DNA from: Lachnospiraceae bacterium | GTDB lineage: Bacteria; Bacillota; Clostridia; Lachnospirales; Lachnospiraceae | Length of the DNA stretch: 64,000 nt | Assembly: GCA_017614155.1 (NCBI GenBank) | Contig: JAGACK010000017.1 | Span: forward strand, 124,001-188,000 | Direction: 5' to 3' | Shown: piece by piece, positions 1 through 64,000 of the stretch | Layout of the letters: the number at the start of each line of letters is the position of its first letter | How positions within the stretch are numbered: position 1 is the first letter of the stretch | Notes under the pieces: generated by a model | Told to the model about the DNA's origin: nothing | Database searches by the model: none | What the model saw: only the letters and a program-made list of their open reading frames with translations | Made by a program: the position numbers and the translations under genes

Positions 1-831
1 ATGATGGGGATTTACGAATGGTCTGCAGGTAACCAGACCGTCTTTGTTTGAAAGGAGACCTGAAATACTGTAGATTTTTGTCAGTTCCATGCACTCTTTT
101 GAAGAAAGCGCCGGAAGTATGCCGGGAAGTCTTTTTGCCGCCATGGTCTTGCCCGCTCCCGGAGGCCCGATTATCAGGATATTGTGCATTCCTGCAGCCG
201 CTATCTCCATGGCTCTTTTCACTTCCTGCTGGCCGTTCACTTCACTGAAATCGGCATTTTCCGTTTTACCATTCTTCAGAAGAAGATCTTCAAGATCATT
301 TTTTACAGGTTCAATCAAAATCTTCCCAGTCAGATACAAAAGCGTTTCTTCTATCGATTCGACACCTATGACATCAATGCCTTCTATGATGCTTCCCTCT
401 TCGACATTGTCAAGCGGCACGATACATTTCTTAAAGCCACGCATTCTTGCTTCTATCACCATCGGAAGTATCCCCGGCACCGGCATGACCTTTCCCTGAA
501 GGTTCAGTTCGCCGAATATCATCATCCCGCCGGTCATTGACGGATCGATCATTTCCATCGCCGTCATCAGTGATACCGCAACAGCAAGGTCAAAGGAAGT
601 TCCGTTCTTTCTGATATCCCCCGGCGAGATGTTCACGGTTATCCTTTTAGGCGGCATATGTATGCCGCTGTTTTTCAGTGCAGTCCTCACTCTTTCTCTT
701 GCCTCATTAACCTCCTTTGCGAGATATCCGACCATATCAAATACCGGCAGACCGTCGGAAATGTCCGCCTCGACACAGACCTGTCTTGCCTCAAGACCGA
801 TCATGGCCAGTGAATTTACACTGCCGTACAT
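1..831 (-). CDS. YifB/ComM-family Mg-chelatase-like AAA ATPase (N-terminal part, cut by window edge)
   Basis: The first 277 codons of a gene whose C-terminus lies off the left edge. Residues 1-190 match the YifB/ChlI N-terminal domain (start MYGSVNSLAMIGLEA, then ITVNISPGDIRKNGTSFDLA). A Walker A motif GPPGAGKT sits near residues 222-229, and the last visible residues (RPFVNPHH) match the conserved motif after Walker A in this family. Family members are hexameric ATPases; ComM of Haemophilus drives branch migration in natural transformation, while the role of clostridial YifB is not established. The start is supported by AGGAGG about 8 nt before ATG. The gap to the PilT-like gene upstream is 62 bp, so co-transcription is possible. 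Confidence 0.92.
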   Translation of the reverse strand, partial: MYGSVNSLAMIGLEARQVCVEADISDGLPVFDMVGYLAKEVNEARERVRTALKNSGIHMPPKRITVNISPGDIRKNGTSFDLAVAVSLMTAMEMIDPSMTGGMMIFGELNLQGKVMPVPGILPMVIEARMRGFKKCIVPLDNVEEGSIIEGIDVIGVESIEETLLYLTGKILIEPVKNDLEDLLLKNGKTENADFSEVNGQQEVKRAMEIAAAGMHNILIIGPPGAGKTMAAKRLPGILPALSSKECMELTKIYSISGLLSNKDGLVTCRPFVNPHH

Positions 832-893
832 AATAAAAACCTCCTTATGAAATTATTTTGGATTAAAAAGAAAACTATGAAAAAAAGAAAACC

Positions 894-1940
894 TCAGACC
901 AGATTTCTCATAACTTCCGTATTCTCTGAGTATCTGACGGCGGTATCGGCATCTATGACTCCGCCTCTGTAAAGACCCAGGATGGATTCATCCATGGTAA
1001 ACATTCCCTTGTCATGCCCTTTGTGCATAAGACCAGCAAGCGCTGACAGTTTCCCTGCCCTGATGGCATTCCTTGTTTCACTGTCCGAGATCAGCACCTC
1101 GTAAGCGGCCCTTCTGCTGCCATCCCTTGTCGGAAGCAGCTGCCTGCATACCACTCCCTCCAGTGCCGACGCAAGCCTGAACAGTGCCGATGCTCTCTCT
1201 GAGCCTTCAAACAGATCCACCATGCCCGCTATTACATCTCTTGCCGAGTTGAAAAAAGAAGCGCAGAATACAAGTTTTCCGTTTTCCACGGCCCTGAACA
1301 CGGCCATCAGCTCTTTCCTGGTATCAAGCCTTGATACGAAAATTACATCGGGATCCTCCCTTAACGCACAGTCAAGCGCCTCCTCATATGAAGAAGCATC
1401 TATGCCTATCTCCCTCTGATTCACTATCGAACGCTTATGCTCATGGATATATTCAATGGGATCCTCTAATGTGATGATGTTTTTTTCCTGCTCTGAATTG
1501 ATATGATCCAAAAGAGCGGCAAGCATCGTAGACTTGCCTGAACCCGAAGGGCCGGAAATAATGAACAGTCCCCTGTCCATTTCGCAAAATCTCAAGACCT
1601 GACCGGGAATGGAAAGGCTGGCCGGATCAGGAAGAACACGATCGACTATCCTTATGGCTATGGTTATGGCGCCTCTCTGTTTATAGGCATTGACACGGAA
1701 CCTCCCATCTCCGGAAGAAACCGAAACATCAATGTAGCCGTCTCTTTCAAATATCCTGCGCTGTTCTTCATCGATCAGATCCAGAAGGACTGCCAGACAG
1801 TCAGACTGCGACATTTTCTGAAGATGAGAATCCGTTAATCTTCCATGGATCCTGTAGCGTGCTGATGTGCCGCAGCAAATATGGACGTCGGATGCTCCTT
1901 TCAGGGCAGCATCGGAAAGAAGGCCCCATATATCGATCAT
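894..1940 (-). CDS. PilT-like type IV pilus/type II secretion ATPase with altered catalytic boxes
   Basis: A 348-residue protein of the PilT/GspE secretion-ATPase family, the usual PilT length. The N-terminal PAS-like domain (about 1-115) is followed by the RecA-like core: Walker A GPSGSGKST near 131-139 and an intact Asp box (EDPIEY). Two other boxes are not canonical. The Walker B region reads REDPDVIFVSRLDT where PilT has DPD-hydrophobic-GE-MRD, so the catalytic Glu is replaced. The His box reads ASFFNSA instead of a LHTNSA-type sequence. It may therefore bind ATP but hydrolyse it poorly, or serve a regulatory role. Its start overlaps the end of the HD-domain gene by 4 bp (ATGA), implying coupled translation. 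No pilin or PilB/PilC gene is in the window. Confidence 0.85.
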   Translation of the reverse strand: MIDIWGLLSDAALKGASDVHICCGTSARYRIHGRLTDSHLQKMSQSDCLAVLLDLIDEEQRRIFERDGYIDVSVSSGDGRFRVNAYKQRGAITIAIRIVDRVLPDPASLSIPGQVLRFCEMDRGLFIISGPSGSGKSTMLAALLDHINSEQEKNIITLEDPIEYIHEHKRSIVNQREIGIDASSYEEALDCALREDPDVIFVSRLDTRKELMAVFRAVENGKLVFCASFFNSARDVIAGMVDLFEGSERASALFRLASALEGVVCRQLLPTRDGSRRAAYEVLISDSETRNAIRAGKLSALAGLMHKGHDKGMFTMDESILGLYRGGVIDADTAVRYSENTEVMRNLV

Positions 1941-3037
1941 ATATTAACGCCCATTTTCCTTAACGAATCATGATCCATGACGCAGCGGTTATCCAGCGTC
2001 TTCATCATATCCTTGATCTTGATATCCCCGTATATGAGCTTCTGACCGAGATCGATGATCCTGTTATCGGAAAAGCACAGTATCATGGGTTCAAGGATAT
2101 TGCCGGGATTTTCCGCAAGCACCAGCCCCTTTTCTCCGTTTGTAAGTTCCACGCAGGTTCCCGGCGCCAGGAAATTGATGCTCTGTATCAGGGAATCTAC
2201 AACACTCTGATCATAGATGGACGGATTATCCATCAGAAACCTGAGTGCCGATATTTCAGAACGCGGCTCACCGGTATCATCCATTGCCGTCATCCTGTCA
2301 TAATCATTTGCAACAAGCAGGATCTTTGCCCCCATAACGATCTTTGGGTTATCGTTCGGTGTACCGGTCCTGGCATTTTCAAGCATCTTGTTGAACTGTG
2401 ACACGATCCTTTTTATAGAAGGGGTTGAAAGAAATGTCGACTCAATATCAGCCTCACCCTTTTTCTGGAAAGACATGATAACACGTTCATCCTCGGCCGA
2501 TCTGTCCTTTTTATCGATTATCTCGGGAGGAACATCAAGTTTCCCGATATCATGAACTATTGCAGCCACAACCGCATCGTTCTGTTCGGAAAGCCTGATA
2601 TTCAGTTTGTGGCTCATCATGGCAGCAAGCATCGCAACATTAAGAGAATGCTTCGCGAGCTTGTCTTCCTTGCTTCTCAGATTCTGAACGAAATTGATCT
2701 TCCGGTCAAGCCTCCCGTAACCTTTTATCACAGAGGCTGTCAAAGTCTGAAGCTGTGACTGTTTGTGATTTTCTTTGATTACCTTTAGCTCATCCTGGAT
2801 GATAAATGAAGAAACCATCTGAAAGCGCTCAAACTCTATGTCGTCTTCCGTCATGGGCGGAACCGGTTCAGCCGGTTCAAGGATATAAAGTCCTATGATC
2901 CCGAAATTCTTCACACTTTCTATGCCCTGACTCGTAAGCTTTGAATCTCTTTCATAGAGAAGCACGCCCTTCTTGTTATAGATCGGCTTTGCAAGCCTCA
3001 TACCCACTTTCAGGTTTTCCTGCCTGATAAAAAGCAT
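1937..3037 (-). CDS. HD-GYP-like signalling protein with a degenerate GYP half
   Basis: A 366-residue soluble protein. The N-terminal region (about 1-120) has no motif I recognise. The centre has an HD domain: HSLNVAMLAAMM near 131 and VHDIGKLDVP near 161. The later ILLVANDYDRMTAMD matches the conserved 'ADVFDALT' stretch of HD-GYP phosphodiesterases. The HHE...DGSGYP loop is missing and replaced by unrelated sequence. Active HD-GYP enzymes hydrolyse cyclic di-GMP; loss of the GYP loop makes that doubtful here, and a sensor or other phosphohydrolase role is equally possible. The start has a strong site (AGGGGAGGAAACAAG before ATG). It lies 38 bp after the EAL protein gene and overlaps the PilT-like gene by 4 bp, so the three are probably one transcript. 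Confidence 0.78.
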   Translation of the reverse strand: MLFIRQENLKVGMRLAKPIYNKKGVLLYERDSKLTSQGIESVKNFGIIGLYILEPAEPVPPMTEDDIEFERFQMVSSFIIQDELKVIKENHKQSQLQTLTASVIKGYGRLDRKINFVQNLRSKEDKLAKHSLNVAMLAAMMSHKLNIRLSEQNDAVVAAIVHDIGKLDVPPEIIDKKDRSAEDERVIMSFQKKGEADIESTFLSTPSIKRIVSQFNKMLENARTGTPNDNPKIVMGAKILLVANDYDRMTAMDDTGEPRSEISALRFLMDNPSIYDQSVVDSLIQSINFLAPGTCVELTNGEKGLVLAENPGNILEPMILCFSDNRIIDLGQKLIYGDIKIKDMMKTLDNRCVMDHDSLRKMGVNI

Positions 3038-3075
3038 CTTGTTTCCTCCCCTAATTGATGCATATAAACTGCAGA

Positions 3076-6000
3076 TCAGATCTGTTTTTTCAGGAGATTC
3101 TCAAATTCCTCCTGAGGAACAGGTTTTGAATAATAATAACCCTGAGCAATATCGCAGTGTACGGATTTGAGGAATTCCACCTGCTCAATATTCTCCACGC
3201 CCTCAGCAATGACCTTCATCCCGAGCTGTTTTGACATGGCAATGGAATTTGCTACGATGACTTTTCCTCTTTTTGTATCTATAACCTCATCAATAAAGAA
3301 CCTGTCAATCTTTATGACATCGACCGGCGCATCCTTGAGCATGTTCAGTGACGAATAACCCGATCCGAAATCATCCATTTCAATGACAAAACCGTTCTCC
3401 TTGAGTTTTCCCATCGTCTCATAGAGATTATCGGTATCCTCAACAAACATCGTTTCCGTGATCTCAAGCTCAAGCATTTTGGGATCTATATCATACTTTT
3501 TCACGAGTCCCACAAGTTCGGAGATCAGATCCGTATTGCTGATATGAAGCCTTGAGATATTTACGGATATCGGTATATTGAAACCCTTTTCCTTGAGTTT
3601 CGAGAGATAGATCGCTGTCGTCTCCCACATGTATTCATCTATCTTTTTGATAAATCCGTTATTCTCAAACAGCGGCAGAAAATCTCCGGGCATGCGCAGT
3701 CCCTTTACCGGATGCTGCCAGCGCACCAGCGCTTCCGCTCCGCAGATGCGGTTTGTCTGAAGATCAACCTTCGGCTGGAGATACATGATGAACTCATGTC
3801 TGTCAAGAGCAACCTGCATCTCGCTCTCCATCTCGGCAAGCCTGATCTGCTGCAGCCTGATGCGGTCATCGTATACGGCAAAATTGGTAAGGGTATTTCC
3901 TTTTATCTCCTTCTTTGCCAGCCTCGCCCTGTCGCACATAAGTCTGACGGGTATATCCCTGTCAACAATCTTGTAGATACCGAACGAAAGAGTGGAGCCG
4001 CTCCTTGTCGCCGCATCAAAATGGAAAGCCATGCCAAGTTTTTCAATATAATCAAGAATATCCTGATCCTTTTCATATTCTATCAGGACGGAGAAATTAT
4101 CTGCCTGATATCTTCCTGCTATACCATCCCACGGCAGAGACTTTGTGATCTGCTTGCCCAGTTCCTTCAGACAGTTATTACCGACTTCAACACCAAATCT
4201 GTCGTTTATGAGCCTGAACCTGTTGATATCTATGGCTACCATGGCAAACTCACTCTTGTTCTTCAGGAATATCCTTTCCATGGTCTTTCTGTAGAAGGCT
4301 TCGGAGTTATACAGTCCGGTAATGGAGTCATAGTCGGCCCTGAACTCCAGCTCCGATTTGATCTCCATCTCGGTATTGACATCCTGTATGCAGCCGGTAA
4401 CCCTGGTCATACGGTTGTTGAGACCCTGCAGTGTCTGGACCGTGATCGTAAAATAAAGCGCAACATCATATTTGTTGACAAGTCTCAGGGTTATCTCATG
4501 AGTATCAGGTTCTCTTTTCACCCTTGAGACAAAATCGTCAAATTTTTCCCTGTCATCCACATACGGGGTCAGGCTTTCAAGCAATGACCACTCGTCTTTC
4601 ATGGCATTTTCGGGTATCCTGAACATCTTATCAAAGGTAGTGCTGATATAGTATTTTGCCTGAGGGACATCATATTCAAATACAAATATCCCTGTCAGTT
4701 CGTTGACATGTTCGCTTCTTTCAAAATTCTGCGCAAGCTCATTCTGGGTCTCGTTCAGATCTTTTACCTGCTCATATTTTTTACCTGTAACAAAATCCTT
4801 GACAATATCCTGACTTAAGTCATTTATATCCCTCGCTGTCAGGAAGACCCTGTCATCTTCAAAGAATGTATTGAAAGAATACCAGTGATACGTCCCGTCC
4901 TGGTACAAAAGACGCACCTTGGTCTCAACCGTATCCCTCCCGATCTTTGCTGCCTCCCTTAAGTAGGCCGGTGAAGAAGCATTCAGGAAATCCTCCCTGT
5001 CATCCTGATAGACCACATAATCATGGAAATACCTGCGAAGGTTCTCATAATTGTCTACCCTTCTTTCCGTCATTGCCAGGACATTGACCTCGCGTATCCT
5101 GGTACATGAGTTTCTCAGGAGATCTATATCCCATACTATGTCCTGAGTCTTCAGCATGGCCTTGTTAAAGTTCTCCATGCTCTCTGACAGCTGGCTCATA
5201 TGCTTGGTAATATCCTCGCGGCTTTCAGCGATTATATACACCCTGATATTGTTCCTCATGACCAGCTTTGTGGTTCTGCAATGAACTATCCTTCTAAGCC
5301 CGGGAGAATAAACATCCGAATCCACCGATGAATTGTCCCTGTCAAATCTTTTCAGGGGACAGTCGACACACTGCTGCTTCGCGCCCTTAATCAGATCATA
5401 GCAGTATCCGATGCACTCACCCGGTATCCTTTCATTCAATGCCTCGTTCTTGTATATCAGATGCAGCCTTTCATCCACTGCATATGCCCAGGTGTGGATA
5501 GGGTTCAGTATCGTCTTTACCAGTTCGATATCATGAAGGGAGATATTTCTGCCTACGAATTCCTCTTCCTTTTTGATGGTATTGGTAAAGAACATGTATG
5601 TGTTCTTCCTGCTGTCCCTTGCTGCAACCAAAGCCTTTGAAGCCTTGTCATATATCTCCGCGATATTGAGGCTTTCATCATGCGGAACAGTACTCATTCC
5701 TATGGCTACAGACTGGGCAAGAGCCTCCTCGCTGTAAACACCCCATGTTATCTTTAATGTGGAGATCATCAGGACTGCCTTGTCACAGAGTATCTTGTCA
5801 TCCTTTATGCCGTTTAAGGATGCCAGATATATACCGTTGCCAACATAAGCGATCAGATCGGAATCCCTGAGAGTCCCTCTGATGATCTCTTCGGATTCCG
5901 AAAGAGCTTTCGCGGCTTTCTCTTTGTTCATCAGCTCCAGAGTACGGTAATAGGACAGTTCGATGAGCATGAGATTTGCCACATCATAAAGCGGCATCTC

Positions 6001-6390
6001 ATCAAGCCTCTGACGAAGCACCGAAAAAAAGGTCATCCTGTCGGTCACTTCACCGAAAGCACTTTCAGCATTATCCTCTATCCTGGTAACAGTGCCTGAA
6101 ACAAAATCATCCCTTCCGGGATTCTGGGGAACAAAAACCTGAAACCATGGATACTCACCGTTTACATCCATCATACGTATGAAACAGCACGCATCATGAT
6201 CAAGACCTTCAAGATTTGAAAAAAACTCAATCGCCCGTTTGCAATCATCGGAATAGACCCGTGCCCCAAGCTCAATATTGCCGACGAAGGGCTTTATGGT
6301 TGAAAATCCAGGCAGGATATCCTTTATATCGGATGTCGCTGTAAACCGGTCTTCCTGCATATAATAGCGAAAATCAAAGCTTGTCATCAT
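3076..6390 (-). CDS. Multidomain GGDEF-EAL protein, probable cyclic-di-GMP phosphodiesterase
   Basis: An 1104-residue soluble protein. Order of parts: an N-terminal unassigned region, a GGDEF-like domain with no intact motif (about 125-270), three PAS-like regions (about 285-680; the first contains a CVDC cysteine pair), a second GGDEF-like domain (about 690-835) where GGDEF has become YQADNF, and an EAL domain (about 850-1100). The EAL domain keeps the expected metal and catalytic motifs: EALVRW, VNIS, ELEITET, DDFGSGYSSL, VIKIDR and AEGVEN. I infer that it degrades cyclic di-GMP and does not make it, and that the GGDEF-like domains may bind GTP or only transmit signals. The start (ATGATG) follows a GGGGG site. 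A promoter lies just upstream. Confidence 0.9.
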   Translation of the reverse strand: MMTSFDFRYYMQEDRFTATSDIKDILPGFSTIKPFVGNIELGARVYSDDCKRAIEFFSNLEGLDHDACCFIRMMDVNGEYPWFQVFVPQNPGRDDFVSGTVTRIEDNAESAFGEVTDRMTFFSVLRQRLDEMPLYDVANLMLIELSYYRTLELMNKEKAAKALSESEEIIRGTLRDSDLIAYVGNGIYLASLNGIKDDKILCDKAVLMISTLKITWGVYSEEALAQSVAIGMSTVPHDESLNIAEIYDKASKALVAARDSRKNTYMFFTNTIKKEEEFVGRNISLHDIELVKTILNPIHTWAYAVDERLHLIYKNEALNERIPGECIGYCYDLIKGAKQQCVDCPLKRFDRDNSSVDSDVYSPGLRRIVHCRTTKLVMRNNIRVYIIAESREDITKHMSQLSESMENFNKAMLKTQDIVWDIDLLRNSCTRIREVNVLAMTERRVDNYENLRRYFHDYVVYQDDREDFLNASSPAYLREAAKIGRDTVETKVRLLYQDGTYHWYSFNTFFEDDRVFLTARDINDLSQDIVKDFVTGKKYEQVKDLNETQNELAQNFERSEHVNELTGIFVFEYDVPQAKYYISTTFDKMFRIPENAMKDEWSLLESLTPYVDDREKFDDFVSRVKREPDTHEITLRLVNKYDVALYFTITVQTLQGLNNRMTRVTGCIQDVNTEMEIKSELEFRADYDSITGLYNSEAFYRKTMERIFLKNKSEFAMVAIDINRFRLINDRFGVEVGNNCLKELGKQITKSLPWDGIAGRYQADNFSVLIEYEKDQDILDYIEKLGMAFHFDAATRSGSTLSFGIYKIVDRDIPVRLMCDRARLAKKEIKGNTLTNFAVYDDRIRLQQIRLAEMESEMQVALDRHEFIMYLQPKVDLQTNRICGAEALVRWQHPVKGLRMPGDFLPLFENNGFIKKIDEYMWETTAIYLSKLKEKGFNIPISVNISRLHISNTDLISELVGLVKKYDIDPKMLELEITETMFVEDTDNLYETMGKLKENGFVIEMDDFGSGYSSLNMLKDAPVDVIKIDRFFIDEVIDTKRGKVIVANSIAMSKQLGMKVIAEGVENIEQVEFLKSVHCDIAQGYYYSKPVPQEEFENLLKKQI

Positions 6391-6420
6391 ATCCCCCGTT
6401 ACAAATAAACATATATCGGT

Positions 6421-6449
6421 ATTTTATCAAAAAATACGCAAAAACACAA
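6421..6449 (-). promoter_or_regulatory. Probable sigma-A promoter of the EAL/HD/PilT-like operon
   Basis: On the minus strand, -35 TTGTGT and -10 TAAAAT are separated by exactly 17 nt in an AT-rich stretch. This gives a leader of about 25 nt before the EAL-protein start at 6390. It lies in the 91-bp gap after hemW, where I see no convincing terminator hairpin. Confidence 0.6.
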
Positions 6450-6481
6450 ACACAAAAAGCCTTTTTACGGGCATTTTTTGC

Positions 6482-7606
6482 TCATACAAACTCCGAAAGG
6501 ACTATGTTGGAAACATCCAAACCTCTTTCAGTAAAAGCAAGCCTGTCTTTTGTCATTTTAAGCAGTCCCTCCCCTTCGTATCTTTCAATAATGCTGCCGA
6601 AGAACACCGAAGGGTCTTTTCCGAACCTTCGCGCAAAATCACTCCTGCTTATCCCTGCAGTCTTTCGGAGTCCGAGGAACATAAACTCTGACATGCTCTC
6701 TCTTTCATCAAGACAGATATCCTCATCAAAAACAGGATCATCCGAACCGATATACCCCTCAACGCTTTTTATGTTTGTAAATCTCCTTTCTCCAAGCCTC
6801 GACGATGCTCCGGCGCCAAAGCCGATATAATCATCCAGGTCCCAGTATGTGATATTGTGCCTGCACTCGAAGCCTCTTTTTGCATAGTTTGATATCTCAT
6901 ACCTTTCATAGCCATGCCCGGAAAGGATCCTGCGTGTCATTTCATAAATGGCATATTCCTCATCTTCATCAGGCAGGTCAAGGTTCTTTTTCTCCGCTTG
7001 CGAAAAAGGAGTGCCATCCTCTATGATCAGGGAGTAAACGGAGATATGCTCGGGCTTCAGAGCGCATACTGTTTCCAGTGTCCTTTCTGCCGAGCTCATG
7101 CTCTCGTGAGGTATCCCAGTCATGAGATCGACATTGATATTTGAAGCACCGTTTTTCCGCAAAAGATCATACAGGTACAGGAAATCCCCATAAGTGTGTA
7201 TCCTTCCGAGTGATGCAAGCTCATCATCATTTACGGACTGAAGTCCTATACTGAAACGGTTTATCCCGCACTCTCTATACGATCCGATCTTTCTTTCATC
7301 CGCAGTACCGGGATTCATCTCGATCGTTATCTCACAGCCGCTTTTAAGCATCGTTATATCTGTCAGTTTTTTCATGATGGATCTGATAAAAGAAGGATCC
7401 AGAAGCGACGGCGTTCCGCCACCCAGATATACAGACCGGATCATCCTGCCGGAAAGCAGGGCTCCGTAATGATCGATCTCCAGCAAAAGACGTTTCAGAT
7501 AGGCTCTTTTTATTCCGTCATCAAAACTGCCTGAAAGGAAATCGCAATAGTTGCACTTCTTTACACAAAAGGGCAGATGTACATATACCGAAATTTCATT
7601 CTTCAT
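6482..7606 (-). CDS. hemW: HemW-like radical SAM protein (heme chaperone family)
   Basis: A 374-residue radical SAM protein. The [4Fe-4S] motif [10 protein letters not shown] has the CxxxCxxC spacing of the family, near residues 14-21, after [23 protein letters not shown] and GLQSVND are further family motifs. HemW proteins were long called oxygen-independent coproporphyrinogen oxidases. Characterised members bind heme and lack that oxidase activity, so the chaperone name is preferred. I chose the ATG at 7606, which overlaps the end of lepA by 11 bp and begins MKNEISVYV; a longer frame back to 7747 would lie inside lepA and add residues unlike the family. It is the last gene of rpsT-lepA-hemW, the common Firmicute order. 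Confidence 0.92.
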
Positions 7607-9407
7607 CCAGCTTGAGCACTGACAAAAAGGCCTTCTGCGGTATCTGTACATTTCCGATCTCCCGCATCTTCTTTTTGCCTTCCTTCTGTTTTTCAAGTAG
7701 TTTCTTTTTTCTGGACACATCACCGCCGTAGCACTTGGCAAGCACATCTTTCCGTACTGCCTTCACGGTCTCGCGCGCTATTATCCTTCCGCCCACAGCT
7801 GCCTGGATCGGTATTTCAAACAGATGTCTGGGTATCTCCTCCTTCAGCTTCGCGCACATTTTGCTGCCCCTTTCATATGCGCTGTCCTTAAAGACAATGA
7901 ACGAAAGAGCATCAACATATTCCTTATTGATGAGGATATCAAGCTTCACAAGCTCAGAGCGGACATATTCCTTCATCTCATAATCAAAGCTCGCGTATCC
8001 CTTAGATCGGCTCTTCAGGGCATCAAAAAAATCATATATGATCTCATTTAAGGGAAGATCATACTCAAGGAGGACCCTTGTCTCCTCCATATATTCCATA
8101 CCCTTCTGGACGCCTCTTCTCTCCTGGCAGAGGCTGATGATGGATCCCAGATAATCCGTTGAAACCATTATCTGCGCACTGACGACCGGTTCTTCCATGT
8201 ATTCGATCTCGGAACTGTCAGGAAGGTTCGACGGATTTGTAAGTTCTATAACCTCCCCGTCGGTCTTGTGTACTTTGTAAACAACACCCGGAGCAGTCGT
8301 GACCAGTTCCAGATTGTATTCCCTTTCAAGTCTTTCCGTTATGATATCAAGATGCAAAAGCCCCAAAAAACCGCATCTGAATCCGAACCCCAGAGCCACC
8401 GATGTCTCCGGTTCAAAACTTAATGAAGCATCATTCAGCTGAAGCTTTTCCAGCGCGTCGCGAAGATCCGGATACCGTTTAGTGTCTGCCGGATAAACCC
8501 CGCAGTAAACCATGGGATTTACCTTTTTGTATCCGGGGAGAGCCTCTTTGCATGGCCTGTCTGCGTTTGTTATCGTATCTCCGACCCTGGTCTGGCGCAG
8601 ATCCTTTATGGACGCGGTAATGTAGCCGACCATCCCGGCAGACAGCTCATCGCATGCTATAAACCTTCCCGCGCCGAAATAGCCGACCTCAACGACCTCA
8701 TCTGTTTTTCCGCTCGACATGAACCTTATGCTGTCTCCCGGCTTTACCGAGCCGTCAAATACTCTCAGAAAAACTATGACACCCTTATAGGGATCATAGA
8801 CAGAATCAAAGATGAGGCATTTGAGCGGACTATCCTCATTGCCCGACGGCTCGGGAATTCTGTTTACGATTTCCTCGAGCACCTCATCTATCCCTGTACC
8901 GGCTTTCGCAGATATCCTCGGGGCATCCATCGCTTCTATCCCTATGACATCTTCGATCTCGTTTGCCACCCTTTCCGGATCGGCGCTGGGGAGGTCTATC
9001 TTGTTCAGAACCGGAAAAACCTCAAGATCATGCTCAAGCGCCAGATAGACATTTGCCAGCGTCTGAGCCTCAATCCCCTGTGCGCTGTCAACTACCAGGA
9101 TTGCGCCGTCACATGCAGCCAGAGATCTGCTGACCTCATAGTTGAAATCGACATGACCGGGCGTATCTATCAGATTGAAGATATACTCTTCCCCGTTTTT
9201 TGCCTTATATACGGTTCGTACCGCCTGGGATTTTATCGTTATCCCGCGTTCCCTTTCAAGTTCCATATTGTCAAGAACCTGATCCTGCATTTCCCTTTCA
9301 GTCAGCAGTCCGGTCTTTTCCAGTATCCTGTCAGCCAGAGTTGATTTTCCGTGATCGATATGAGCTATGATGCAGAAGTTTCTGATATGGTCCTTTGGAA
9401 TATTCAT
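7596..9407 (-). CDS. lepA: Elongation factor 4 (LepA), ribosome-associated GTPase
   Basis: A 603-residue translational GTPase of standard length. The G domain has AHIDHGKST (about 14-22), DTPGHVDF and NKIDLPSAD. It is followed by domain 2, the EF-G-like domains and the LepA-specific C-terminal domain ([16 protein letters not shown], then the basic [20 protein letters not shown]). LepA acts on elongating or initiating ribosomes at the membrane or cytoplasm and is usually dispensable under normal growth. It lies 80 bp after rpsT across a terminator hairpin, so expression probably depends on read-through or a promoter I cannot identify. The gene ends inside the first codons of hemW. Confidence 0.97.
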
Positions 9408-9430
9408 GAGACACCCATAGAAAAAATCTT

Positions 9431-9462
9431 ACAGAAAATTGCGGGCCGTACTGACGGCCCGC
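9431..9462 (-). terminator. Hairpin after rpsT, probably a leaky terminator
   Basis: Positions 9441-9449 and 9454-9462 form a perfect 9-bp GC-rich stem with a 4-nt loop. On the minus strand it is followed by AATTTTCTGT, a weak U-rich tail. Only about 33 bp separate it from the lepA start, which leaves little room for another promoter, so partial read-through into lepA is likely. Confidence 0.75.
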
Positions 9463-9487
9463 ACATTCAATGAATTGACGATCGAAT

Positions 9488-9751
9488 TTAAGCCATCCTG
9501 TTTACAGCCTTTGTAAGACGTGAAACTTTCCTGGAAGCATTACTCTTGTGATATACTCCCTTGGAACCGGCTTTTTCAATATCGGAAATAGCTGCCTTTA
9601 AAGCATCAGCTGCTGCTGCCTTGTCTGATGACTCTATTGCAGAATAAACCTTCTTGATAGAAGTCTTTACACCGCTCTTTACAGCCTTGTTTGCTTCGGC
9701 TCTCTTCCGGCTTGTAAGTATCCTCTTCTTTGCCGATTTGATATTTGCCAC
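9488..9751 (-). CDS. rpsT: 30S ribosomal protein S20
   Basis: An 87-residue basic protein that starts MANIKSAKKRILTSRKR and ends with SRLTKAVNRMA, typical of S20, which binds 16S rRNA early in small-subunit assembly. I place the start at the GTG at 9751 because GAGGAGG lies about 8 nt upstream and S20 proteins begin with this ANIKSA motif. A longer frame reaching 9850 would add a non-conserved N-terminus that includes the leader hairpin. It has its own promoter and hairpin-bearing leader upstream and a terminator hairpin downstream, with lepA and hemW following. Confidence 0.97.
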   Translation of the reverse strand: MANIKSAKKRILTSRKRAEANKAVKSGVKTSIKKVYSAIESSDKAAAADALKAAISDIEKAGSKGVYHKSNASRKVSRLTKAVNRMA

Positions 9752-9813
9752 GACTACACCTCCTCTTCTGTTATGATCCGGGTCTGTGATCTGCCGATCA
9801 GTATATAGGTACT

Positions 9814-9833
9814 TTCCCGGACCGATCCGGGAA
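9814..9833 (-). promoter_or_regulatory. Stem-loop in the rpsT leader
   Basis: A perfect inverted repeat: arms TTCCCGGA and TCCGGGAA (8 bp) around a 4-nt loop. It lies in the untranslated leader between the promoter (9862-9889) and the GTG start (9751). S20 is autoregulated in some bacteria, so this could be a protein-binding or stability element. That function is inference; I see no T-run making it a terminator. Confidence 0.5.
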
Positions 9834-9861
9834 TCCTTCCATAAGCACACACAGATGGTAT

Positions 9862-9889
9862 TTTATACCAGATAAAACTACTGTGTCAA
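9862..9889 (-). promoter_or_regulatory. Strong promoter for rpsT-lepA-hemW
   Basis: Minus-strand -35 TTGACA (consensus) and -10 TATAAA with 16-nt spacing. The -35 hexamer is built from the last codons of the histidine-kinase gene, which reads TTGACACAGTAG (Leu-Thr-Gln-stop). The leader to the rpsT GTG is about 100 nt. Confidence 0.8.
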
Positions 9890-12800
9890 TAATGATTTGA
9901 TATTTTCAGCTTTTTGTCCTGCTTCCTCGAAATCAAAGTTCAATGCATCTTTTACTATCTCACCTATCAGGCCGTTCACTTCGGGATCTTCATATTCCAG
10001 TCCTGCCATTTCTTCTGCCTTATGGGAAACTGCATCCAGGTCCATGTCTTCGATCATCCTGATAAGTTCCTCCACATGCTCCAAGAGCCCGTCTCGCCCT
10101 ATCTCCGTCTTTTGTGTCTCTTCTTCGGCATTCGAACCATTTGTTTTCAGAAATTCTTTTATTGAACTCTCCACCTCTTCATACAAAGGCTTCAGTCCGG
10201 GATGATCCCTGTCGATGGATCTTTCGTCTTTATCCTTCGCATACATCTCAAGCATCTTTGAGTATGCCGAAAGCTTTGCCGCGCCGATATAATTTGCAGC
10301 GCTCTTCAGTCCGTGCACTGTTATCTTGTAATTGTCGATATCATTATCCAGATAGAATCTGTTTGCCTCGTTATAGGAATCCGAATCTATGAAGGTTTCC
10401 AAAAGCCCGCAGTATGTATCCTCATCTCCAAGACAGTTCGCAAGACCGGTTGCTGCATCGATCCCCCTGAGCACTGAATAGATCCCTTCATTCCTGATCT
10501 CCCCGGTTTCTTCATAATATGCAGGCGGCGCCGGCTTTTGGGAAGACACATCGCTTTTTTCTATCTTTTTTTCGGGCTCTTCCTTCTTTTCAGGCACAGT
10601 ATTCCTGATCTTCTTTTCTTCGGGAATCCATCTTTCCATAACGGAAGCCAGAACCCTCAGATCGATCGGCTTTGAGATATAATCGTTCATCCCGGCATCC
10701 AGGAAAAGCTTGTCTGCTCCTTTTATTGCATTAGCGGTCAGAGCTATGATCGGGACATTCTTATCCATCTCTCTGTGGCGGATATGTCCCGTAGTTTCGA
10801 TACCGTCCATTTTGGGCATCATATGATCCATGAAAATGATATCAAAAGGCTCCTCCCTGAATATCATGTTCAAAGCTTCTTCTCCGGAATCAGCAGCATA
10901 TACATGCAGGCCATACTGTCTTAAAAGCCCCTTTGCGACTTCCAGGTTGACCTTGTTGTCATCGACTACAAGAACTCTGGCATCCGGAGCAGTAAACGGT
11001 ACCGTAAACGCCTTTCTTTCTTCCCTTTTGAGATTGTTCGGATCGAACTCGCATGCACTCTCATCATATACCCTCTGCCTGAATGAAAAGCTGAAGGTCG
11101 ATCCCTGTCCGTAGGTTGAAACTGCGCTGATCTTTCCTCCCATCAGTCCGACAAGGTTCTTGCAGATGGCAAGTCCGAGTCCTGTACCCTTTATCGATTT
11201 GTTCCTTACGGTATCAACCTGACTGAAGGATTCAAATATCCTTTCAAGATCCTCTTCACGTATACCGATACCCGTATCCTTTACCGAAGCATGGAGAAAA
11301 CCCGAATCCTCCGCCGTACTCTCCCACGAGATGGTTAAAGTGATGCTGCCCCTGTTCGTGAATTTGACGGCATTATTGAGGATGTTCAGAAAGACCTGCT
11401 TCACCCTGGATTCGTCACCGATGAGTCCGTCGGGTATCTTTCCTTCCATCAGGACATCCAAAGCGATCCCTTTTTCGCCTATCCTTACGCCGATTATCGA
11501 ATAAACATCGTTCAAAAGCGTAGAAAGCCTGTAGTTGCCGTCTATAATCTCAAACTTTCCGGCTTCTATCTTCGAGAAATCGAGGATATCATTTATTATG
11601 GAGATCAGGCTTTCAGAAGAAGCCTTGATATCATTTGCGTATTTTCTTGCATTATCATTCAGATCCTTTTCTGCAAGGATCAGTTCCGAAAAACCTGAGA
11701 TCGCGTTCATCGGTGTCCTGATCTCATGTGACATGGATGACAGGAAATCAGATTTTGCCCGGCTTGCATTATCCGACTTGTTCTTCAGGATATATGTGGA
11801 TATGACTCTTGTGACCTCATTAAGCGTGGCGCTGGTTTCTTCAGGCCACAGGTATTCGGGATTTAAATGCTCATAATCAATGACTCCCACGCATTCACCG
11901 CCCGAAAGCATCGCAACAAGCAGATGTGAAGTATGATTGCGAAGATACCTTCCCCTGGTCTTATCCGAAAGATTGATCAGCGCATGCCTGTCAAGTATGA
12001 CAAAGTCCTGATTCGCAAACAGACTGTAGATATGCTCCATGTCAACTGCATCAGTCTCTCTTCTTTCTCCGGGATGCACACCGAAACTGACAGGCCCTGT
12101 CTTCCATTCATACAGGCAGCTCTCGACTCCCGGCATTTCCTCTTTTTCCAGCACATGGATGGCCGTAATATTGAACTGGGATCCGATGTATTCAAGCAGC
12201 ATGCCCATTGCGCTGTTAATATCCCTTGTATGCTCGAGGATGTTGAATGCAAAGCTGACGGTATCATACCTGATGCCCACAACCCTGTTCAGCCCGGGAT
12301 CATTGGATGAAAGCTCTGAATCAACTGTTTTTTCGAGGTCAGCCTTTTTGTCAAAAAACCTGATAATATAATCAAGGCCGCCAGTATTATCAGCGCCCGT
12401 ATACATGTGCTCAAGCTGTCTTTCAATCCCTGTATGCATCATCATCATGCCGTCAGAGGAGATCTCGGGAAGGACAGCTACAAAGGCAGACCTGTTGATC
12501 CTGATAAGCGTATCCTCATCACGCGTGCTGCTCTTCAGGACATTGGCAACATGCACTATAAGTGCATCAGCAAAGATCGTTCCGTAATCCTCATCCATGC
12601 TGTCCATGTTGAGGATCTTGAAAAACATGAACATGACGGTCTTTTTCGTTGCTTCAAGCTTTGATTCAATTATCTTTGTCCCTACATCCCATGTGTAAAA
12701 GCCCGTTGCTTCATCTTTTTTTGAATTCTCCAGGAATTCTTTTTCCTGCTGTTTTTCCCTGTCTATATCACGAAGTTTTCCCACAAGCCTTACCGGTTTC

Positions 12801-13393
12801 TCCTTGTCGGAAACGACAGAGCCCTCGACCATGTACCATCTGTACGGGCTTTCAGAATCCCTCCTTACCCTGACGGCAAAGTTTTCCTTTGTATTTCCGT
12901 TCTTGAAATCAACTACCTTCTGGATATCCTCGTGAAAAACATAATCACCGTTCAGGACAATACTCTCCAGGGTTCCCGTAAACCTTGACATGTCTCCCGC
13001 TTTAGTGCTCTCGTCCCCATAGTTTCCGAAACATGACAAAGCCCCGTTCGAATACTCATATTCAAAGATGATATCTTTGGAATTCTCAAAAGCAAGCCTG
13101 TATCTTTCTTCCTCGGTCGCAAGTTCCAGGAAAAGATCATACTCCTTTTGGTTCTGTCTGTTCAGATAAAAGACCATAACGAAAAGTGCAGGCAGGAAAC
13201 TGATCAGTACAGCCACTATAAGTATCAGGATAAGGTCCTTTGCAGAAGCGGACAGGATGCCGGAAAAATACAGAACACCCACCACCAGGACCGACGCAAG
13301 GAACCACAGGCTCATTATAACGAAGAGCCGCTTTGAAACAGTCCCTGTCTTATTTTCGTTCCTGAACTTTTTTAAGTTATCGCCCATTATCAA
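9878..13393 (-). CDS. Membrane hybrid sensor histidine kinase with receiver and Hpt domains
   Basis: A 1171-residue phosphorelay protein. Two membrane helices lie near 23-44 and 53-75. They are followed by a PAS-like region (about 95-215), a GGDEF-fold region without a GGDEF motif (about 225-345) and a GAF-like region (about 370-535). The kinase part has MSHEIRTPMN with the phospho-His near 556, an ATPase domain (NNAVKF, DTGIGI, GTGLGLAI) to about 775, and a receiver with DDN near 811 and phospho-Asp near 856. An Hpt domain follows (VHGLKSAA, His near 1027), then about 70 acidic residues. It should autophosphorylate and relay internally; the final response regulator is not in the window. It overlaps the DUF4317 gene by 4 bp. 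Its stop codon lies within the rpsT promoter. Confidence 0.93.
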   Translation of the reverse strand: MIMGDNLKKFRNENKTGTVSKRLFVIMSLWFLASVLVVGVLYFSGILSASAKDLILILIVAVLISFLPALFVMVFYLNRQNQKEYDLFLELATEEERYRLAFENSKDIIFEYEYSNGALSCFGNYGDESTKAGDMSRFTGTLESIVLNGDYVFHEDIQKVVDFKNGNTKENFAVRVRRDSESPYRWYMVEGSVVSDKEKPVRLVGKLRDIDREKQQEKEFLENSKKDEATGFYTWDVGTKIIESKLEATKKTVMFMFFKILNMDSMDEDYGTIFADALIVHVANVLKSSTRDEDTLIRINRSAFVAVLPEISSDGMMMMHTGIERQLEHMYTGADNTGGLDYIIRFFDKKADLEKTVDSELSSNDPGLNRVVGIRYDTVSFAFNILEHTRDINSAMGMLLEYIGSQFNITAIHVLEKEEMPGVESCLYEWKTGPVSFGVHPGERRETDAVDMEHIYSLFANQDFVILDRHALINLSDKTRGRYLRNHTSHLLVAMLSGGECVGVIDYEHLNPEYLWPEETSATLNEVTRVISTYILKNKSDNASRAKSDFLSSMSHEIRTPMNAISGFSELILAEKDLNDNARKYANDIKASSESLISIINDILDFSKIEAGKFEIIDGNYRLSTLLNDVYSIIGVRIGEKGIALDVLMEGKIPDGLIGDESRVKQVFLNILNNAVKFTNRGSITLTISWESTAEDSGFLHASVKDTGIGIREEDLERIFESFSQVDTVRNKSIKGTGLGLAICKNLVGLMGGKISAVSTYGQGSTFSFSFRQRVYDESACEFDPNNLKREERKAFTVPFTAPDARVLVVDDNKVNLEVAKGLLRQYGLHVYAADSGEEALNMIFREEPFDIIFMDHMMPKMDGIETTGHIRHREMDKNVPIIALTANAIKGADKLFLDAGMNDYISKPIDLRVLASVMERWIPEEKKIRNTVPEKKEEPEKKIEKSDVSSQKPAPPAYYEETGEIRNEGIYSVLRGIDAATGLANCLGDEDTYCGLLETFIDSDSYNEANRFYLDNDIDNYKITVHGLKSAANYIGAAKLSAYSKMLEMYAKDKDERSIDRDHPGLKPLYEEVESSIKEFLKTNGSNAEEETQKTEIGRDGLLEHVEELIRMIEDMDLDAVSHKAEEMAGLEYEDPEVNGLIGEIVKDALNFDFEEAGQKAENIKSLLTQ

Positions 13394-14559
13394 TCATCCT
13401 CAAAACCAACAGTCCGGCAGCTTATCCCGTTCACTTCCACTCTGTCATTTACCGCTATGACTATGCACTGCCTTCCGTCAATCACTCTGGTACTAATCAG
13501 ATCTGTTCTTTCGGGATTGACCCTTATGACCACATCAGGTGTCTTGATATCAAATTTCTTTGTCCCGGTTATGTTTGCAGCCCTGATCCTGGTATCCTCC
13601 GCATCCGCTTCTTCGTCTTCGAGTGTTTCCCTGACTGCGACCTCGTATTTGTTTACAAAGTCCTTCATATCTTCATCCCGGACTCCGCTTTTTTCAAATA
13701 GTTTCTTTACATCATCCCTGCCAAACGAAAGCGGCTCCTGTGGATCATCATACTGCCTGAGCATCACGGAAACATTTTCATGTATATCCTTTACAGTTTC
13801 AAAAGAGACATCATCGCCAAGTGTCTTTGTGATGACACTGTTAAACACCTCGGCCTGTTCATCGGCCGATACCGGCATCTTCAGCCCGAAGATCCCTTCC
13901 GTAAAGCTTTCCATCAGGTCATCGCTTTTTTTACTGTAATACAGAAGACCATGGATATCAGCTGCTCTGTCGGAAAAAAGCGGGAACATGAATGCTTTTT
14001 CCGGATCAGCCACTACCCAGTCCCTCGCTCGTTCTCCTATCCTCTTTTCATCAGGTATATAACCGAGCGCAGCTTTTGTCAGCCTGACGGGACAAATGCT
14101 GCACATAATATAATCAAAGACGGTTTCTGAAGCATCATCCGTCATTATCTGATCCGTACCGATCTGGGGAACATCATATGATGCATGGACAAGGACTATA
14201 TAATATTTTTCAACGGTGTCATAGCTTTCGATGACACGGTCAAAAAAAGTTCCGACAAGTTCCTCATCCTTCAGGGCGCTCTTTCTGAGTTCCTGTAACA
14301 GTTTATGACTGCTCCCTTCAGTCTCATCCGAAGTCTCAAAAAACATATGAAGAAGGTTTTTGCCTTCTGTCCCTGAAAGTGATTTCTTCAGTATGTCAAA
14401 ATATTTGTGCATCTCTTCATCCGGCAGGGCCAGGAAGCTGTCGGTTGATACGCACATCTTTTCCTTCTCATTGTTCACATAGCATCCGCAGATACGGTCT
14501 ATGGTGCACCCGTCGATGGTGAACTGTTTTTTGATCTCGTTTATCTCGCTCTTTGTCAT
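13390..14559 (-). CDS. DUF4317-family protein of unknown function
   Basis: A 389-residue cytoplasmic protein. The start (MTKSEINEIKKQFT, then CTIDRICGCYVN) and the mid-region with paired cysteines (MCSICPVR near 183) match what I know of the DUF4317 family, found mainly in Lachnospiraceae and relatives. No membrane segment, signal peptide or catalytic motif is apparent; the C-terminus (VIAVNDRVEVNGISCRTVGF) could be a small beta domain. The function is unknown. It shares ATGA with the downstream hybrid kinase, which suggests joint translation and perhaps a role in the same signalling pathway. It is transcribed divergently from the DUF1846 gene across a 118-bp region. Confidence 0.8.
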   Translation of the reverse strand: MTKSEINEIKKQFTIDGCTIDRICGCYVNNEKEKMCVSTDSFLALPDEEMHKYFDILKKSLSGTEGKNLLHMFFETSDETEGSSHKLLQELRKSALKDEELVGTFFDRVIESYDTVEKYYIVLVHASYDVPQIGTDQIMTDDASETVFDYIMCSICPVRLTKAALGYIPDEKRIGERARDWVVADPEKAFMFPLFSDRAADIHGLLYYSKKSDDLMESFTEGIFGLKMPVSADEQAEVFNSVITKTLGDDVSFETVKDIHENVSVMLRQYDDPQEPLSFGRDDVKKLFEKSGVRDEDMKDFVNKYEVAVRETLEDEEADAEDTRIRAANITGTKKFDIKTPDVVIRVNPERTDLISTRVIDGRQCIVIAVNDRVEVNGISCRTVGFEDD

Positions 14560-14562
14560 ATG

Positions 14563-14638
14563 TTTACACTATATTTTTTCTTTGATATTATGATGTCAGG
14601 GTCACAAAGTCACAATGCGCCCTGTAACATTTACACTA
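14563..14638. repeat. Pair of TTTACACTA direct repeats in the divergent DUF4317/DUF1846 region
   Basis: TTTACACTA occurs at 14563-14571 and again at 14630-14638, each followed by a T-rich run after two further bases. The copies lie near opposite ends of the intergenic region and flank the minus promoter. They may be binding sites for one regulator of both genes; the match is short enough to be chance. Confidence 0.35.
14587..14615 (-). promoter_or_regulatory. Probable promoter for the DUF4317/kinase operon
   Basis: Minus-strand -35 TTGTGA and -10 CATAAT with 17-nt spacing, about 28 bp upstream of the DUF4317 start. On the plus strand the same bases form a tandem repeat (GTCACAAAGTCACAA), which could be an operator. 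Confidence 0.45.
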
Positions 14639-14677
14639 CGTTTTTCAGTATAGCACAAAATCATCATGGGGGATAGA

Positions 14678-16141
14678 ATGAATAAGATCGGTTTTGACAA
14701 CGAAAAATATGTACGAATCCAGTCGGAGCACATCAAAGAAAGAATAGATAAATTCGAAAAGCTCTACCTTGAATTCGGTGGGAAGCTCTTTGATGATCTT
14801 CACGCATCCCGGGTCCTGCCCGGCTTTGAGCCTGACAGCAAATTAAAGATGCTCGAGAATCTTAAAGAAGAAGCAGAGATCGTCTTTGTCATAAGCGCCG
14901 ACGCGATAGAACAGAACAAGACAAGAGAGGACCTTGGCATAACCTATGATGCGGATGTGCTCAGGCTCATAGATTCATTCAGAAAACTCGGTTTTTATGT
15001 ATCATCTGTTGTGATAACAAAATACACCGGGCAGGCTGCGGCCGACAGATTCCGCTTAAAGCTTGAGACCCATAATATAAACACTTATCTTCACTATGTC
15101 ATAAACGGCTATCCGGGCGATGTGAACAAGATCGTCAGCGAGGAAGGCTACGGGAGAAACGAATTTGTGAAGACCACAAGGCCCCTTGTAGTCGTGACCG
15201 CTCCGGGTCCGGGTTCCGGAAAGATGGCCACCTGCCTTTCCCAGCTTTACCATGAATACAAAAGAGGCGTGACTGCCGGCTATGCAAAGTTTGAGACATT
15301 CCCCATCTGGAACCTGCCTTTGAAACATCCGGTAAACATCGCGTATGAAGCTGCCACGGCTGATCTCAATGATGTGAACATGATCGATCCTTTTCACCTT
15401 GAAGCCTACGGACAGACTACAGTCAACTACAACAGGGACATCGAGATCTTTCCCGTTCTGAACACTATGTTCGAGATGATATCCGGAAGTTCTCCCTATA
15501 AATCTCCCACTGATATGGGTGTCAATATGGCCGGTAACTGCATCATAGATGATGATGTATGCTGCGAGGCTTCAAAGCAGGAGATAATCCGCAGATATTT
15601 CAAGGGGATCTGCGATGCCAGGATAGGAAACGCTCCTAAAGACATGGAAATGAAGCTTCAGCTGCTCATGAAACAGGCCGGTGTCACCGTCGATGACAGA
15701 AAGGTTGTGGTTGCCGCAAGAAAAAGAAAGGAAGACACGGTAAATCCATGTGCCGCCATACAGCTGTCTGACGGACGCATCATGACCGGCCGCACAAATG
15801 ACCTTCTGGGTGCAGCCGCATCATGTCTGTTGAATTCAATGAAACTGAATGCCGGCATAGACCATGCCGTTCATCTGATATCAAGAGAAGCCATAGAACC
15901 TATACAGGGACTGAAGACAAATTATCTGGGAAGCCACAATCCCAGGCTTCATACTGATGAAATGCTCATTGCACTTTCTGTTTCCGCAGCCACGAATCCC
16001 GATGCAGCAAAGGCTCTGGCCCAGCTGCCATACCTTCGCGGATGTGAAGCGCATTCGACAGTGATCCTGTCAGAAGTTGACCAGCGCATGTTCAGAAAGC
16101 TGGGGCTCAGGCTCACCTGTGATCCCTCATTCGGAGATTAA
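14678..16141 (+). CDS. DUF1846-family protein of unknown function
   Basis: A 487-residue cytoplasmic protein. The start MNKIGFDNEKYVRIQSEHI and the stretches VVVTAPGPGSGKMATCLSQ (with a P-loop-like PGPGSGK) and TDMGVNMAGNCI agree with DUF1846 proteins, which have solved structures but no agreed function. I prefer the ATG at 14678, which has GGGGGAT 4-10 nt upstream; an ATG at 14666 lacks a ribosome site. The gene runs opposite to DUF4317 upstream. Downstream it overlaps the HAD phosphatase gene tail-to-tail by 15 bp (16127-16141), leaving no space for an intergenic terminator. Confidence 0.82.
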   Translation: MNKIGFDNEKYVRIQSEHIKERIDKFEKLYLEFGGKLFDDLHASRVLPGFEPDSKLKMLENLKEEAEIVFVISADAIEQNKTREDLGITYDADVLRLIDSFRKLGFYVSSVVITKYTGQAAADRFRLKLETHNINTYLHYVINGYPGDVNKIVSEEGYGRNEFVKTTRPLVVVTAPGPGSGKMATCLSQLYHEYKRGVTAGYAKFETFPIWNLPLKHPVNIAYEAATADLNDVNMIDPFHLEAYGQTTVNYNRDIEIFPVLNTMFEMISGSSPYKSPTDMGVNMAGNCIIDDDVCCEASKQEIIRRYFKGICDARIGNAPKDMEMKLQLLMKQAGVTVDDRKVVVAARKRKEDTVNPCAAIQLSDGRIMTGRTNDLLGAAASCLLNSMKLNAGIDHAVHLISREAIEPIQGLKTNYLGSHNPRLHTDEMLIALSVSAATNPDAAKALAQLPYLRGCEAHSTVILSEVDQRMFRKLGLRLTCDPSFGD

Positions 16142-16747
16142 CGGGCCGGTCTTTACCCCCAGCTTTTCAAGTTCTATGACCGAGCTTTCATAGTCTTTAT
16201 GTACTATGCCTTTCATGCCGAGCTCGCGCGCGGTCCTTATGTTTTCTTCCCTGTCATCCAGGAAAACACAGTGCGAAGGATTCAGACCGTACCGTCTGAT
16301 GAGACACCGGTAGATCTGCCTGTCCGGTTTTATCATTTTGACCCTGTAGGAAAGGATCCCTCCGTCCACATGATCAAGGAACACCAGATCCTTTGCGCAT
16401 TCCCTCACCGTCTTTTTGGAAAGATTCGAAAGGATAAGCCTCCTGTACCCTGCCTTTTTTAACGCCTCCAGCCAGGGGACAGATGTATCATACATCTCAA
16501 TGGTTCTTCCTATGTCTGAAAAGACCATCCTCAGTTCCTTTTCTATCCCCGGATCATTGGCGATAAATTCATTCAGGACCTCATTCTCATCCATGCCTGC
16601 GTCAAAATCATCCCAGGCCTTTGATTTCATGGCAGCATTACCGATCCGTACGCATATCTCTTCATCCAGGCCGAAATCTCTTAAAAATTCCCGCCACCTG
16701 AATTTTGCCATGACATTCCCTATGTCAAATATCACGGTATCTATCAT
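16127..16747 (-). CDS. HAD-superfamily phosphatase (YihX-like)
   Basis: A 206-residue HAD hydrolase. Motif I is VIFDIGNV with nucleophile Asp8. The second acidic residue of a DxD motif is Gly, as in YihX-type sugar-phosphate phosphatases. Motif II is LILSNLS, motif III is the Lys of MIKPDR and motif IV is FLDDREEN. A helical cap occupies about 15-95. YihX from E. coli acts on glucose-1-phosphate; the substrate here cannot be read from sequence. It follows purA by 18 bp and is likely the third gene of purB-purA-HAD, so a nucleotide or phosphosugar clean-up role is possible. Its 3' end overlaps the convergent DUF1846 gene. Confidence 0.82.
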   Translation of the reverse strand: MIDTVIFDIGNVMAKFRWREFLRDFGLDEEICVRIGNAAMKSKAWDDFDAGMDENEVLNEFIANDPGIEKELRMVFSDIGRTIEMYDTSVPWLEALKKAGYRRLILSNLSKKTVRECAKDLVFLDHVDGGILSYRVKMIKPDRQIYRCLIRRYGLNPSHCVFLDDREENIRTARELGMKGIVHKDYESSVIELEKLGVKTGPLISE

Positions 16748-16765
16748 GATAATAAAACCTGTTCC

Positions 16766-18055
16766 TTATCTGTAGATAATATCTTCCCTTCCGGGACCGT
16801 TTGAGACCATGGTGATCGGGAACCCGAGCTGTTTTTCTATGAACTCCACATATTTCCTGCAGTTTTCCGGGAGTTCCTCATACTTCTTTATGCCGCCAAT
16901 ATCGCACTTCCAACCCGGAAGCACTTCATATACAGGCTTCGCCTTTTCAAGCAGCCTTGTTGTCGGGAAATCCGTTATCTTTTTTCCGTCGATCTCATAT
17001 GCCGTACATACCGGTATCTCATCAAGATATCCCAACACATCCAGAACTGTCAGCGCAACATCCGTGGCTCCCTGAAGCCGGCAGCCGTACCTTGATGCCA
17101 CACAGTCATACCAGCCCATCCTTCTGGGCCTGCCTGTTGTAGCGCCGTACTCTCCGCCATCTCCACCACGCTTTCTTAATTCATCCGCTTCTTTTTCATC
17201 AAGGATCTCTGTGGTAAAGGCACCCGCTCCGACTGCCGATGAATAAGCCTTCGTGACAGCGACTATCTGTTTTATCTCATAGGGCGGCACACCTGCCCCG
17301 ACTGCGCCGTAGCCTGCAAGAGTCGGTGAGGAAGTCACCATGGGATAGATACCGTGATCAGGATCCTTCATCGTCCCAAGCTGTCCCTCCAAAAGGATCA
17401 CCTTGTCCGCCTTCAATGCCTCATACAGAAACAGGGCCGTATCGGCAAGGTAAGGCTTGATCATATCCCTGTATTCCATGCAGGTATCAAACAGCACATC
17501 TTTATCGATCGGTTCCTTCTCATAGAGATTGACAAGCAGGGCATTTTTGATGCTGCAGATGTTTTCCAGTTTTTCCTTCAGATATTCTTCATCAAACAGC
17601 TCATTTACCTGGATGCCGATCTTTGCGAATTTGTCGGAATAAAACGGCGCAATACCGGACTTGGTCGACCCGAACGATCTGCCCTTAAGCCTCTCTTCTT
17701 CATAAGCGTCAAAAAGCTTGTGATAGGGCATCACTATCTGTACCCTGTCTGATACAAGAAGCTTTGGCTTCGGGACATGCTTTTCCTTCCCCGTCTCAGC
17801 TATATAGGCAAGCTCCTCCGTCAGCTTGGGGATATCAAGAGCCACCCCGTTTCCGATGATGTTTGTGACATTTTCATTGAACACTCCCGAGGGACAGGTA
17901 TGAAGCGCAAATTTGCCATATTTATTCTTGATGGTATGACCGGCATTTGCACCGCCCTGAAAACGGACGACCACATCAGCGTTCTCCGCGAGAACATCCG
18001 TCATCTTTCCCTTTCCTTCATCACCCCAGTTTGCTCCGACTATGGCCTTTACCAT
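16766..18055 (-). CDS. purA: Adenylosuccinate synthetase
   Basis: A 429-residue enzyme that condenses IMP and aspartate with GTP to adenylosuccinate, the first committed step to AMP. The N-terminal motif GANWGDEGKGK (GTP loop and catalytic Asp) and FQGGANAGHTI (catalytic His) are present, as are FGSTKSGIAP and TTGRPRRMGWYD. The middle signature reads TSSPTLAGYGAVGAG rather than the commoner TSSNTTAGG form, a variant I associate with clostridial PurA. AGGAGG lies 7 nt before the ATG. It follows purB by 16 bp, so both AMP-branch enzymes share one transcript. Confidence 0.97.
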   Translation of the reverse strand: MVKAIVGANWGDEGKGKMTDVLAENADVVVRFQGGANAGHTIKNKYGKFALHTCPSGVFNENVTNIIGNGVALDIPKLTEELAYIAETGKEKHVPKPKLLVSDRVQIVMPYHKLFDAYEEERLKGRSFGSTKSGIAPFYSDKFAKIGIQVNELFDEEYLKEKLENICSIKNALLVNLYEKEPIDKDVLFDTCMEYRDMIKPYLADTALFLYEALKADKVILLEGQLGTMKDPDHGIYPMVTSSPTLAGYGAVGAGVPPYEIKQIVAVTKAYSSAVGAGAFTTEILDEKEADELRKRGGDGGEYGATTGRPRRMGWYDCVASRYGCRLQGATDVALTVLDVLGYLDEIPVCTAYEIDGKKITDFPTTRLLEKAKPVYEVLPGWKCDIGGIKKYEELPENCRKYVEFIEKQLGFPITMVSNGPGREDIIYR

Positions 18056-18071
18056 TCCATTACCTCCTGAC

Positions 18072-19508
18072 TCAAACTTTTATCTCGGCTTTCGCTCCGA
18101 GAATATCTTTATTCTTCTCAAGAACATCCTTCACCTTTTCATCCAGGAATCTTTCAACCTGGTGCGGCGCGCATCCTACATACTTTTTCGGATCAAGATT
18201 TTCCACAAGTTCCTCATATGTGACTCCGAAACTGTCATCATCCGCGATCATCTGCAGCAGATCATTATCCAGCCCGTCTCTTTTCACATGAAGCGCCGCC
18301 TCCATTGAGTGTTCTCTGATCCGCTCATGGATTTCCTGTCTGTTGCCGCCTTTTTTCGTGCAGTCCATCATGATATTTTCAGTGGCCATGAAAGGCAGTT
18401 CCTGCATAAGTCTCTTTTCAATGACCTTTTTATTTACTACCAGACCGTCGGCAACATTCATGCACAGATCCAGGATTCCATCCGTTGCCAGAAATCCCTC
18501 CGGGATAGAAAGCCTTTTATTTGCCGAATCATCAAGCGTCCTCTCAAACCACTGTACAGAAGCGGTAATCGCAGGATTTAAGGTATCTATCATGACATAT
18601 CTGGCAAGCGATGCGATCCTTTCACTTCTCATGGGATTTCTCTTGTAAGCCATGGCGGAGGAGCCTATCTGCGACTTTTCAAACGGCTCTTCGACTTCCT
18701 TTAAATGCTGGAGCAGCCTGATATCATTTGACATTTTGTGGGCCGATGCAGCAATGCCCGAAAGAACATTCATGACACGCAGGTCAACCTTTCTTGAATA
18801 GGTCTGCCCCGAAACGGCATAACACTCGTCAAAGCCCATCTTTTCTGCGATCATCCCGTCAAGTGCATCCACCTTTTTCTGGTCCCCGTCAAACAGTTTC
18901 AGGAAACTTGCCTGGGTACCCGTGGTCCCTTTTGACCCCAAAAGTTTCAGGCTTCCAAGGACATACTCCAGATCTTCCAGATCCATGATGAAATCCTGTA
19001 TCCAAAGCGTTGCCCTTTTTCCGACCGTGGTGGGCTGGGCCGGCTGAAAATGCGTAAAAGCCAGAGTCGGCATGTCTCTGTACTTCTCCGCAAAAGAGGA
19101 AAGCTTGTCAATGACATTTACAAGCTTCGTCTTTGTAAGTTTCAGCGCATCCGCCATTATTATGATATCGGTATTGTCCCCGACATAACAGGATGTGGCT
19201 CCCAGATGGATGATCCCTGCTGCTTTAGGGCATTGAACCCCGTATGCATATACATGGCTCATTACATCATGTCTTACGACCTTTTCCCTTTCTCTTGCCG
19301 TATCATAATTGATATCGTCCCTGTGGCTTTTGAGTTCATCGATCTGCTCATCCGTTATGTCCAGCCCCAGCTCCTTTTCAGCCTCAGCAAGCGCTATCCA
19401 AAGTTTCCTCCATGTAGTGAATTTCCTGTCCTGTGAAAAGATATTCTGCATCTCATAGCTTGCATACCTTTCCGAAAGCGGGCTTATATACCTGTCTGTA
19501 TCTGCCAT
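18072..19508 (-). CDS. purB: Adenylosuccinate lyase
   Basis: A 478-residue member of the fumarase/aspartase superfamily. It cleaves adenylosuccinate to AMP and also acts on SAICAR in de novo purine synthesis. The superfamily signature GSSAMAYKRNPMRSE lies near 287-301. THFQPAQPTTVGKRA supplies a catalytic His region, and GATSCYVGDNTD is conserved. The length fits the longer PurB type seen in many Firmicutes. The start has AAAGGAGAACT before the ATG. It is the first gene of purB-purA-HAD, with a near-consensus promoter upstream. Confidence 0.97.
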   Translation of the reverse strand: MADTDRYISPLSERYASYEMQNIFSQDRKFTTWRKLWIALAEAEKELGLDITDEQIDELKSHRDDINYDTAREREKVVRHDVMSHVYAYGVQCPKAAGIIHLGATSCYVGDNTDIIIMADALKLTKTKLVNVIDKLSSFAEKYRDMPTLAFTHFQPAQPTTVGKRATLWIQDFIMDLEDLEYVLGSLKLLGSKGTTGTQASFLKLFDGDQKKVDALDGMIAEKMGFDECYAVSGQTYSRKVDLRVMNVLSGIAASAHKMSNDIRLLQHLKEVEEPFEKSQIGSSAMAYKRNPMRSERIASLARYVMIDTLNPAITASVQWFERTLDDSANKRLSIPEGFLATDGILDLCMNVADGLVVNKKVIEKRLMQELPFMATENIMMDCTKKGGNRQEIHERIREHSMEAALHVKRDGLDNDLLQMIADDDSFGVTYEELVENLDPKKYVGCAPHQVERFLDEKVKDVLEKNKDILGAKAEIKV

Positions 19509-19550
19509 AGTTCTCCTTTCGATTTAATGCTTCAAAAAAGACCGCAAACG

Positions 19551-19586
19551 ATTATATTACACGACATGCTTATTTTCAATAAGCAT
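19551..19586 (-). promoter_or_regulatory. Promoter of purB-purA with an inverted repeat over the -35 box
   Basis: Minus-strand -35 TTGAAA (19574-19579) and -10 TATAAT (19551-19556) are separated by 17 nt, close to the sigma-A consensus. A perfect 9-bp inverted repeat (ATGCTTATT, 3-nt centre, AATAAGCAT) covers 19566-19586 and includes the -35 box. It could be a repressor operator. Because it also lies 3' of the gene ending at 19591, it might act as a weak terminator, but no T-tract follows it. Confidence 0.8.
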
Positions 19587-19590
19587 TGCT

Positions 19591-20796
19591 TCATCCCTCA
19601 TCCTTTTCATACCCGGAAACTATGCCTATGATCTCCGATGCGTAATTAGGATATTTTTTTACCAGTTCATTGACCTCATCCTTGGCCATGTTCCTGTTCC
19701 CGTCATTGTATTCTATCCTTTTTCTCAGTGAACCGCGCCTTGCGACCAGATCGTGGCGAAGTTCAACCATTTCCCGTCTGTCAACTATCGCATATGCCTG
19801 ATGCGACCAGATGGTAGGATACTTCAGCTTGATGCTCTTTAATGCGTTCATGAAGTTATCCATTGCATCCCTGAGATCCCCGCCGGCTTCATCAAGCATC
19901 CTTCTCTCATCTCTTTCCTCCTGGTACAGTTCCCAGAAATACTCCAGCTCATCCGCCGAATTAACATGATACTTCCTGTACTGGTACTGCAGAAGGTTCT
20001 CCACATTCACATATCTTATCTTTACTGTATTCTGCTTTGCGATTATCTGATTCAGGAAATTCGACGCCTTCCTCATCTCCGTTCTGGCGCCGATATATTC
20101 GACAAAGATCAGTGTCATTGCTACAGCCGCCGCAAATGATGCAATCACGCATCCAAGCACGACATCCATCTGATACATATAACGGAGGACAAGGAGCATC
20201 AGTATGATAAAGCTTAAGGAGCATATGGTTATCATCACGAAATTCCTGCAGCTGATCTGCTTTACTGCCATTTCCTTTTTCTGGAAAGCGTATGCGCCCT
20301 TCTCTCCTTCAAGTTTCTGCAGATCGCCTCTTACCAGGAATTTGTAATCCTCATTCTTTTTCATCTCCTCTAAGGCCTTCGGCATATCCGGGGCTATGGC
20401 TTCCATATCCTCAAATCTGTCGTTGCTTATCCTTCCGATCTTTTCAGAATGAGTCTCATTTACCTTTTCAAGTCTCATGACCTCTTCCGCGGCATGCTTT
20501 AAAGGCCCGTATTTTTCCCGCGGAAGCTTGTCGATGATCTCCATGTCATTCAGATAGTCAGTGACCAGACGGTACTCCCTTGTAGCTGCGTCTATCTCCC
20601 GTGTGGATTCAAGCATCTGGTCGCAGCAGTTCCTGACATATCTCTCCCTCATCAGGGGATTTGAAATATCTATCTCATTTCTGTCAGGAACCTCTATCTT
20701 TGCAATATCCTCGCCGTCAAAAAGATCGTCTTCCTCAAATCCTGCTTCTATACTGTATTTAGCAAAAAAATCTCCGATTTTTCTAAATAAACCCAT
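19591..20796 (-). CDS. Unrecognised coiled-coil protein with two membrane helices
   Basis: A 401-residue protein I do not recognise. An acidic N-terminus (about 20-40) is followed by charged helical sequence likely to form coiled coils (about 50-185). A two-helix hairpin lies near 186-206 and 211-234, and a second charged helical half follows (about 235-400). The short link between the helices suggests both soluble halves face the cytoplasm, giving a membrane-anchored scaffold. It is the last gene of the long operon that includes the TPR protein (1 bp upstream), the Hsp70-fold protein and the DUF5717-like protein, so I infer that it belongs to that system. The ribosome site before the ATG is weak, consistent with translational coupling. 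Confidence 0.8.
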   Translation of the reverse strand: MGLFRKIGDFFAKYSIEAGFEEDDLFDGEDIAKIEVPDRNEIDISNPLMRERYVRNCCDQMLESTREIDAATREYRLVTDYLNDMEIIDKLPREKYGPLKHAAEEVMRLEKVNETHSEKIGRISNDRFEDMEAIAPDMPKALEEMKKNEDYKFLVRGDLQKLEGEKGAYAFQKKEMAVKQISCRNFVMITICSLSFIILMLLVLRYMYQMDVVLGCVIASFAAAVAMTLIFVEYIGARTEMRKASNFLNQIIAKQNTVKIRYVNVENLLQYQYRKYHVNSADELEYFWELYQEERDERRMLDEAGGDLRDAMDNFMNALKSIKLKYPTIWSHQAYAIVDRREMVELRHDLVARRGSLRKRIEYNDGNRNMAKDEVNELVKKYPNYASEIIGIVSGYEKDEG

Positions 20797-20797
20797 A

Positions 20798-21595
20798 CTA
20801 AACTGTCCTGTATTCGTTCTTCAGTTTAAGGATCATCTCTTCCGCTTTTCTGACAAAGCCAACCCTGTCCCTGTACTGCAGATCCATCAGTTCGGACACC
20901 TCTTTTTCAGCCTGCTGTCCGGCACTTTCAATTTCTTCCTTTGCCAGTTCAAAGATCTCCGGATCAGGATCGGTCTTCAGTACCTCGCTTTCAAACTCTT
21001 CCTTTGAAACACCCAGCTTCAGCGCCTTCAAATACCTTTTCAGAGCAGTCCCGTCCTCTGTAAGTTCCCACTCCTTTTTGAAAAAGGCAGCGCTTTCCCT
21101 GAACAGGTAGGATCCGGCATAGATCATGGCAAGGTTATGATAAACAGGCGCCAGCCTTTTGTCTTCGCCGTCGCTTTCAGCAATCGCTGCGCTGTACTCC
21201 TCCGCAGCGGCAACATTGTTCCTGTTCTGAAAAAAGAAATCCCCTCGTGACTTTCTCCTGATAAAAGGCCTGACATCGGTATTTCCCTCTATGATCCGTC
21301 TGATGCCCTCAAGTTCTTCCTCGTTCACATAGTGTCCATAAGCCAGTATCGCGCAGACATGATCCGATAATCCCTTGTCCTTCCTGTATAGATCTTTCAG
21401 CTGTTCATAAAGGTCGTTTAATCCCAGTTCTTTTCCGATAAAATCAAACAGGCTTTCATTTATTATTGTTCTGTCAAGGATATATGCATTTCCCCTGATG
21501 AAATACATCAGTTCCTCAAATGAATAGATATTGAGGCACAGCTGTTCGATATAGAACGGATTGCCCGTAACTTTTCCCATGCACTCATAGGTCAT
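20798..21595 (-). CDS. Unrecognised small helical protein with TPR-like repeats
   Basis: A 265-residue cytoplasmic protein with no membrane segment. The stretch near 118-185 (GDFFFQNRNNVAAAEEYSAA, then LAPVYHNLAMIYAGSYLFRE) has the alternating pattern of tetratricopeptide repeats. The C-terminal third is charged and helical, with EEFESEVLKTDPDPE and EIESAGQQAEKEVSEL. Such proteins usually bind partner proteins; I cannot name the partner, though the Hsp70-fold protein encoded immediately upstream is an obvious candidate. The start overlaps that gene by 4 bp (ATGA), with AGGGAGAAG before it. Confidence 0.8.
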   Translation of the reverse strand: MTYECMGKVTGNPFYIEQLCLNIYSFEELMYFIRGNAYILDRTIINESLFDFIGKELGLNDLYEQLKDLYRKDKGLSDHVCAILAYGHYVNEEELEGIRRIIEGNTDVRPFIRRKSRGDFFFQNRNNVAAAEEYSAAIAESDGEDKRLAPVYHNLAMIYAGSYLFRESAAFFKKEWELTEDGTALKRYLKALKLGVSKEEFESEVLKTDPDPEIFELAKEEIESAGQQAEKEVSELMDLQYRDRVGFVRKAEEMILKLKNEYRTV

Positions 21596-22821
21596 GAGGC
21601 TTCTCCCTTCACATCCTCGATATTTATGGTCTGTGTGATCTCGTTGCCCGTAGCAGGAAAGATCTCTCCAAACCCCAGATCGGTCACCGTCACCTTCAGT
21701 TCCGACACGGAAAGCATCTCAAACCTCAAAGAAACCCTTGAGGCTCTCTCAGGCCTTTCCGGAATGCCGTTCGTTCTTATCACCACGCACCTGTCGCCGT
21801 CTCCGCTTATCGGAGTAAGCGTGATCCTGATCTCCCTTTCCCTGCCAAGCATAACCTCTATATCGGATGATGCCTCAAACCAGTTGATGCCGGCATCAAT
21901 CAGGGATCTGTATCTGATCTGTCCATCCGTGCAAAGGTCCATTCCGATATTTACCTTGAGCTTGTCCCTGTCAAGAAATATCTCTCCGCTTTCAAGCTTT
22001 TTGATGCCGGATACATCCATTGCGGCATAGCAGGCGCCCTTAGTGTACAGGTTCATTCCCTGAAAGACCCTTCGTCCGTCATCACAGAGATATTTTACGG
22101 TCTCCTTTGCCCAGTCTCCGTCAAACCCCGTTCCCGCAAGATATACGCTTGAGATAACCTCGCTGTCCATTACTTCCCTGCAGATCCGCAGCAGATCAAT
22201 GTCATTTTTCTCAGGCAGCTCGAACTGTCTCTCATCTATGAATGTGACATTCGGCTTCATGTTCCTGTTGGTTGAGAGCATGCCGGTCCTAACGGACTTT
22301 CCGTCATAATCGATAAGGCATACCTTGTTGAACCTCAATTCTTCAGCCTGGCTGGCGGAATAATAAAAATAGCTCTCGGCATGACTTAAAAACCTGATAT
22401 CGACATCATTGAGTTCCAAAAGCTCAACGGCCCTTCTGACTGTTTTCAATACCTTCGAATCAAGCCGCCTTAAGGTAATGAAGAGCATGGGCTTTGCCGG
22501 CCATTCGCTCCTGAAGGTAACACCCTTCAGGGCATGCCTTATAAATCCCGAAAGAACAGGGATCTTTGATTCATCCCCGACAGCAAGTTCTATGAGATCT
22601 TCATATACTGTCCCAAAGCCTTCCGGGGCCCTTTTGGCATCCTCCCCGAACATCCACTCGTCCTTATCATTTACTTTCATCGCCACAGTCGGGATGCAGT
22701 ACTTCTGGGCCCCCATAAGCACGGGCCTGGTCACCACCTCAAATCCTCCGCTGTCGTCGGGGGACAGAAGGCTTATCTGGGTAACATCATCACAAAGATC
22801 CAATCCTGCAACAGTTCTCAT
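21592..22821 (-). CDS. Hsp70/actin-fold protein (DUF5716-like), function unknown
   Basis: A 409-residue protein that looks like a divergent nucleotide-binding ASKHA protein. TVAGLDLCDDVTQISLLS at the N-terminus resembles phosphate-1, KVCLIDYDGKSVRTGML near 193 resembles phosphate-2, and VYLAGTGFDGDWAKE near 248 the adenosine motif. The C-terminal part is beta-rich (about 320-400), as in a substrate-binding domain. I associate it with the Lachnospiraceae family DUF5716, from memory. I chose the ATG at 22821, which has GGAGAT 5 nt upstream; a TTG at 22857 lies inside the preceding hairpin. It follows the DUF5717-like gene across that hairpin and overlaps the TPR gene by 4 bp. The ATPase fold is inferred, not proven. 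Confidence 0.72.
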   Translation of the reverse strand: MRTVAGLDLCDDVTQISLLSPDDSGGFEVVTRPVLMGAQKYCIPTVAMKVNDKDEWMFGEDAKRAPEGFGTVYEDLIELAVGDESKIPVLSGFIRHALKGVTFRSEWPAKPMLFITLRRLDSKVLKTVRRAVELLELNDVDIRFLSHAESYFYYSASQAEELRFNKVCLIDYDGKSVRTGMLSTNRNMKPNVTFIDERQFELPEKNDIDLLRICREVMDSEVISSVYLAGTGFDGDWAKETVKYLCDDGRRVFQGMNLYTKGACYAAMDVSGIKKLESGEIFLDRDKLKVNIGMDLCTDGQIRYRSLIDAGINWFEASSDIEVMLGREREIRITLTPISGDGDRCVVIRTNGIPERPERASRVSLRFEMLSVSELKVTVTDLGFGEIFPATGNEITQTINIEDVKGEAS

Positions 22822-22842
22822 CTGTATCTCCAATAAAATCTC

Positions 22843-22870
22843 AAAAGCACGGTGCAATGCACCGTCTTTT
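22843..22870 (-). terminator. Terminator-like hairpin between the DUF5717-like and Hsp70-fold genes
   Basis: The arms ACGGTGCA and TGCACCGT pair perfectly around one base, flanked by AAAAG on one side and CTTTT on the other. The hairpin followed by TTTT resembles a rho-independent terminator in either direction. Inside an operon it could lower expression of the downstream genes or protect an mRNA end. Confidence 0.65.
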
Positions 22871-22879
22871 TAATCTCTG

Positions 22880-25800
22880 TCAAAAATCTTTAATGATCGC
22901 CCTTTTTTTCAGATAATCCGAAAGCGCGTCCTCCATGCTCTCATAATCCTCAAGCATGTTGCACAGAATTACTTCATTCAAAAGGCAGTAGCGGAGCGTC
23001 TTGTCCGCGCTCTCATCAGGCTCTATCTCTATCACGCCGCTCTGTGTCAGGTTCTCGCTTCCGCCCGACTCCTCAGTGATATAATACTGAAGTCTCTCAC
23101 CCCTGAACATTACAAATCTCTTTGAAAAGATACCGCCGTAGACATTGCTCATCTCTTCCTTGACATAGCTGACCCGGTCATCATTGCCGTCATTTAAAAG
23201 ATAATGCAGCACCACCCTGTTCTTTGGATTCGATCTGTATTCCACAAACGACAGATCCTCATACAGCCTCAGTTCCTCAACAAAAGGCGCATACTCTGAA
23301 AAGAACCCAAAGACCATATTCTTTTCAAGCATCTTTCGAACGCATTCACAAAGGATCTTCAGCGTCCTTTCATCCTTTTCCCTTTCCCTGTAGTATCTGA
23401 TGAGTGCAAGCATGCACACATCATTGGGCTCATCATCCTCATAAAGCCTCAACAGTTCCGGGAATATCCTCTTGTCCGGGATCCTCTCTTTTACAAAGTA
23501 ATCATAGGCATTATATGACAGATACGCATAGACGATCGGACCGCGCGCGCCGCGTTTGACATAATCAAAGAAAATATCATCCTTTTCTCCGATAAAGCTC
23601 CCTGTCCTCAGCATCTGAAGAATTATCTTCTCCTCGATCATTCTGACATCAAGCTCAAAATCCTCTCCTGCTCTCCAGATCCTTCTTAAGTTTTTTGTAG
23701 TGCCCTCAAAACAGTCAATCAGGTAGGATAGGATCTGCTCGTTGTATTTTCCTTCGTTAAACACATAATAAGCCATATAGATCAGGTCATCAGGCGCCTG
23801 GGATCCCCCCTGTGTAAGGAACAGCGAAAGGAGTCTTACCATGGTCTTTGCATCGGTCCCCGAGATGCCGAATTCATTTATTACCTGACATGCCCTGAAA
23901 GTCATGTCTCTGAGAACCATGAACCTTACCACCTGGCTCCTGTCTTCCATGTCCAGAGCACTGATATCCGTCATATCTATGAGACTGTCCAGTTCGCGGA
24001 GCATGTCTTCATCAAAATAGTATCTGAACAGATCCATCCTGACTTCATTCTTGAAATCCTCATCCACTTCTTCCGATTCAAGACATCTTCTTACAAAAAC
24101 AACATTAAAGCTGTCCACGGCAAATGCATTCCGGCCTCGCAGGGAAAGATAGACATTCAGATATGTATCATCCTGTGACAGGGAATCGAGCACTCTTACG
24201 GCAGTTGCGGTATGGAGAAGCGGTATCTCTTCATATCCGCTCTCAATCCGCGAATATCTCCTGCCTCTGTCATCTTCAAAAAAGATCTCATAATCGTTGC
24301 CGCAGATCTTCACATAGGCCAGCCCGTCTTTTAACACACACCGTTTTTCTTTCTTCAGCTGTCTTTCGATAACAACGACCGCCTTTATGCTCCTGTCCCT
24401 GCATTTGATAAGCCGTGTAAATGCGACATCGGCAAGGGCAGTATCTACAGCAAAACGCTGTTTCATGACTCCGAACTCACTTCCCTTGAAATAATCAAGG
24501 TAATCATATATGACTGCAAGATTCTCATCAATATGTCCCGCATAAATCTCATTTACGGCAAAATCGGACAGTCTCATCCTGCACTCTTCAAGCAGCTCAG
24601 GCACCTCGGCTTCATGAACTATCATATTTGCAAAGACATATGCGGTTAGTGTCGGAGGCAGATTGCTCTGAAGGCCAAAATAAAGAAGCACATGTTTGGG
24701 CAGCAGAGCCGTATGATTCTCCGGAAGCGTATACAGATAATACTCATACAGATTTGTAATCCGCAGTTCTCTTTCGATAGCTTTTGAATAGAATTCCCCG
24801 TATTCCTTTCCCGTCTTTTCGTTCCTGATCAGGTATGAGCATATGGCAGTCAGCACATCATCATCATCAAATTCATTGAAATACTCTGAAAGCACCACAA
24901 ACAGCAGCGGATAGAATCTCCTGCACCTTGACACCAGCTGAATCACTCTTTCTTCCAAAGCTTTATTGAACAGTCCCTTCTTTATTGCATAATAAAGAAC
25001 CCGTATTTCAATATTTTCCAGCTTTGTCAGAAGAGACGGCTCTTTTGAAAACAGGACATACGCTTCTATCAAAAGCAGCGGACTGGCGGAATTTCTTTCA
25101 AACTGCCTGACAAGCAGCTCTTTTTCCCTTTCGGGAGATCTTTTTACGGTCTCATCAAGATATATGAGTATCCAGAGCAGAAAATCCCTGTCCCTGTGTC
25201 CTTCATATAATGCCCATACAGTCTTTATGGCATCCTCCACATCCGTATCATCTTTTGCATTCATTGCTTTCAGATATATCAGATAGCCTTTCAGGTCGAC
25301 AGGAAATCCTGCCGTTTCAAATTCAGCTTCAATCTTGTCGATAAGTATCCCGGCTTCCCTGTCTCTTTTTGATACGATGAGACTGTGCGCCTGGTAGAGT
25401 CTTACAAGCGGATCCTCCATATCTATATAGAGCATCCTGTCGATAAGTTCTTTTGATTCATTTATCCACGCATTGGCCGAGATATCCTTTATCCTGAAAC
25501 GCACATAGCATTCAGTGAGCTCAGCCCTCAGTTTTTTCTTTCTGTGATCCGTATCAAGAGCTGTCCTGTCAAACGGCCTGAAGTTCACAAAGACCGGAAG
25601 TGTTATATCGGAATGCGAAGAAACCAGCCTGATCGAGGCATAATTTATGCCTCTGTGAAGCCTTTCTGTTCTGACGGTGTATCCGACATCAACCGAGCTT
25701 CCCGTGAAATCATGAGAGAAGAATTCATTTTTCGAAAGCTCAAGGAAATCAGAATCCGATTCCAGCTGGATATGAGTATAGCCCCAGCCTGACCTTCTGA

Positions 25801-26452
25801 TCGTAAAGGTTCCGGTATCCTCCTCCATCATATCCGTTACAGTAATATTCTCCCTGTCAAAACTGTATACGACAGGAGTCTTTTTGTTCACGCTTATCAG
25901 AAATTCCTCAACATTTTCAAGGGACATATCCTTTGCAGAAAATGCTCTGTATTTGAGCATATGTGATCTTTCAGTGTTTTTGAATATTTCCCTGAATTCT
26001 TTTGTATAAAAGACCTTTGCCGCCTCATCAAAATCAGAGCGGGCAAGATTTGTAAAATGGAAAAGATTCTTTATCGGCCCCGCAGAAGATTCGATATATT
26101 TCCTGATAACCTCTATGACAACGCTTATCTGGGCTTCCCCGGCGTCGGAGATGACATATATGTCTCCCTTGAAAACAAAACCGCTGTCCAGGCCCTTTGT
26201 CGAAACACTGTAAAGCACTTCCAGGCCCTCATTAAGGGGGCCTTCATATTCATTCACAGAAACTCTGATACGCGGATCCGATGTAAGGATGGAAAGCTTA
26301 ACTTTCTTATTATCCCTGCAGCTTATGACGAAGCTTCCGTCCCTGTCCTCCAAAGGAGCGACATCGGCTTCTATCTTTCTTTCGGATACCGTTATCTTTT
26401 CTGTTTCGTATTCAAAATGACCTTTGATAAGGTTTTCGATATACTTTTCCAT
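22880..26452 (-). CDS. Very large DUF5717-like protein of unknown function
   Basis: A 1190-residue soluble protein, start MEKYIENLIKGHFEYETEKI, matching my memory of the Lachnospiraceae family DUF5717. Residues about 15-330 look beta-rich, with two Ig-like or sandwich modules (FVISCRDNKKVKLSILTSD; FTIRRSGWGYTHIQLES). From about 335 the sequence is helical and repeat-like (alpha solenoid), with phrases such as SPLLLIEAYVLF and LYEYYLYTLPENHTALL, until a C-terminal beta-rich portion. No catalytic motif is visible. It overlaps the aminotransferase stop by 1 bp if the ATG at 26452 is used; a GTG at 26455 is the alternative. It precedes the Hsp70-fold gene, so I infer a shared complex. Confidence 0.8.
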   Translation of the reverse strand: MEKYIENLIKGHFEYETEKITVSERKIEADVAPLEDRDGSFVISCRDNKKVKLSILTSDPRIRVSVNEYEGPLNEGLEVLYSVSTKGLDSGFVFKGDIYVISDAGEAQISVVIEVIRKYIESSAGPIKNLFHFTNLARSDFDEAAKVFYTKEFREIFKNTERSHMLKYRAFSAKDMSLENVEEFLISVNKKTPVVYSFDRENITVTDMMEEDTGTFTIRRSGWGYTHIQLESDSDFLELSKNEFFSHDFTGSSVDVGYTVRTERLHRGINYASIRLVSSHSDITLPVFVNFRPFDRTALDTDHRKKKLRAELTECYVRFRIKDISANAWINESKELIDRMLYIDMEDPLVRLYQAHSLIVSKRDREAGILIDKIEAEFETAGFPVDLKGYLIYLKAMNAKDDTDVEDAIKTVWALYEGHRDRDFLLWILIYLDETVKRSPEREKELLVRQFERNSASPLLLIEAYVLFSKEPSLLTKLENIEIRVLYYAIKKGLFNKALEERVIQLVSRCRRFYPLLFVVLSEYFNEFDDDDVLTAICSYLIRNEKTGKEYGEFYSKAIERELRITNLYEYYLYTLPENHTALLPKHVLLYFGLQSNLPPTLTAYVFANMIVHEAEVPELLEECRMRLSDFAVNEIYAGHIDENLAVIYDYLDYFKGSEFGVMKQRFAVDTALADVAFTRLIKCRDRSIKAVVVIERQLKKEKRCVLKDGLAYVKICGNDYEIFFEDDRGRRYSRIESGYEEIPLLHTATAVRVLDSLSQDDTYLNVYLSLRGRNAFAVDSFNVVFVRRCLESEEVDEDFKNEVRMDLFRYYFDEDMLRELDSLIDMTDISALDMEDRSQVVRFMVLRDMTFRACQVINEFGISGTDAKTMVRLLSLFLTQGGSQAPDDLIYMAYYVFNEGKYNEQILSYLIDCFEGTTKNLRRIWRAGEDFELDVRMIEEKIILQMLRTGSFIGEKDDIFFDYVKRGARGPIVYAYLSYNAYDYFVKERIPDKRIFPELLRLYEDDEPNDVCMLALIRYYREREKDERTLKILCECVRKMLEKNMVFGFFSEYAPFVEELRLYEDLSFVEYRSNPKNRVVLHYLLNDGNDDRVSYVKEEMSNVYGGIFSKRFVMFRGERLQYYITEESGGSENLTQSGVIEIEPDESADKTLRYCLLNEVILCNMLEDYESMEDALSDYLKKRAIIKDF

Positions 26453-27549
26453 CACCCAGTCAGATAATCCTTTATTTCTTTGAGCAGCGCATCGTCATTT
26501 TCCCTGTCCATGAAGCAGAACCTGAAATATCTTTTATCCAGGCTCCCATAGCCTGTACAGTCTCTTATCATCATATTTTTGCGGATGCATTGTTCAAACA
26601 GGCCCGTTGCATTCTTCTTTTCATCTTCTATCCTGCATAGAACAAAATTTGCGCACGGACTGTAATATTTTAACCCATTTGCTTTCAATTCATCAAGTAA
26701 CCGGCAGACTCTAGCCCTCTCTTCTTCAATATAAGTTTTTGATGTTCTGATATGCTCTGCATCGGACAGCAGCAGTACGGCAGCTTTTTCGGCAAAAGAA
26801 CTGACACTCCAGGGGTCTTTTTTTTCCTCTATCTTCTTCAGGATATCCTCGTTTTCTGTCATGCCGTAACCCAGACGCAGTCCGGGGCAGGAAAAAAACT
26901 TTGACATGCTTCTGATCACAAAGAGATTTTCCCATTCTTCTACAAGACCTGCACATGAGTATTTCCCAATATCGCTGAATTCCACATAGGTCTCATCAAC
27001 AAGCACAAAAGCACCGCATTTATCACACTTTTCCAGGACGATCCCCATTTCATCCTTTGCAAGAGCCGTCGATGTCGGATTGACTGGATTGCAGATAACG
27101 ACTATATCGGTATTGTCATCAACCGCATCCGCCAGGCATCCTGCATCGATATTGAAATTATCTTTTTCGTCGAGCTCAAAATATGATGCCCTTCCCCCAG
27201 CCGCTTTGACATTCCTTTCATATTCCGCATATGCCGGCGAAACTATGAGCGCATTGCAGTGTTCAAAACTCCTGATGAATGCGCTTATTATTTCGGTGGA
27301 TCCGTTTCCGGGGATGATGTGTGACGGGATCACTCCGGTATATTGCGAAAGCGCATTCCTAAGTGTCCGGTAATCCCTTTCCGGGTATTCTGTAATACAG
27401 TCTATATTCTCAGCCATTGACTGTCTGAATCTTTCAGAAAGCCCAAGCGGGTTCACATTCGCCGAAAACTGTATGATATCCTCTTCCCTGATGCCGTATC
27501 TGTCCGCCACAGCCTGTGTGTCGCTGCCATGAAATCCGTTTGACATCAT
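26452..27549 (-). CDS. PLP-dependent aminotransferase/decarboxylase, HisC/CobD type
   Basis: A 365-residue fold-type I PLP enzyme. FSANVNPLG near 29 and PGNGSTEII near 80 are typical of the histidinol-phosphate aminotransferase and threonine-phosphate decarboxylase (CobD) group. The internal aldimine Lys is in RSMSKFFSCPGLRLGYG, preceded by VLVDETYVEF with the Asp that holds the pyridine nitrogen, and the C-terminal Arg lies in YFRFCF. The N-terminus (HGSDTQAVADRYGI) is closer to CobD than to HisC, but no cobalamin or histidine genes lie nearby, so the substrate remains open. It overlaps trkH by 4 bp and the DUF5717-like gene by 1 bp; GGAGG precedes the start. Confidence 0.82.
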   Translation of the reverse strand: MMSNGFHGSDTQAVADRYGIREEDIIQFSANVNPLGLSERFRQSMAENIDCITEYPERDYRTLRNALSQYTGVIPSHIIPGNGSTEIISAFIRSFEHCNALIVSPAYAEYERNVKAAGGRASYFELDEKDNFNIDAGCLADAVDDNTDIVVICNPVNPTSTALAKDEMGIVLEKCDKCGAFVLVDETYVEFSDIGKYSCAGLVEEWENLFVIRSMSKFFSCPGLRLGYGMTENEDILKKIEEKKDPWSVSSFAEKAAVLLLSDAEHIRTSKTYIEEERARVCRLLDELKANGLKYYSPCANFVLCRIEDEKKNATGLFEQCIRKNMMIRDCTGYGSLDKRYFRFCFMDRENDDALLKEIKDYLTG

Positions 27550-28988
27550 TTACTCCTCCATGTGGTGGGCGCAAAAAGCAGCAGCATCGGATACAGTTCC
27601 AGTCTTCCCGCCAGCATATCAAACATCAGCACATATTTCGAAACCGGGGAGAAAAACGCAAAATTACAGGTCGGGCCCACCATCGAAAGTCCGGGACCGA
27701 TATTGTTCATAGTAGCGGCCACTGCCGTGAAATTGGTTATCAGGTCATGGTTCTCATAACCTACGATCAGGACCGAAACAACAAAAATAATGATATAGGC
27801 TCCCAGATAAACCTTCACTCCGTCAACGGTTTCTTCCTTCAGCGCCCTTCCGTTCATATGCACATTCCTGACCATCCTGGGATGGATGAAATGCTCCAGT
27901 TCCTTTTGAAAAGCCTTGAACAGGATTATCACCCTTGAAACCTTGAAACCGCCTCCAGTCGAACCTGCACAGGCCCCGATGAACATCAGCATTACAAGCA
28001 CAGTCTTTGACAGTGTTGGCCACAGATCAAAATCTGCAGTCGCAAATCCCGTTGTAGTGATAATGCTTGCTACCTGGAACAGCGATTTTCTGAAGGCATC
28101 GAAAAGCGACTCAAAACACGCTCTTGCGTTGATCATTATCACAACGACCGATCCTGCTATAATCAGAAGATAGACCCTGATCTCTTCCATCTTCAAAGCA
28201 TCAAAAAGGCTCTTGCCGAAAGTAAGAAAATAAAAGAAGTTGAAGTTGAAGCCGAACAGTATCATAAAGACAGAAATGATTATCTGCTGGAGGCTGCTGT
28301 AAGATGCGATGCTGTCGTTCCTGATGGCAAATCCTCCGGTCCCGGCAGTTCCAAAGGTAACCGTAACTGCATCAAATCCGTCCATTCCCGTAATAAGCAG
28401 GATGATAAACATCAGAACGGTCAGCGCAAAATAAAGCCTGTAAAGGATCTTTGCCGTATCCTTCAGCCTTGGTACAAGCTTTCCCACTTCCGGACCGGGG
28501 CTTTCCGATCTCATCAAATGCATATTCTGGGCACCAGCCATCGGCATGACAGCAAGCATGAAAACAAAAACTCCCATCCCGCCGATCCAGTGAGTCAGAC
28601 TCCTCCAGAACTGGGAAGCATGAGAAAGGCTCTCAACATCCGACAGTATGCTCGATCCAGTAGTGGTAAAACCTGACACTGTTTCAAAAAAAGCATCGGT
28701 AAAATTCGGTATATCGCCATTGAGCACAAAAGGCACGGCTCCCATAACGGACATCACTATCCAGCCTAAAGCAACCATTACAAAGCCTTCCCTGGCATAA
28801 AAAGATGCCTTGCCCGGTTTTTTGAAACTGATCGCCGTGCCGACAGCTCCAGTCAGAGCGATTGTGATCAGAAACGGTAAAAAATCATCTTCCCGGTATA
28901 TCAGGCTGACAAACAGTGGCAGGAGCATGATCAGCGCCTCTATCTGCAGCAGTTTTCCGAGTATATATATAATGCTTGAATGGTTCAT
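27546..28988 (-). CDS. trkH: Potassium uptake protein TrkH
   Basis: A 480-residue membrane protein of the TrkH/KtrB superfamily. It has about ten hydrophobic segments and the four pore-loop pattern: ETVSGFTTTGSSIL near 106, VTFGTAGTGGFAI near 221, TTGFATADFD near 321 and ATMNNIGPGLS near 433. Each repeat keeps the filter glycine that coordinates K+. It forms the translocating dimer that works with the cytosolic TrkA ring. trkA is directly upstream (15-bp gap), so the two make one K+ uptake system. The gene overlaps the aminotransferase by 4 bp. Confidence 0.93.
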   Translation of the reverse strand: MNHSSIIYILGKLLQIEALIMLLPLFVSLIYREDDFLPFLITIALTGAVGTAISFKKPGKASFYAREGFVMVALGWIVMSVMGAVPFVLNGDIPNFTDAFFETVSGFTTTGSSILSDVESLSHASQFWRSLTHWIGGMGVFVFMLAVMPMAGAQNMHLMRSESPGPEVGKLVPRLKDTAKILYRLYFALTVLMFIILLITGMDGFDAVTVTFGTAGTGGFAIRNDSIASYSSLQQIIISVFMILFGFNFNFFYFLTFGKSLFDALKMEEIRVYLLIIAGSVVVIMINARACFESLFDAFRKSLFQVASIITTTGFATADFDLWPTLSKTVLVMLMFIGACAGSTGGGFKVSRVIILFKAFQKELEHFIHPRMVRNVHMNGRALKEETVDGVKVYLGAYIIIFVVSVLIVGYENHDLITNFTAVAATMNNIGPGLSMVGPTCNFAFFSPVSKYVLMFDMLAGRLELYPMLLLFAPTTWRSK

Positions 28989-29003
28989 TTCGTCCCGTCT
29001 TTC

Positions 29004-30368
29004 CTATTTTCTGAGTATATCGTTCAGGTCGTTGAGTCCTTTGTGAGTCGTGACAACTATGACCCTGTCGCCCGGGCGGATCTCATCCTGTCCTTTAGGG
29101 AACATTATGGTCTTTCCCCTGTTTATGGCCGCAATGATCAGATTGCCCTTCAGATCCAGCTCGCTTAGCGGTTTGCCTGTGACTTCCGTTTCACCCGTCA
29201 CAAGAAACTCCAGCGCTTCAGCCTTCTCATCAATGATATGTATCAGTGTCTCCACATTGCTGCCCATGGAATTCTGCATGGCCCTGACAAATGATGTCAC
29301 CCTGTCTGCAACGATCGATTTTGTATGCATTATCGTACCGAGATCTATGTCCTCCAGCAGATCATCAAACACCACCCTGTTTACCTTTGTGATGCATTTG
29401 ACGCCCGGATTCACCTTTTTTGCATAAAGCGCCAGCAGGATGTTCTCTTCATCTATATTTGTCAACGTGACAACTGATTCCGTATGCTCTATGCCTTCCT
29501 CAAGGAGAAGTTCCTCATCTGTGCCGTCTCCGCAGATGATAGTAGCTGCTTCCAGATTCTCATCAAGTATCTCACATCTTTTCGGATCCATCTCAATGAT
29601 CTTGGTATCTATCCCAAGCGACAGAAGCTGCTGTGCCAGATAGAATGAAATCTTTCCTCCGCCCGCGATGATCGTATCCTTTACCTGGTGCGTCTCCTCT
29701 TTGATGTTCCTGAAAAACCTGGTCGCATCCTCAGGTGAAGCCACAAACGAGATCATATCATCCACAAACAGCATGGATGCGCCGTTCGGTATGAACACTT
29801 CTCCGTCCCTTTCAATCGTGCAGATGATAACATCGGAGCCAAGCTTTCTGTTTACATCCATGACCCTGATATCCGCCAGCGGAGAATTCTCCTTGATACG
29901 ATGCCTGAGTATCTCTATCCTGTCTCTCAAAAGCGTATCTATCTTTACCGCAAAGGGGAATCTTAATAGCCTTGCTATCTCACGGGCCGCAAGAAGCTCC
30001 GGATTGAGTACCATGGACAGACCGAGTTCTTCCTTGAAATATGTGATTTCTTCTCTGTAAACGGGATTTCTGACTCTTGCTATCGTACTTATGTTTGTAT
30101 TTGCCTTTTTTGCTATCATGCAGCAGAGGATATTCACTTCATCCGATCCCGTTGTCGCGATCAGGAGATTCGCTCCTGCTATTCCCGCTTCCCTCTGGGT
30201 CTGGATAGATGCCCCGTTTCCTTCGACACCGATCACATCCATGCTGTTTGCTACCGATTTTACGGTATCCTCATCGCTATCGATCACTGCTATGTCGTGA
30301 TTCTCATCATTCAGGGCTTTTGTCAGTGCAGCCCCGATTTTTCCGCAACCCACAATTATGATTTTCAT
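29004..30368 (-). CDS. trkA: Trk system nucleotide-binding subunit TrkA
   Basis: A 454-residue cytosolic protein with two RCK repeats. The first NAD(H)-binding site is MKIIIVGCGKIGAALTKAL and the second is TIIAGGGKISFYLAQQLL near 232. Each is followed by a TrkA-C domain (about 140-220 and 370-454). TrkA gates TrkH according to nucleotide binding. GGAGG lies 13 nt before the ATG, farther than usual for this genome; the interval contains the end of a possible 26-codon frame (30370-30450). galK ends 168 bp upstream. Confidence 0.95.
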   Translation of the reverse strand: MKIIIVGCGKIGAALTKALNDENHDIAVIDSDEDTVKSVANSMDVIGVEGNGASIQTQREAGIAGANLLIATTGSDEVNILCCMIAKKANTNISTIARVRNPVYREEITYFKEELGLSMVLNPELLAAREIARLLRFPFAVKIDTLLRDRIEILRHRIKENSPLADIRVMDVNRKLGSDVIICTIERDGEVFIPNGASMLFVDDMISFVASPEDATRFFRNIKEETHQVKDTIIAGGGKISFYLAQQLLSLGIDTKIIEMDPKRCEILDENLEAATIICGDGTDEELLLEEGIEHTESVVTLTNIDEENILLALYAKKVNPGVKCITKVNRVVFDDLLEDIDLGTIMHTKSIVADRVTSFVRAMQNSMGSNVETLIHIIDEKAEALEFLVTGETEVTGKPLSELDLKGNLIIAAINRGKTIMFPKGQDEIRPGDRVIVVTTHKGLNDLNDILRK

Positions 30369-30369
30369 T

Positions 30370-30450
30370 TTATGTCATAAACCTCCGACTGCTCTTCCAT
30401 CTCAGCAAAAGAAGTCCCGTAGTAAGAGAAACAAGGGCAAATGCAGTCAT
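30370..30450 (-). CDS. Possible 26-residue single-helix membrane peptide upstream of trkA
   Basis: A short ATG-to-TAA frame ending 1 bp before the trkA start. The predicted peptide has a hydrophobic stretch (AFALVSLTTGLLLL) and a basic tail (RWKSSRRF), the layout of small membrane subunits such as KdpF. AGGGTAGGTG lies about 6 nt before the ATG. Its position beside a K+ uptake operon is suggestive, and its TAA just before the trkA ATG would allow coupling. A frame this short can easily arise by chance, so this is only a candidate. Confidence 0.3.
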   Translation of the reverse strand: MTAFALVSLTTGLLLLRWKSSRRFMT

Positions 30451-30536
30451 AAGTGCACCTACCCTGTATATTCATCCCGGATTCCTTTTGAAACCATGTC
30501 ATCCATGATACTCCGAATTCTTCATCTCGGATCTTT

Positions 30537-31709
30537 CTACAGGAGCCTCCTTGCTCCGTCGGCCGCATCTGCGATATAAAATGCCGCGTCAAGGCCTGTC
30601 TTTTCCCTGTATACCCTGCTGATCCTGTCTTTGAATTCATCAATATGATCATTTTTCACAATGCTGACAGTACAGCCTCCAAAGCCTCCGCCGGTCATCC
30701 TCGACCCGATGACGCCTTCGACCTTCCATGCTTCTTCAACAAGGATATCTACCTCCGGACAGGAAACCTCATAATCGTCGCGCAGGGATACATGCGACTC
30801 GTTCATCAGCTTTCCGAAAGCCTCGATCTCTCCGCTCCTCAGCGCATGTACAGCTCTGATCGTGCGTGAATTCTCGTAAACGGCATGCTTTGCTCTCTTA
30901 CGGTTTACCGGATCCTTTATAGCGTCAGCATTTTTATCAAATTCGCTTTCACTCAGATCACCCAGCGTCTTTATATCAATTACTTCCTTGAGATCCCTTA
31001 AGGCCGACTCACACTGGCTCCTTCTTTCGTTGTAGGCAGAACCTGCCAGCTGGTGCTTGACATTGCTGTTCGTTATCACAATCCTTTCAGCCTTGAGGTT
31101 TAACTGGACATATTCGTATTCAAGACTGTCAGTATCAAGGAAAATGGCATTATTCTTTTTTCCCATGGCCGAAGCAAACTGATCCATGATGCCGCAGTTC
31201 ATCCCGTTGAAATTGTTCTCGGAATACTGTCCAATAACAGCACAGTCTGACATTGTAACATCCAGCGAGAACAGATCCTTTGCGATAACTGCAGCCAGCT
31301 CCTCTATGGATGCGGATGCGCTTAAGCCCGCTCCGGCAGGCATATCGCTTATCATGACCATATCATAGCCGCACGGTATCTCATAGCCCTTCTGCATGAA
31401 AGCCCAGAGCACTCCCAGCTGATAATCATACCAGAGACCGTTGTCTTCGGGAGCCAGTTTTGTAATATCAGCGGTAATGACACCATTTTCAGGATATGTC
31501 ATGTTAAACCACCTGACGGTCTTGTCATTTCTCTTTCTGGCAACACCATAATTTCCCATGGACAAAGCACAGGGAAAAACATGGCCGCCGTTATAGTCGG
31601 TATGCTCTCCGATCAGATTGACTCTTCCGGGTGCGAAATAAACCCTGATATCTCCTTCTGACCCGAATCTTTCCCTGAAACAGGCCATCAATTCATCAGT
31701 CACCGGCAT
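30537..31709 (-). CDS. galK: Galactokinase
   Basis: A 390-residue GHMP-family kinase that phosphorylates galactose at C1 (Leloir pathway). The galactokinase signature GRVNLIGEHTDYNGG lies near 28-42, the ATP loop AGLSASASIEELA near 131-143, and the C-terminal GGGFGGCTVSIV near 339. The length is standard. It has its own promoter (31760-31788) and AAAGGAGGTATCTT before the ATG. No galT, galE or galactose transporter is adjacent, so galactose use depends on genes elsewhere. It sits between two K+ transport units without an obvious functional link. Confidence 0.96.
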   Translation of the reverse strand: MPVTDELMACFRERFGSEGDIRVYFAPGRVNLIGEHTDYNGGHVFPCALSMGNYGVARKRNDKTVRWFNMTYPENGVITADITKLAPEDNGLWYDYQLGVLWAFMQKGYEIPCGYDMVMISDMPAGAGLSASASIEELAAVIAKDLFSLDVTMSDCAVIGQYSENNFNGMNCGIMDQFASAMGKKNNAIFLDTDSLEYEYVQLNLKAERIVITNSNVKHQLAGSAYNERRSQCESALRDLKEVIDIKTLGDLSESEFDKNADAIKDPVNRKRAKHAVYENSRTIRAVHALRSGEIEAFGKLMNESHVSLRDDYEVSCPEVDILVEEAWKVEGVIGSRMTGGGFGGCTVSIVKNDHIDEFKDRISRVYREKTGLDAAFYIADAADGARRLL

Positions 31710-31759
31710 AAGATACCTCCTTTAAGTCCAACAGAATCTTTTTTCTTTCGCGAATACAG

Positions 31760-31788
31760 ATTATACCACAAAGACACGCTCTTTTAAA
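31760..31788 (-). promoter_or_regulatory. Promoter of galK
   Basis: Minus-strand -10 TATAAT (consensus) with -35 TTTAAA 17 nt upstream, inside the 86-bp gap between the K+ channel gene and galK. The transcript would have a leader of about 45 nt before the ATG at 31709. Confidence 0.65.
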
Positions 31789-31795
31789 CAGTCCT

Positions 31796-33010
31796 TTACA
31801 CCCTGAGCACAGTAGCTTCAGGCATGCTCTTTTCGGAATAAAGAACAAGCACATCGCCCTCTTTGAGCAGAATGTCATCAGCCGGCAGCATCATATGGTC
31901 ATTTCTCCTTAGCATCACAACAAAAGTCTTTGGGGATATATTCAGTTCATTTATCTTTCTGCCGCACCAGGGATGTCCATACACAAGGATGATCTCCTTT
32001 AATTCAACCTTCCACTCATCCTTGTAGCTTTCCGCAGCCATAACCAGCATGTCACCTTCTTTAAGAACCAGATCCCGCGAAGGCACCACTAAGTTTTTTT
32101 CTCTTTCTACCCCGGCTATTATCATATCCTTTGGTAGCTGAAGATTCTCAATGGTTTTTCCGGTCCATTCGCTGTCACCATCAAGCCTGACCTTTATGAA
32201 GTTGATATCCAGATCCTCGGTGTCATCCGTCATCTGTTTCAGCATCGTATACTGTTCAACGAACCCGGCAGAAATGATACCCGTGGGAACAGCCACCACC
32301 CCGACCCCGAGAAAAGCAATGATCGTCCCCAGCACCCTTCCGGCGTATGTAACCGGATATATATCTCCGTAACCCACAGTCAGGAGCGCTGATGCCGCCC
32401 ACCATATGCCGGAAAACGCATTCTCAAAGACATCAGGCTGAGCCTCATGTTCCACGCTGTACATGCACAGGCTTGATGCCAGCATCAGTACAAATATGAT
32501 GAACATGGAAGAAAGAAGCTGCTGTCCCTTGCTCTTTATGATGCTGGTGATGACATTCAGCGAATCATAATAAGCATTCAGCCTGAAAAGCCGCAGGATC
32601 CTCACTATCCTGAACATACGGAACGCAACTGCGCCTCCGGGGAAAAACACAGGAAGGTAATAAGGGAGAAAAGAAAGGAGATCTATTATCCCCTCAACGG
32701 AAAAAATATATCTGAGGACTGCTTTTCCGGGCGTGATCATTCGGAACCTGTACCTTGCCGAAACAACACGCAAAAGATAATCCAGGGCAAAGAACATGAC
32801 CGTGATATGTTCAATGATCAGGAGAGCCCCGCCGTATCTTTCTCTCATTAAGGCAAAGGTATACATCACGCTTACTATGAGATTGATGATAATGGCGGCC
32901 ACGCCGATATAATCATAAGCCCGGCTTATAAAGTCCTTAGTATAGCCGACCTCTACGATCTGAAATATTCTTTTTTCCAGTTTTTCAGTGTTTTTCAAAG
33001 CTTTTCCCAT
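31796..33010 (-). CDS. Voltage-gated-type K+ channel with C-terminal TrkA-C domains
   Basis: A 404-residue six-helix cation channel. S1 to S3 fall in about 33-120. S4 near 131-144 has Arg at every third position (RMFRIVRILRLFR), and the selectivity filter is TVGYGD at 211-216. After S6 (about 222-245) there is a short linker and then two TrkA-C/RCK-C-like domains (about 262-330 and 335-404; EGDMLVMAAES and EGDVLVLYSEK). The filter predicts K+ selectivity; the C-terminal domains suggest ligand regulation. The start overlaps the MutS-like gene by 16 bp. It closes the ten-gene run that begins at 47809. Confidence 0.93.
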   Translation of the reverse strand: MGKALKNTEKLEKRIFQIVEVGYTKDFISRAYDYIGVAAIIINLIVSVMYTFALMRERYGGALLIIEHITVMFFALDYLLRVVSARYRFRMITPGKAVLRYIFSVEGIIDLLSFLPYYLPVFFPGGAVAFRMFRIVRILRLFRLNAYYDSLNVITSIIKSKGQQLLSSMFIIFVLMLASSLCMYSVEHEAQPDVFENAFSGIWWAASALLTVGYGDIYPVTYAGRVLGTIIAFLGVGVVAVPTGIISAGFVEQYTMLKQMTDDTEDLDINFIKVRLDGDSEWTGKTIENLQLPKDMIIAGVEREKNLVVPSRDLVLKEGDMLVMAAESYKDEWKVELKEIILVYGHPWCGRKINELNISPKTFVVMLRRNDHMMLPADDILLKEGDVLVLYSEKSMPEATVLRV

Positions 33011-34680
33011 TTGTTCTCTCTTTGAAATACCCTCGCAGACTCGCGGGCCGAATCGGTGATACTGTCGTTATATCCAAGCAGCTTCAGGAGCAGGATGGCA
33101 TTTTTTGACTGTGCTCTTCCTTCCTCCAGGATATAGGAAAAGTCTATATCGTTTTCCCTGACTTCCTCCGAGAAATGATAATTCTCAAAATAATCTTCCA
33201 GCATATATGTGAGTTCATAGTCATGGGTGGCGGCAAAAAGAAGGACATTGTCCCTCGAAAGACTCTTTAATATCTGGGAGGAAGCAGCTATCCTTTCTAT
33301 GGTGTTTGTTCCGCGAAGCACCTCATCGATAAAGCATATCATCGGTTCCTGTGCCGAATCCGCCCTGTCAAGTATCCTTTTTAAGGATTTGATTTCTGCC
33401 ATATAATAGCTTTCACCCGCAATGATATTGTCTCTTATCGACATTGAGGAATATATTTCAAACATCGGTGAAATAAATCTTTCGGCAGCAACTGTGGCTA
33501 TGGTCTGGGACATCAATGTTGCAAGCGCGACAGATTTTAAGAATGTCGACTTTCCGGAGGCATTCGATCCTGTCACTATTATGCCTTTTTCGGTGCTGAC
33601 ATCGGAAGGCACCGGCTCCTGCAGAAGCGGATGAAAGAGCTTTTTTGCCTCAACCTTTATCTGCGGACAGTACTCAGGAACACAGAAATGATCAATGCTT
33701 TTTCTGTAAGATGCGACAGCTATCGAAGCATCCAGAAAACCCGTCAGTTCAAAAAGCTCCCGGATGTCATCATGCTTGTCTCTGACTATTGCCAGCATTA
33801 TATTGAATTTGATGAGATCGAGATGAAAGAAGATCCGCAGATAATCGAGGACCATGTCAAGAAAACCGCCAGTCATGCCCCTTCCGGAAAACAGGATGAA
33901 GGTGTTGATATTCAGTCCCCGCAATCCGTTTGAAAGCTCATCTATCCTCTTTGTATACTCAGCGGTCTCGCTGCACTTTATCTTTACCAGTTCCCTCGAA
34001 GACCTGATCATCCGCGTGATATAGGCAAAGGATACTATATACGGCTCTATGTCACCCTTTCTTCTGAAATAGGTCGCCACATTGTAGATGAGGACCACAA
34101 AAAAGACCGGAAAGCCGATTACCGGTCTTACAAACACCATAATAAGCGCTGCTATTGCAAACAATATGCATAGTATGTGCCTGAAATTATTGTCGCCCGA
34201 AACACCTTCCAGATCATTCAGGTAATCGGAAACTGAGATCTTTGAAAGCCTCCCCATCTTTGCAAAGCATATCTGACAGGCAAGTCTTTCCGTCTCATTT
34301 TCGGAAAAGAAACTGATGATCCTGTCCCGCCTCTTTATCACTTCTTCATCCTTTACGGGACGTCTGAGGATATCATACAGGACCTCTTTCCCTGTTTGTG
34401 AAAGGGTGCTGTCCATTGACAGGAAAACCTCATCCATATCCAGATCATTCCAGGTAATATCATCTATTATCTGGCATCCTTTTCTGTGATGGAGATTGTT
34501 TCTGTGAAAATGTGTGAGGGTGTCAAATTCCTCTGCGGAAAGAGATCTTTCCGTTTTTTTCCCGAAGGAGTTCTTCAGTTTCTCCCTTAATTTCTTTTTT
34601 CCGGCCACCTCATCATATATTCCCCTGATCAAGAGGAGAATCATGACAAGCGCAGCTATCGCGACAACAATCACACCCAT
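32995..34680 (-). CDS. Membrane-anchored MutS-like ATPase
   Basis: A 561-residue protein with a MutS-type C-terminal ATPase domain: Walker A GSNASGKSTF near 370-379, then SMSIRDNIIAGESYYMAEIK, Walker B PMICFIDEVLRGTN and the switch ATHDYEL. Unlike MutS or MutS2 it has an N-terminal membrane helix (about 4-20) and a central hydrophobic pair (about 168-205). It lacks the mismatch-recognition and Smr domains. Related membrane MutS-like proteins occur in many Firmicutes and Bacteroidetes with no settled function; a role in mismatch repair is unlikely on this architecture. It overlaps the K+ channel start by 16 bp and follows the deaminase gene by 12 bp. Confidence 0.88.
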   Translation of the reverse strand: MGVIVVAIAALVMILLLIRGIYDEVAGKKKLREKLKNSFGKKTERSLSAEEFDTLTHFHRNNLHHRKGCQIIDDITWNDLDMDEVFLSMDSTLSQTGKEVLYDILRRPVKDEEVIKRRDRIISFFSENETERLACQICFAKMGRLSKISVSDYLNDLEGVSGDNNFRHILCILFAIAALIMVFVRPVIGFPVFFVVLIYNVATYFRRKGDIEPYIVSFAYITRMIRSSRELVKIKCSETAEYTKRIDELSNGLRGLNINTFILFSGRGMTGGFLDMVLDYLRIFFHLDLIKFNIMLAIVRDKHDDIRELFELTGFLDASIAVASYRKSIDHFCVPEYCPQIKVEAKKLFHPLLQEPVPSDVSTEKGIIVTGSNASGKSTFLKSVALATLMSQTIATVAAERFISPMFEIYSSMSIRDNIIAGESYYMAEIKSLKRILDRADSAQEPMICFIDEVLRGTNTIERIAASSQILKSLSRDNVLLFAATHDYELTYMLEDYFENYHFSEEVRENDIDFSYILEEGRAQSKNAILLLKLLGYNDSITDSARESARVFQRENKWEKL

Positions 34681-34692
34681 TTTATGCTTTCC

Positions 34693-35967
34693 CTATCTTA
34701 ACCTGTCCGCAAGGTCCCCGACATATGAGTAAACAGCCTCAGGTTCAATGCCGATATTATATTCCCGGTCCTCATATCTGATCACACCGTCTATCATTGT
34801 CATTTTCACATTTATCTTTGATCCCGAATAGACAATGTTCTTTGTGATATTATTCAAGGGCTGCATATTAGGACTCATCAGATCGATCATGATGATATCT
34901 GCTTTTTTTCCTTCCTTCAGGCAATCACAGTCTGACAGTCCCATTGCTTTTGCTCCGCCTTTTGTCGCCATGATAAGCACATCATTTGCGTCAACGACCG
35001 ATGCATCCTCTTCTTTCAGTTTTGAAAGCCCCGTCACAAGAAACATTTCCCTGAACATATCCAGACAGTTATTGCTTGCGGGACCGTCTGTCCCGATAGC
35101 AAGATCGATGCCCTCATCCAGATACCTTCTGATGTCGGCTATACCGCTTGCAAGCTTTGTGTTCGATCCCGGGTTCAGGACAATGGAAAGGCCCCTTTCC
35201 CTGAATATCGCGATGTCCTCGTCCGACAGAAAAACGCAGTGATAGCCGCCTCCGCCATTATCAAACAGCCCAAGGCTGTCAGCAAGCTGCGTGGGCGTCA
35301 TTTTATATCTTTCGATGCAGCCTCTGACCTCCGATGCGGTCTCCGAATTGTGTCCGAAAACAGGAGCGCTGTATTTATGCGCCAGATCAGACAGTCCCAT
35401 CAGCAGTTCCTTTGAACAGGTATATTCAGCATGATATCCAAACATATAAGATGTCAGCGGGTTGCCTGCATTTATTTTTTTATACCATTCCTCCTGTTCC
35501 TTTAAGGACTGGGAAAAATTATTCATCCCGCCGACCTGTACACATCTCATTCCGCCGGCAATACAGGCCTCGTCTATTGTTTCAGGCGTCAGATACATAT
35601 CAAAGATCGCAGTTATCCCCGATGAAAGATATTCCATTATGGCAAGCATCGTACACATCTTTATATCTTCACCGGTAAGCTTTGCCTCCCTTGGAAAGAT
35701 CTGTTCATTCAGCCACCTGTCTAACGGAAGATCATCTGCCATGGACCGAAGAAAAGTCATCCCGGAATGGGTATGAGCATCCTTGAATCCCGGCATGAGA
35801 AGATTTCCCTTCACATCTATCTGCCTGTCCCAGATTATATCGCTGTCATTTTTAATCTTTCCGATGTACGATATCCTGTCATCAAAAACCCACAGTTCAC
35901 TGTCCGGGGTGATATCCATGTTCCCGTTCATCGAAAGGATCCGCGCATTATAAAATCTTATCTTCAT
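34693..35967 (-). CDS. mtaD: Amidohydrolase, probable 5-methylthioadenosine/S-adenosylhomocysteine deaminase
   Basis: A 424-residue member of the metal-dependent amidohydrolase superfamily. The metal ligands are visible: HTHSG (His 65 and 67), a His in YHAEYTCS, a His in YHCVFLSDED and the catalytic Asp in IGTDGPASNN near 293. The layout matches MTA/SAH deaminases, which convert methylthioadenosine to methylthioinosine and S-adenosylhomocysteine to S-inosylhomocysteine; guanine-type deaminases are the main alternative. The next two genes upstream are mtnA (4-bp overlap) and a nucleoside phosphorylase, which strongly favours a role in methylthioadenosine salvage. GGTG lies before the ATG. Confidence 0.82.
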   Translation of the reverse strand: MKIRFYNARILSMNGNMDITPDSELWVFDDRISYIGKIKNDSDIIWDRQIDVKGNLLMPGFKDAHTHSGMTFLRSMADDLPLDRWLNEQIFPREAKLTGEDIKMCTMLAIMEYLSSGITAIFDMYLTPETIDEACIAGGMRCVQVGGMNNFSQSLKEQEEWYKKINAGNPLTSYMFGYHAEYTCSKELLMGLSDLAHKYSAPVFGHNSETASEVRGCIERYKMTPTQLADSLGLFDNGGGGYHCVFLSDEDIAIFRERGLSIVLNPGSNTKLASGIADIRRYLDEGIDLAIGTDGPASNNCLDMFREMFLVTGLSKLKEEDASVVDANDVLIMATKGGAKAMGLSDCDCLKEGKKADIIMIDLMSPNMQPLNNITKNIVYSGSKINVKMTMIDGVIRYEDREYNIGIEPEAVYSYVGDLADRLR

Positions 35968-37019
35968 GACATCACCTTTTTTATGGAATCCTTAAATGGA
36001 GGATACAAAATGCCCTTATCGGTTATGATTGCCGTAATCAGGTCATGATCAGTCACATCGAAAGCCGGATTATAATACTTTGCGCCCTCTACAGTCAGAG
36101 GCTTTTCGTACCACATGGTGCTGATCTCCTCCGGGTCTCTTTGTTCGATCTTTATATCCTTCCCGCTGTCGCAGTTCATATCAATCGTGGAATACGGACC
36201 AAGAACATAGAACGGTATTCCGTGATGTTTTGCCAGAACGGCCAGTCCGCTTGTACCAATCTTGTTTGCAGTATCACCATTTGATGCGACCCTGTCACAC
36301 CCAACCAGAACCGCGTCAATTCTTCCCTCGCTCATGCATATATTGGCCATATTGTCACAGATCACGGTCACATCAACGCCCGCTTTTGCAAGTTCATAGG
36401 CCGTAAGCCTGGCCCCCTGAAGCAAAGGACGGGTCTCATCCGAATAAACACGAAACTCATATCCCCTTTCTTTTCCCAGAAGGATAGGTCCAAGTCCCGT
36501 GCCGTATCTTGTTGTTGCCAGCGCTCCGGCATTGCAGTGCGTGAGGAGGCCGTCACCGTTTTTTAAAAGCGAAAGACCGTTTTCAGAAATTGAAAGACAC
36601 ATCCGGATATCTTCCTCATGGATCCTTTCCGCCTCTTCAAAAAGCGCTCTGCTCATATCTTCGGGACCACTGTCTGTCATGCTTTCGATCTTTCTGATCT
36701 GACGCGAAAGCGCCCAGCTTAAGTTTACGGCGGTCGGCCTTGAAAGATTGAGCCTGTCGGCATTCTCCTTCATGGCCTTTATAAAGCCGTCATGATCTGC
36801 GCCCCTTTGCTCCAGCGAAAGAACTGCCATACAGTAGCCCGCGAAAACGCCTATGCAGGGCGCCCCCCTGACAGACAGCGTCTTTATGGCATCATACATT
36901 TCCTCAAGCTTCTTCAGCTCTAAAAAAACCGTCTCTTTCGGAAGCCGTGTCTGATCGATGATCACAACAGCATCTTTGGGACCGTTCAGTTTTACCGGAT
37001 CGTTATCAAGATATTTCAT
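35964..37019 (-). CDS. mtnA: Methylthioribose-1-phosphate isomerase
   Basis: A 351-residue enzyme that converts methylthioribose-1-phosphate to methylthioribulose-1-phosphate. Motifs: RGAPCIGVFAGY near 51, THCNAGALATTRYGTGLGP with catalytic Cys162, and GCDRVASNGDTANKIGT with catalytic Asp242. These residues separate true MtnA from the related eIF2B-like proteins. It lies 6 bp after the nucleoside phosphorylase and overlaps the deaminase by 4 bp. Later salvage enzymes (mtnB, mtnC, mtnD or a DHAP-shunt aldolase) are not in the window. Confidence 0.93.
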   Translation of the reverse strand: MKYLDNDPVKLNGPKDAVVIIDQTRLPKETVFLELKKLEEMYDAIKTLSVRGAPCIGVFAGYCMAVLSLEQRGADHDGFIKAMKENADRLNLSRPTAVNLSWALSRQIRKIESMTDSGPEDMSRALFEEAERIHEEDIRMCLSISENGLSLLKNGDGLLTHCNAGALATTRYGTGLGPILLGKERGYEFRVYSDETRPLLQGARLTAYELAKAGVDVTVICDNMANICMSEGRIDAVLVGCDRVASNGDTANKIGTSGLAVLAKHHGIPFYVLGPYSTIDMNCDSGKDIKIEQRDPEEISTMWYEKPLTVEGAKYYNPAFDVTDHDLITAIITDKGILYPPFKDSIKKVMS

Positions 37020-37025
37020 GATTAT

Positions 37026-37847
37026 TCAAAAGCTTTCAATCGAAGCCGTCACAAGCTTTTCAAAAAGAGGCGCTGCCTTCTGTCCGGCGGCTATAACCTC
37101 TTCCCCGGTCAGCTCATGATCGGCTATGCCTGCAGCCAGGTTGCAGACACAGGATATGCAGCAAATCCTGAAGCCGCAGTGATTTGCCGCAATGGCTTCC
37201 ACAACTGTGCTCATGCCGACAGCATCCGCTCCGAGCATCCCGAACATGCGTATCTCCGTGGGCGATTCATAGGAAGGTCCTGTAGTCTGAACATAGACTC
37301 CCTCCTTCAGATCGATCTTCAGTTCTTTTGCAGCATCTTTGATCTTCTTATTAAGTCCGGGATCGTAAACATGGCTCATGTCCGGGAATCTGACACCGAA
37401 TTCATCTATATTGCAGCCTATGAGAGGATTGGGCGCAAAGGATGAGATATGATCCTTTACGAGCATGAAGTCTCCTGCCCGAAAAGACGGATTTATGCCC
37501 CCGGACGCGTTTGTCAGAAACAGTATCTTTGCCCCCATAAGTCTCATGAGCCTTGCCGGAAGCACAACATCCTTTATGTCATATCCTTCATAATAGTGGA
37601 TCCTGCCCTTCATGCAGACCACCTTCTTTGAGCCCACCCGGCCGAAGATAAACCTGCCGTCATGTCCCGGTGCCGTAGAAACCGGAAAACCCTTTATCTC
37701 GCTGTAGGGAATCTCTACCTCAACCTCCATGTTCTTTGCGTAATCTCCGAGTCCCGAGCCCAGCACAAGGGCAATCTCCGGTTCAAAATCAGTTATCTTT
37801 CTCACATCCTCAAGACATCTCTTTACTTTCTCGTACACTTCACTCAT
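37026..37847 (-). CDS. Purine nucleoside phosphorylase (trimeric type)
   Basis: A 273-residue phosphorylase of the PNP/MTAP family. LVLGSGLGDYA near 27 binds phosphate, and PGHDGRFIFG, CMKGRIHYYEGY, LTNASGGINP and GPSYESPTEIRM are family motifs. The base pocket has VGMSTVVEAIAANHCG and, later, CNLAAG, in the position of the CNxAAG/CNMAAG of inosine/guanosine-type PNP. It releases a purine base and a ribose-1-phosphate. Given mtnA and a deaminase next door it may accept methylthioinosine. I chose the ATG at 37847, which overlaps the upstream gene by 8 bp with AAAGGAAG before it; a longer frame to 37919 adds a lysine-rich stretch unlike the family. Confidence 0.9.
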   Translation of the reverse strand: MSEVYEKVKRCLEDVRKITDFEPEIALVLGSGLGDYAKNMEVEVEIPYSEIKGFPVSTAPGHDGRFIFGRVGSKKVVCMKGRIHYYEGYDIKDVVLPARLMRLMGAKILFLTNASGGINPSFRAGDFMLVKDHISSFAPNPLIGCNIDEFGVRFPDMSHVYDPGLNKKIKDAAKELKIDLKEGVYVQTTGPSYESPTEIRMFGMLGADAVGMSTVVEAIAANHCGFRICCISCVCNLAAGIADHELTGEEVIAAGQKAAPLFEKLVTASIESF

Positions 37848-38190
37848 TTTTTTCTTCCTTTCCGCCTTCGTTTTGAGAAGCTTCCTCTGCTTCCGTTTCC
37901 GCGCCTGCCGCTTTTTCACTCATAACCTGTTCCTCCTGTATGGCAGATCTGTAAGGGACAGACCTCTCCTGTCTGTACAGATCGAGGATATCGGCTGCGC
38001 GATCATACTGATTGGCATTTACATATATCACGCAAAGCTCCTTTGCGCCGTTGTATTCCTTTCTCTTGAAAAACGGGATCCTTTCCCACTTTTCAAGATA
38101 GGATATCCCCCCGTTTACAAGACGGCTTACCACACCCTCTTTTGTTCTGACATTCGTTGTGCAGAATAATTCTATATCATTGTTTTCCAT
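37840..38190 (-). CDS. Small hypothetical protein with an acidic tail
   Basis: A 116-residue protein I do not recognise. Residues 1-70 look folded: CTTNVRTKEGVVSRLVNGG and then a helix-rich part (YNGAKELCVIYVNANQYDRAADILDLY). Residues 85-116 are low-complexity Glu/Ala/Lys and probably disordered. No membrane segment or enzyme motif is visible. It sits between the cation efflux gene (19 bp upstream) and the nucleoside phosphorylase (8-bp overlap), so it is translated as part of the operon. AAGGTAAG precedes the ATG. Confidence 0.72.
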   Translation of the reverse strand: MENNDIELFCTTNVRTKEGVVSRLVNGGISYLEKWERIPFFKRKEYNGAKELCVIYVNANQYDRAADILDLYRQERSVPYRSAIQEEQVMSEKAAGAETEAEEASQNEGGKEEKNE

Positions 38191-38209
38191 CTTATCTTAC
38201 CTTTTATCT

Positions 38210-39088
38210 TCAGGAATGATCATCCTCAAACGGGTTTACATGTATCATGATATGCTTCACGTTCGGAAACTTCTTTTCAACCGCATCATGTACATTCTCC
38301 GCGATAGAATGCGCATCGATCAGGGAGATATCGCTTTGCACTGCAATCTCAAGATCTATGTAGATTCTGTTCCCGAACTGTCTGGTATGCAAAAGATCGA
38401 TATTCAACACTCTCGGCTGCTGCAAAATGAAGTCTTTCAGCTCATCTTCAAATTCATTGCCGCAGGAGGTATCAAGCATTCTGCTAAGCGCATCCTTTGA
38501 TATGTCAAATGCCACCTTGAATATAAAGATGCATATGATGAGACTTGCGATCGGATCCATGATGGGAAAGCCCAGTTTTGCCAGACCTATTCCTATAAAA
38601 GATCCGACAGACGAGATCGCATCCGAACGATGATGCCATGCATCCGCCCTGAAAGCAGGCGAGTCAAGTTTTTTTGCATAATGCATCGTATACCAGAACA
38701 TTCCTTCCTTGACTACGATCGAAACTATCGCAGCAACAAGAGGAAGCATTGTGGGTACTATCAGCTCTTCACGGGCAATGACTTTTCGGATGCCCGAATA
38801 ACCGATCATCGCAGCAGTCCCGAAAAGGATGATCCCGAGAACCAGAGATGCGACACACTCAAGCCTTTCATGACCGTAAGGATGCTCCTCATCCTCGGGA
38901 CGTTTTGCAAGCATCACTCCGATAAAAGCGATCAGTGTCGCAAAAACATCGGACAGGGAATGCACCGCATCGGAAACCATCGCGCCGGATCTTCCAAATA
39001 GACCGGCAAAGAGCTTGAATCCGGCAAGAAACACATTCCCCAGGATACCGACTGCGGACATCTGTTTTATGATCTTTTCCTCATCCAA
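38210..39088 (-). CDS. Cation diffusion facilitator (CDF) metal efflux protein
   Basis: A 292-residue membrane protein with about six helices (residues 12-205) and a cytosolic C-terminal metal-binding domain (about 210-290; IDLEIAVQSDIS, HSIAENVHDAVE). Helix 2 has DAVHSLSD and helix 5 has ADAWHHRSDA, the paired His/Asp metal site of CDF proteins. Such proteins export divalent metals (Zn, Fe, Mn, Co) against protons; the ligand set does not settle the metal. The frame opens with TTG at 39088, 5 bp after the acyl-CoA ligase stop, with AGGAG 9 nt upstream; the next in-frame ATG lacks a ribosome site. Confidence 0.9.
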   Translation of the reverse strand: MDEEKIIKQMSAVGILGNVFLAGFKLFAGLFGRSGAMVSDAVHSLSDVFATLIAFIGVMLAKRPEDEEHPYGHERLECVASLVLGIILFGTAAMIGYSGIRKVIAREELIVPTMLPLVAAIVSIVVKEGMFWYTMHYAKKLDSPAFRADAWHHRSDAISSVGSFIGIGLAKLGFPIMDPIASLIICIFIFKVAFDISKDALSRMLDTSCGNEFEDELKDFILQQPRVLNIDLLHTRQFGNRIYIDLEIAVQSDISLIDAHSIAENVHDAVEKKFPNVKHIMIHVNPFEDDHS

Positions 39089-39093
39089 TGCTG

Positions 39094-40728
39094 TCAGCTC
39101 CTGTTTTCCAGCGCAACAAGCCCCTCGGCGCCATGCATCTTCCGAAGCTTTGGCTTTTCAATCTTTCCGGTGGCATTTCTGGGTATCTCCTCAAAGAATA
39201 TCTCTTTTGGGCGCTTGTATCTGGGAAGTCCCATGCAGAATTCATCTATTTCTTCTTTGGAGCTTTCCATCCCGTCTTTCAGCTCTATGATCGCCGCGGT
39301 TCGTTCTCCAAGTCTTGGATCCGGCATTCCTATGACCGCCACATCCTTGACCTTTTCAAATTTGCGTATAAAGTTTTCTATCTGCACAGGGTAGATATTC
39401 TCCCCTCCGCTTACGATAACATCCTTCTTTCTGTCCACGAGGAAGATAAATCCTTCCGGATCCTGCATGGCCATGTCTCCCGTATACAGCCAGCCGTCTT
39501 TCAACACCTCAGCCGTTGCCTCGGGATTGTTATAGTAGCAGGTCATTACTCCGGGTCCCTTTACGCATAATTCTCCAACCTCTCCCTGCTTCACATCCTT
39601 TCCGTCCTCTGATACTATCCTGCATTCCCATCTGTAACCGGGAACACCAATTGCGCCTACCTTATCCACATTCTCAATACCAAGATGAACGCAGCCCGGA
39701 CCCGTGGATTCGGAAAGACCGTAATTTGTATCATAATCATGATCGGGGAAGTATTTCTTCCAGCGTTTGACAAGAGAGGGCGGAACAGGCTGGGCGCCTA
39801 TATGCATGAGCCTCCATTGTGAAAGCTCATAATCCTCAAGACGGACACTTCCGTTTTCAATCGAATCAAGGATATCCTGCGCCCACGGCACCAGAAGCCA
39901 GACTATGGTACATTTTTCGGAAGAAACGGCAGAAAGAATGATATCCGGCTTTGCCCCCTTTAAAAGGACTGCCCTGCTTCCCGCAACCAGAGAACCCATC
40001 CAGTGGAACTTTGCGCCCGTATGATAAAGCGGCGGGATACACAGGAAATTGTCTTCCCTTCCCGTCATATGATGCTTCTGTTCCATCTCGGCAGCCTGTG
40101 TGAGACTTTGATGTTTATGGAGGATAGCCTTCGGAAAACCGGTCGTACCGGACGAAAAATAGATGGCACCGAAATCCTCCTCAGTGATCTTTACATCCGG
40201 CGCGCTGCTTGGACAGTCAGCGACTAGATCCCTGTAGCTTTCCGAAAAGCTGGGACAGTTGTCGCCCACGAACAGCAGGAGCCTTCCCTTGCTGAGCCTC
40301 TCCGCATTTATCTCGATACGTCCTATGAATTCGGGACCGAAAACTATCATGTCAACTTCTGCAAGTTCCGCGCAGTACAGTATCTCCTCCGCATCATAAC
40401 GGAAATTGAAAGGGACAGCGATAGCTCCTGCCTTCAGGACACCGAAATAGATAGGCAGCCATTCCAGGCAGTTATACATGATAATCGCAACCTTGTCTCC
40501 TTTTTTTATCCCCCTGGCTATCAGAAGATTGGCAAAACGGTTTGCTTTTTCGTTAAAGACTTTCCACGTTATCTCTCTTCTGTAGGGTTCAAAATGCGAC
40601 GGTTCAATAAGATCGTATTCCTTCCATGTAATCCTCCTGGTATCAGCCATTTCCGGATTCAGCTCTACAAGCGCGACCTCATCGGCATAGAGTTTTGCAT
40701 TCCTTTCAAGGTACTCAGTTACTGGCAT
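39094..40728 (-). CDS. AMP-forming acyl-CoA synthetase (class I adenylate-forming enzyme)
   Basis: A 544-residue ANL-superfamily ligase that adenylates a carboxylic acid and transfers it to CoA. The AMP-binding P-loop is YFSSGTTGFPKAI near 190, the A5 motif is NYGLSESTG, the A7 motif WLYTGDMA, the hinge DRKKDVIVSGGENIYP and the catalytic Lys lies in NATGKIEKPK near the C-terminus. The acid is unknown: fatty, aromatic or bile acids are all possible. The N-terminus carries a 30-residue stretch with a repeated ITWKEYD/ITWKVFN element. It sits 6 bp after the HD-GYP gene and 5 bp before the CDF gene. Confidence 0.9.
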   Translation of the reverse strand: MPVTEYLERNAKLYADEVALVELNPEMADTRRITWKEYDLIEPSHFEPYRREITWKVFNEKANRFANLLIARGIKKGDKVAIIMYNCLEWLPIYFGVLKAGAIAVPFNFRYDAEEILYCAELAEVDMIVFGPEFIGRIEINAERLSKGRLLLFVGDNCPSFSESYRDLVADCPSSAPDVKITEEDFGAIYFSSGTTGFPKAILHKHQSLTQAAEMEQKHHMTGREDNFLCIPPLYHTGAKFHWMGSLVAGSRAVLLKGAKPDIILSAVSSEKCTIVWLLVPWAQDILDSIENGSVRLEDYELSQWRLMHIGAQPVPPSLVKRWKKYFPDHDYDTNYGLSESTGPGCVHLGIENVDKVGAIGVPGYRWECRIVSEDGKDVKQGEVGELCVKGPGVMTCYYNNPEATAEVLKDGWLYTGDMAMQDPEGFIFLVDRKKDVIVSGGENIYPVQIENFIRKFEKVKDVAVIGMPDPRLGERTAAIIELKDGMESSKEEIDEFCMGLPRYKRPKEIFFEEIPRNATGKIEKPKLRKMHGAEGLVALENRS

Positions 40729-40734
40729 TTCTGA

Positions 40735-42894
40735 TCAGTCCTCCTCTTTCTTATTTTCTCTTGCCGCAAACCTGTCAGCGACTTCAGTGACTTCTTTTTC
40801 ACACTTGAGGAAAGCATCGGCGACCAAAGGATCAAAGTGTGTGCCTGCCTCCTCTTTTATTATGTTCATGGCCTTCTCGTATGAGAACGAGTCCTTGTAG
40901 CAGCGCTTTGAGACAAGGGCATCAAATACATCCGCTACAGCCATGATACGCGCCGACAGCGGTATATCCTCTCCTGCAAGTCCTTCGGGATATCCGGAAC
41001 CGTCCCACTTTTCATGATGGTAGCCGGCAACATTCTTTGCTTCCTCCATATAGTCAGCTTCCGGCATTGCCGCAATGACCTGTTCTATGACATTCTTTCC
41101 GGCGGTAGTGTGTTCCTTCATGAGCTCAAATTCCATGTCGTTGAGCCTTCCGGGCTTATTCAGGATAACATCGGAGACAGAGATCTTTCCGATATCGTGA
41201 AGCGGAGCCGAACGAATACAGTCGCGTATGAACCTGTCTGTCATCAGATCCTTGTAATAACCGAGTTCCTTCATCTTGCGTGCCGTGATCCCGACATAGG
41301 CCGCTGTCTTTCTGACATGGTCTCCGGTACCTTCGTCACGGTTTTCCACCATATCGGCAAGGACAAGGATCAGGCTGTTCTGCATAGCCTCGATCTTTTC
41401 CATCTTCTCGTTGTTTTCTTCAAAGAACCTGGTGCTTTCCTCAGTAGTCTTGAGAAATGCCCTGTACAGCCTTTCTATTTCATCATCCGTACTGATATCC
41501 AGCTGTGAAAGAATCTCCACATTGTTCTTCCTTGCAAATTCATCCTCATATTCAAACCTGCCGGCAGCATAGGACATGGCATTGATGGGCAAAACCAGAT
41601 GATATCTTGCAAACCACGATGCTACGGCAAACAGAAGCATGATAAAACCGGCAAATATCATTATCGCCTTGAACACAAATTCCGACTCATATGTACGAAG
41701 ACCCGACATATCGATGTCCACTCCGGCATAACATACGCAGCTTCCGCTCGAATCATAAATGGGCTCATAATAGGTCAGCAGCCAGCCATAGGTATCCCTT
41801 GATACCACGGGATCGATCCTTTTGCCCGCAAGAAGACTCGGCAGATATACCATGAAGGATTCATCAAACGGGATCACTTCTCCGGGTTCCGCGCCTGCCA
41901 GTCCTTCCGTATCGACATCAAATACCACATGGCATCCGTCTGACATGATCTTGTAAACATATACATATTTGACATCCTGACTGTTCTTGTAGAGATTTAC
42001 CAGCTGTTTTTCTGTCTCCTCATATCCCTCGGCCGCGCTCCCCATGTCAATAAAATCATTTACCCTGTCTCCGTCAACTATATCGGATGCCATCTTTGCA
42101 ACGCCTTGCGCAAGATATGAATGCTGTTCGGTGGAATAGTTCCTGAAAAGCATCATGCACACACTCGTACATATAGTCGCAATTGTAACTGAAAAGACAA
42201 CGAGCACCGTCATGAGCTTTGCATTGAGTGTCCATCTGCCTTTGGCTTTTTCTCCGCTCTTTTTCTCCTTCGGTATCGTTATGGGTTCCTGTTTCCATCC
42301 AACAAATTCAAACCTGGACCAGAGTCTCCTGGGGATGAGATAAAGAAGGATCCTGACAATTATCACTGTCACGGCTTTATCGAGCAGATCGAATACATAA
42401 TTGCTCGCAAACCACGATGGGAATTCACCGAGACCAAGATTGTAAAGGAAACTTACCAGGCCCGTGCTGAAAACACTTTGGTCGATGAAATGCAGATACC
42501 ATGTTATGATACCGCCCAGACCGCCTCCTATAAGACCAAGCACGAAAATGTAAAGGATCATGAACCGGATTTTTTTCAGATATCCCTTTTTGGAAAAAAA
42601 TACAGTTATAACGGCTATCAGAACGCTTACAGGCGCATAATAGATCGAAACCCCGTCGGAAAAATTATTAATTATTGTTGAGATAAGCGCAACAGCTATA
42701 CCGGGAACATATCCTCCCAGAAAAGCGACAAGCACCGTCCCGACCGTATCAAGATAGAGCATCAGCCCGGTCGCCTCAACAACGACTCTCCCTCCGATAT
42801 TCAGTACCAGTCCCACGAGGATCATCATCAGCGGCAGAAGCAGCTGTCTCCGCCTGCTTCCCGTTATCACCTCTTTGTATTCGGGATTATTCAT
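40735..42894 (-). CDS. Membrane HD-GYP cyclic-di-GMP phosphodiesterase with an ECF-like sensory domain
   Basis: A 719-residue protein. Residues about 15-195 form five or six helices resembling the substrate-binding (S) component of ECF transporters (LNIGGRVVV, then YLDTVGTVLVAFLGG). Then come a helix near 235, an extracytoplasmic sensor region (about 260-400), a helix (about 410-430), a HAMP-like linker and a complete HD-GYP domain: DHVRKTA, LHDIGKI near 565 and HHEKWDGSGYP near 629. All catalytic motifs are present, so it should hydrolyse cyclic di-GMP. I chose the ATG at 42894, preceded by AAGGAAAA; an ATG at 42918 lies within the end of the kinase gene and has no clear site. Confidence 0.9.
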   Translation of the reverse strand: MNNPEYKEVITGSRRRQLLLPLMMILVGLVLNIGGRVVVEATGLMLYLDTVGTVLVAFLGGYVPGIAVALISTIINNFSDGVSIYYAPVSVLIAVITVFFSKKGYLKKIRFMILYIFVLGLIGGGLGGIITWYLHFIDQSVFSTGLVSFLYNLGLGEFPSWFASNYVFDLLDKAVTVIIVRILLYLIPRRLWSRFEFVGWKQEPITIPKEKKSGEKAKGRWTLNAKLMTVLVVFSVTIATICTSVCMMLFRNYSTEQHSYLAQGVAKMASDIVDGDRVNDFIDMGSAAEGYEETEKQLVNLYKNSQDVKYVYVYKIMSDGCHVVFDVDTEGLAGAEPGEVIPFDESFMVYLPSLLAGKRIDPVVSRDTYGWLLTYYEPIYDSSGSCVCYAGVDIDMSGLRTYESEFVFKAIMIFAGFIMLLFAVASWFARYHLVLPINAMSYAAGRFEYEDEFARKNNVEILSQLDISTDDEIERLYRAFLKTTEESTRFFEENNEKMEKIEAMQNSLILVLADMVENRDEGTGDHVRKTAAYVGITARKMKELGYYKDLMTDRFIRDCIRSAPLHDIGKISVSDVILNKPGRLNDMEFELMKEHTTAGKNVIEQVIAAMPEADYMEEAKNVAGYHHEKWDGSGYPEGLAGEDIPLSARIMAVADVFDALVSKRCYKDSFSYEKAMNIIKEEAGTHFDPLVADAFLKCEKEVTEVADRFAARENKKEED

Positions 42895-42898
42895 AAGA

Positions 42899-45800
42899 CT
42901 ATTTTCCTTCCATCTCATTTATGATCTCATTTGCAAGTTCTTCGTCCATGTCTTTTACTGCCGCATTGAGTTTTTCAACCAGTTCATCCATATCCTGTCC
43001 GAAGGTATGCGAAGTCATGTCAAACATGATCCCGTCCATCCTGTCGGTATCGAGTATCTCTATGGCCTCCGTAAGGGTCTTTAGCATATCATGAAGCCAT
43101 GCCCTGTCTCCCGGCTTCTTTTTGGTATTCTCAAGGCCAAGTCCAAACACGCCTTTCAGCTTTTCCCTGTATGAGACCCACTCTATCCTGAACGGTTCAT
43201 GAACGGCATGTATGACCTTCATATTCTTGTCCTTTGCCGCAGATTCAAGGAGTTTTGCAGTACCGGCAAGAGGAACTATGCCAACCGTTGCGGCAGTGCT
43301 CTTCATTGCATGCACCTGGATCCTGTAAAGGTCCAGAGGAGAATCCTCGCCTTCATTCTTCTTTTTTTCAGGCGATCTGTTTCCTGCCTTCGGGACAAGG
43401 GCTTCATAGCATCTTTGAAGCCGTTCAGCCTGAAGTCCTATGACCTCATAGAAGGTCTCAACACCGTCACGCAGCATATCCATATCAGGCATATGAAGCC
43501 ATGCATAGCTCCAGTCGAGTCCGTCGACCACGGGCAGATCATCAGGTACAGGATTTGAGCTGCCCGCAAAACTTTCCCTCATATTCGCTTTTTCTTCCTC
43601 AGTCAAAGGCCTGATCAGTTCGGGAGGGAGTGCTTTCCTAAGCGTTTCGCCAAGCATCTCAAAGGAAGCAGGCTTGCTGATGAATCCGTCAAAGCCCTGT
43701 TTGATATATTCCTCTTTCGCACCTGTCACGGCGTTCGCAGTCAGCGCAAAAATCGGCAGTTCCTTACCGCCATCAAGTTTTCTTATGCGCTGCATGGTCT
43801 CGACACCATCCATGCCCGGCATCATATGATCCATGAATATCAGATCGAACTTTTCATGTTCAACCCTTGCCAGCGCCTCAGCGCCTGATGCTGCCTCACT
43901 TACCTGTATCCTGACGGGTTTCAGCAGGCTTCTTAAGACCTTCCTGTTCATGGAATTGTCATCCACAACAAGGATCCTCGCATCCGGAGCGGTAAACGCC
44001 TCTTCCTCATTCCCGCCGAAAAGATCGTCCTTCGCGGCCGCCTTGATACGGCTGTATTCACCGATCGGCGCGGGATTTATTATCTTCTGATCCAGGTCAA
44101 AGGATATCTTTGTTCCCTTGCCGTAGATACTGTTCACTTCCAGACGGCTTCCCATCATCTTTAACAGCTGCTCGGTGATGTTCATTCCCAGTCCGGTACC
44201 CTCAACATTTCTGTTCTTTCCCTCATCAAGTCTGCGGTATGCTTCAAAGAGTCTCGGCAAATCCTCCTCCTTGATACCTATGCCTGTATCCTCTACCTCC
44301 ACATGAAGTTTCAGTATATCATGTTCCTTTTTTCCGCCTATCCTGAACCACACGCTTCCCGAAACGGTATACTTCACTGCATTTGTCAGAATATTAGTGA
44401 TGACCTGGCGGATCCTGACATCATCACCGTACAGCACCTTCGGAAGCTCGGGATCAACCGTGACCTCAAGCAGAAGATCCTTTTCCTGCGCCCTTCCCGA
44501 GATCATGTTCTCCAGTTCCCTGACCATCGATACCGTTTCATACTCTACCGGTACGATCTCCATCCTTCCGGATTCGATCTTTGACGAATCGAGGATATCA
44601 TTTATCAGCGAAAGGAGGGTATTTCCCGCCTTATAAATATCCTTGGCATAGGATCTGATGTCAGGCTCCCTGCTTTCCCTGAGGATCATCTCATCCATAC
44701 CCAGGACAGCATTGATAGGAGTCCTGATCTCATGAGACATCTGTGCAAGGAAACGTGATTTTGCCTGATTAGCGTAGTCGGCATCTTCCTTTGCTTCTCT
44801 GATCTGATCATACTGTCTGCTGATTATGGCCATATTGCCCATCTTTGAAAGCATCCACACGATGATGACCAGAAGGATCGTGAGATTTACGGCCAGATAG
44901 ATCTTGAAATATGTGTGCTCATAGAGTTTTGCATCCTTGTATATGAGGAATACCATCTCCTTGAGCACATTCCTGCCTGAATCGTCAAGAACCTGAACGA
45001 TAAGCCTGTGCCTTCCGTACGGAAGAGACGGATAATAAATGCTTTCCAGTTCGGACTGCCTCATTATCCTGGGTTCGGGATCGATCCCTTCAAGCCTGAT
45101 ACCGACAAGGGGATCCGATATGGTATAGTTTAATACCGCGGGAGTCACAATGATCTGTCCGGGACCTTCGGGTATCTCATAGACACCGTTGTGGAAGCCG
45201 ACTTCACTGCCATCCTTTTTCACACTTCTGAGGACTATCTGATAATGGCTGTCAAAATTTGAATAATCCTTCATGTCGAGGATGAAAACACCCTCCGAGC
45301 AGCAAAGGTAAAGCTTTCCGTCCTTTACGGCAAAGTAGGCATTTGCCGTAAGCGTTGAAGTCAGACCGCACTTACGGTTCAGGAGCGAATATGAATAATC
45401 CGCGCTGTCTTCTATCAGATCCTCCTCACTGACTATATACAGTCCCGCAGCCGAAAGGACAAACGCCCTTCCGTCATCGGCAAGATAAATATCATAATCA
45501 TTTGTGAACGGGAAGTTTTCGAGCTTTCTTACATTCTTTCCTTCCTCATGATAATAAAGGCCGTTGCTGGCTACATAGATCTTTCCGCCTGTACACGGAA
45601 CTATCTTCATCACAACCTCAGATAAAAGTCCCTGATCCTTTCCGATATTAAAGACAACCTTGTCATTCTTTATCTTGTAGACTCCGCCTCCATCCGTTCC
45701 TACCAGCAGGCTGCCGTCAGGGTCTTCGCAGTACGAAAGTACCTTTGGAACAGTCATGCCATCATCCGCTCCGATAGTATCCATGACTTTTCCGTCCTTC

Positions 45801-47809
45801 ATGAAACTCAGTCCGTCAGTGGACGCTACCATTATCCTGCCATCCAGAAGTTTTGCCGTAAATCTGAATCTCGAGCCGAGCACATCCGAGTTTTCACTGT
45901 TGTACGTGGTCACGCCTCCGTCCGAAGCCACCTTTACCAATCCGTCATGCCCATAGGTCGAGTAATACATGTCCCCGTTATCATCCTTCATGATATGACG
46001 GATTCGTGTACCGTCGAGCATATCAGGGATATCCTTCACAGATCTGCTGTTTGTCTTCAGATCTGCCTTTACGACACCCTCATCGGTGCCTATATAGATA
46101 TCATTACCATCGATAAGAACGGAATTGACCGCTTTTTCAGCCTGTCTGATCTTTTTGAAATAGTCTGTAAACGGATTTAATGACAGCTTCAGGACACCGT
46201 CCTTGTCAGACGAGAACCAGATATTTCCCTGTTTATCCGTCAGGACATCGGACGCGGATGCGCCAAAACTTTCGGTGGTCAGATCCTGCCATACGCCTTC
46301 ACTGTCTATGAATCCGAAGCCGTTGTTGCACGCAAAGAAATATCCATCGTGTATCCTGTCATATATGATTTTGTTGAAACAGTTGAATTTCTCGACCTTC
46401 ACGGATGACATCTTTTTGAAACCCGCATCCGTATACTTCAGATAGTCCAGATTGTTGACATTGGATCCGGCAAGAAAGACATCATTTCCGGCATATGCTG
46501 CGCTGTAGATGATCTCTCCTTCCACATCGCACTCATACGAAGCCAGGATCTTTCCGTTCTTCATGACAAAGAGTTTCCCGTCCCCGGTAACTCCCATTAT
46601 CCGTCCGCCGTCGATGGCTTCTAGCGAGCTCACAAAAGTGATATCCTTCAGTCCTCCGTACACCTTTACTTTGGGCTTGTGCTTTTTTTCATCCTCCTCT
46701 GAAACGGCATCGGATGTATCGACATTCTTTACCGAACAAAGATACGATGCAGTGCTGATGTAGACAGTTCCGGTCTCATCCTCACAGATGCCCCTGACTG
46801 AATCCGAACAGAGACCGTCTTCTGTCGAGAAAAAGACAATATTTCCGGAATTCGGATCATAGCAGGCTACTCCGCTGTCGTTTGTCCCTATCCAGAGCCT
46901 TCCCTTTTTATCAGTGTACAGCGAGATGGCATTGCTGATCCTCTGATCTATATCCGCCTTCTCAAAAAAACTGCCATTGTATCTGTAGAGACCCGAATAC
47001 GCCCCTGCCCAGATATATCCGTCACCTGACTGGGCTATGGCATTTATCTCCGTTGATGTCAGTCCCTCGTCTATACCGTAAACAGTGTTCACACAGTTGG
47101 ACTGAAAATCAAAATACTTTCCCGCATAAGCCGGACGGGAAACAGAAAAAGAAACAAGGGCCGCCGTAATGAATATCAGAGGCGTCTTCATTCTATTTTT
47201 TCTTGCTTCCTTTCTCTTCTGCTCTATCTCGGCTGCTTCCTCCTCCGTTATGATCTCGATCCCTTCTTTTCTGAAAAATCTGATTATCAGTGTAAGGAGC
47301 ATGAGGGTCAGGATCTTGTCCGGGATATTGACTATGAGTTCACCCGCAACACAGCAGACTGTCCTGAGATCTATATACTGCAAAAGCATTTCAGTAAGGG
47401 CATCCCCCCACAGATTGCCTGTCATACCTGAATTGAAGATCATATTGATAGGAGTTGAGATGGCCGTCATCACAAAACCTGTTGCAACACTTGCGGAAAT
47501 TATCCTGAAGGAATCAATATCATCCTTTTGGAAAAAATAATGGCTCACAGTCACTGCGCCGCTGATACTGACCATGGCGTACAGCCATTGAGTTACGGTA
47601 AGTCCGCCCACCATTATATTCATGATGATCCCCGTAAGCGATCCTGCGATAGGACCTAAAAGCATCGAAACGACAAAGGTACCCACGCTGTCCATGTAGA
47701 GCGGCAGCTTGTAATATGAGGCTATGCTCTCGCCGGCCACATTCAGCATGACTCCTGCAAAAATAATCGCCAGACTTCTTTTGCTCAAAGGAAAAAGGAA
47801 TTTTTTCAT
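42899..47809 (-). CDS. Giant hybrid histidine kinase: ECF-like membrane domain, two-component propeller, receiver, Hpt
   Basis: A 1636-residue phosphorelay protein. Residues 1-185 are an ECF S-component-like membrane domain (LNVAGESIA, YMDSVGTFVVSMLLG). Residues 207-230 look like an internal signal peptide (ITAALVSFSVSRPAYAG). Two-component propeller repeats (GDGYIWAGAYSGLYRYNG, KGRLWIGTNDSGVACYD) extend to about 880, then a Y_Y_Y-like domain and a helix near 962-985. The kinase has MSHEIRTPIN (His near 1025), an ATPase domain (DTGIGI, GTGLGMNI), a receiver (Asp near 1326) and an Hpt domain (VHAMKSTA, near 1500). Propeller kinases of this kind usually sense saccharides outside the cell. It heads the ten-gene run to 31796, starts after GGGGGATGT and has a clear promoter. 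Confidence 0.92.
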   Translation of the reverse strand: MKKFLFPLSKRSLAIIFAGVMLNVAGESIASYYKLPLYMDSVGTFVVSMLLGPIAGSLTGIIMNIMVGGLTVTQWLYAMVSISGAVTVSHYFFQKDDIDSFRIISASVATGFVMTAISTPINMIFNSGMTGNLWGDALTEMLLQYIDLRTVCCVAGELIVNIPDKILTLMLLTLIIRFFRKEGIEIITEEEAAEIEQKRKEARKNRMKTPLIFITAALVSFSVSRPAYAGKYFDFQSNCVNTVYGIDEGLTSTEINAIAQSGDGYIWAGAYSGLYRYNGSFFEKADIDQRISNAISLYTDKKGRLWIGTNDSGVACYDPNSGNIVFFSTEDGLCSDSVRGICEDETGTVYISTASYLCSVKNVDTSDAVSEEDEKKHKPKVKVYGGLKDITFVSSLEAIDGGRIMGVTGDGKLFVMKNGKILASYECDVEGEIIYSAAYAGNDVFLAGSNVNNLDYLKYTDAGFKKMSSVKVEKFNCFNKIIYDRIHDGYFFACNNGFGFIDSEGVWQDLTTESFGASASDVLTDKQGNIWFSSDKDGVLKLSLNPFTDYFKKIRQAEKAVNSVLIDGNDIYIGTDEGVVKADLKTNSRSVKDIPDMLDGTRIRHIMKDDNGDMYYSTYGHDGLVKVASDGGVTTYNSENSDVLGSRFRFTAKLLDGRIMVASTDGLSFMKDGKVMDTIGADDGMTVPKVLSYCEDPDGSLLVGTDGGGVYKIKNDKVVFNIGKDQGLLSEVVMKIVPCTGGKIYVASNGLYYHEEGKNVRKLENFPFTNDYDIYLADDGRAFVLSAAGLYIVSEEDLIEDSADYSYSLLNRKCGLTSTLTANAYFAVKDGKLYLCCSEGVFILDMKDYSNFDSHYQIVLRSVKKDGSEVGFHNGVYEIPEGPGQIIVTPAVLNYTISDPLVGIRLEGIDPEPRIMRQSELESIYYPSLPYGRHRLIVQVLDDSGRNVLKEMVFLIYKDAKLYEHTYFKIYLAVNLTILLVIIVWMLSKMGNMAIISRQYDQIREAKEDADYANQAKSRFLAQMSHEIRTPINAVLGMDEMILRESREPDIRSYAKDIYKAGNTLLSLINDILDSSKIESGRMEIVPVEYETVSMVRELENMISGRAQEKDLLLEVTVDPELPKVLYGDDVRIRQVITNILTNAVKYTVSGSVWFRIGGKKEHDILKLHVEVEDTGIGIKEEDLPRLFEAYRRLDEGKNRNVEGTGLGMNITEQLLKMMGSRLEVNSIYGKGTKISFDLDQKIINPAPIGEYSRIKAAAKDDLFGGNEEEAFTAPDARILVVDDNSMNRKVLRSLLKPVRIQVSEAASGAEALARVEHEKFDLIFMDHMMPGMDGVETMQRIRKLDGGKELPIFALTANAVTGAKEEYIKQGFDGFISKPASFEMLGETLRKALPPELIRPLTEEEKANMRESFAGSSNPVPDDLPVVDGLDWSYAWLHMPDMDMLRDGVETFYEVIGLQAERLQRCYEALVPKAGNRSPEKKKNEGEDSPLDLYRIQVHAMKSTAATVGIVPLAGTAKLLESAAKDKNMKVIHAVHEPFRIEWVSYREKLKGVFGLGLENTKKKPGDRAWLHDMLKTLTEAIEILDTDRMDGIMFDMTSHTFGQDMDELVEKLNAAVKDMDEELANEIINEMEGK

Positions 47810-47841
47810 ACATCCCCCGATTTACGCAATAATACAAAGTA

Positions 47842-47870
47842 ATTTTACTCCTATATCAACGGTCATTCAA
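47842..47870 (-). promoter_or_regulatory. Promoter of the propeller-kinase operon
   Basis: Minus-strand -35 TTGAAT and -10 TAAAAT separated by 17 nt, with a leader of about 30 nt to the ATG at 47809. It lies between the tpiA terminator and the kinase. No other promoter is evident until galK, so it may serve all ten genes. Confidence 0.7.
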
Positions 47871-47915
47871 CTTTTTTTTACCATTGAACCATCAGGCTTA
47901 TCATGCAGATCGGAC

Positions 47916-47947
47916 AAAAAGAGACGGCCCTCAAAAAGAACCGTCTC
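47916..47947 (-). terminator. Rho-independent terminator after tpiA
   Basis: On the minus strand GAGACGG and CCGTCTC pair (7 bp, GC-rich) around a 13-nt loop and are followed by TTTTTG. It lies 31 bp after the tpiA stop and ends the gap-pgk-tpiA transcript. Confidence 0.85.
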
Positions 47948-47977
47948 CCTGTCTTTGTCTTTATTGCTGATGATCGA

Positions 47978-48727
47978 TCACTTATAATTTACTATCTTTC
48001 CGAAATCGGGCTTCAGTGATGCTCCGCCCACGAGTCCGCCGTCTATATCGGGCTTTGCAAAAAGCTCGGCGGCATTTCCGGCATTTACCGATCCGCCGTA
48101 CTGGATGATGATTGCTTCAGCAACATCGGCATCATAGAGTTCCCTGATGCAGGCTCTGATTGCGCAGCATACTTCCTCTGCCTGATCCGAGGTTGCAGTC
48201 TTGCCTGTTCCGATAGCCCAGATAGGTTCATAGGCGATAACAGCCTTCTTTGCCTGATCTGCTGTCACATCAATGAAAGCAATCTTGATCTGCTGGCGTA
48301 TCCAGTCGATCGTGATGCCCTGTTCTCTCTGCTTTAAAGACTCGCCGCAGCAGATGATGGGGGTAAGGCCGTGTTCAAAAGCCTTCAGAACCTTTTTATT
48401 CACTGTCTCATCAGTCTCCGCAAAATACTCACGTCTTTCGGAGTGTCCGATTATGACATAGGTTGCACCGGAATCAACAATCATGTCGGGAGAGATCTCT
48501 CCGGTAAATGCGCCCTTCTCCTCGAAATACATATTTTCTGCACCGATCTTTATATTGCTTCCCTTTGCGGCTTCAACAGCAGCAGGGATATCGATAGCCG
48601 GAACGCAGAATACAACATCCACATCATCGCTTGCAACCAAGGGCTTTAATGTGTTTACGAGCTCGGTCGTCTGGGTAGGTGTCATGTTCATCTTCCAGTT
48701 GCCGGCTACAAGTTTACGTCTTGCCAT
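47978..48727 (-). CDS. tpiA: Triosephosphate isomerase
   Basis: A 249-residue TIM-barrel enzyme that interconverts dihydroxyacetone phosphate and glyceraldehyde-3-phosphate. Motifs: AGNWKMN (Asn and Lys of the active site, near 8-14), [11 protein letters not shown] (catalytic His), the loop [15 protein letters not shown] (catalytic Glu plus flexible loop 6) and [11 protein letters not shown] with GGLVGGASL binding phosphate. The length is standard. The start follows TGGAGGAAAAAA. It is the last gene of the glycolytic operon, 194 bp after pgk across a GC-rich palindromic element, and is followed by a terminator. Confidence 0.98.
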
Positions 48728-48783
48728 TTTTTTCCTCCATAATCATAAAAGATGTATTTATTTGCTCAAGCCAATATGTAAAT

Positions 48784-48883
48784 TCAGGCGCGAGCAGGGG
48801 GCGCATACCGTCCGGTGGACGGTAGTCCTGCGCCGACCGAAGCGGAGCGTAGAACCCCATGCCGAGCACCTGCGAGAGCCTGA
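48784..48883. repeat. GC-rich imperfect palindromic element between pgk and tpiA
   Basis: A 100-bp stretch, much richer in GC than its flanks, that begins TCAGGC and ends GCCTGA. The outer arms pair imperfectly over about 20 bp (GCAGG/CCTGC blocks). Inside is a nested hairpin: CCGTCC-GGT-GGACGG within a GCGCA...TGCGC stem (about 48801-48833). No coding frame of note crosses it. It looks like a mobile palindromic repeat (REP/MITE-like) or a structured RNA inserted in the operon leader of tpiA. Other copies would have to be sought in the genome. Confidence 0.55.
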
Positions 48884-48921
48884 CGATATATAAGTTTTTT
48901 AATGTGAATTTAACAAAATAC

Positions 48922-50157
48922 TTATTTATCGTCTGCTGCTACTACGCCGGGAAGCTCCTTGCCCTCAAGGAATTCAAGGGATGCTCCGCCGCCTGTAGAG
49001 ATGTGAGTCATCTTATCGCCGAAACCAAGGTTGTTTACAGCGGCTGCGCTGTCGCCTCCACCGATGATAGTGGTGGCATCCGTATCTGCAAGTGACTGGG
49101 CAACTGCGATGGTTCCCTTTGCAAGAACAGGATTCTCGGAAACACCCATGGGGCCGTTCCATACGACTGTCTTTGCGCTCTTTACGGCATCAGCGTAGAT
49201 CTTTGCTGTCTCGGGACCGATATCAAGTCCTTCTTTGTCTGCAGGGATCTCGCTTGTCTTTACGACAACAGTCTTTATGGACGGATCATCTATGGGATCC
49301 GGGAAAGAATCTGCAGCAACAGTATCTATGGGAAGAAGCAGCTTCTTGCCAAGCTTCTCAGCCTTTGCCATCATCTCCTTGCAGTAATCGATCTTTTCAT
49401 CATCAACGAGAGACTTTCCTACAGAGCCGCCCTGAGCCTTTACGAAGGTATAGGCCATGCCGCCTCCGATGATGAGAGTATCGGCCTTTTCAAGCAGGTT
49501 GTCGATGACCTTGAGCTTGTCTGCCACCTTTGCTCCTCCGAGAATAGCCACGAAAGGACGTACCGGATTCTCAACAGCGTTTCCGAGGAAGTCGATCTCT
49601 TTTTGCATCAGATATCCGACTGCGCAGTTTCCGCCCTTTTCACGGACAAACTTCGTAACGACAGCAACCGACGCGTGAGCCCTGTGAGCCGAACCGAACG
49701 CGTCGCATACATAGTCATCGCAGAGATCTGCAAGTTCTTTAGCGAAAGCCTCGCCTGCATCCTCGGGCTTTGTTTCTTCCTTGCCCCTGAAACGCGTATT
49801 CTGAAGCAGCACGACATCTCCGTCATTCATCGCGTTCACTGCAGCTGTGGCCTTATCTCCTGTAACATTGTCATCAGCCACAAAGTTAACATCCTTTCCG
49901 AGCTTTTCGGAAAGTCTCTTTGCAACCGGCGCAAGGGATTCTCCCTCATTGGGGCCATTCTTCACCTTTCCGAGATGCGAACAGAGGATAACCTTTCCTC
50001 CGTCTGCGATGAGCTTTTTGATGGTAGGCAGAGCCGCCACTATACGTGTCTCGTCCGTGATGGCTCCGTCCTTTAACGGAACATTGAAATCACAGCGGAC
50101 AAGGACTCTTCTTCCCTTGACGTTGATATCGTCAACTGTCTTTTTGTTAAGTGCCAT
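48922..50157 (-). CDS. pgk: Phosphoglycerate kinase
   Basis: A 411-residue enzyme that makes ATP and 3-phosphoglycerate from 1,3-bisphosphoglycerate. [15 protein letters not shown] near 17 is the family signature. [13 protein letters not shown] and RAHASVA bind substrate, [10 protein letters not shown] lies near 210, and GPMGVSE followed by [14 protein letters not shown] forms the nucleotide phosphate site. The start follows AAGGAGGAAAGAT. It lies 74 bp after gap, across a strong hairpin, and upstream of tpiA in the usual gap-pgk-tpiA order. Confidence 0.98.
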
Positions 50158-50174
50158 ATCTTTCCTCCTTTGTT

Positions 50175-50203
50175 AAAAAGGTCCGGCCCTTTTGGACCGG
50201 ACC
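50175..50203 (-). terminator. Strong terminator-like hairpin between gap and pgk
   Basis: On the minus strand GGTCCGGTCC and GGGCCGGACC form a 10-bp stem (one G-T pair) with an AAAA loop, followed by TTTTT. This has every feature of a rho-independent terminator yet sits inside the operon, only 17 bp before the pgk start. It would let gap be expressed at a higher level than pgk and tpiA. Confidence 0.85.
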
Positions 50204-50231
50204 CTTAAGTAATCCTTAAAATCCGTATTTA

Positions 50232-51263
50232 TCAGCCAAGCTCTGCGAAATACTTGATTGTACGAACCATCTGTGATGTGTAGGAATTCTCGTTGTCATA
50301 CCATGAAACAACCTGAACCTCATAGAGGTCATCGCAGATAGGATTGACCATTGTCTGGGTTGCATCAAAGAGTGATCCGAATCTCATACCGATGATATCG
50401 CTTGAAACGATCTCCTCTGTGTTGTATCCGAAGGACTCTGTTGCAGCAGCCTTCATAGCTGCGTTGATGTCTTCCTTGGTTACGTTTGCCTTCTTTACAA
50501 CTGCGGTAAGGATGGTTGTTGAGCCTGTAGGTGTAGGGATTCTCTGAGCAGCACCGATGAGCTTGCCGTTCAGCTCAGGGATAACAAGTCCGATAGCCTT
50601 TGCAGCTCCGGTCGAGTTGGGAACGATGTTGATCGCGCCTGCTCTTGATCTCCTCTTGTCACCCTTTCTCTGAGGTCCGTCAAGGATCATCTGGTCACCT
50701 GTGTAAGCGTGGATCGTGCACATGATACCTGACTGGATGGGAGCGTACTTATTAAGCGCGTCAGCCATGGGAGCAAGGCAGTTTGTCGTACATGAAGCAG
50801 CTGAGATGATCTTGTCATCCTTTGTAAGTGTCTTGTGGTTAACATTATAAACGATTGTAGGAAGATCATTTCCGGCAGGAGCTGAGATAACAACCTTCTT
50901 TGCACCGGCATTGATGTGTGCCTGAGCCTTGTCCTTTGATGTATAGAAGCCTGAGCACTCCAGAACAACGTCTACGCCGATCTGGCCCCAGGGACAATTG
51001 TTTGCATCGGGCTCTTTGTAGATCTTGATGGTCTTGCCCTTAACAGTGATTGTTCCTGCCTCGTCATCAGCAGTCACCTGATCCTCCTGTCCGATTTCCA
51101 CATAACGTCCCTGTGAAGAATCATACTTCAGAAGGTGAGCGAGCATTGAAGGTGTTGTCAGGTCGTTGATAGCAACTACCTCATATCCTTCAGCTCCGAA
51201 CATCTGCCTGAAAGCAAGACGACCGATACGACCGAAACCATTGATTGCAACTTTTACTGCCAT
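50232..51263 (-). CDS. gap: Glyceraldehyde-3-phosphate dehydrogenase (phosphorylating)
   Basis: A 343-residue enzyme. The NAD-binding start is [16 protein letters not shown]. The catalytic motif [12 protein letters not shown] holds Cys near 155, the catalytic His lies in IHAYTGDQ, the phosphate-site Arg in [16 protein letters not shown] and the C-terminus is [17 protein letters not shown] chose the ATG at 51263 because AGGAGG is 8 nt upstream; a TTG two codons earlier is too close. The leader carries a stable stem-loop (51315-51351) and a good promoter (51365-51393). It is the first gene of gap-pgk-tpiA. Confidence 0.98.
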
Positions 51264-51314
51264 TTTCAAATCCTCCTATAATAAAATATATTTGATTGAA
51301 CTAAAGACTTTTTC

Positions 51315-51351
51315 TGACGGCGCTTTATGCCAGCTGTTTCTGCCGCCGTCA
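51315..51351 (-). promoter_or_regulatory. Stem-loop in the gap leader
   Basis: TGACGGCG and CGCCGTCA form a perfect 8-bp stem around a 21-nt loop in the untranslated leader between the gap promoter and start. No T-run follows, so it is not a classical terminator; it could stabilise the abundant gap mRNA or bind a regulator. Confidence 0.5.
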
Positions 51352-51364
51352 ATTCAGCTTTTCT

Positions 51365-51393
51365 ATAATACTTGATTTGATGGCAAAATTCAA
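51365..51393 (-). promoter_or_regulatory. Promoter of gap-pgk-tpiA
   Basis: Minus-strand -35 TTGAAT and -10 TATTAT separated by 17 nt, giving a leader of roughly 95 nt. The adjoining bases (51388-51420) carry several TTCAAG copies and a TTCAA-GAG-TTGAA palindrome, possible operators shared with the divergent gene at 51450. Confidence 0.7.
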
Positions 51394-51449
51394 GTACATT
51401 ATTCAAGAGTTTCAAGAGTTGAAATTAAGTCATACAGGAGAAAACCATC

Positions 51450-52541
51450 ATGGAAAAATTCAAAAGCTTCCTGAAGCGAAAAGACATTGAGATCTCTGTT
51501 AAACGTTACCTCATCGATGCCATGGGCGCGATGGCCCAGGGACTTTTCTGTTCGCTTCTGATAGGCACCATCCTCGATTCTGTCGGAAGACAGTTCGGGA
51601 TACCCTTTCTGACACAGACGGTTGCGGAAGTATCGGGGATATCATATACTGTCGGCGGCATAGCATCTGCCATGAGCGGACCGGCCATGGCACTTGCCAT
51701 AGGACATGCGCTGAAATGTCCTCCGCTTGTCCTGTTCTCCATGGTCGCCGTCGGTTTTTCAGCCAATGCCCTTGGCGGAGCAGGCGGACCTTTGGCTGTT
51801 CTTTTCGTTGCCATCATAGCCGCCGAGATCGGAAAGGCTGTTTCAAAAGAAACAAAGATCGATATCCTCGTCACTCCTCTGGTCACCATCGGGACAGGTA
51901 TCTTTTTTTCCTGGCTCATCGCGCCGTTCCTCGGAAAGATTGCCAATCAGTTCGGGCAGCTGATCATGTGGACCACTATCCTCCATCCCTTCCTGATGGG
52001 CATACTTGTTTCCGTCCTTGTGGGCATTGCCCTGACTCTTCCGATTTCATCAGCCGCCATATGCGCCGCTCTCGGCCTGACCGGACTTGCCGGAGGAGCC
52101 GCGGTTGCAGGCTGCTGCGCCCAGATGATCGGATTTGCGGTTATCTCGTTTAAGGATAACAAATGGGGTGGTTTCATATCACAGGGGATCGGAACCTCCA
52201 TGCTTCAGATGGGAAATATTATAAAGAATCCGAAAATATGGCTCCCGCCCATTCTGGCCTCTGCCATCACGGGACCTATGTCCACCTGTATCTTCAACTT
52301 CAAGATGAACGGAGCCCCTGTGTCTTCGGGAATGGGCACCTGCGGGCTTGTGGGACCGATAGGAGTCTATACGGGCTGGATAAATGACATCGCATCGGGA
52401 GCAAAGTCTGCCATATCCTTAGGAGACTGGCTGTCCATGCTGCTCATCTGTTTCATCCTTCCCGCAGTCTTTTCATACATGTTCTATCTTCTCTTTTCGA
52501 TGTTGAAGTGGATAAAGCCCGGCGACATGAAACTGAACTGA
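51450..52541 (+). CDS. Stand-alone EIIC-type (PTS_EIIC_2 family) membrane protein
   Basis: A 363-residue membrane protein with about nine or ten hydrophobic segments. Repeated Gly-rich motifs (GGIASAMSGPAMALAIGHALK, NALGGAGGPLAVLF, FKMNGAPVSSGMGTCGLVGP) match the family of EIIC-like proteins I know as PTS_EIIC_2. It has no EIIA or EIIB domain and no phosphotransferase genes beside it, so it may use components encoded elsewhere or act as a transporter without phosphorylation; the substrate is unknown. AGGAG lies 9 nt before the ATG. It is divergent from gap and convergent with the ligase-like gene at 52578 (36-bp gap, no clear terminator). Confidence 0.75.
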   Translation: MEKFKSFLKRKDIEISVKRYLIDAMGAMAQGLFCSLLIGTILDSVGRQFGIPFLTQTVAEVSGISYTVGGIASAMSGPAMALAIGHALKCPPLVLFSMVAVGFSANALGGAGGPLAVLFVAIIAAEIGKAVSKETKIDILVTPLVTIGTGIFFSWLIAPFLGKIANQFGQLIMWTTILHPFLMGILVSVLVGIALTLPISSAAICAALGLTGLAGGAAVAGCCAQMIGFAVISFKDNKWGGFISQGIGTSMLQMGNIIKNPKIWLPPILASAITGPMSTCIFNFKMNGAPVSSGMGTCGLVGPIGVYTGWINDIASGAKSAISLGDWLSMLLICFILPAVFSYMFYLLFSMLKWIKPGDMKLN

Positions 52542-52577
52542 TTTTAAGACACAGGTTCTGTTTCGCTTGTTAATTTT

Positions 52578-53774
52578 TTATTCATTCAGGATGCGGACAG
52601 CGCGCCCGAGGGCAAAATAGACTATAGGCGCGCAGATCTGCATCTCAAGGACATTTGACCCTATCGACATCAGGATCGCGCATACTATGACCGTTATCTC
52701 GGGAATAACTGCTGACGGCTTTTTAACAGCCTTCAGAAAAACAAGAACAAGAAGAAATATGATGAGCGATGTTCCTATTATGCCCATCTCCGTATACAGC
52801 TTTACAAGTCCTCCGTCAGCCACTATATAGGTCCGGAACGGAGCCGCCCTGTGGCCGCGGCTTCCAAGCCCGTCTCCAAGCCACATGTTCTTCATGTCAT
52901 TTACCGCGGCGACCCATGTCTCCGATCTTTCACCAAAGCCTTCCGGTATGGATGCCAGCCTCGCATAGAACTTTTCAAATACTCCTCTTGCAAAAACAAA
53001 TACCCCGGCAACAGCGGCTGCGGCGATCCCAATTTCGATCCACAGCGTCTTTTTCGACCTCTTTCCTCCTGCAAGATATCCCTCCAGGATGAAAAACAGC
53101 AGCACAAGGATGATGCAGAACATCGAAGAACGCTGGTTAGCCATGAAGGCAAAGACAAGAGAAAGCGCAAGGCATACAAAGCCCGCTATCTTCTGCTTTT
53201 TTTTGCTGTTTTTGAAAAAGAATGAAGATATGCACAGGGCATAGGTCGCAAACACTGCCATGGCTCCGGATCCGATGAGCGAATTCATCCTCACCCTTGA
53301 AGTCGGCACATCCGCGACAGAAATGAAAAGGTTGTCATAGGAAAAATCAAGATAAAACTGCGGCGCCAGAATATACAGGATCACGCCGATAAAGCCCATT
53401 CCAAGCGAAGCCGCCAGATATCCTTTGTAATACAGCGCAGTTTCGGCTTCATCAAAAGATCTTCCGGCATAATAAAAAAACATCGGCAGCGCCGTTGTTG
53501 AAACTTCACCTGCATAGACAGAAAACGGGATTCCGTAATACATGCACCATATCCCTGACAGGAGATTGAATGCCAGATAAGCCGCAAAGACTTTGTCCAT
53601 AGGCGTCTTCACGGTAAAACAGCCGGCAGGGAACAGAAAAGCAGCTGACAGCAGCAGAACCGCGCTCATGCAAACTCCCGGCCTTACCGCATCAAAAAAA
53701 AGATATGCCAGATATATGACCGTCAGCAGCGGATATACAAGACAGATCAGTTTTTTAATCAGGTCTTTTTGCAT
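52578..53774 (-). CDS. O-antigen ligase/polymerase-like membrane protein
   Basis: A 398-residue protein with about ten to twelve hydrophobic segments. The large loop near 280-330 has the Wzy/WaaL-type pattern: RSETWVAAVNDMKNMWLGDG, then GLVKLYTEMGIIG. Such proteins polymerise or ligate lipid-linked glycans outside the membrane. I cannot tell polymerase from ligase. It is the last gene of the cassette symporter-MBOAT-SGNH-ACP and begins 6 bp after the acyl carrier gene, with a GGGCTGAGAGAGG stretch directly before the ATG. A role in making the polymer that the MBOAT/SGNH proteins acylate is a reasonable inference. Confidence 0.78.
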   Translation of the reverse strand: MQKDLIKKLICLVYPLLTVIYLAYLFFDAVRPGVCMSAVLLLSAAFLFPAGCFTVKTPMDKVFAAYLAFNLLSGIWCMYYGIPFSVYAGEVSTTALPMFFYYAGRSFDEAETALYYKGYLAASLGMGFIGVILYILAPQFYLDFSYDNLFISVADVPTSRVRMNSLIGSGAMAVFATYALCISSFFFKNSKKKQKIAGFVCLALSLVFAFMANQRSSMFCIILVLLFFILEGYLAGGKRSKKTLWIEIGIAAAAVAGVFVFARGVFEKFYARLASIPEGFGERSETWVAAVNDMKNMWLGDGLGSRGHRAAPFRTYIVADGGLVKLYTEMGIIGTSLIIFLLVLVFLKAVKKPSAVIPEITVIVCAILMSIGSNVLEMQICAPIVYFALGRAVRILNE

Positions 53775-53780
53775 CCTCTC

Positions 53781-54005
53781 TCAGCCCTTCAGTTTTTCTA
53801 TAAGCGCAAGGATCGCCTCTGCGCTGTTGAAATTTGCGGGAACGATCTGCGGTGCAGGGATCGCAATATCATACTCGTCATCTATCGCGCCTATTATCTG
53901 GATGATATCAAAAGAAGTCAGTATCTTCCCGTCGACCAGTTTTGTTTCGTTTTCAAAATCCACATCATCGCGGATATCTCTCAAGATCTTCAGCAGTTCT
54001 TCCAT
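53781..54005 (-). CDS. Acyl carrier protein, DltC-like
   Basis: A 74-residue acidic four-helix carrier protein. The likely 4'-phosphopantetheine site is Ser31 in KILTSFDIIQ, corresponding to the DSF/DSL motif of carrier proteins with the Asp replaced by Thr. The length and the second helix (AIDDEYDIAIPA) resemble DltC and other carrier proteins that work with membrane O-acyltransferases. The ATG at 54005 has GGGAGG 7 nt upstream and overlaps the SGNH gene by 1 bp. I infer that it delivers an acyl or aminoacyl group to the MBOAT protein. No adenylating enzyme (DltA) is adjacent. Confidence 0.85.
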   Translation of the reverse strand: MEELLKILRDIRDDVDFENETKLVDGKILTSFDIIQIIGAIDDEYDIAIPAPQIVPANFNSAEAILALIEKLKG

Positions 54006-54925
54006 CAATGATCCTCCCTCTCCTTCAGAACCCTTATCAGTTCCTTTGTATACTCTTTCCTGCCCTTTGCTGACATATGGTTCATATCTTCAAAGTATTC
54101 GGCATTGCCGCTGTCAAAGGACACATCCTGTGCAAGGATGAACGGGGCGTCGTTTTCCTTCAGGATCGCCAGATATCTTTCCCGGCACTCCTTATATTTT
54201 TCATCTTCCTGAAGCCTGTGATAACAGGGACTTTCCACAAAGATAAAATCCTGTCCGTCCCCCCGGCACGCTTTTATTATATCACTTACAGCCCGGATCT
54301 GCGCATCAACATATTCTTCCCGGGATATATCAAACTTTTCATTCTCAAGAACATCCTTTCCCGGAGATACTGTCTCATCAGTCTTTGCGCCTTTATAATA
54401 CCTGGTCGAATAAAAAGGCTCCGTGACCGGAAATGTAATCAGATCATCCATCCCGGAGGTCACAAAGTACTCATACATCATGGAGGCATCGGTATTTCCC
54501 GATTCCTTCATCCTCTTCCACAGTTCCCTCTTTCCTTCCCATGAAAGATCCCATATGACCCTTGAATCAGACAATGATACATCCTGTGTCAGCATCATCG
54601 GGCCCAGTTCGAATACAAAAAGGCCGTACTCATGATCTGATCTTTTTCTGATCTCCTCATACTGAATGACCGTCGCCACGAGCTCATTTCCGCCGTAGGA
54701 AATGTCATAGACCTTCCCGTCATAAGCCTCATCCATCATAGGCATGTCAATATTAGCACGGAATGTGGACGATCCCAGAAAGACCGTCTTCAGGTCGCCT
54801 GCATTTATGGCATCCCGGATTCCGCGGTTTTTTATGGGCATTTCGCAGGAATATGCATTTTTGAATGCCACGGCCGCACAGATCAATGCAAAAGCCGCAA
54901 CAATAGTGAGCACTGTTTTTTTCAT
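54005..54925 (-). CDS. Membrane-anchored SGNH-like protein (DltD/AlgX-like)
   Basis: A 306-residue protein. One N-terminal signal anchor (about 3-22) places the rest outside the membrane. FLGSSTFRANI near 49-59 is the SGNH block with nucleophile Ser, and EDMNHMSAKG near 282-291 holds the Asp and His of the triad. Such proteins cooperate with MBOAT acyltransferases, either transferring or removing acyl groups on cell-wall polymers. I used the ATG at 54925, 2 bp after the MBOAT stop; a TTG at 54931 would also be in frame. It sits between the MBOAT and carrier genes, the same partners as in dlt operons. Confidence 0.78.
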   Translation of the reverse strand: MKKTVLTIVAAFALICAAVAFKNAYSCEMPIKNRGIRDAINAGDLKTVFLGSSTFRANIDMPMMDEAYDGKVYDISYGGNELVATVIQYEEIRKRSDHEYGLFVFELGPMMLTQDVSLSDSRVIWDLSWEGKRELWKRMKESGNTDASMMYEYFVTSGMDDLITFPVTEPFYSTRYYKGAKTDETVSPGKDVLENEKFDISREEYVDAQIRAVSDIIKACRGDGQDFIFVESPCYHRLQEDEKYKECRERYLAILKENDAPFILAQDVSFDSGNAEYFEDMNHMSAKGRKEYTKELIRVLKEREDH

Positions 54926-54927
54926 GG

Positions 54928-56355
54928 TCAAAAGGTCTGGTACATGAAATTTGAAGCCCCCGAAACACCAAACAGGACTATGGTCACCATCATTGCCAAC
55001 GCATAGATGTACCTGTGCCCCGTGAAGGCTTTCTCATCCCTCTCCTTTGCTATCTCTATTATAAGCTGAGCAAGGATCAGCACCGAAAGGATCAGCACTG
55101 ATGCCGCCGCCTGATTCCCGTTTCCGAAAGGCGTCATAGCCTGCGCGATCGATGAAGCATTTATGCGCGTATCTGTCACTATTTTCCTGAATATGGCAAC
55201 GGCATCCGAAAAGCTTTCCGATCTGAATATCACCTCACCGATACCTACTATGACAAATGTCCTGACTACCTGAAAGACCTTCACAAATACATTGTCTTTG
55301 TTCCAGTGTATCTTTTCGTTCAGTTTTTTCACATATGACTGGGTAGTAAACGAAAGGAGCATCACTATCGCAAAATACACTCCCCATCCCAGATACGACA
55401 ACCTGGCTCCGTGCCAGATACCGGTTGTGATCCATACGATGATCGTCGGAAGGATCAGGCGCAGCGTTCCCTTTTTTGCTTTTCTGAATACCTTTGCAAG
55501 TCCCTTGGCAAAGTTTCTGTTAAAACCTGATGTGACGCAGGGCATGAAAAGATGAGTCTTGTACCATTCATTCAGCGAGATATGCCATCTCGTCCAGTAT
55601 TCCGGGATATTCTTTGACAGATAAGGCCTTTTGAAATTCTCTTTCAGATTTATGCCCATCATCTTTGAAATGCCGCAGACTATATCCATATAACCGGAAA
55701 AATCCGCGTAGAGCTCTATAAGATAAAAAAAAGTCGCAATGATAAGTGTCAGCCCGGGAAAGCCCTCCGGATCGGAATAAACCGTATCGATATAATAAGC
55801 CACCCTGCCTGCTATCACCATCTTTTTGAATATGCCGATCAGGATCCTGTATGCGCCTTTTTTTATGTTGTCGGGATCAAACCCGTGATACTCTTCAAGC
55901 TGCGGCATCATCTCCTGATAGACGCCAATCGGTCCCTGAGTCATCTGCGGAAAGAAAGACACGAACAGCGCGTACCGGAAAAGATCCCTTTGCGGCTCGA
56001 TCTTTTTATCGTAGCAGTCATGGGCATAGCCTATGGTCATGAAGGTATAATAAGAGATTCCCAGCGGCGCGGCCAGATCCTTCACTCCCAGATTGACACT
56101 GTATTTGAACGCGATGAGGATCCCCAGATTGATCACAAGCACCCATATAAAATGGGATTTGACCGGATTTAGCATCAGCTTCCAAGTCGCAAATACAGAT
56201 ATCAGCAGAAAGATGATCATAAAAGGGTCTGACCATACATAAAAGAACAAACCGGCAAGCAGAAGCACCTTCCACTGGTCCTTTTGCCGCACCCTGTAAT
56301 AAAGCAGCAAAAGCACGCACATAAAGATATAAAACGGCAGAGAGACCAGGCTCAT
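54928..56355 (-). CDS. MBOAT-family membrane O-acyltransferase (DltB-like)
   Basis: A 475-residue protein with about eleven helices. The central GYMDIVCGISKMMGI, PYLSKNIPEYWTRWHISLN (with the conserved Trp-Arg-Trp-His region) and the catalytic His in TGIWHGARLSYLGWG near 315 are typical of the DltB/AlgI branch. DltB moves D-alanine from its carrier to teichoic acid; AlgI-type proteins acetylate polysaccharides. Both fit the genes beside it. The conserved pore region and length are normal, so it should be active. It begins 6 bp after the symporter gene. Confidence 0.92.
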   Translation of the reverse strand: MSLVSLPFYIFMCVLLLLYYRVRQKDQWKVLLLAGLFFYVWSDPFMIIFLLISVFATWKLMLNPVKSHFIWVLVINLGILIAFKYSVNLGVKDLAAPLGISYYTFMTIGYAHDCYDKKIEPQRDLFRYALFVSFFPQMTQGPIGVYQEMMPQLEEYHGFDPDNIKKGAYRILIGIFKKMVIAGRVAYYIDTVYSDPEGFPGLTLIIATFFYLIELYADFSGYMDIVCGISKMMGINLKENFKRPYLSKNIPEYWTRWHISLNEWYKTHLFMPCVTSGFNRNFAKGLAKVFRKAKKGTLRLILPTIIVWITTGIWHGARLSYLGWGVYFAIVMLLSFTTQSYVKKLNEKIHWNKDNVFVKVFQVVRTFVIVGIGEVIFRSESFSDAVAIFRKIVTDTRINASSIAQAMTPFGNGNQAAASVLILSVLILAQLIIEIAKERDEKAFTGHRYIYALAMMVTIVLFGVSGASNFMYQTF

Positions 56356-56361
56356 CTTGTA

Positions 56362-57903
56362 TTATCTCTCCTCTTCGGGCAGCGCATATTTCTGCTCCAC
56401 CATATGCTTTTCATCATAGCACCTGAAGGCAAAATCTATTTCGCCCTGCTCCATCTTCGGAGTGAAGATACTTACGACCGGAACAACAGCAAGACCTGCT
56501 ATCATGGCTGCAGCGCCGGCATTGATCGGGCTTTGTATGAATTTAGTAGCAGGGAACATATTGAGCACGGTGATAAGGATCCCCGATGCAAAGCTCGCCC
56601 AGACTGCAGCCCTTGTGACTTTTTTCCAATACAGTCCGTAAAGGAAGGGCGCCAGGAATGCGCCTGCCAGCGCTCCCCAGGAGATACCCATGAGCTGAGC
56701 TATGAATGTGGGCGGATTGAGCGCCATTATAACGGATATCACAATAAAGACAACAAGAAATACCCTCATCACAACAACCTGCTTCTTTTCATCCATTTCC
56801 TTTACGATATTGCCCTTTATCAGATCGATGGTCAGTGTCGAGCTTGATGTGAGCACAAGCGAGGCCAGCGTCGACATTGAAGCCGAAAGAACGAGCATTA
56901 TCACGACCCCTATCAAAAGATCCGGAAGAGTCGAAAGCATCGAAGGCACTATCGCATCATATGAAATCTTTCCCTCTGCGCCATGAATGGCAGGAGAATC
57001 GAAAAGCCTCGCAAACCCTCCGAGGAAATAGCATCCACATGATATTATTACCGCGAAGACCGTAGAGATCACTGTTCCGGTCTGCACAGCCTTTTCATCC
57101 CTTATCGCATAGAATTTCTGGACCATCTGCGGAAGGCCCCAGGTGCCGAGAGATGTAAGTATCACTACTCCGAGAAGATTTACCGCGTCAGGCCCGAAAA
57201 ATGAAGTAAATGCGCCCTGCTGGCCCTCGGTGACAGCGATATCCGAAGGGATCTTTGCAAGTTCTGCCACCGCGTTGTAAAAGCCTCCCTGTCCGTTGAG
57301 TATGGAAACTATGACTGCGATTATACCCACTATCATGATCAGTCCCTGGATGAAATCGTTGATCGCCGTCGCCATATACCCGCCAAGGATCACATACACG
57401 CAGGTAAGCGCCGCCATCACGATAACGCATGCCGTGTAGGGAACATTAAAAGCCATCTCAAAAAGTCTTGAAAGTCCGTTATATACGGATGAAGTATAGG
57501 GAATCAGGAATACAAAGCATATGACAGCAGCTGCTACCCTCAAAGCTTTGCTGTGATAGCGTTTTCCGAAAAAATCGGGCATTGTCTTTGCCTCAAGGAA
57601 CTTTGTCATTATCCTTGTTCTTCTGCCCAGAACCACCCATGCAAGGAGGGAGCCGATAAAGGCATTTCCGATGCCTATCCATGTGGCTGCAATACCGTAC
57701 TTATATCCGAACTGTCCGGCATAACCGACAAAAACCACCGCGCTGAAATATGAACTCCCGTAAGCAAATGCGGTAAGCCAGGGGCCCACCTTGCGTCCGC
57801 CAAGAACAAAATCGTTCACATTTGTCGTAGTCTTTCTGGAATAAAGTCCCACTCCGATCATCACGGCAAAAAAAGCAACCAGTAAAAGAATCTTTATTAT
57901 CAC
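56362..57903 (-). CDS. Sodium:solute symporter (SSS family)
   Basis: A 513-residue protein with about thirteen helices and the LeuT-like SSS pattern: an N-terminal helix, then NDFVLGGRKVGPWLTAFAYG, with further family features in VYVILGGYMATAINDFIQG near 169. SSS members carry amino acids, sugars, carboxylates or vitamins with Na+; I cannot name the substrate. The start is GTG with AAGGAGG 8 nt upstream. It is the first gene of the acylation cassette and has a promoter with an inverted repeat near the transcription start. Divergent from a GH43 glycosidase, which would suit sugar uptake. Confidence 0.9.
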   Translation of the reverse strand: MIIKILLLVAFFAVMIGVGLYSRKTTTNVNDFVLGGRKVGPWLTAFAYGSSYFSAVVFVGYAGQFGYKYGIAATWIGIGNAFIGSLLAWVVLGRRTRIMTKFLEAKTMPDFFGKRYHSKALRVAAAVICFVFLIPYTSSVYNGLSRLFEMAFNVPYTACVIVMAALTCVYVILGGYMATAINDFIQGLIMIVGIIAVIVSILNGQGGFYNAVAELAKIPSDIAVTEGQQGAFTSFFGPDAVNLLGVVILTSLGTWGLPQMVQKFYAIRDEKAVQTGTVISTVFAVIISCGCYFLGGFARLFDSPAIHGAEGKISYDAIVPSMLSTLPDLLIGVVIMLVLSASMSTLASLVLTSSSTLTIDLIKGNIVKEMDEKKQVVVMRVFLVVFIVISVIMALNPPTFIAQLMGISWGALAGAFLAPFLYGLYWKKVTRAAVWASFASGILITVLNMFPATKFIQSPINAGAAAMIAGLAVVPVVSIFTPKMEQGEIDFAFRCYDEKHMVEQKYALPEEER

Positions 57904-57917
57904 ACCAATATCCTCCT

Positions 57918-57966
57918 TGTGGTAAAATTACCGTAAGAATATACCACAAAAAAAAATCTCAGTAAA
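57918..57966 (-). promoter_or_regulatory. Promoter of the symporter/acylation operon with inverted repeat
   Basis: Minus-strand -35 TTTACT (57961-57966) and -10 TATATT (57938-57943) with 17-nt spacing. Arms TGTGGTA and TACCACA (57918-57924, 57942-57948) flank the start region and overlap the -10 box, a layout typical of an operator. A smaller GGTAATTTTACC palindrome lies between them just upstream of the ribosome site. Confidence 0.6.
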
Positions 57967-57979
57967 CAATTGGCAATTT

Positions 57980-58007
57980 TTGTTATGCCCAGGGCAATTA
58001 TTATAAA
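57980..58007 (+). promoter_or_regulatory. Probable GH43 promoter with central palindrome
   Basis: Plus-strand -35 TTGTTA and -10 TATAAA separated by 16 nt. The spacer begins with a perfect 11-bp palindrome TGCCCAGGGCA (57986-57996), a candidate repressor site. The leader to the GH43 ATG is about 100 nt. Confidence 0.5.
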
Positions 58008-58111
58008 GAAACCGGCTTGTAAAGAATATATTATAAACAGCAAGGGGAGCCGCACAAAAGGAAACATCCCTTGTGTGTGGTTCCCCCAATCTATTTTACC
58101 GGAGGTGGATG

Positions 58112-59086
58112 ATGAGAAGACCAAATGAGAGAAAACCCCTTGTAAGCCACATTTATACCGCAGATCCTTCTGCGCATGTTTTTGACGGAAAGATCTATAT
58201 TTATCCATCCCATGATGTAGAAAGGGATGTTCCCGATGACGATGACGGTGAACAGTACATGATGGAGGACTATCACATCCTCTCAATGGATGATCTCGAC
58301 AGTCCCTGTATCGATAACGGACTTGCGCTGTCACAGGATGATGTTCCATGGGTATCAAAACAGATGTGGGCTCCGGATGCAGTAAAAAAGAACGGAAAGT
58401 ACTATCTGGTCTTTCCCGCAAAAGATAAAGAAGGCATATTCAGGATAGGAGTAGCAGAAAGCGACAAACCCGCCGGGCCCTTTACTCCCCAGGAAAACTT
58501 CATAGAGGGAAGCTACAGTATAGATCCTGCGGTTTTTACAGACAAAGATGACAAAACCTATTGCTACTACGGCGGGCTCTGGGGCGGCCAGCTTGAAATG
58601 TGGCAGTCCGGAAGCTTCGACAGGGATGCTCACAGGCCCGAAGGTGATGAAGACGCTCTCGGCCCGATGTTTGCGCAGTTTTCGGATGACATGACACGCT
58701 TCATTACCACGCCGAAGCATCTTTCCATTCTTGATGAAAACGGAAAACCGCTGAAGGCAAAGGATGAGGACAGACGTTATTTCGAAGGCCCGTGGATGCA
58801 CACCTTCAAGGGCAGATACTATCTTTCCTACTCCACCGGAACAACACATTTCATCTGCTACGCCGAATCCGACAGGCCTGACGGCCCCTTTACATACAAG
58901 GGACGCATCCTGGAGCCTGTCAAAGGATGGACCACGCATCATTCGATTGTTGAGATCGACGGACAATGGTATCTCTTTTACCATGATATAGAGCTTTCGG
59001 GAGTCACGCATGAACGTTGCGTGAAATATACAAAGCTGAACATCAGCGAAGACGGCACTATCGAAACGATACACCCGTACGACTGA
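58112..59086 (+). CDS. Glycoside hydrolase family 43 (beta-xylosidase/arabinofuranosidase type)
   Basis: A 324-residue five-bladed propeller glycosidase without a signal peptide, so likely cytoplasmic. The catalytic triad is visible: base Asp in YTADPSAHVFDGKIY (near 19), pKa-modulating Asp in YSIDPAVFTDKDD (near 140) and acid Glu in FEGPWMHTFKGRYY (near 222). WAPDAVKKNGKYYLVF is another family stretch. GH43 enzymes release xylose or arabinose from oligosaccharides; the exact specificity is unclear. I used the ATG at 58112 with GGAGG 6 nt upstream. It is divergent from the symporter gene and is followed by a large palindromic repeat. Confidence 0.88.
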   Translation: MRRPNERKPLVSHIYTADPSAHVFDGKIYIYPSHDVERDVPDDDDGEQYMMEDYHILSMDDLDSPCIDNGLALSQDDVPWVSKQMWAPDAVKKNGKYYLVFPAKDKEGIFRIGVAESDKPAGPFTPQENFIEGSYSIDPAVFTDKDDKTYCYYGGLWGGQLEMWQSGSFDRDAHRPEGDEDALGPMFAQFSDDMTRFITTPKHLSILDENGKPLKAKDEDRRYFEGPWMHTFKGRYYLSYSTGTTHFICYAESDRPDGPFTYKGRILEPVKGWTTHHSIVEIDGQWYLFYHDIELSGVTHERCVKYTKLNISEDGTIETIHPYD

Positions 59087-59123
59087 TGCTATAAGGACAT
59101 CACCAATTGAACAATCGAACCGC

Positions 59124-59351
59124 GGGCGTCAGGCATATATGTTTTGTGAACACCCAGCCGGCAGTTCTTAGCGAATCCGAGGCTTATAAATTTCGCGGGT
59201 GCGAAGGCCGGACTTGCTAACTATTATTTTCATCCTGCATGTAACTATGAATGAGCAAGGCCGGAACGGCGCAGAGCGAAATTTTGTTTATAAGACGACG
59301 GATGAGCTTAGAACTGTCCGAGCCGTGAACAAAACATGTATGCTGACGCCC
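59124..59351. repeat. Large imperfect inverted repeat between convergent GH43 and PHP genes
   Basis: About 228 bp. The left arm from 59124 and the reverse complement of the right arm from 59351 align over about 100 bp with scattered mismatches and small gaps. Shared blocks include GGGCGTCA, ATGTTTTGT, CAGTTCT, CTTATAAA, ATTTCGC, CCGG and CTTGCT. A centre of roughly 25-30 bp separates the arms. The whole can fold into one long hairpin on either strand. It stops 4 bp before the PHP stop codon. No open frame or transposase is present. It resembles a fold-back MITE or a long structured RNA; I could not define target-site duplications. Confidence 0.75.
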
Positions 59352-59355
59352 TGTT

Positions 59356-60165
59356 CTATATTATGATCTCCGCTCTTTCCCTCTTTCTGAATATTGAATA
59401 GGAGTTGTACCCGGTTTCCCTCAGGATCTGCTCAACTGCTTCAAATTCATACGCAATAAATGCAGTCTCATGCGCATCCGACCCTATCGTCGGCGGAAGA
59501 CCTCCAAGCTCTCGATAGCGTTTTATTATGGATACTGCAGGATTCGGTCCGTTCATTCCGGCCTTGAAACCCGAAGAATTGATCTCTATGACCTTCCCCT
59601 TTTTTATTATGGCAGACAGCAGAGGATCCAGAAGATCGGCATATTTTTCATATGTGAAATCAGAATTCTTTCCAGGACCGTATCTGAGGGCATAATCCAG
59701 ATGACCGTATGAATCATAGCATTCAAACAGCTCCGCTCTTTTCAGCTCAGACGCAAAATAATATCTGTAAGCTTCTTCCGTAGTATCAAAACGGGTATAG
59801 TATTCCGGAAAGTAGGGATCGTAAACGCCGGCAGTATGACTTGAGCCGATCACGAAATCAAAGGGATACTTTTCAACATAATCCTCAAAAAAGGCCTTTT
59901 CTTTCTCCATGAGACCTATCTCAATGCCGAAGAGAACTTCTATCTCTTCGCTGTATTTTTCCGAAAGCCTCACATAGCCCTCATAATACTCATCCGTATC
60001 AACCACGAAAGTCCCGCCCTCAAAAAAACCGGCGCCGTGATCGTTGTGTTCGGTAAAACAGATGCTTTTCAGACCCTTTTTGATCGAAGCATTTATCATG
60101 CTCTCCATGTCCGAATGTCCGTCAGTCGAATAGGTTGTGTGCATGTGGCAGTCTGATATTATCAT
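59356..60165 (-). CDS. PHP-domain phosphatase (histidinol-phosphatase HisJ-like)
   Basis: A 269-residue PHP-domain metal-dependent phosphoesterase. The metal ligands are in DCHMHTTYSTDGHS (near 5-18), FTEHNDHG, GIEIGL, GSSHTAG, GHLDYALRYG and IGSDAH (near 230). HisJ-type members dephosphorylate histidinol phosphate, but many relatives act on other phosphates or nucleic acids, and no histidine genes are nearby, so the substrate is open. It is divergent from the AraC gene, whose promoter overlaps its first codons. Its 3' end abuts the large inverted repeat. Confidence 0.88.
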   Translation of the reverse strand: MIISDCHMHTTYSTDGHSDMESMINASIKKGLKSICFTEHNDHGAGFFEGGTFVVDTDEYYEGYVRLSEKYSEEIEVLFGIEIGLMEKEKAFFEDYVEKYPFDFVIGSSHTAGVYDPYFPEYYTRFDTTEEAYRYYFASELKRAELFECYDSYGHLDYALRYGPGKNSDFTYEKYADLLDPLLSAIIKKGKVIEINSSGFKAGMNGPNPAVSIIKRYRELGGLPPTIGSDAHETAFIAYEFEAVEQILRETGYNSYSIFRKRERAEIII

Positions 60166-60193
60166 TGTTTTTCTCCCTCAAATATTCTATGAT
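60165..60193 (+). promoter_or_regulatory. Promoter of the AraC-family regulator
   Basis: Plus-strand -35 TTGTTT (60165-60170) and -10 TATGAT (60188-60193) with 17-nt spacing. The -35 box begins at the first base of the PHP coding sequence on the other strand. The leader before the ATG at 60232 is about 32 nt. Confidence 0.55.
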
Positions 60194-60231
60194 TGTAGGG
60201 TCAAAAAGACATATATCCCCGGAGGAGCTTT

Positions 60232-61089
60232 ATGATAGAAACACTCAAGGGTTTCCACGAGACCGTAAACTTCAGCAGACAGCCTCTGTTCAAGCTTTAT
60301 CACAATTCCGAAGCCGAGGATTATCCCCCTCACTGGCATGCATCACCCGAGATAATAATGCCCCTTAAGGGAGGCTATGATGTCATCATAGGCGATGAGT
60401 GCTACAGCCTTGAGCCCGGTGATATTATAATCATCTCCTCAGGGACCATCCACACTCTCAAAGCCCCGAAAAGCGGGGAACGGCTCATATTCCAGCCCGA
60501 TCTTTCTCTCATAACAAATATGACCGAGCTATCATTTGCCATGACCATGCTCTCTCCCGCGACCGTGATATGGCACAAAAAAGATCCCGAGACGGCGCAG
60601 ATGATACAGGATCTGATGCTCTCAATAGAAAAGGAATACTTTTCCGATGACGCCTATTCCGGCGCATGGATCTATTCCGGGCTCATCAGCATACTTGTGA
60701 CTGCAGTGAGGCGATACGGCACCTCGGTATCGGATCCCGAAACTCCCTTCGACCGGCAGCAGGAATACTCTGCCCGTTTTTTCGGGATATGCGAATATAT
60801 CAATTCGCATTTCTCAGAGGATCTGTCACTTGAGGATGCCGCAGAAATGGCAGGCTTTTCAAAATACCATTTTGCCCGTCTTTTCAAGCAGTTTACCGGA
60901 AAGACCTTTTACAGATATGTGAACATCAAGCGTATTGAAAATGCGGAGATCCTTTTGTCCGATCCCGATGTCACCATAACCGAAGCCGCGATACAGTCAG
61001 GCTTTTCTTCTCTCCCATCCTTTGTAAGGATGTTCAAGCTGATCAAAAACATCACTCCAACGCAGTTTCGGAAAATGCATGACAAATAG
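60232..61089 (+). CDS. AraC-family transcription regulator with cupin sensor domain
   Basis: A 285-residue regulator. The N-terminal cupin (about 20-95; HWHASPEIIMPLKGGYDVII, SLEPGDIIIISSGTIHTL) would bind a sugar or similar effector. The C-terminal AraC domain has two helix-turn-helix motifs: LSLEDAAEMAGFSKYHFARL near 202-221 and VTITEAAIQSGFSSLPSFVR near 249-268. It is divergent from the PHP gene and convergent with mnmA (6-bp gap). GH43 and its neighbours 1-2 kb away are plausible targets, but that is inference. GGAGGAGCTTT precedes the ATG. Confidence 0.93.
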   Translation: MIETLKGFHETVNFSRQPLFKLYHNSEAEDYPPHWHASPEIIMPLKGGYDVIIGDECYSLEPGDIIIISSGTIHTLKAPKSGERLIFQPDLSLITNMTELSFAMTMLSPATVIWHKKDPETAQMIQDLMLSIEKEYFSDDAYSGAWIYSGLISILVTAVRRYGTSVSDPETPFDRQQEYSARFFGICEYINSHFSEDLSLEDAAEMAGFSKYHFARLFKQFTGKTFYRYVNIKRIENAEILLSDPDVTITEAAIQSGFSSLPSFVRMFKLIKNITPTQFRKMHDK

Positions 61090-61095
61090 TGTCCC

Positions 61096-62187
61096 TTAGT
61101 TTCCGGTTATTATCCCGCCTCCGAATATCACATCTCCGTCATAAAAAACAGCTGACTGTCCGGGAGTCACGGCCCGAACCGGTTCTTCAAATGAAACTGT
61201 AAGCTCATCCTTTCCCGATCTGACTACACTGCACCACTGTCCCTCATGCCTGTATCTGATCTTGCAGAAAAGCCTTTTTTCCGTACCCTCCGGCAGGTCT
61301 TCCTCTGACATGAAATTCAGGCTGCTGCAGGAAAGGCTTTCGGAAAACACATCCTCTCCGTCTCCTATAATGACCTCATTCTTCTTTGGATCAATCTTTG
61401 TCACATAGACATGCTTTCCCATCGGCAGGTTCAGCCCCCTCCTCTGCCCGATCGTATAGTGTGTTATCCCTTTATGCCTGCCAAGGACCCTTCCGTCGGA
61501 AGTCACAAAATCCCCCGGCCCCGGTACTGCAATTCCCGGATACCTGTCTATGAAACCTGCATAATCATTATCCTCTATAAAACAGATCTCCTGGCTGTCA
61601 GGCTTGTCGGACACAGCAAGCCCTGCCTTTCTTGCCATCTCCCTGACTGTTTCCTTATCATAGTCACCTACAGGCATTATCGTATGCGAAAGCTGTTCCT
61701 GGGTCAGACTGTACAGCGCATAGGTCTGGTCCTTTGCGGCGGTTTTGGATCTGGCTATGGCATACCGCCCGTTTTCAAGCCTTTGTATCCTTGCATAATG
61801 TCCGGTGGCTATATATCCTGCTCCGTTATCAAGAGCCCATGAAAGAAGCGCATCCCATTTCACATATCTGTTGCACACTATGCACGGATTCGGCGTCCTT
61901 CCATTCAGGTATTCATGCACAAAATTCTCTATCACCTTTTCACGGAAAATGTCCCTGAAATTCAGAACCCGATGCTCTATGCCTATCCTTTCACACACTT
62001 TTTGGGCATCATCTACCGCGCTCAGAGAACAGCATCCGTCCATGCGCGCAATGTCATAAAGCGAATCCGATAGCCAGATCTGCATGGTGACACCAATCAC
62101 ATTATAACCCTGTTTTTTTAATAAAAGCGCCGCGACAGAAGAATCCACTCCTCCGGACATTCCCACGACAACTGTATTCCGATCCAT
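61096..62187 (-). CDS. mnmA: tRNA-specific 2-thiouridylase MnmA
   Basis: A 363-residue enzyme that thiolates U34 of Lys, Glu and Gln tRNAs using ATP and a persulfide donor. The PP-loop GMSGGVDSSVAALLL lies near 9-23. The two catalytic cysteines lie in NPCIVCNRYVKWD (near 102) and DSQEICFIEDNDY (near 202). GHYARIQ, TIGQRRGLNLP and a C-terminal beta-barrel complete the family layout. An overlapping divergent promoter pair lies between it and the lipid kinase. Its 3' end nearly touches the AraC gene. Confidence 0.96.
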   Translation of the reverse strand: MDRNTVVVGMSGGVDSSVAALLLKKQGYNVIGVTMQIWLSDSLYDIARMDGCCSLSAVDDAQKVCERIGIEHRVLNFRDIFREKVIENFVHEYLNGRTPNPCIVCNRYVKWDALLSWALDNGAGYIATGHYARIQRLENGRYAIARSKTAAKDQTYALYSLTQEQLSHTIMPVGDYDKETVREMARKAGLAVSDKPDSQEICFIEDNDYAGFIDRYPGIAVPGPGDFVTSDGRVLGRHKGITHYTIGQRRGLNLPMGKHVYVTKIDPKKNEVIIGDGEDVFSESLSCSSLNFMSEEDLPEGTEKRLFCKIRYRHEGQWCSVVRSGKDELTVSFEEPVRAVTPGQSAVFYDGDVIFGGGIITGN

Positions 62188-62201
62188 ATATTTACCCGCT
62201 G

Positions 62202-62247
62202 TTGAAAAATCCTGTCCTATTATATAAAATATAAACTGTTTTATAAA
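62202..62247. promoter_or_regulatory. Overlapping divergent promoters for mnmA and the lipid kinase
   Basis: Plus strand: -35 TTGAAA (62202-62207) and -10 TAAAAT (62225-62230), 17 nt apart, toward the kinase at 62276. Minus strand: -10 TATAAT (62219-62224) and -35 TATAAA read as TTTATA (62242-62247), 17 nt apart, toward mnmA at 62187. The two -10 boxes are adjacent, so polymerases would compete. Confidence 0.65.
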
Positions 62248-62275
62248 GACATTGGATCAGAAAGTGATTTAGAAA

Positions 62276-63199
62276 ATGTTTCATATCATCATCAATCCGG
62301 AAACTGCATCAGGACACGGCATTCAGGCATGGAAAGACCTGAAGCCCCTTGTGGATGCACAGGACATGGACTACAAGCTTTATGTCTCGACCGAAAGAAA
62401 CGACTTCGGAAAGATCATCTCAAAGCTCACATCAAGACTGTCAGGATCCGATCATGCGGATATAATCATAATCGGCGGCGACGGCTCCATGAATCAGGCA
62501 GTCAATTCCATAAAAGACTTCCGGAGGACCCGTATCGCATTCATCTCAAAAGGCAGCGGCAACGATCTTTCAAGAGCACTCTGCGCCGGGAAAACCAGGG
62601 AAGAAATAATAAAAGATATATCCGATGGAAAGATAAAACGCAGCGTCGATATCGGAGTAATGGAATCAGGCGACAGGAGGATCCTGTTCAATATCAGCTC
62701 CGGTCTCGGCTTTGACGCGGAAAGCTGCGAAAAAGCAAACAGAATGAAGCTGAAGAAACTGCTCAACCGGGTCCGTCTGGGCAGACTTGTTTATGTCCTG
62801 ACAGCCATATCAATGATAATAAAAAACAGGACTTTTCTGTGCAGGATAACATATGATGACAGCACGGAAAGGGTTTATGAGAAATGCCTCTTTGCAGTTG
62901 TTATGAACACCGCATTTGAGGGCGGAGGCTTTAAGTTCTGCCCCGAAGCCGACAATACGGACGGCATGCTGGATCTGTGCATAACCGACAGGATTCATCC
63001 TTTCAGGTTTTTCACCCTGTTTCCGAAAGCCTACAGCGGAAAGCATGCCGGAAGGCGCGGAATAAAGATTGAAAAAGCCCGTAAAGTACGGATCTCTTCG
63101 GATGAACCGGTATGGATACACACCGACGGAGAGGTATCATTCAAGGTCAGTGATGCATCCTTCTCGATACATGAAGAAAAGCTGAACCTTCTCATGTAG
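62276..63199 (+). CDS. Diacylglycerol kinase-family lipid kinase (YegS/DgkB type)
   Basis: A 307-residue lipid kinase. The nucleotide motif IIIGGDGSMNQAVNSI lies near 62-77 (GGDGS where GGDGT is commoner), followed by SKGSGNDLSRAL near 97. NISSGLGFDAE and the C-terminal part with CITDRIHPF, then HTDGE in the closing domain, fit the family. It would phosphorylate diacylglycerol or a related lipid, recycling lipid head-group by-products. The ribosome site (AAAGTGAT) is weak. It overlaps the convergent larC gene by 8 bp at the stop codons. Confidence 0.88.
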   Translation: MFHIIINPETASGHGIQAWKDLKPLVDAQDMDYKLYVSTERNDFGKIISKLTSRLSGSDHADIIIIGGDGSMNQAVNSIKDFRRTRIAFISKGSGNDLSRALCAGKTREEIIKDISDGKIKRSVDIGVMESGDRRILFNISSGLGFDAESCEKANRMKLKKLLNRVRLGRLVYVLTAISMIIKNRTFLCRITYDDSTERVYEKCLFAVVMNTAFEGGGFKFCPEADNTDGMLDLCITDRIHPFRFFTLFPKAYSGKHAGRRGIKIEKARKVRISSDEPVWIHTDGEVSFKVSDASFSIHEEKLNLLM

Positions 63200-64000
63200 A
63201 ACCGGGCTTTTTTTCAAGAAGCGCTCTTGCTTCCATTAAGCTGATATCATGTTTTTGGGCTATGCGCGCCAGATCCTCAAATTCATATTTGGTTTTGCGC
63301 ACCCCCAAACCGCACGACTCCTTTATCCTTATTTTACCTTCTTCAGTCTCCTTTTCGATCACATGACGGTCAAGAATGCTTCTTCTGCATTCATACTGTC
63401 TGATGCCGATAGTGGATGTATGTCTGAATATCAGCGCCTTCATCCCTTCGGTATCTTCTTTTTTGCAGATTACCTCTATGATTATGCCGGGTCTTGATTT
63501 TTTCATGTTGACAGGAACTGTAAAGGCTTCGCAGGCGCCGGCCTCCAGAAATCTCCCGAGAGCAAAGCCGATCTCCTCACCTGTCATGTCATCCACATTG
63601 CATGAAAGAACATTTACCGTCTCTAAATCTTTATCTGTACTTCCTTCATCGGACCTTCCCAAAAAAGCCCTCAGTGCATTAGCTCTTTCAAACTCCTTTG
63701 TCCCCATACCATATCCGACGGATTCTGTCTTCATGACAGGCATATATGCAAAATCATCCGCAAAATACCTGATAAGCGCCGCACCTGTAGGCGTACAGAG
63801 TTCTGATTCGATATTCCCCTGATATACCGGGACATCCTTTAATATGCAGGCTGTAGCCGGAGCCGGGACCGGAAGTATGCCGTGAGCGCATCTGACATTT
63901 CCTCTTCCCGTACATACAGGCGAAACCACTACCCTGTCCGGCGCTATCGCATGCATCAGGAAACAGACGGACAATATGTCGATCAGGGCATCCTTTGTTC
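63192..64000 (-). CDS. larC: LarC-like nickel-pincer cofactor insertase (C-terminal part, cut by window edge)
   Basis: The last 269 codons of a gene whose start is beyond the right edge; the frame stays open to the edge. SPVCTGRGNVRCAHGILPVPAPA (split here as SPVCTGRGNVRCAHG then ILPVPAPA), VNVLSCNVDDMTGEEIG, RPGIIIEVICKK and HTSTIGIRQYEC match LarC, the CTP-dependent protein that inserts nickel into the pincer cofactor of lactate racemase and related enzymes. A TTG near 63974 could look like a start, but the upstream codons continue the family sequence. larB, larE or the racemase may lie beyond the edge. Confidence 0.9.
   Translation of the reverse strand, partial: TKDALIDILSVCFLMHAIAPDRVVVSPVCTGRGNVRCAHGILPVPAPATACILKDVPVYQGNIESELCTPTGAALIRYFADDFAYMPVMKTESVGYGMGTKEFERANALRAFLGRSDEGSTDKDLETVNVLSCNVDDMTGEEIGFALGRFLEAGACEAFTVPVNMKKSRPGIIIEVICKKEDTEGMKALIFRHTSTIGIRQYECRRSILDRHVIEKETEEGKIRIKESCGLGVRKTKYEFEDLARIAQKHDISLMEARALLEKKPGST

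What the first reader, a model, noticed from the sequence alone, without database searches (positions are those of the whole stretch)
19591..26452. Possible undescribed Hsp70-fold module: DUF5717-like, ASKHA-like, TPR and coiled-coil membrane proteins
Four adjacent genes with overlaps or short gaps encode a 1190-residue beta/alpha-solenoid protein, an actin/Hsp70-fold protein, a TPR protein and a membrane scaffold. The combination of an ATPase-like fold, a TPR partner and a giant solenoid looks like a chaperone or assembly machine tied to the membrane. None has a known function that I can state.
Basis: inference. Interest (0 to 1): 0.75.

Follow-up and report, generated by a model that had tools for sequence, protein, structure and literature searches.

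The report
Relic of a four-Hsp70 chaperone operon
Four neighbouring genes of unknown function in a gut-type bacterium appear to be the shrunken remains of a larger chaperone operon with four Hsp70-type proteins, of which one that has lost its ATP-splitting residues is kept by nearly every sampled relative in the family.

Summary
The four genes are real: a minus-strand operon of DUF5717 (1190 aa), DUF5716 (409 aa), a TPR-family protein (265 aa) and a two-TM coiled-coil protein (401 aa). DUF5716 and DUF5717 are Pfam families without function, found in 247 and 248 of 250 sampled Lachnospiraceae genomes. In 47 distinct loci DUF5717-DUF5716-TPR are always adjacent; the membrane protein is recognisable in 24. 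The key finding lies outside the window: related families of the order carry a longer operon with an Ig-type protein, solenoid, Hsp70a, GrpE-domain protein, Hsp70b, Hsp70c, Hsp70d (vWA domain instead of the lid) and TPR. DUF5717 corresponds to the first two genes fused; DUF5716 to Hsp70b, by profile comparison, by proteins matching both families, and by tree. DUF5716 keeps the Hsp70 beta substrate domain but lacks catalytic residues (K70 0/47, E171 0/47), about half of the stretch holding subdomain IIB, and the lid. The operon's GrpE and active Hsp70s are missing from the 12 Lachnospiraceae genomes checked.

The parts
22880..26452 (-). DUF5717 protein, 1190 aa, no TM-like segment: fusion of an Ig-type N-terminal part and an alpha-solenoid
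   Evidence: DUF5717_N 790 bits, DUF5717 303 bits; corresponds to two separate adjacent genes in most other families; TM count 0
25517..26452 (-). N-terminal part of DUF5717 (about residues 1-312; boundary approximate), equal to the separate IgN gene of other families; beta/Ig type is an inference
   Evidence: L229 IgN matches DUF5717_N positions 13-304, L150 IgN 1-289; one weak BACON_2 match, E 0.0025, below cut-off
22883..25516 (-). solenoid part of DUF5717 (about residues 313-1190), equal to the separate Sol gene
   Evidence: L229 Sol matches DUF5717_N 323-851 and DUF5717 2-296; alignment A5
21592..22821 (-). DUF5716 protein, 409 aa: degenerate Hsp70 (Hsp70b descendant), no lid
   Evidence: DUF5716_C 290.5 bits; hhalign to Hsp70b E 8.6e-57, to DnaK E 3e-7; tree; residues
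21646..21915 (-). SBD-beta-like part of DUF5716 (about residues 303-392; boundaries approximate)
   Evidence: alignment with DnaK and Hsp70b/c
20798..21595 (-). TPR-family protein, 265 aa, with a conserved N-terminal region of no Pfam family
   Evidence: TPR matches in most members of the alignment; orthologs in sister operons
19591..20796 (-). MP: coiled-coil protein, 401 aa, two TM-like segments (about 20185-20241 and 20107-20163)
   Evidence: ortholog in L150 (226 bits) and in f89 loci L234, L235, L236, L241
26452..27549 (-). flank, not part of the module: CobD/HisC-like aminotransferase; a similar gene lies near the operon in part of the other families
   Evidence: Aminotran_1_2; TIGR01140 277.2 bits against cut-off 290.55; similar gene in 26 of 47 family f1 loci and 10 of 36 other loci

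Best explanation
The module is the Lachnospiraceae descendant of a dedicated multi-Hsp70 chaperone operon. SHOWN by sequence: the longer form in related families is Ig-type protein, solenoid, Hsp70a, GrpE-domain protein, Hsp70b, Hsp70c, Hsp70d-vWA and TPR, with a coiled-coil membrane protein first or last in part of the loci. In Lachnospiraceae the first two are fused (DUF5717), Hsp70b alone survives of the four (DUF5716), and TPR and often a membrane protein remain. Hsp70b is the one paralog that already lacks the catalytic lysine and threonine; the active Hsp70s and the operon's GrpE are absent together. That the long form is the ancestral one is inferred from the tree, the shared flanks and the DUF5717 fusion. 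INFERRED: DUF5716 no longer cycles on ATP but works as a constitutive binding platform: its SBD-beta or stiffened NBD holds a peptide or a partner (solenoid or TPR protein), and the membrane protein, where present, tethers the complex to the inner face of the membrane. The complex would hold, stage or assemble a client at the membrane; in the long form Hsp70a/c/d with the GrpE protein would add ATP-driven remodelling. Homology and reduction: about 0.95. Scaffold/holdase mechanism: about 0.45.
For: hhalign: DUF5716 to Hsp70b 100%, E 8.6e-57; Hsp70b to DnaK 99.6%, E 4.1e-24; DUF5716 to DnaK 93%, E 3.1e-7; control MP to DnaK 0.1%. Proteins over both Pfam cut-offs: L229 Hsp70b (DUF5716_C 116, HSP70 53 bits), L229 Hsp70c (47.7 and 215), L193 Hsp70b (88.6 and 27). 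PDB profile search: all six hits at E<0.01 are DnaK, the best with a weak second stretch over SBD-beta. Tree: 17 DUF5716 rows nested in Hsp70b, nearest the Hsp70b of f77, then of f89 (100/100, 100/99). Residues: K70, E171 and T199 equivalents 62 of 62 in Hsp70a/c/d; K70 0 of 20 in Hsp70b and 0 of 47 in DUF5716. GrpE over cut-off: 10 of 10 long-form genomes have a second one at the operon; 12 of 12 Lachnospiraceae have exactly one; 2 of 2 f75 genomes one. Retention in 247 of 250 and 248 of 250 genomes. Shared flanks.
Against: No structure was predicted: fold, the IIB loss and any interaction rest on sequence alone. Nothing shows binding among the four proteins. MP is missing or unrecognisable in 23 of 47 loci, so membrane tethering by it cannot be general. 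Some nucleotide-site residues remain: P1 aspartate 39 of 47, first adenosine-loop glycine 47 of 47, D194 equivalent 24 of 47. Single DUF5716 sequences barely show the Hsp70 link (HSP70 at E<=1 in 2 of 46, best 0.051). Hsp70b keeps E171 in 4 of 20, so it may not be uniformly dead. No client or phenotype is known.
Confidence: 0.6

Rival explanations
1. DUF5716 still binds nucleotide and works as an Hsp70-derived co-chaperone that feeds clients to the housekeeping DnaK/GrpE/DnaJ, with the TPR protein as adaptor.
For: P1 aspartate 39 of 47 and first adenosine-loop glycine 47 of 47 kept; the 12 Lachnospiraceae genomes checked keep DnaK, GrpE and a J-domain protein. Insignificant PDB hits (E 0.28-0.59) are entries titled 'Putative heat shock protein', which I recall as fungal Ssz1, a non-hydrolysing Hsp70.
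Against: T11 0, K70 0, E171 0, third P2 glycine 0, second adenosine-loop glycine 0 of 47; about half of the stretch between P2 and the adenosine loop gone.
Confidence: 0.2
2. A conflict (defence-like) system related to the GAP1-N2 GTPase systems, some of which carry HSP70, GrpE and an FNIII protein fused to TPR or DnaJ.
For: Similar parts list in Kaur et al. 2020 (section 29). Weak PADLOC matches of sister-operon proteins: Hsp70c and Hsp70d to PDC-M61B (40.4 and 28.1 bits), MCC to ZorA models and others (at most 20.7 bits), the GrpE protein to ZorA (15.4 bits).
Against: No GTPase match in the eight operon proteins of L229 scanned against Pfam; no PADLOC match for the four window proteins; single-copy, family-wide retention, unlike the patchy spread usual for defence genes (general knowledge).
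Confidence: 0.08
3. An actin-like (MreB/FtsA-type) filament or division/shape scaffold: the ASKHA protein polymerises at the membrane through MP.
For: ASKHA relationship; MreB_Mbl matches in Hsp70a, c and d; membrane partner in 24 of 47 loci.
Against: MreB matches are much weaker than HSP70 (64 against 309 bits in Hsp70d); SBD-beta is present, which MreB and FtsA lack (recalled); nucleotide site degenerate.
Confidence: 0.07
4. A decaying relic without function.
For: Loss of the active Hsp70s and GrpE; low identity among orthologs (mostly 20-37% to the window for DUF5716).
Against: Kept in 247-248 of 250 genomes as open frames; invariant residues across 46 DUF5716 proteins (G6, P44, G230, G262, A263, D381, G383, G385).
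Confidence: 0.05

Closest known systems
DnaK (Hsp70) with GrpE
   Same: DUF5716 shares the P1 region, adenosine-loop region and SBD-beta with DnaK; sister operons hold three Hsp70s with intact catalytic residues and a GrpE-domain protein over cut-off in four of four proteins tested.
   Different: DUF5716 lacks catalytic residues, about half of the P2-to-adenosine stretch and the lid. The sister operon has four paralogs, no J-domain match at the operon (10 of 10), the D393-equivalent linker aspartate in 0 of 62 Hsp70a/c/d, and a vWA domain in Hsp70d.
GAP1-N2 GTPase systems, HSP70-GrpE theme (Kaur et al. 2020, PMC7159879; passages and section 29 read)
   Same: HSP70 plus GrpE, sometimes a second HSP70 without peptide-binding domain, a beta-repeat (FNIII) protein with TPR or DnaJ, membrane elements, in firmicutes and actinobacteria.
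   Different: Those are built on a GTPase and GAP1; no GTPase was matched here. Here four Hsp70 paralogs, DUF5717-type Ig and solenoid proteins, single copy and family-wide.
Pfam DUF5716_C, DUF5717_N and DUF5717
   Same: Window proteins are full members.
   Different: The families carry no function; the link to Hsp70 and to the long operon was not found in the library searched.
Ssz1, a non-hydrolysing lid-less eukaryotic Hsp70 of the ribosome-associated complex (recalled)
   Same: Hsp70 relative used as a scaffold rather than an ATP-driven foldase.
   Different: Recalled analogy only; PDB hits that I recall as Ssz1 are insignificant (E 0.28-0.59).

Membership tests
Hsp70 superfamily (DUF5716 as descendant) | sequence homology over NBD and SBD-beta | tested here: met
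   hhalign; PDB profile; relatives over both cut-offs; tree
Hsp70 superfamily (DUF5716 as descendant) | ATPase residues K70, E171, T199 and GGGT loop | tested here: not met
   K70 0/47, E171 0/47, T199 2/47, third glycine 0/47; so it is not filed as a working Hsp70 ATPase
Hsp70 superfamily (DUF5716 as descendant) | alpha-helical lid after SBD-beta | tested here: not met
   15-27 residues after SBD-beta against 148-161 in DnaK
Hsp70 superfamily (DUF5716 as descendant) | three-dimensional Hsp70 fold | not testable with these tools
   structure prediction interrupted, then switched off
Hsp70 chaperone system (sister long operon) | ATPase-competent Hsp70 plus GrpE | tested here: met
   62 of 62 Hsp70a/c/d keep K70, E171, T199; GrpE over cut-off at the operon in 10 of 10 genomes
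Hsp70 chaperone system (sister long operon) | J-domain partner encoded with it | tested here: not met
   no PF00226 match at the operon in 10 of 10 genomes; every one of them has at least one elsewhere
GAP1-N2 GTPase conflict systems | GAP1 and TRAFAC GTPase genes | tested here: not met
   no such match in the eight L229 operon proteins; flanks of the other loci were not scanned
Anti-phage defence systems (PADLOC) | match to a defence model | tested here: not met
   0 families at E<=0.01 for the four window proteins; weak matches of some sister-operon proteins (at most 40.4 bits)
MreB/FtsA actin-like proteins | best match to the MreB/FtsA class, no SBD | tested here: not met
   PDB hits are DnaK; SBD-beta present

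The most novel reading that the evidence does not exclude
The order holds an undescribed chaperone machine with four division-of-labour Hsp70 paralogs (one catalytically dead, one ending in a vWA domain), a GrpE fusion, an Ig/solenoid pair and a TPR adaptor, without a J-protein gene of its own and linked to the membrane in part of the families. In Lachnospiraceae it was reduced to its dead Hsp70 plus the fused solenoid and TPR, which became a core, possibly essential, family-wide scaffold: an Hsp70 machine that shed its ATPases and kept its pseudo-enzyme.
Probability: 0.45. Interest if true: 0.8.

Novelty: new variant of a known kind. Interest (0 to 1): 0.64.

Why it matters
Two protein families without function, kept by nearly all sampled Lachnospiraceae genomes, gain an origin and a testable role. 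The longer operon offers a natural set of Hsp70 paralogs with diverged interdomain linkers and no J-domain gene beside them, and its reduction shows which part of an Hsp70 machine can be kept when ATP use is given up. Hsp70 relatives turned into scaffolds are few, as far as I recall.

Tried and rejected
I went on with profile-profile comparison, intermediate sequences, a tree and residue counts; no fold search was run. PDB searches with DUF5717 and MP gave nothing significant (best E 0.12 each); the TPR profile gave generic TPR proteins. MCC's weak ZorA matches cover later parts of the ZorA models, which I recall as the coiled-coil tail, so I claim no motor. The metal motif DxSxS was looked for after residue 440 of Hsp70d: 0 of 17 rows, three of which are cut short, so metal binding by that vWA is doubtful. 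Weak class-level matches G275 (21 bits, below cut-off) and G084 (20.9 bits) were set aside; G275's stretch (L153) scored E 1e-6 with my DUF5716 profile in a small database but holds no other module gene. Rows dropped: duplicate loci L093 and L116 (counts of 47); one of the 20 Hsp70b rows (L228) in alignment A8; two of seven DnaK rows (L132 is a wrong ORF, seen as a 6.04-long branch in the tree; L127 lacks the P1 motif near its start). L132 was left in the tree. My widened IgN profile drifted: it also scores solenoid ORFs (60 hits), so IgN and Sol labels rest on the better score, and f89 loci show one ORF of 931-1006 aa instead of two genes. Papers: DUF5716/DUF5717 (the one hit is irrelevant, passage read) and combinations of Hsp70, GrpE, TPR, vWA, Lachnospiraceae and signature-protein terms (listings seen). 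Of PMC7159879 I read passages and section 29.
Full report
OBSERVATION. The four ORFs stand on the minus strand at 26452-22880, 22821-21592, 21595-20798 and 20796-19591, with a 4-base overlap and a 1-base gap between the last three. Pfam calls the first DUF5717 (790 and 303 bits) and the second DUF5716_C (290.5 bits); the other two have no Pfam match over a cut-off, and no NCBIfam model reaches its cut-off for any of the four. Of 46 aligned members of the third, 36 match TPR_2 at E<=1. The fourth has two TM-like segments. Upstream lies a CobD/HisC-like aminotransferase, downstream purB and purA.

DISTRIBUTION. DUF5716_C is found in 247 of 250 and DUF5717_N in 248 of 250 genomes of the window's family f1 (249 genera); three of the 247 have two DUF5716 matches, the rest one. 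DUF5717_N often falls into two matches in one genome. In a class sample of 293 genomes 13 match DUF5716_C over the cut-off, all of them f1; one more (G275) matches below it. The name Lachnospiraceae for f1 rests on record titles of loci and on two contigs shared with f1 genomes (L019/L093, L026/L116). Linkage: in 49 loci over 10 kb (47 distinct) DUF5717, DUF5716 and TPR are adjacent on one strand in all; MP follows in 26 (24 distinct). The loci were taken by their DUF5716 match, many from the best-scoring rows.

THE LONGER OPERON. A search for HSP70 in relatives showed extra Hsp70-like genes in two other families of the order, f77 and f78; the f75 and f76 genomes of that sample had none beyond DnaK and matches of MreB size. 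Their neighbourhoods hold homologs of every window gene: in L150 (f77) DUF5717 corresponds to a 396-aa and an 885-aa gene, and the DUF5716 profile matches a 494-aa Hsp70-like protein at E 5.5e-105 (small database). A solenoid alignment then found 29 of 29 f78 genomes, 1 of 1 f77 and 103 of 216 in an order sample, with hits in eleven families (f1, f4, f77, f78, f79, f84, f85, f86, f89, f90, f91); of the 113 without a match only 20 are listed, among them members of f4, f84 and f89. In the class sample it found 13 f1 genomes and one weak match (G084) of 293.

ANATOMY OF THE LONGER OPERON. I mapped 36 loci outside f1. Where the genes are present their order is the same: [MCC] - IgN - Sol - Hsp70a - GrpE protein - Hsp70b - Hsp70c - Hsp70d - TPR - [MP]. 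Thirteen loci show Sol to TPR in full order: L150, L224, L228-L233, L235-L238 and L241 (in L150 Hsp70d and TPR are each broken into two ORFs; in L224 TPR is cut by the region end). L234 lacks recognisable Hsp70b and TPR; L240 lacks Hsp70d and TPR; eleven f78 loci show only IgN and Sol, ten of them with MCC, and no Hsp70 in the fetched stretch (in L204 the contig ends about 2 kb beyond); L151 shows only Hsp70c-d-TPR; the remaining nine stop within about 3 kb of a contig or region end. In f89 (L234-L236, L241) IgN is not a separate gene, and L230 has one fused ORF of 1326 aa, so fusion is not unique to Lachnospiraceae. MP was recognised in five of the 36 (L150 and four f89 loci). Pfam on the L229 operon: TPR; HSP70 309 plus VWA 40 bits in Hsp70d; HSP70 215 and DUF5716_C 47.7 in Hsp70c; DUF5716_C 116 and HSP70 53 in Hsp70b; GrpE 42.5; HSP70 263 in Hsp70a; DUF5717_N 323-851 plus DUF5717 in Sol; DUF5717_N 13-304 in IgN. 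GrpE is over its cut-off in the four proteins tested.

DUF5716 IS A DEGENERATE Hsp70b. A profile of 46 DUF5716 proteins finds DnaK in the PDB (best E 0.00027), with a weak second stretch over SBD-beta. hhalign: DUF5716-Hsp70b 100%, E 8.6e-57; Hsp70b-DnaK 99.6%, E 4.1e-24; DUF5716-DnaK 93%, E 3.1e-7; negative control MP-DnaK 0.1%. The Hsp70b alignment used 19 of 20 rows. Single members hide the link: 2 of 46 match HSP70 at E<=1, best 0.051, and L150 Hsp70b matches DUF5716_C (250 bits) without HSP70. A tree of 71 rows puts the 17 DUF5716 rows inside Hsp70b, next to the Hsp70b of f77 and then of f89 (100/100 and 100/99); one DnaK row (L132) is a wrong ORF, and many Hsp70b rows have an unlike letter make-up, so deep order is less sure.

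CATALYTIC STATE (E. coli residue numbers and the subdomain name are recalled). K70: Hsp70a 24/24, c 21/21, d 17/17, b 0/20, DUF5716 0/47. E171: 24/24, 21/21, 17/17, 4/20, 0/47. T199: 24/24, 21/21, 17/17, 0/20, 2/47. P1 aspartate: 62/62 in a, c, d; 19/20; 39/47. First adenosine-loop glycine 47/47 in DUF5716, second 0/47. Residues between P2 and the adenosine loop: DnaK 133-136, Hsp70b 125-145, DUF5716 52-71; the missing part lies where DnaK has subdomain IIB, which GrpE grips (recalled). After SBD-beta: DnaK 148-161 residues, DUF5716 15-27, so no lid. The linker aspartate D393, needed for J-protein coupling in DnaK (recalled), is 0 of 62 in Hsp70a/c/d.

LOSS, NOT MOVE. GrpE in 24 genomes: the 10 long-form genomes have a second match over cut-off at the operon (G584 a third elsewhere); 12 of 12 f1 genomes have exactly one over cut-off (G505, G518 and G326 have further ones below it); 2 of 2 f75 genomes one. 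HSP70: f1 genomes show DnaK plus matches in ORFs of MreB size; G479, G326 and G505 have one further Hsp70-type ORF elsewhere, whose class I did not test. J-domain: none at the operon in 10 of 10; G595, G600, G640 and G661 have a single one, beside dnaK. Flanks fit descent in place: a CobD-like gene lies upstream in 26 of 47 f1 loci and occurs in 10 of 36 other loci; valS lies downstream in 8 of 47 and occurs in 4 of 36; purB is downstream in 25 of 47 and in none of the 36 (positions in the 36 were not computed).

MECHANISM. Shown: homology, gene order, loss of catalytic residues, absence of the operon's GrpE and active Hsp70s in the f1 genomes checked, a two-TM protein in about half of the f1 loci. 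Inferred: a constitutive peptide- or partner-binding scaffold of solenoid, dead Hsp70 and TPR, tethered to the membrane by MP where present. That the paralog kept is the dead one, and that GrpE is gone with the active ones, fits a non-cycling role better than an ATP-driven one. Client, phenotype and binding are unknown.

KNOWN OR NEW. Searches for DUF5716, DUF5717 and combinations of Hsp70, GrpE, TPR, vWA and Lachnospiraceae terms in the held open-licence library found no description (listings). The nearest is the HSP70-GrpE theme of GAP1-N2 GTPase systems in Kaur et al. 2020 (PMC7159879, passages and section 29 read), which are built on a GTPase. Subscription papers and preprints were not searched. 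I rate it a new variant of the Hsp70 kind.

Noticed in passing
L191, L192, L194, L195, L197-L202, L204 (family f78): Only IgN and solenoid (with MCC in ten of eleven) in the fetched stretch, no Hsp70; in L194 a GGDEF-domain protein follows, and L191, L192 and L198 have a protein of similar start there. Possibly a second, independent reduction.
   Followed up: partly
L150:6205-7231 and L150:7340-9384: TPR and Hsp70d genes are each broken into two ORFs in the f77 genome (assembly error or decay).
   Followed up: no
G584:C37:7626-9964: A separate small cluster with a J-domain match, an Hsp70 (432 bits) and a GrpE match outside the operon.
   Followed up: no
L229:3790-5862 and the other Hsp70d: Hsp70 with a vWA domain in place of the lid (L229); no DxSxS metal motif after residue 440 in 17 of 17 rows, three of them cut short.
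   Followed up: partly
TPR protein, window 20801-21595, about residues 1-110: Conserved N-terminal region (consensus IYSIEELCYY...YLxD...WI..ELGL) without a Pfam family, present in the alignment of 46 members and in sister families.
   Followed up: no
window 42902-47809, minus: 1636-aa hybrid histidine kinase with Reg_prop propeller repeats and a receiver domain, next to an HD_5 protein at 40738-42918.
   Followed up: no
window 3079-6390, minus: 1104-aa GGDEF-EAL protein.
   Followed up: no
window 13393-14559, minus: DUF4317 protein (447.7 bits), another family without function.
   Followed up: no
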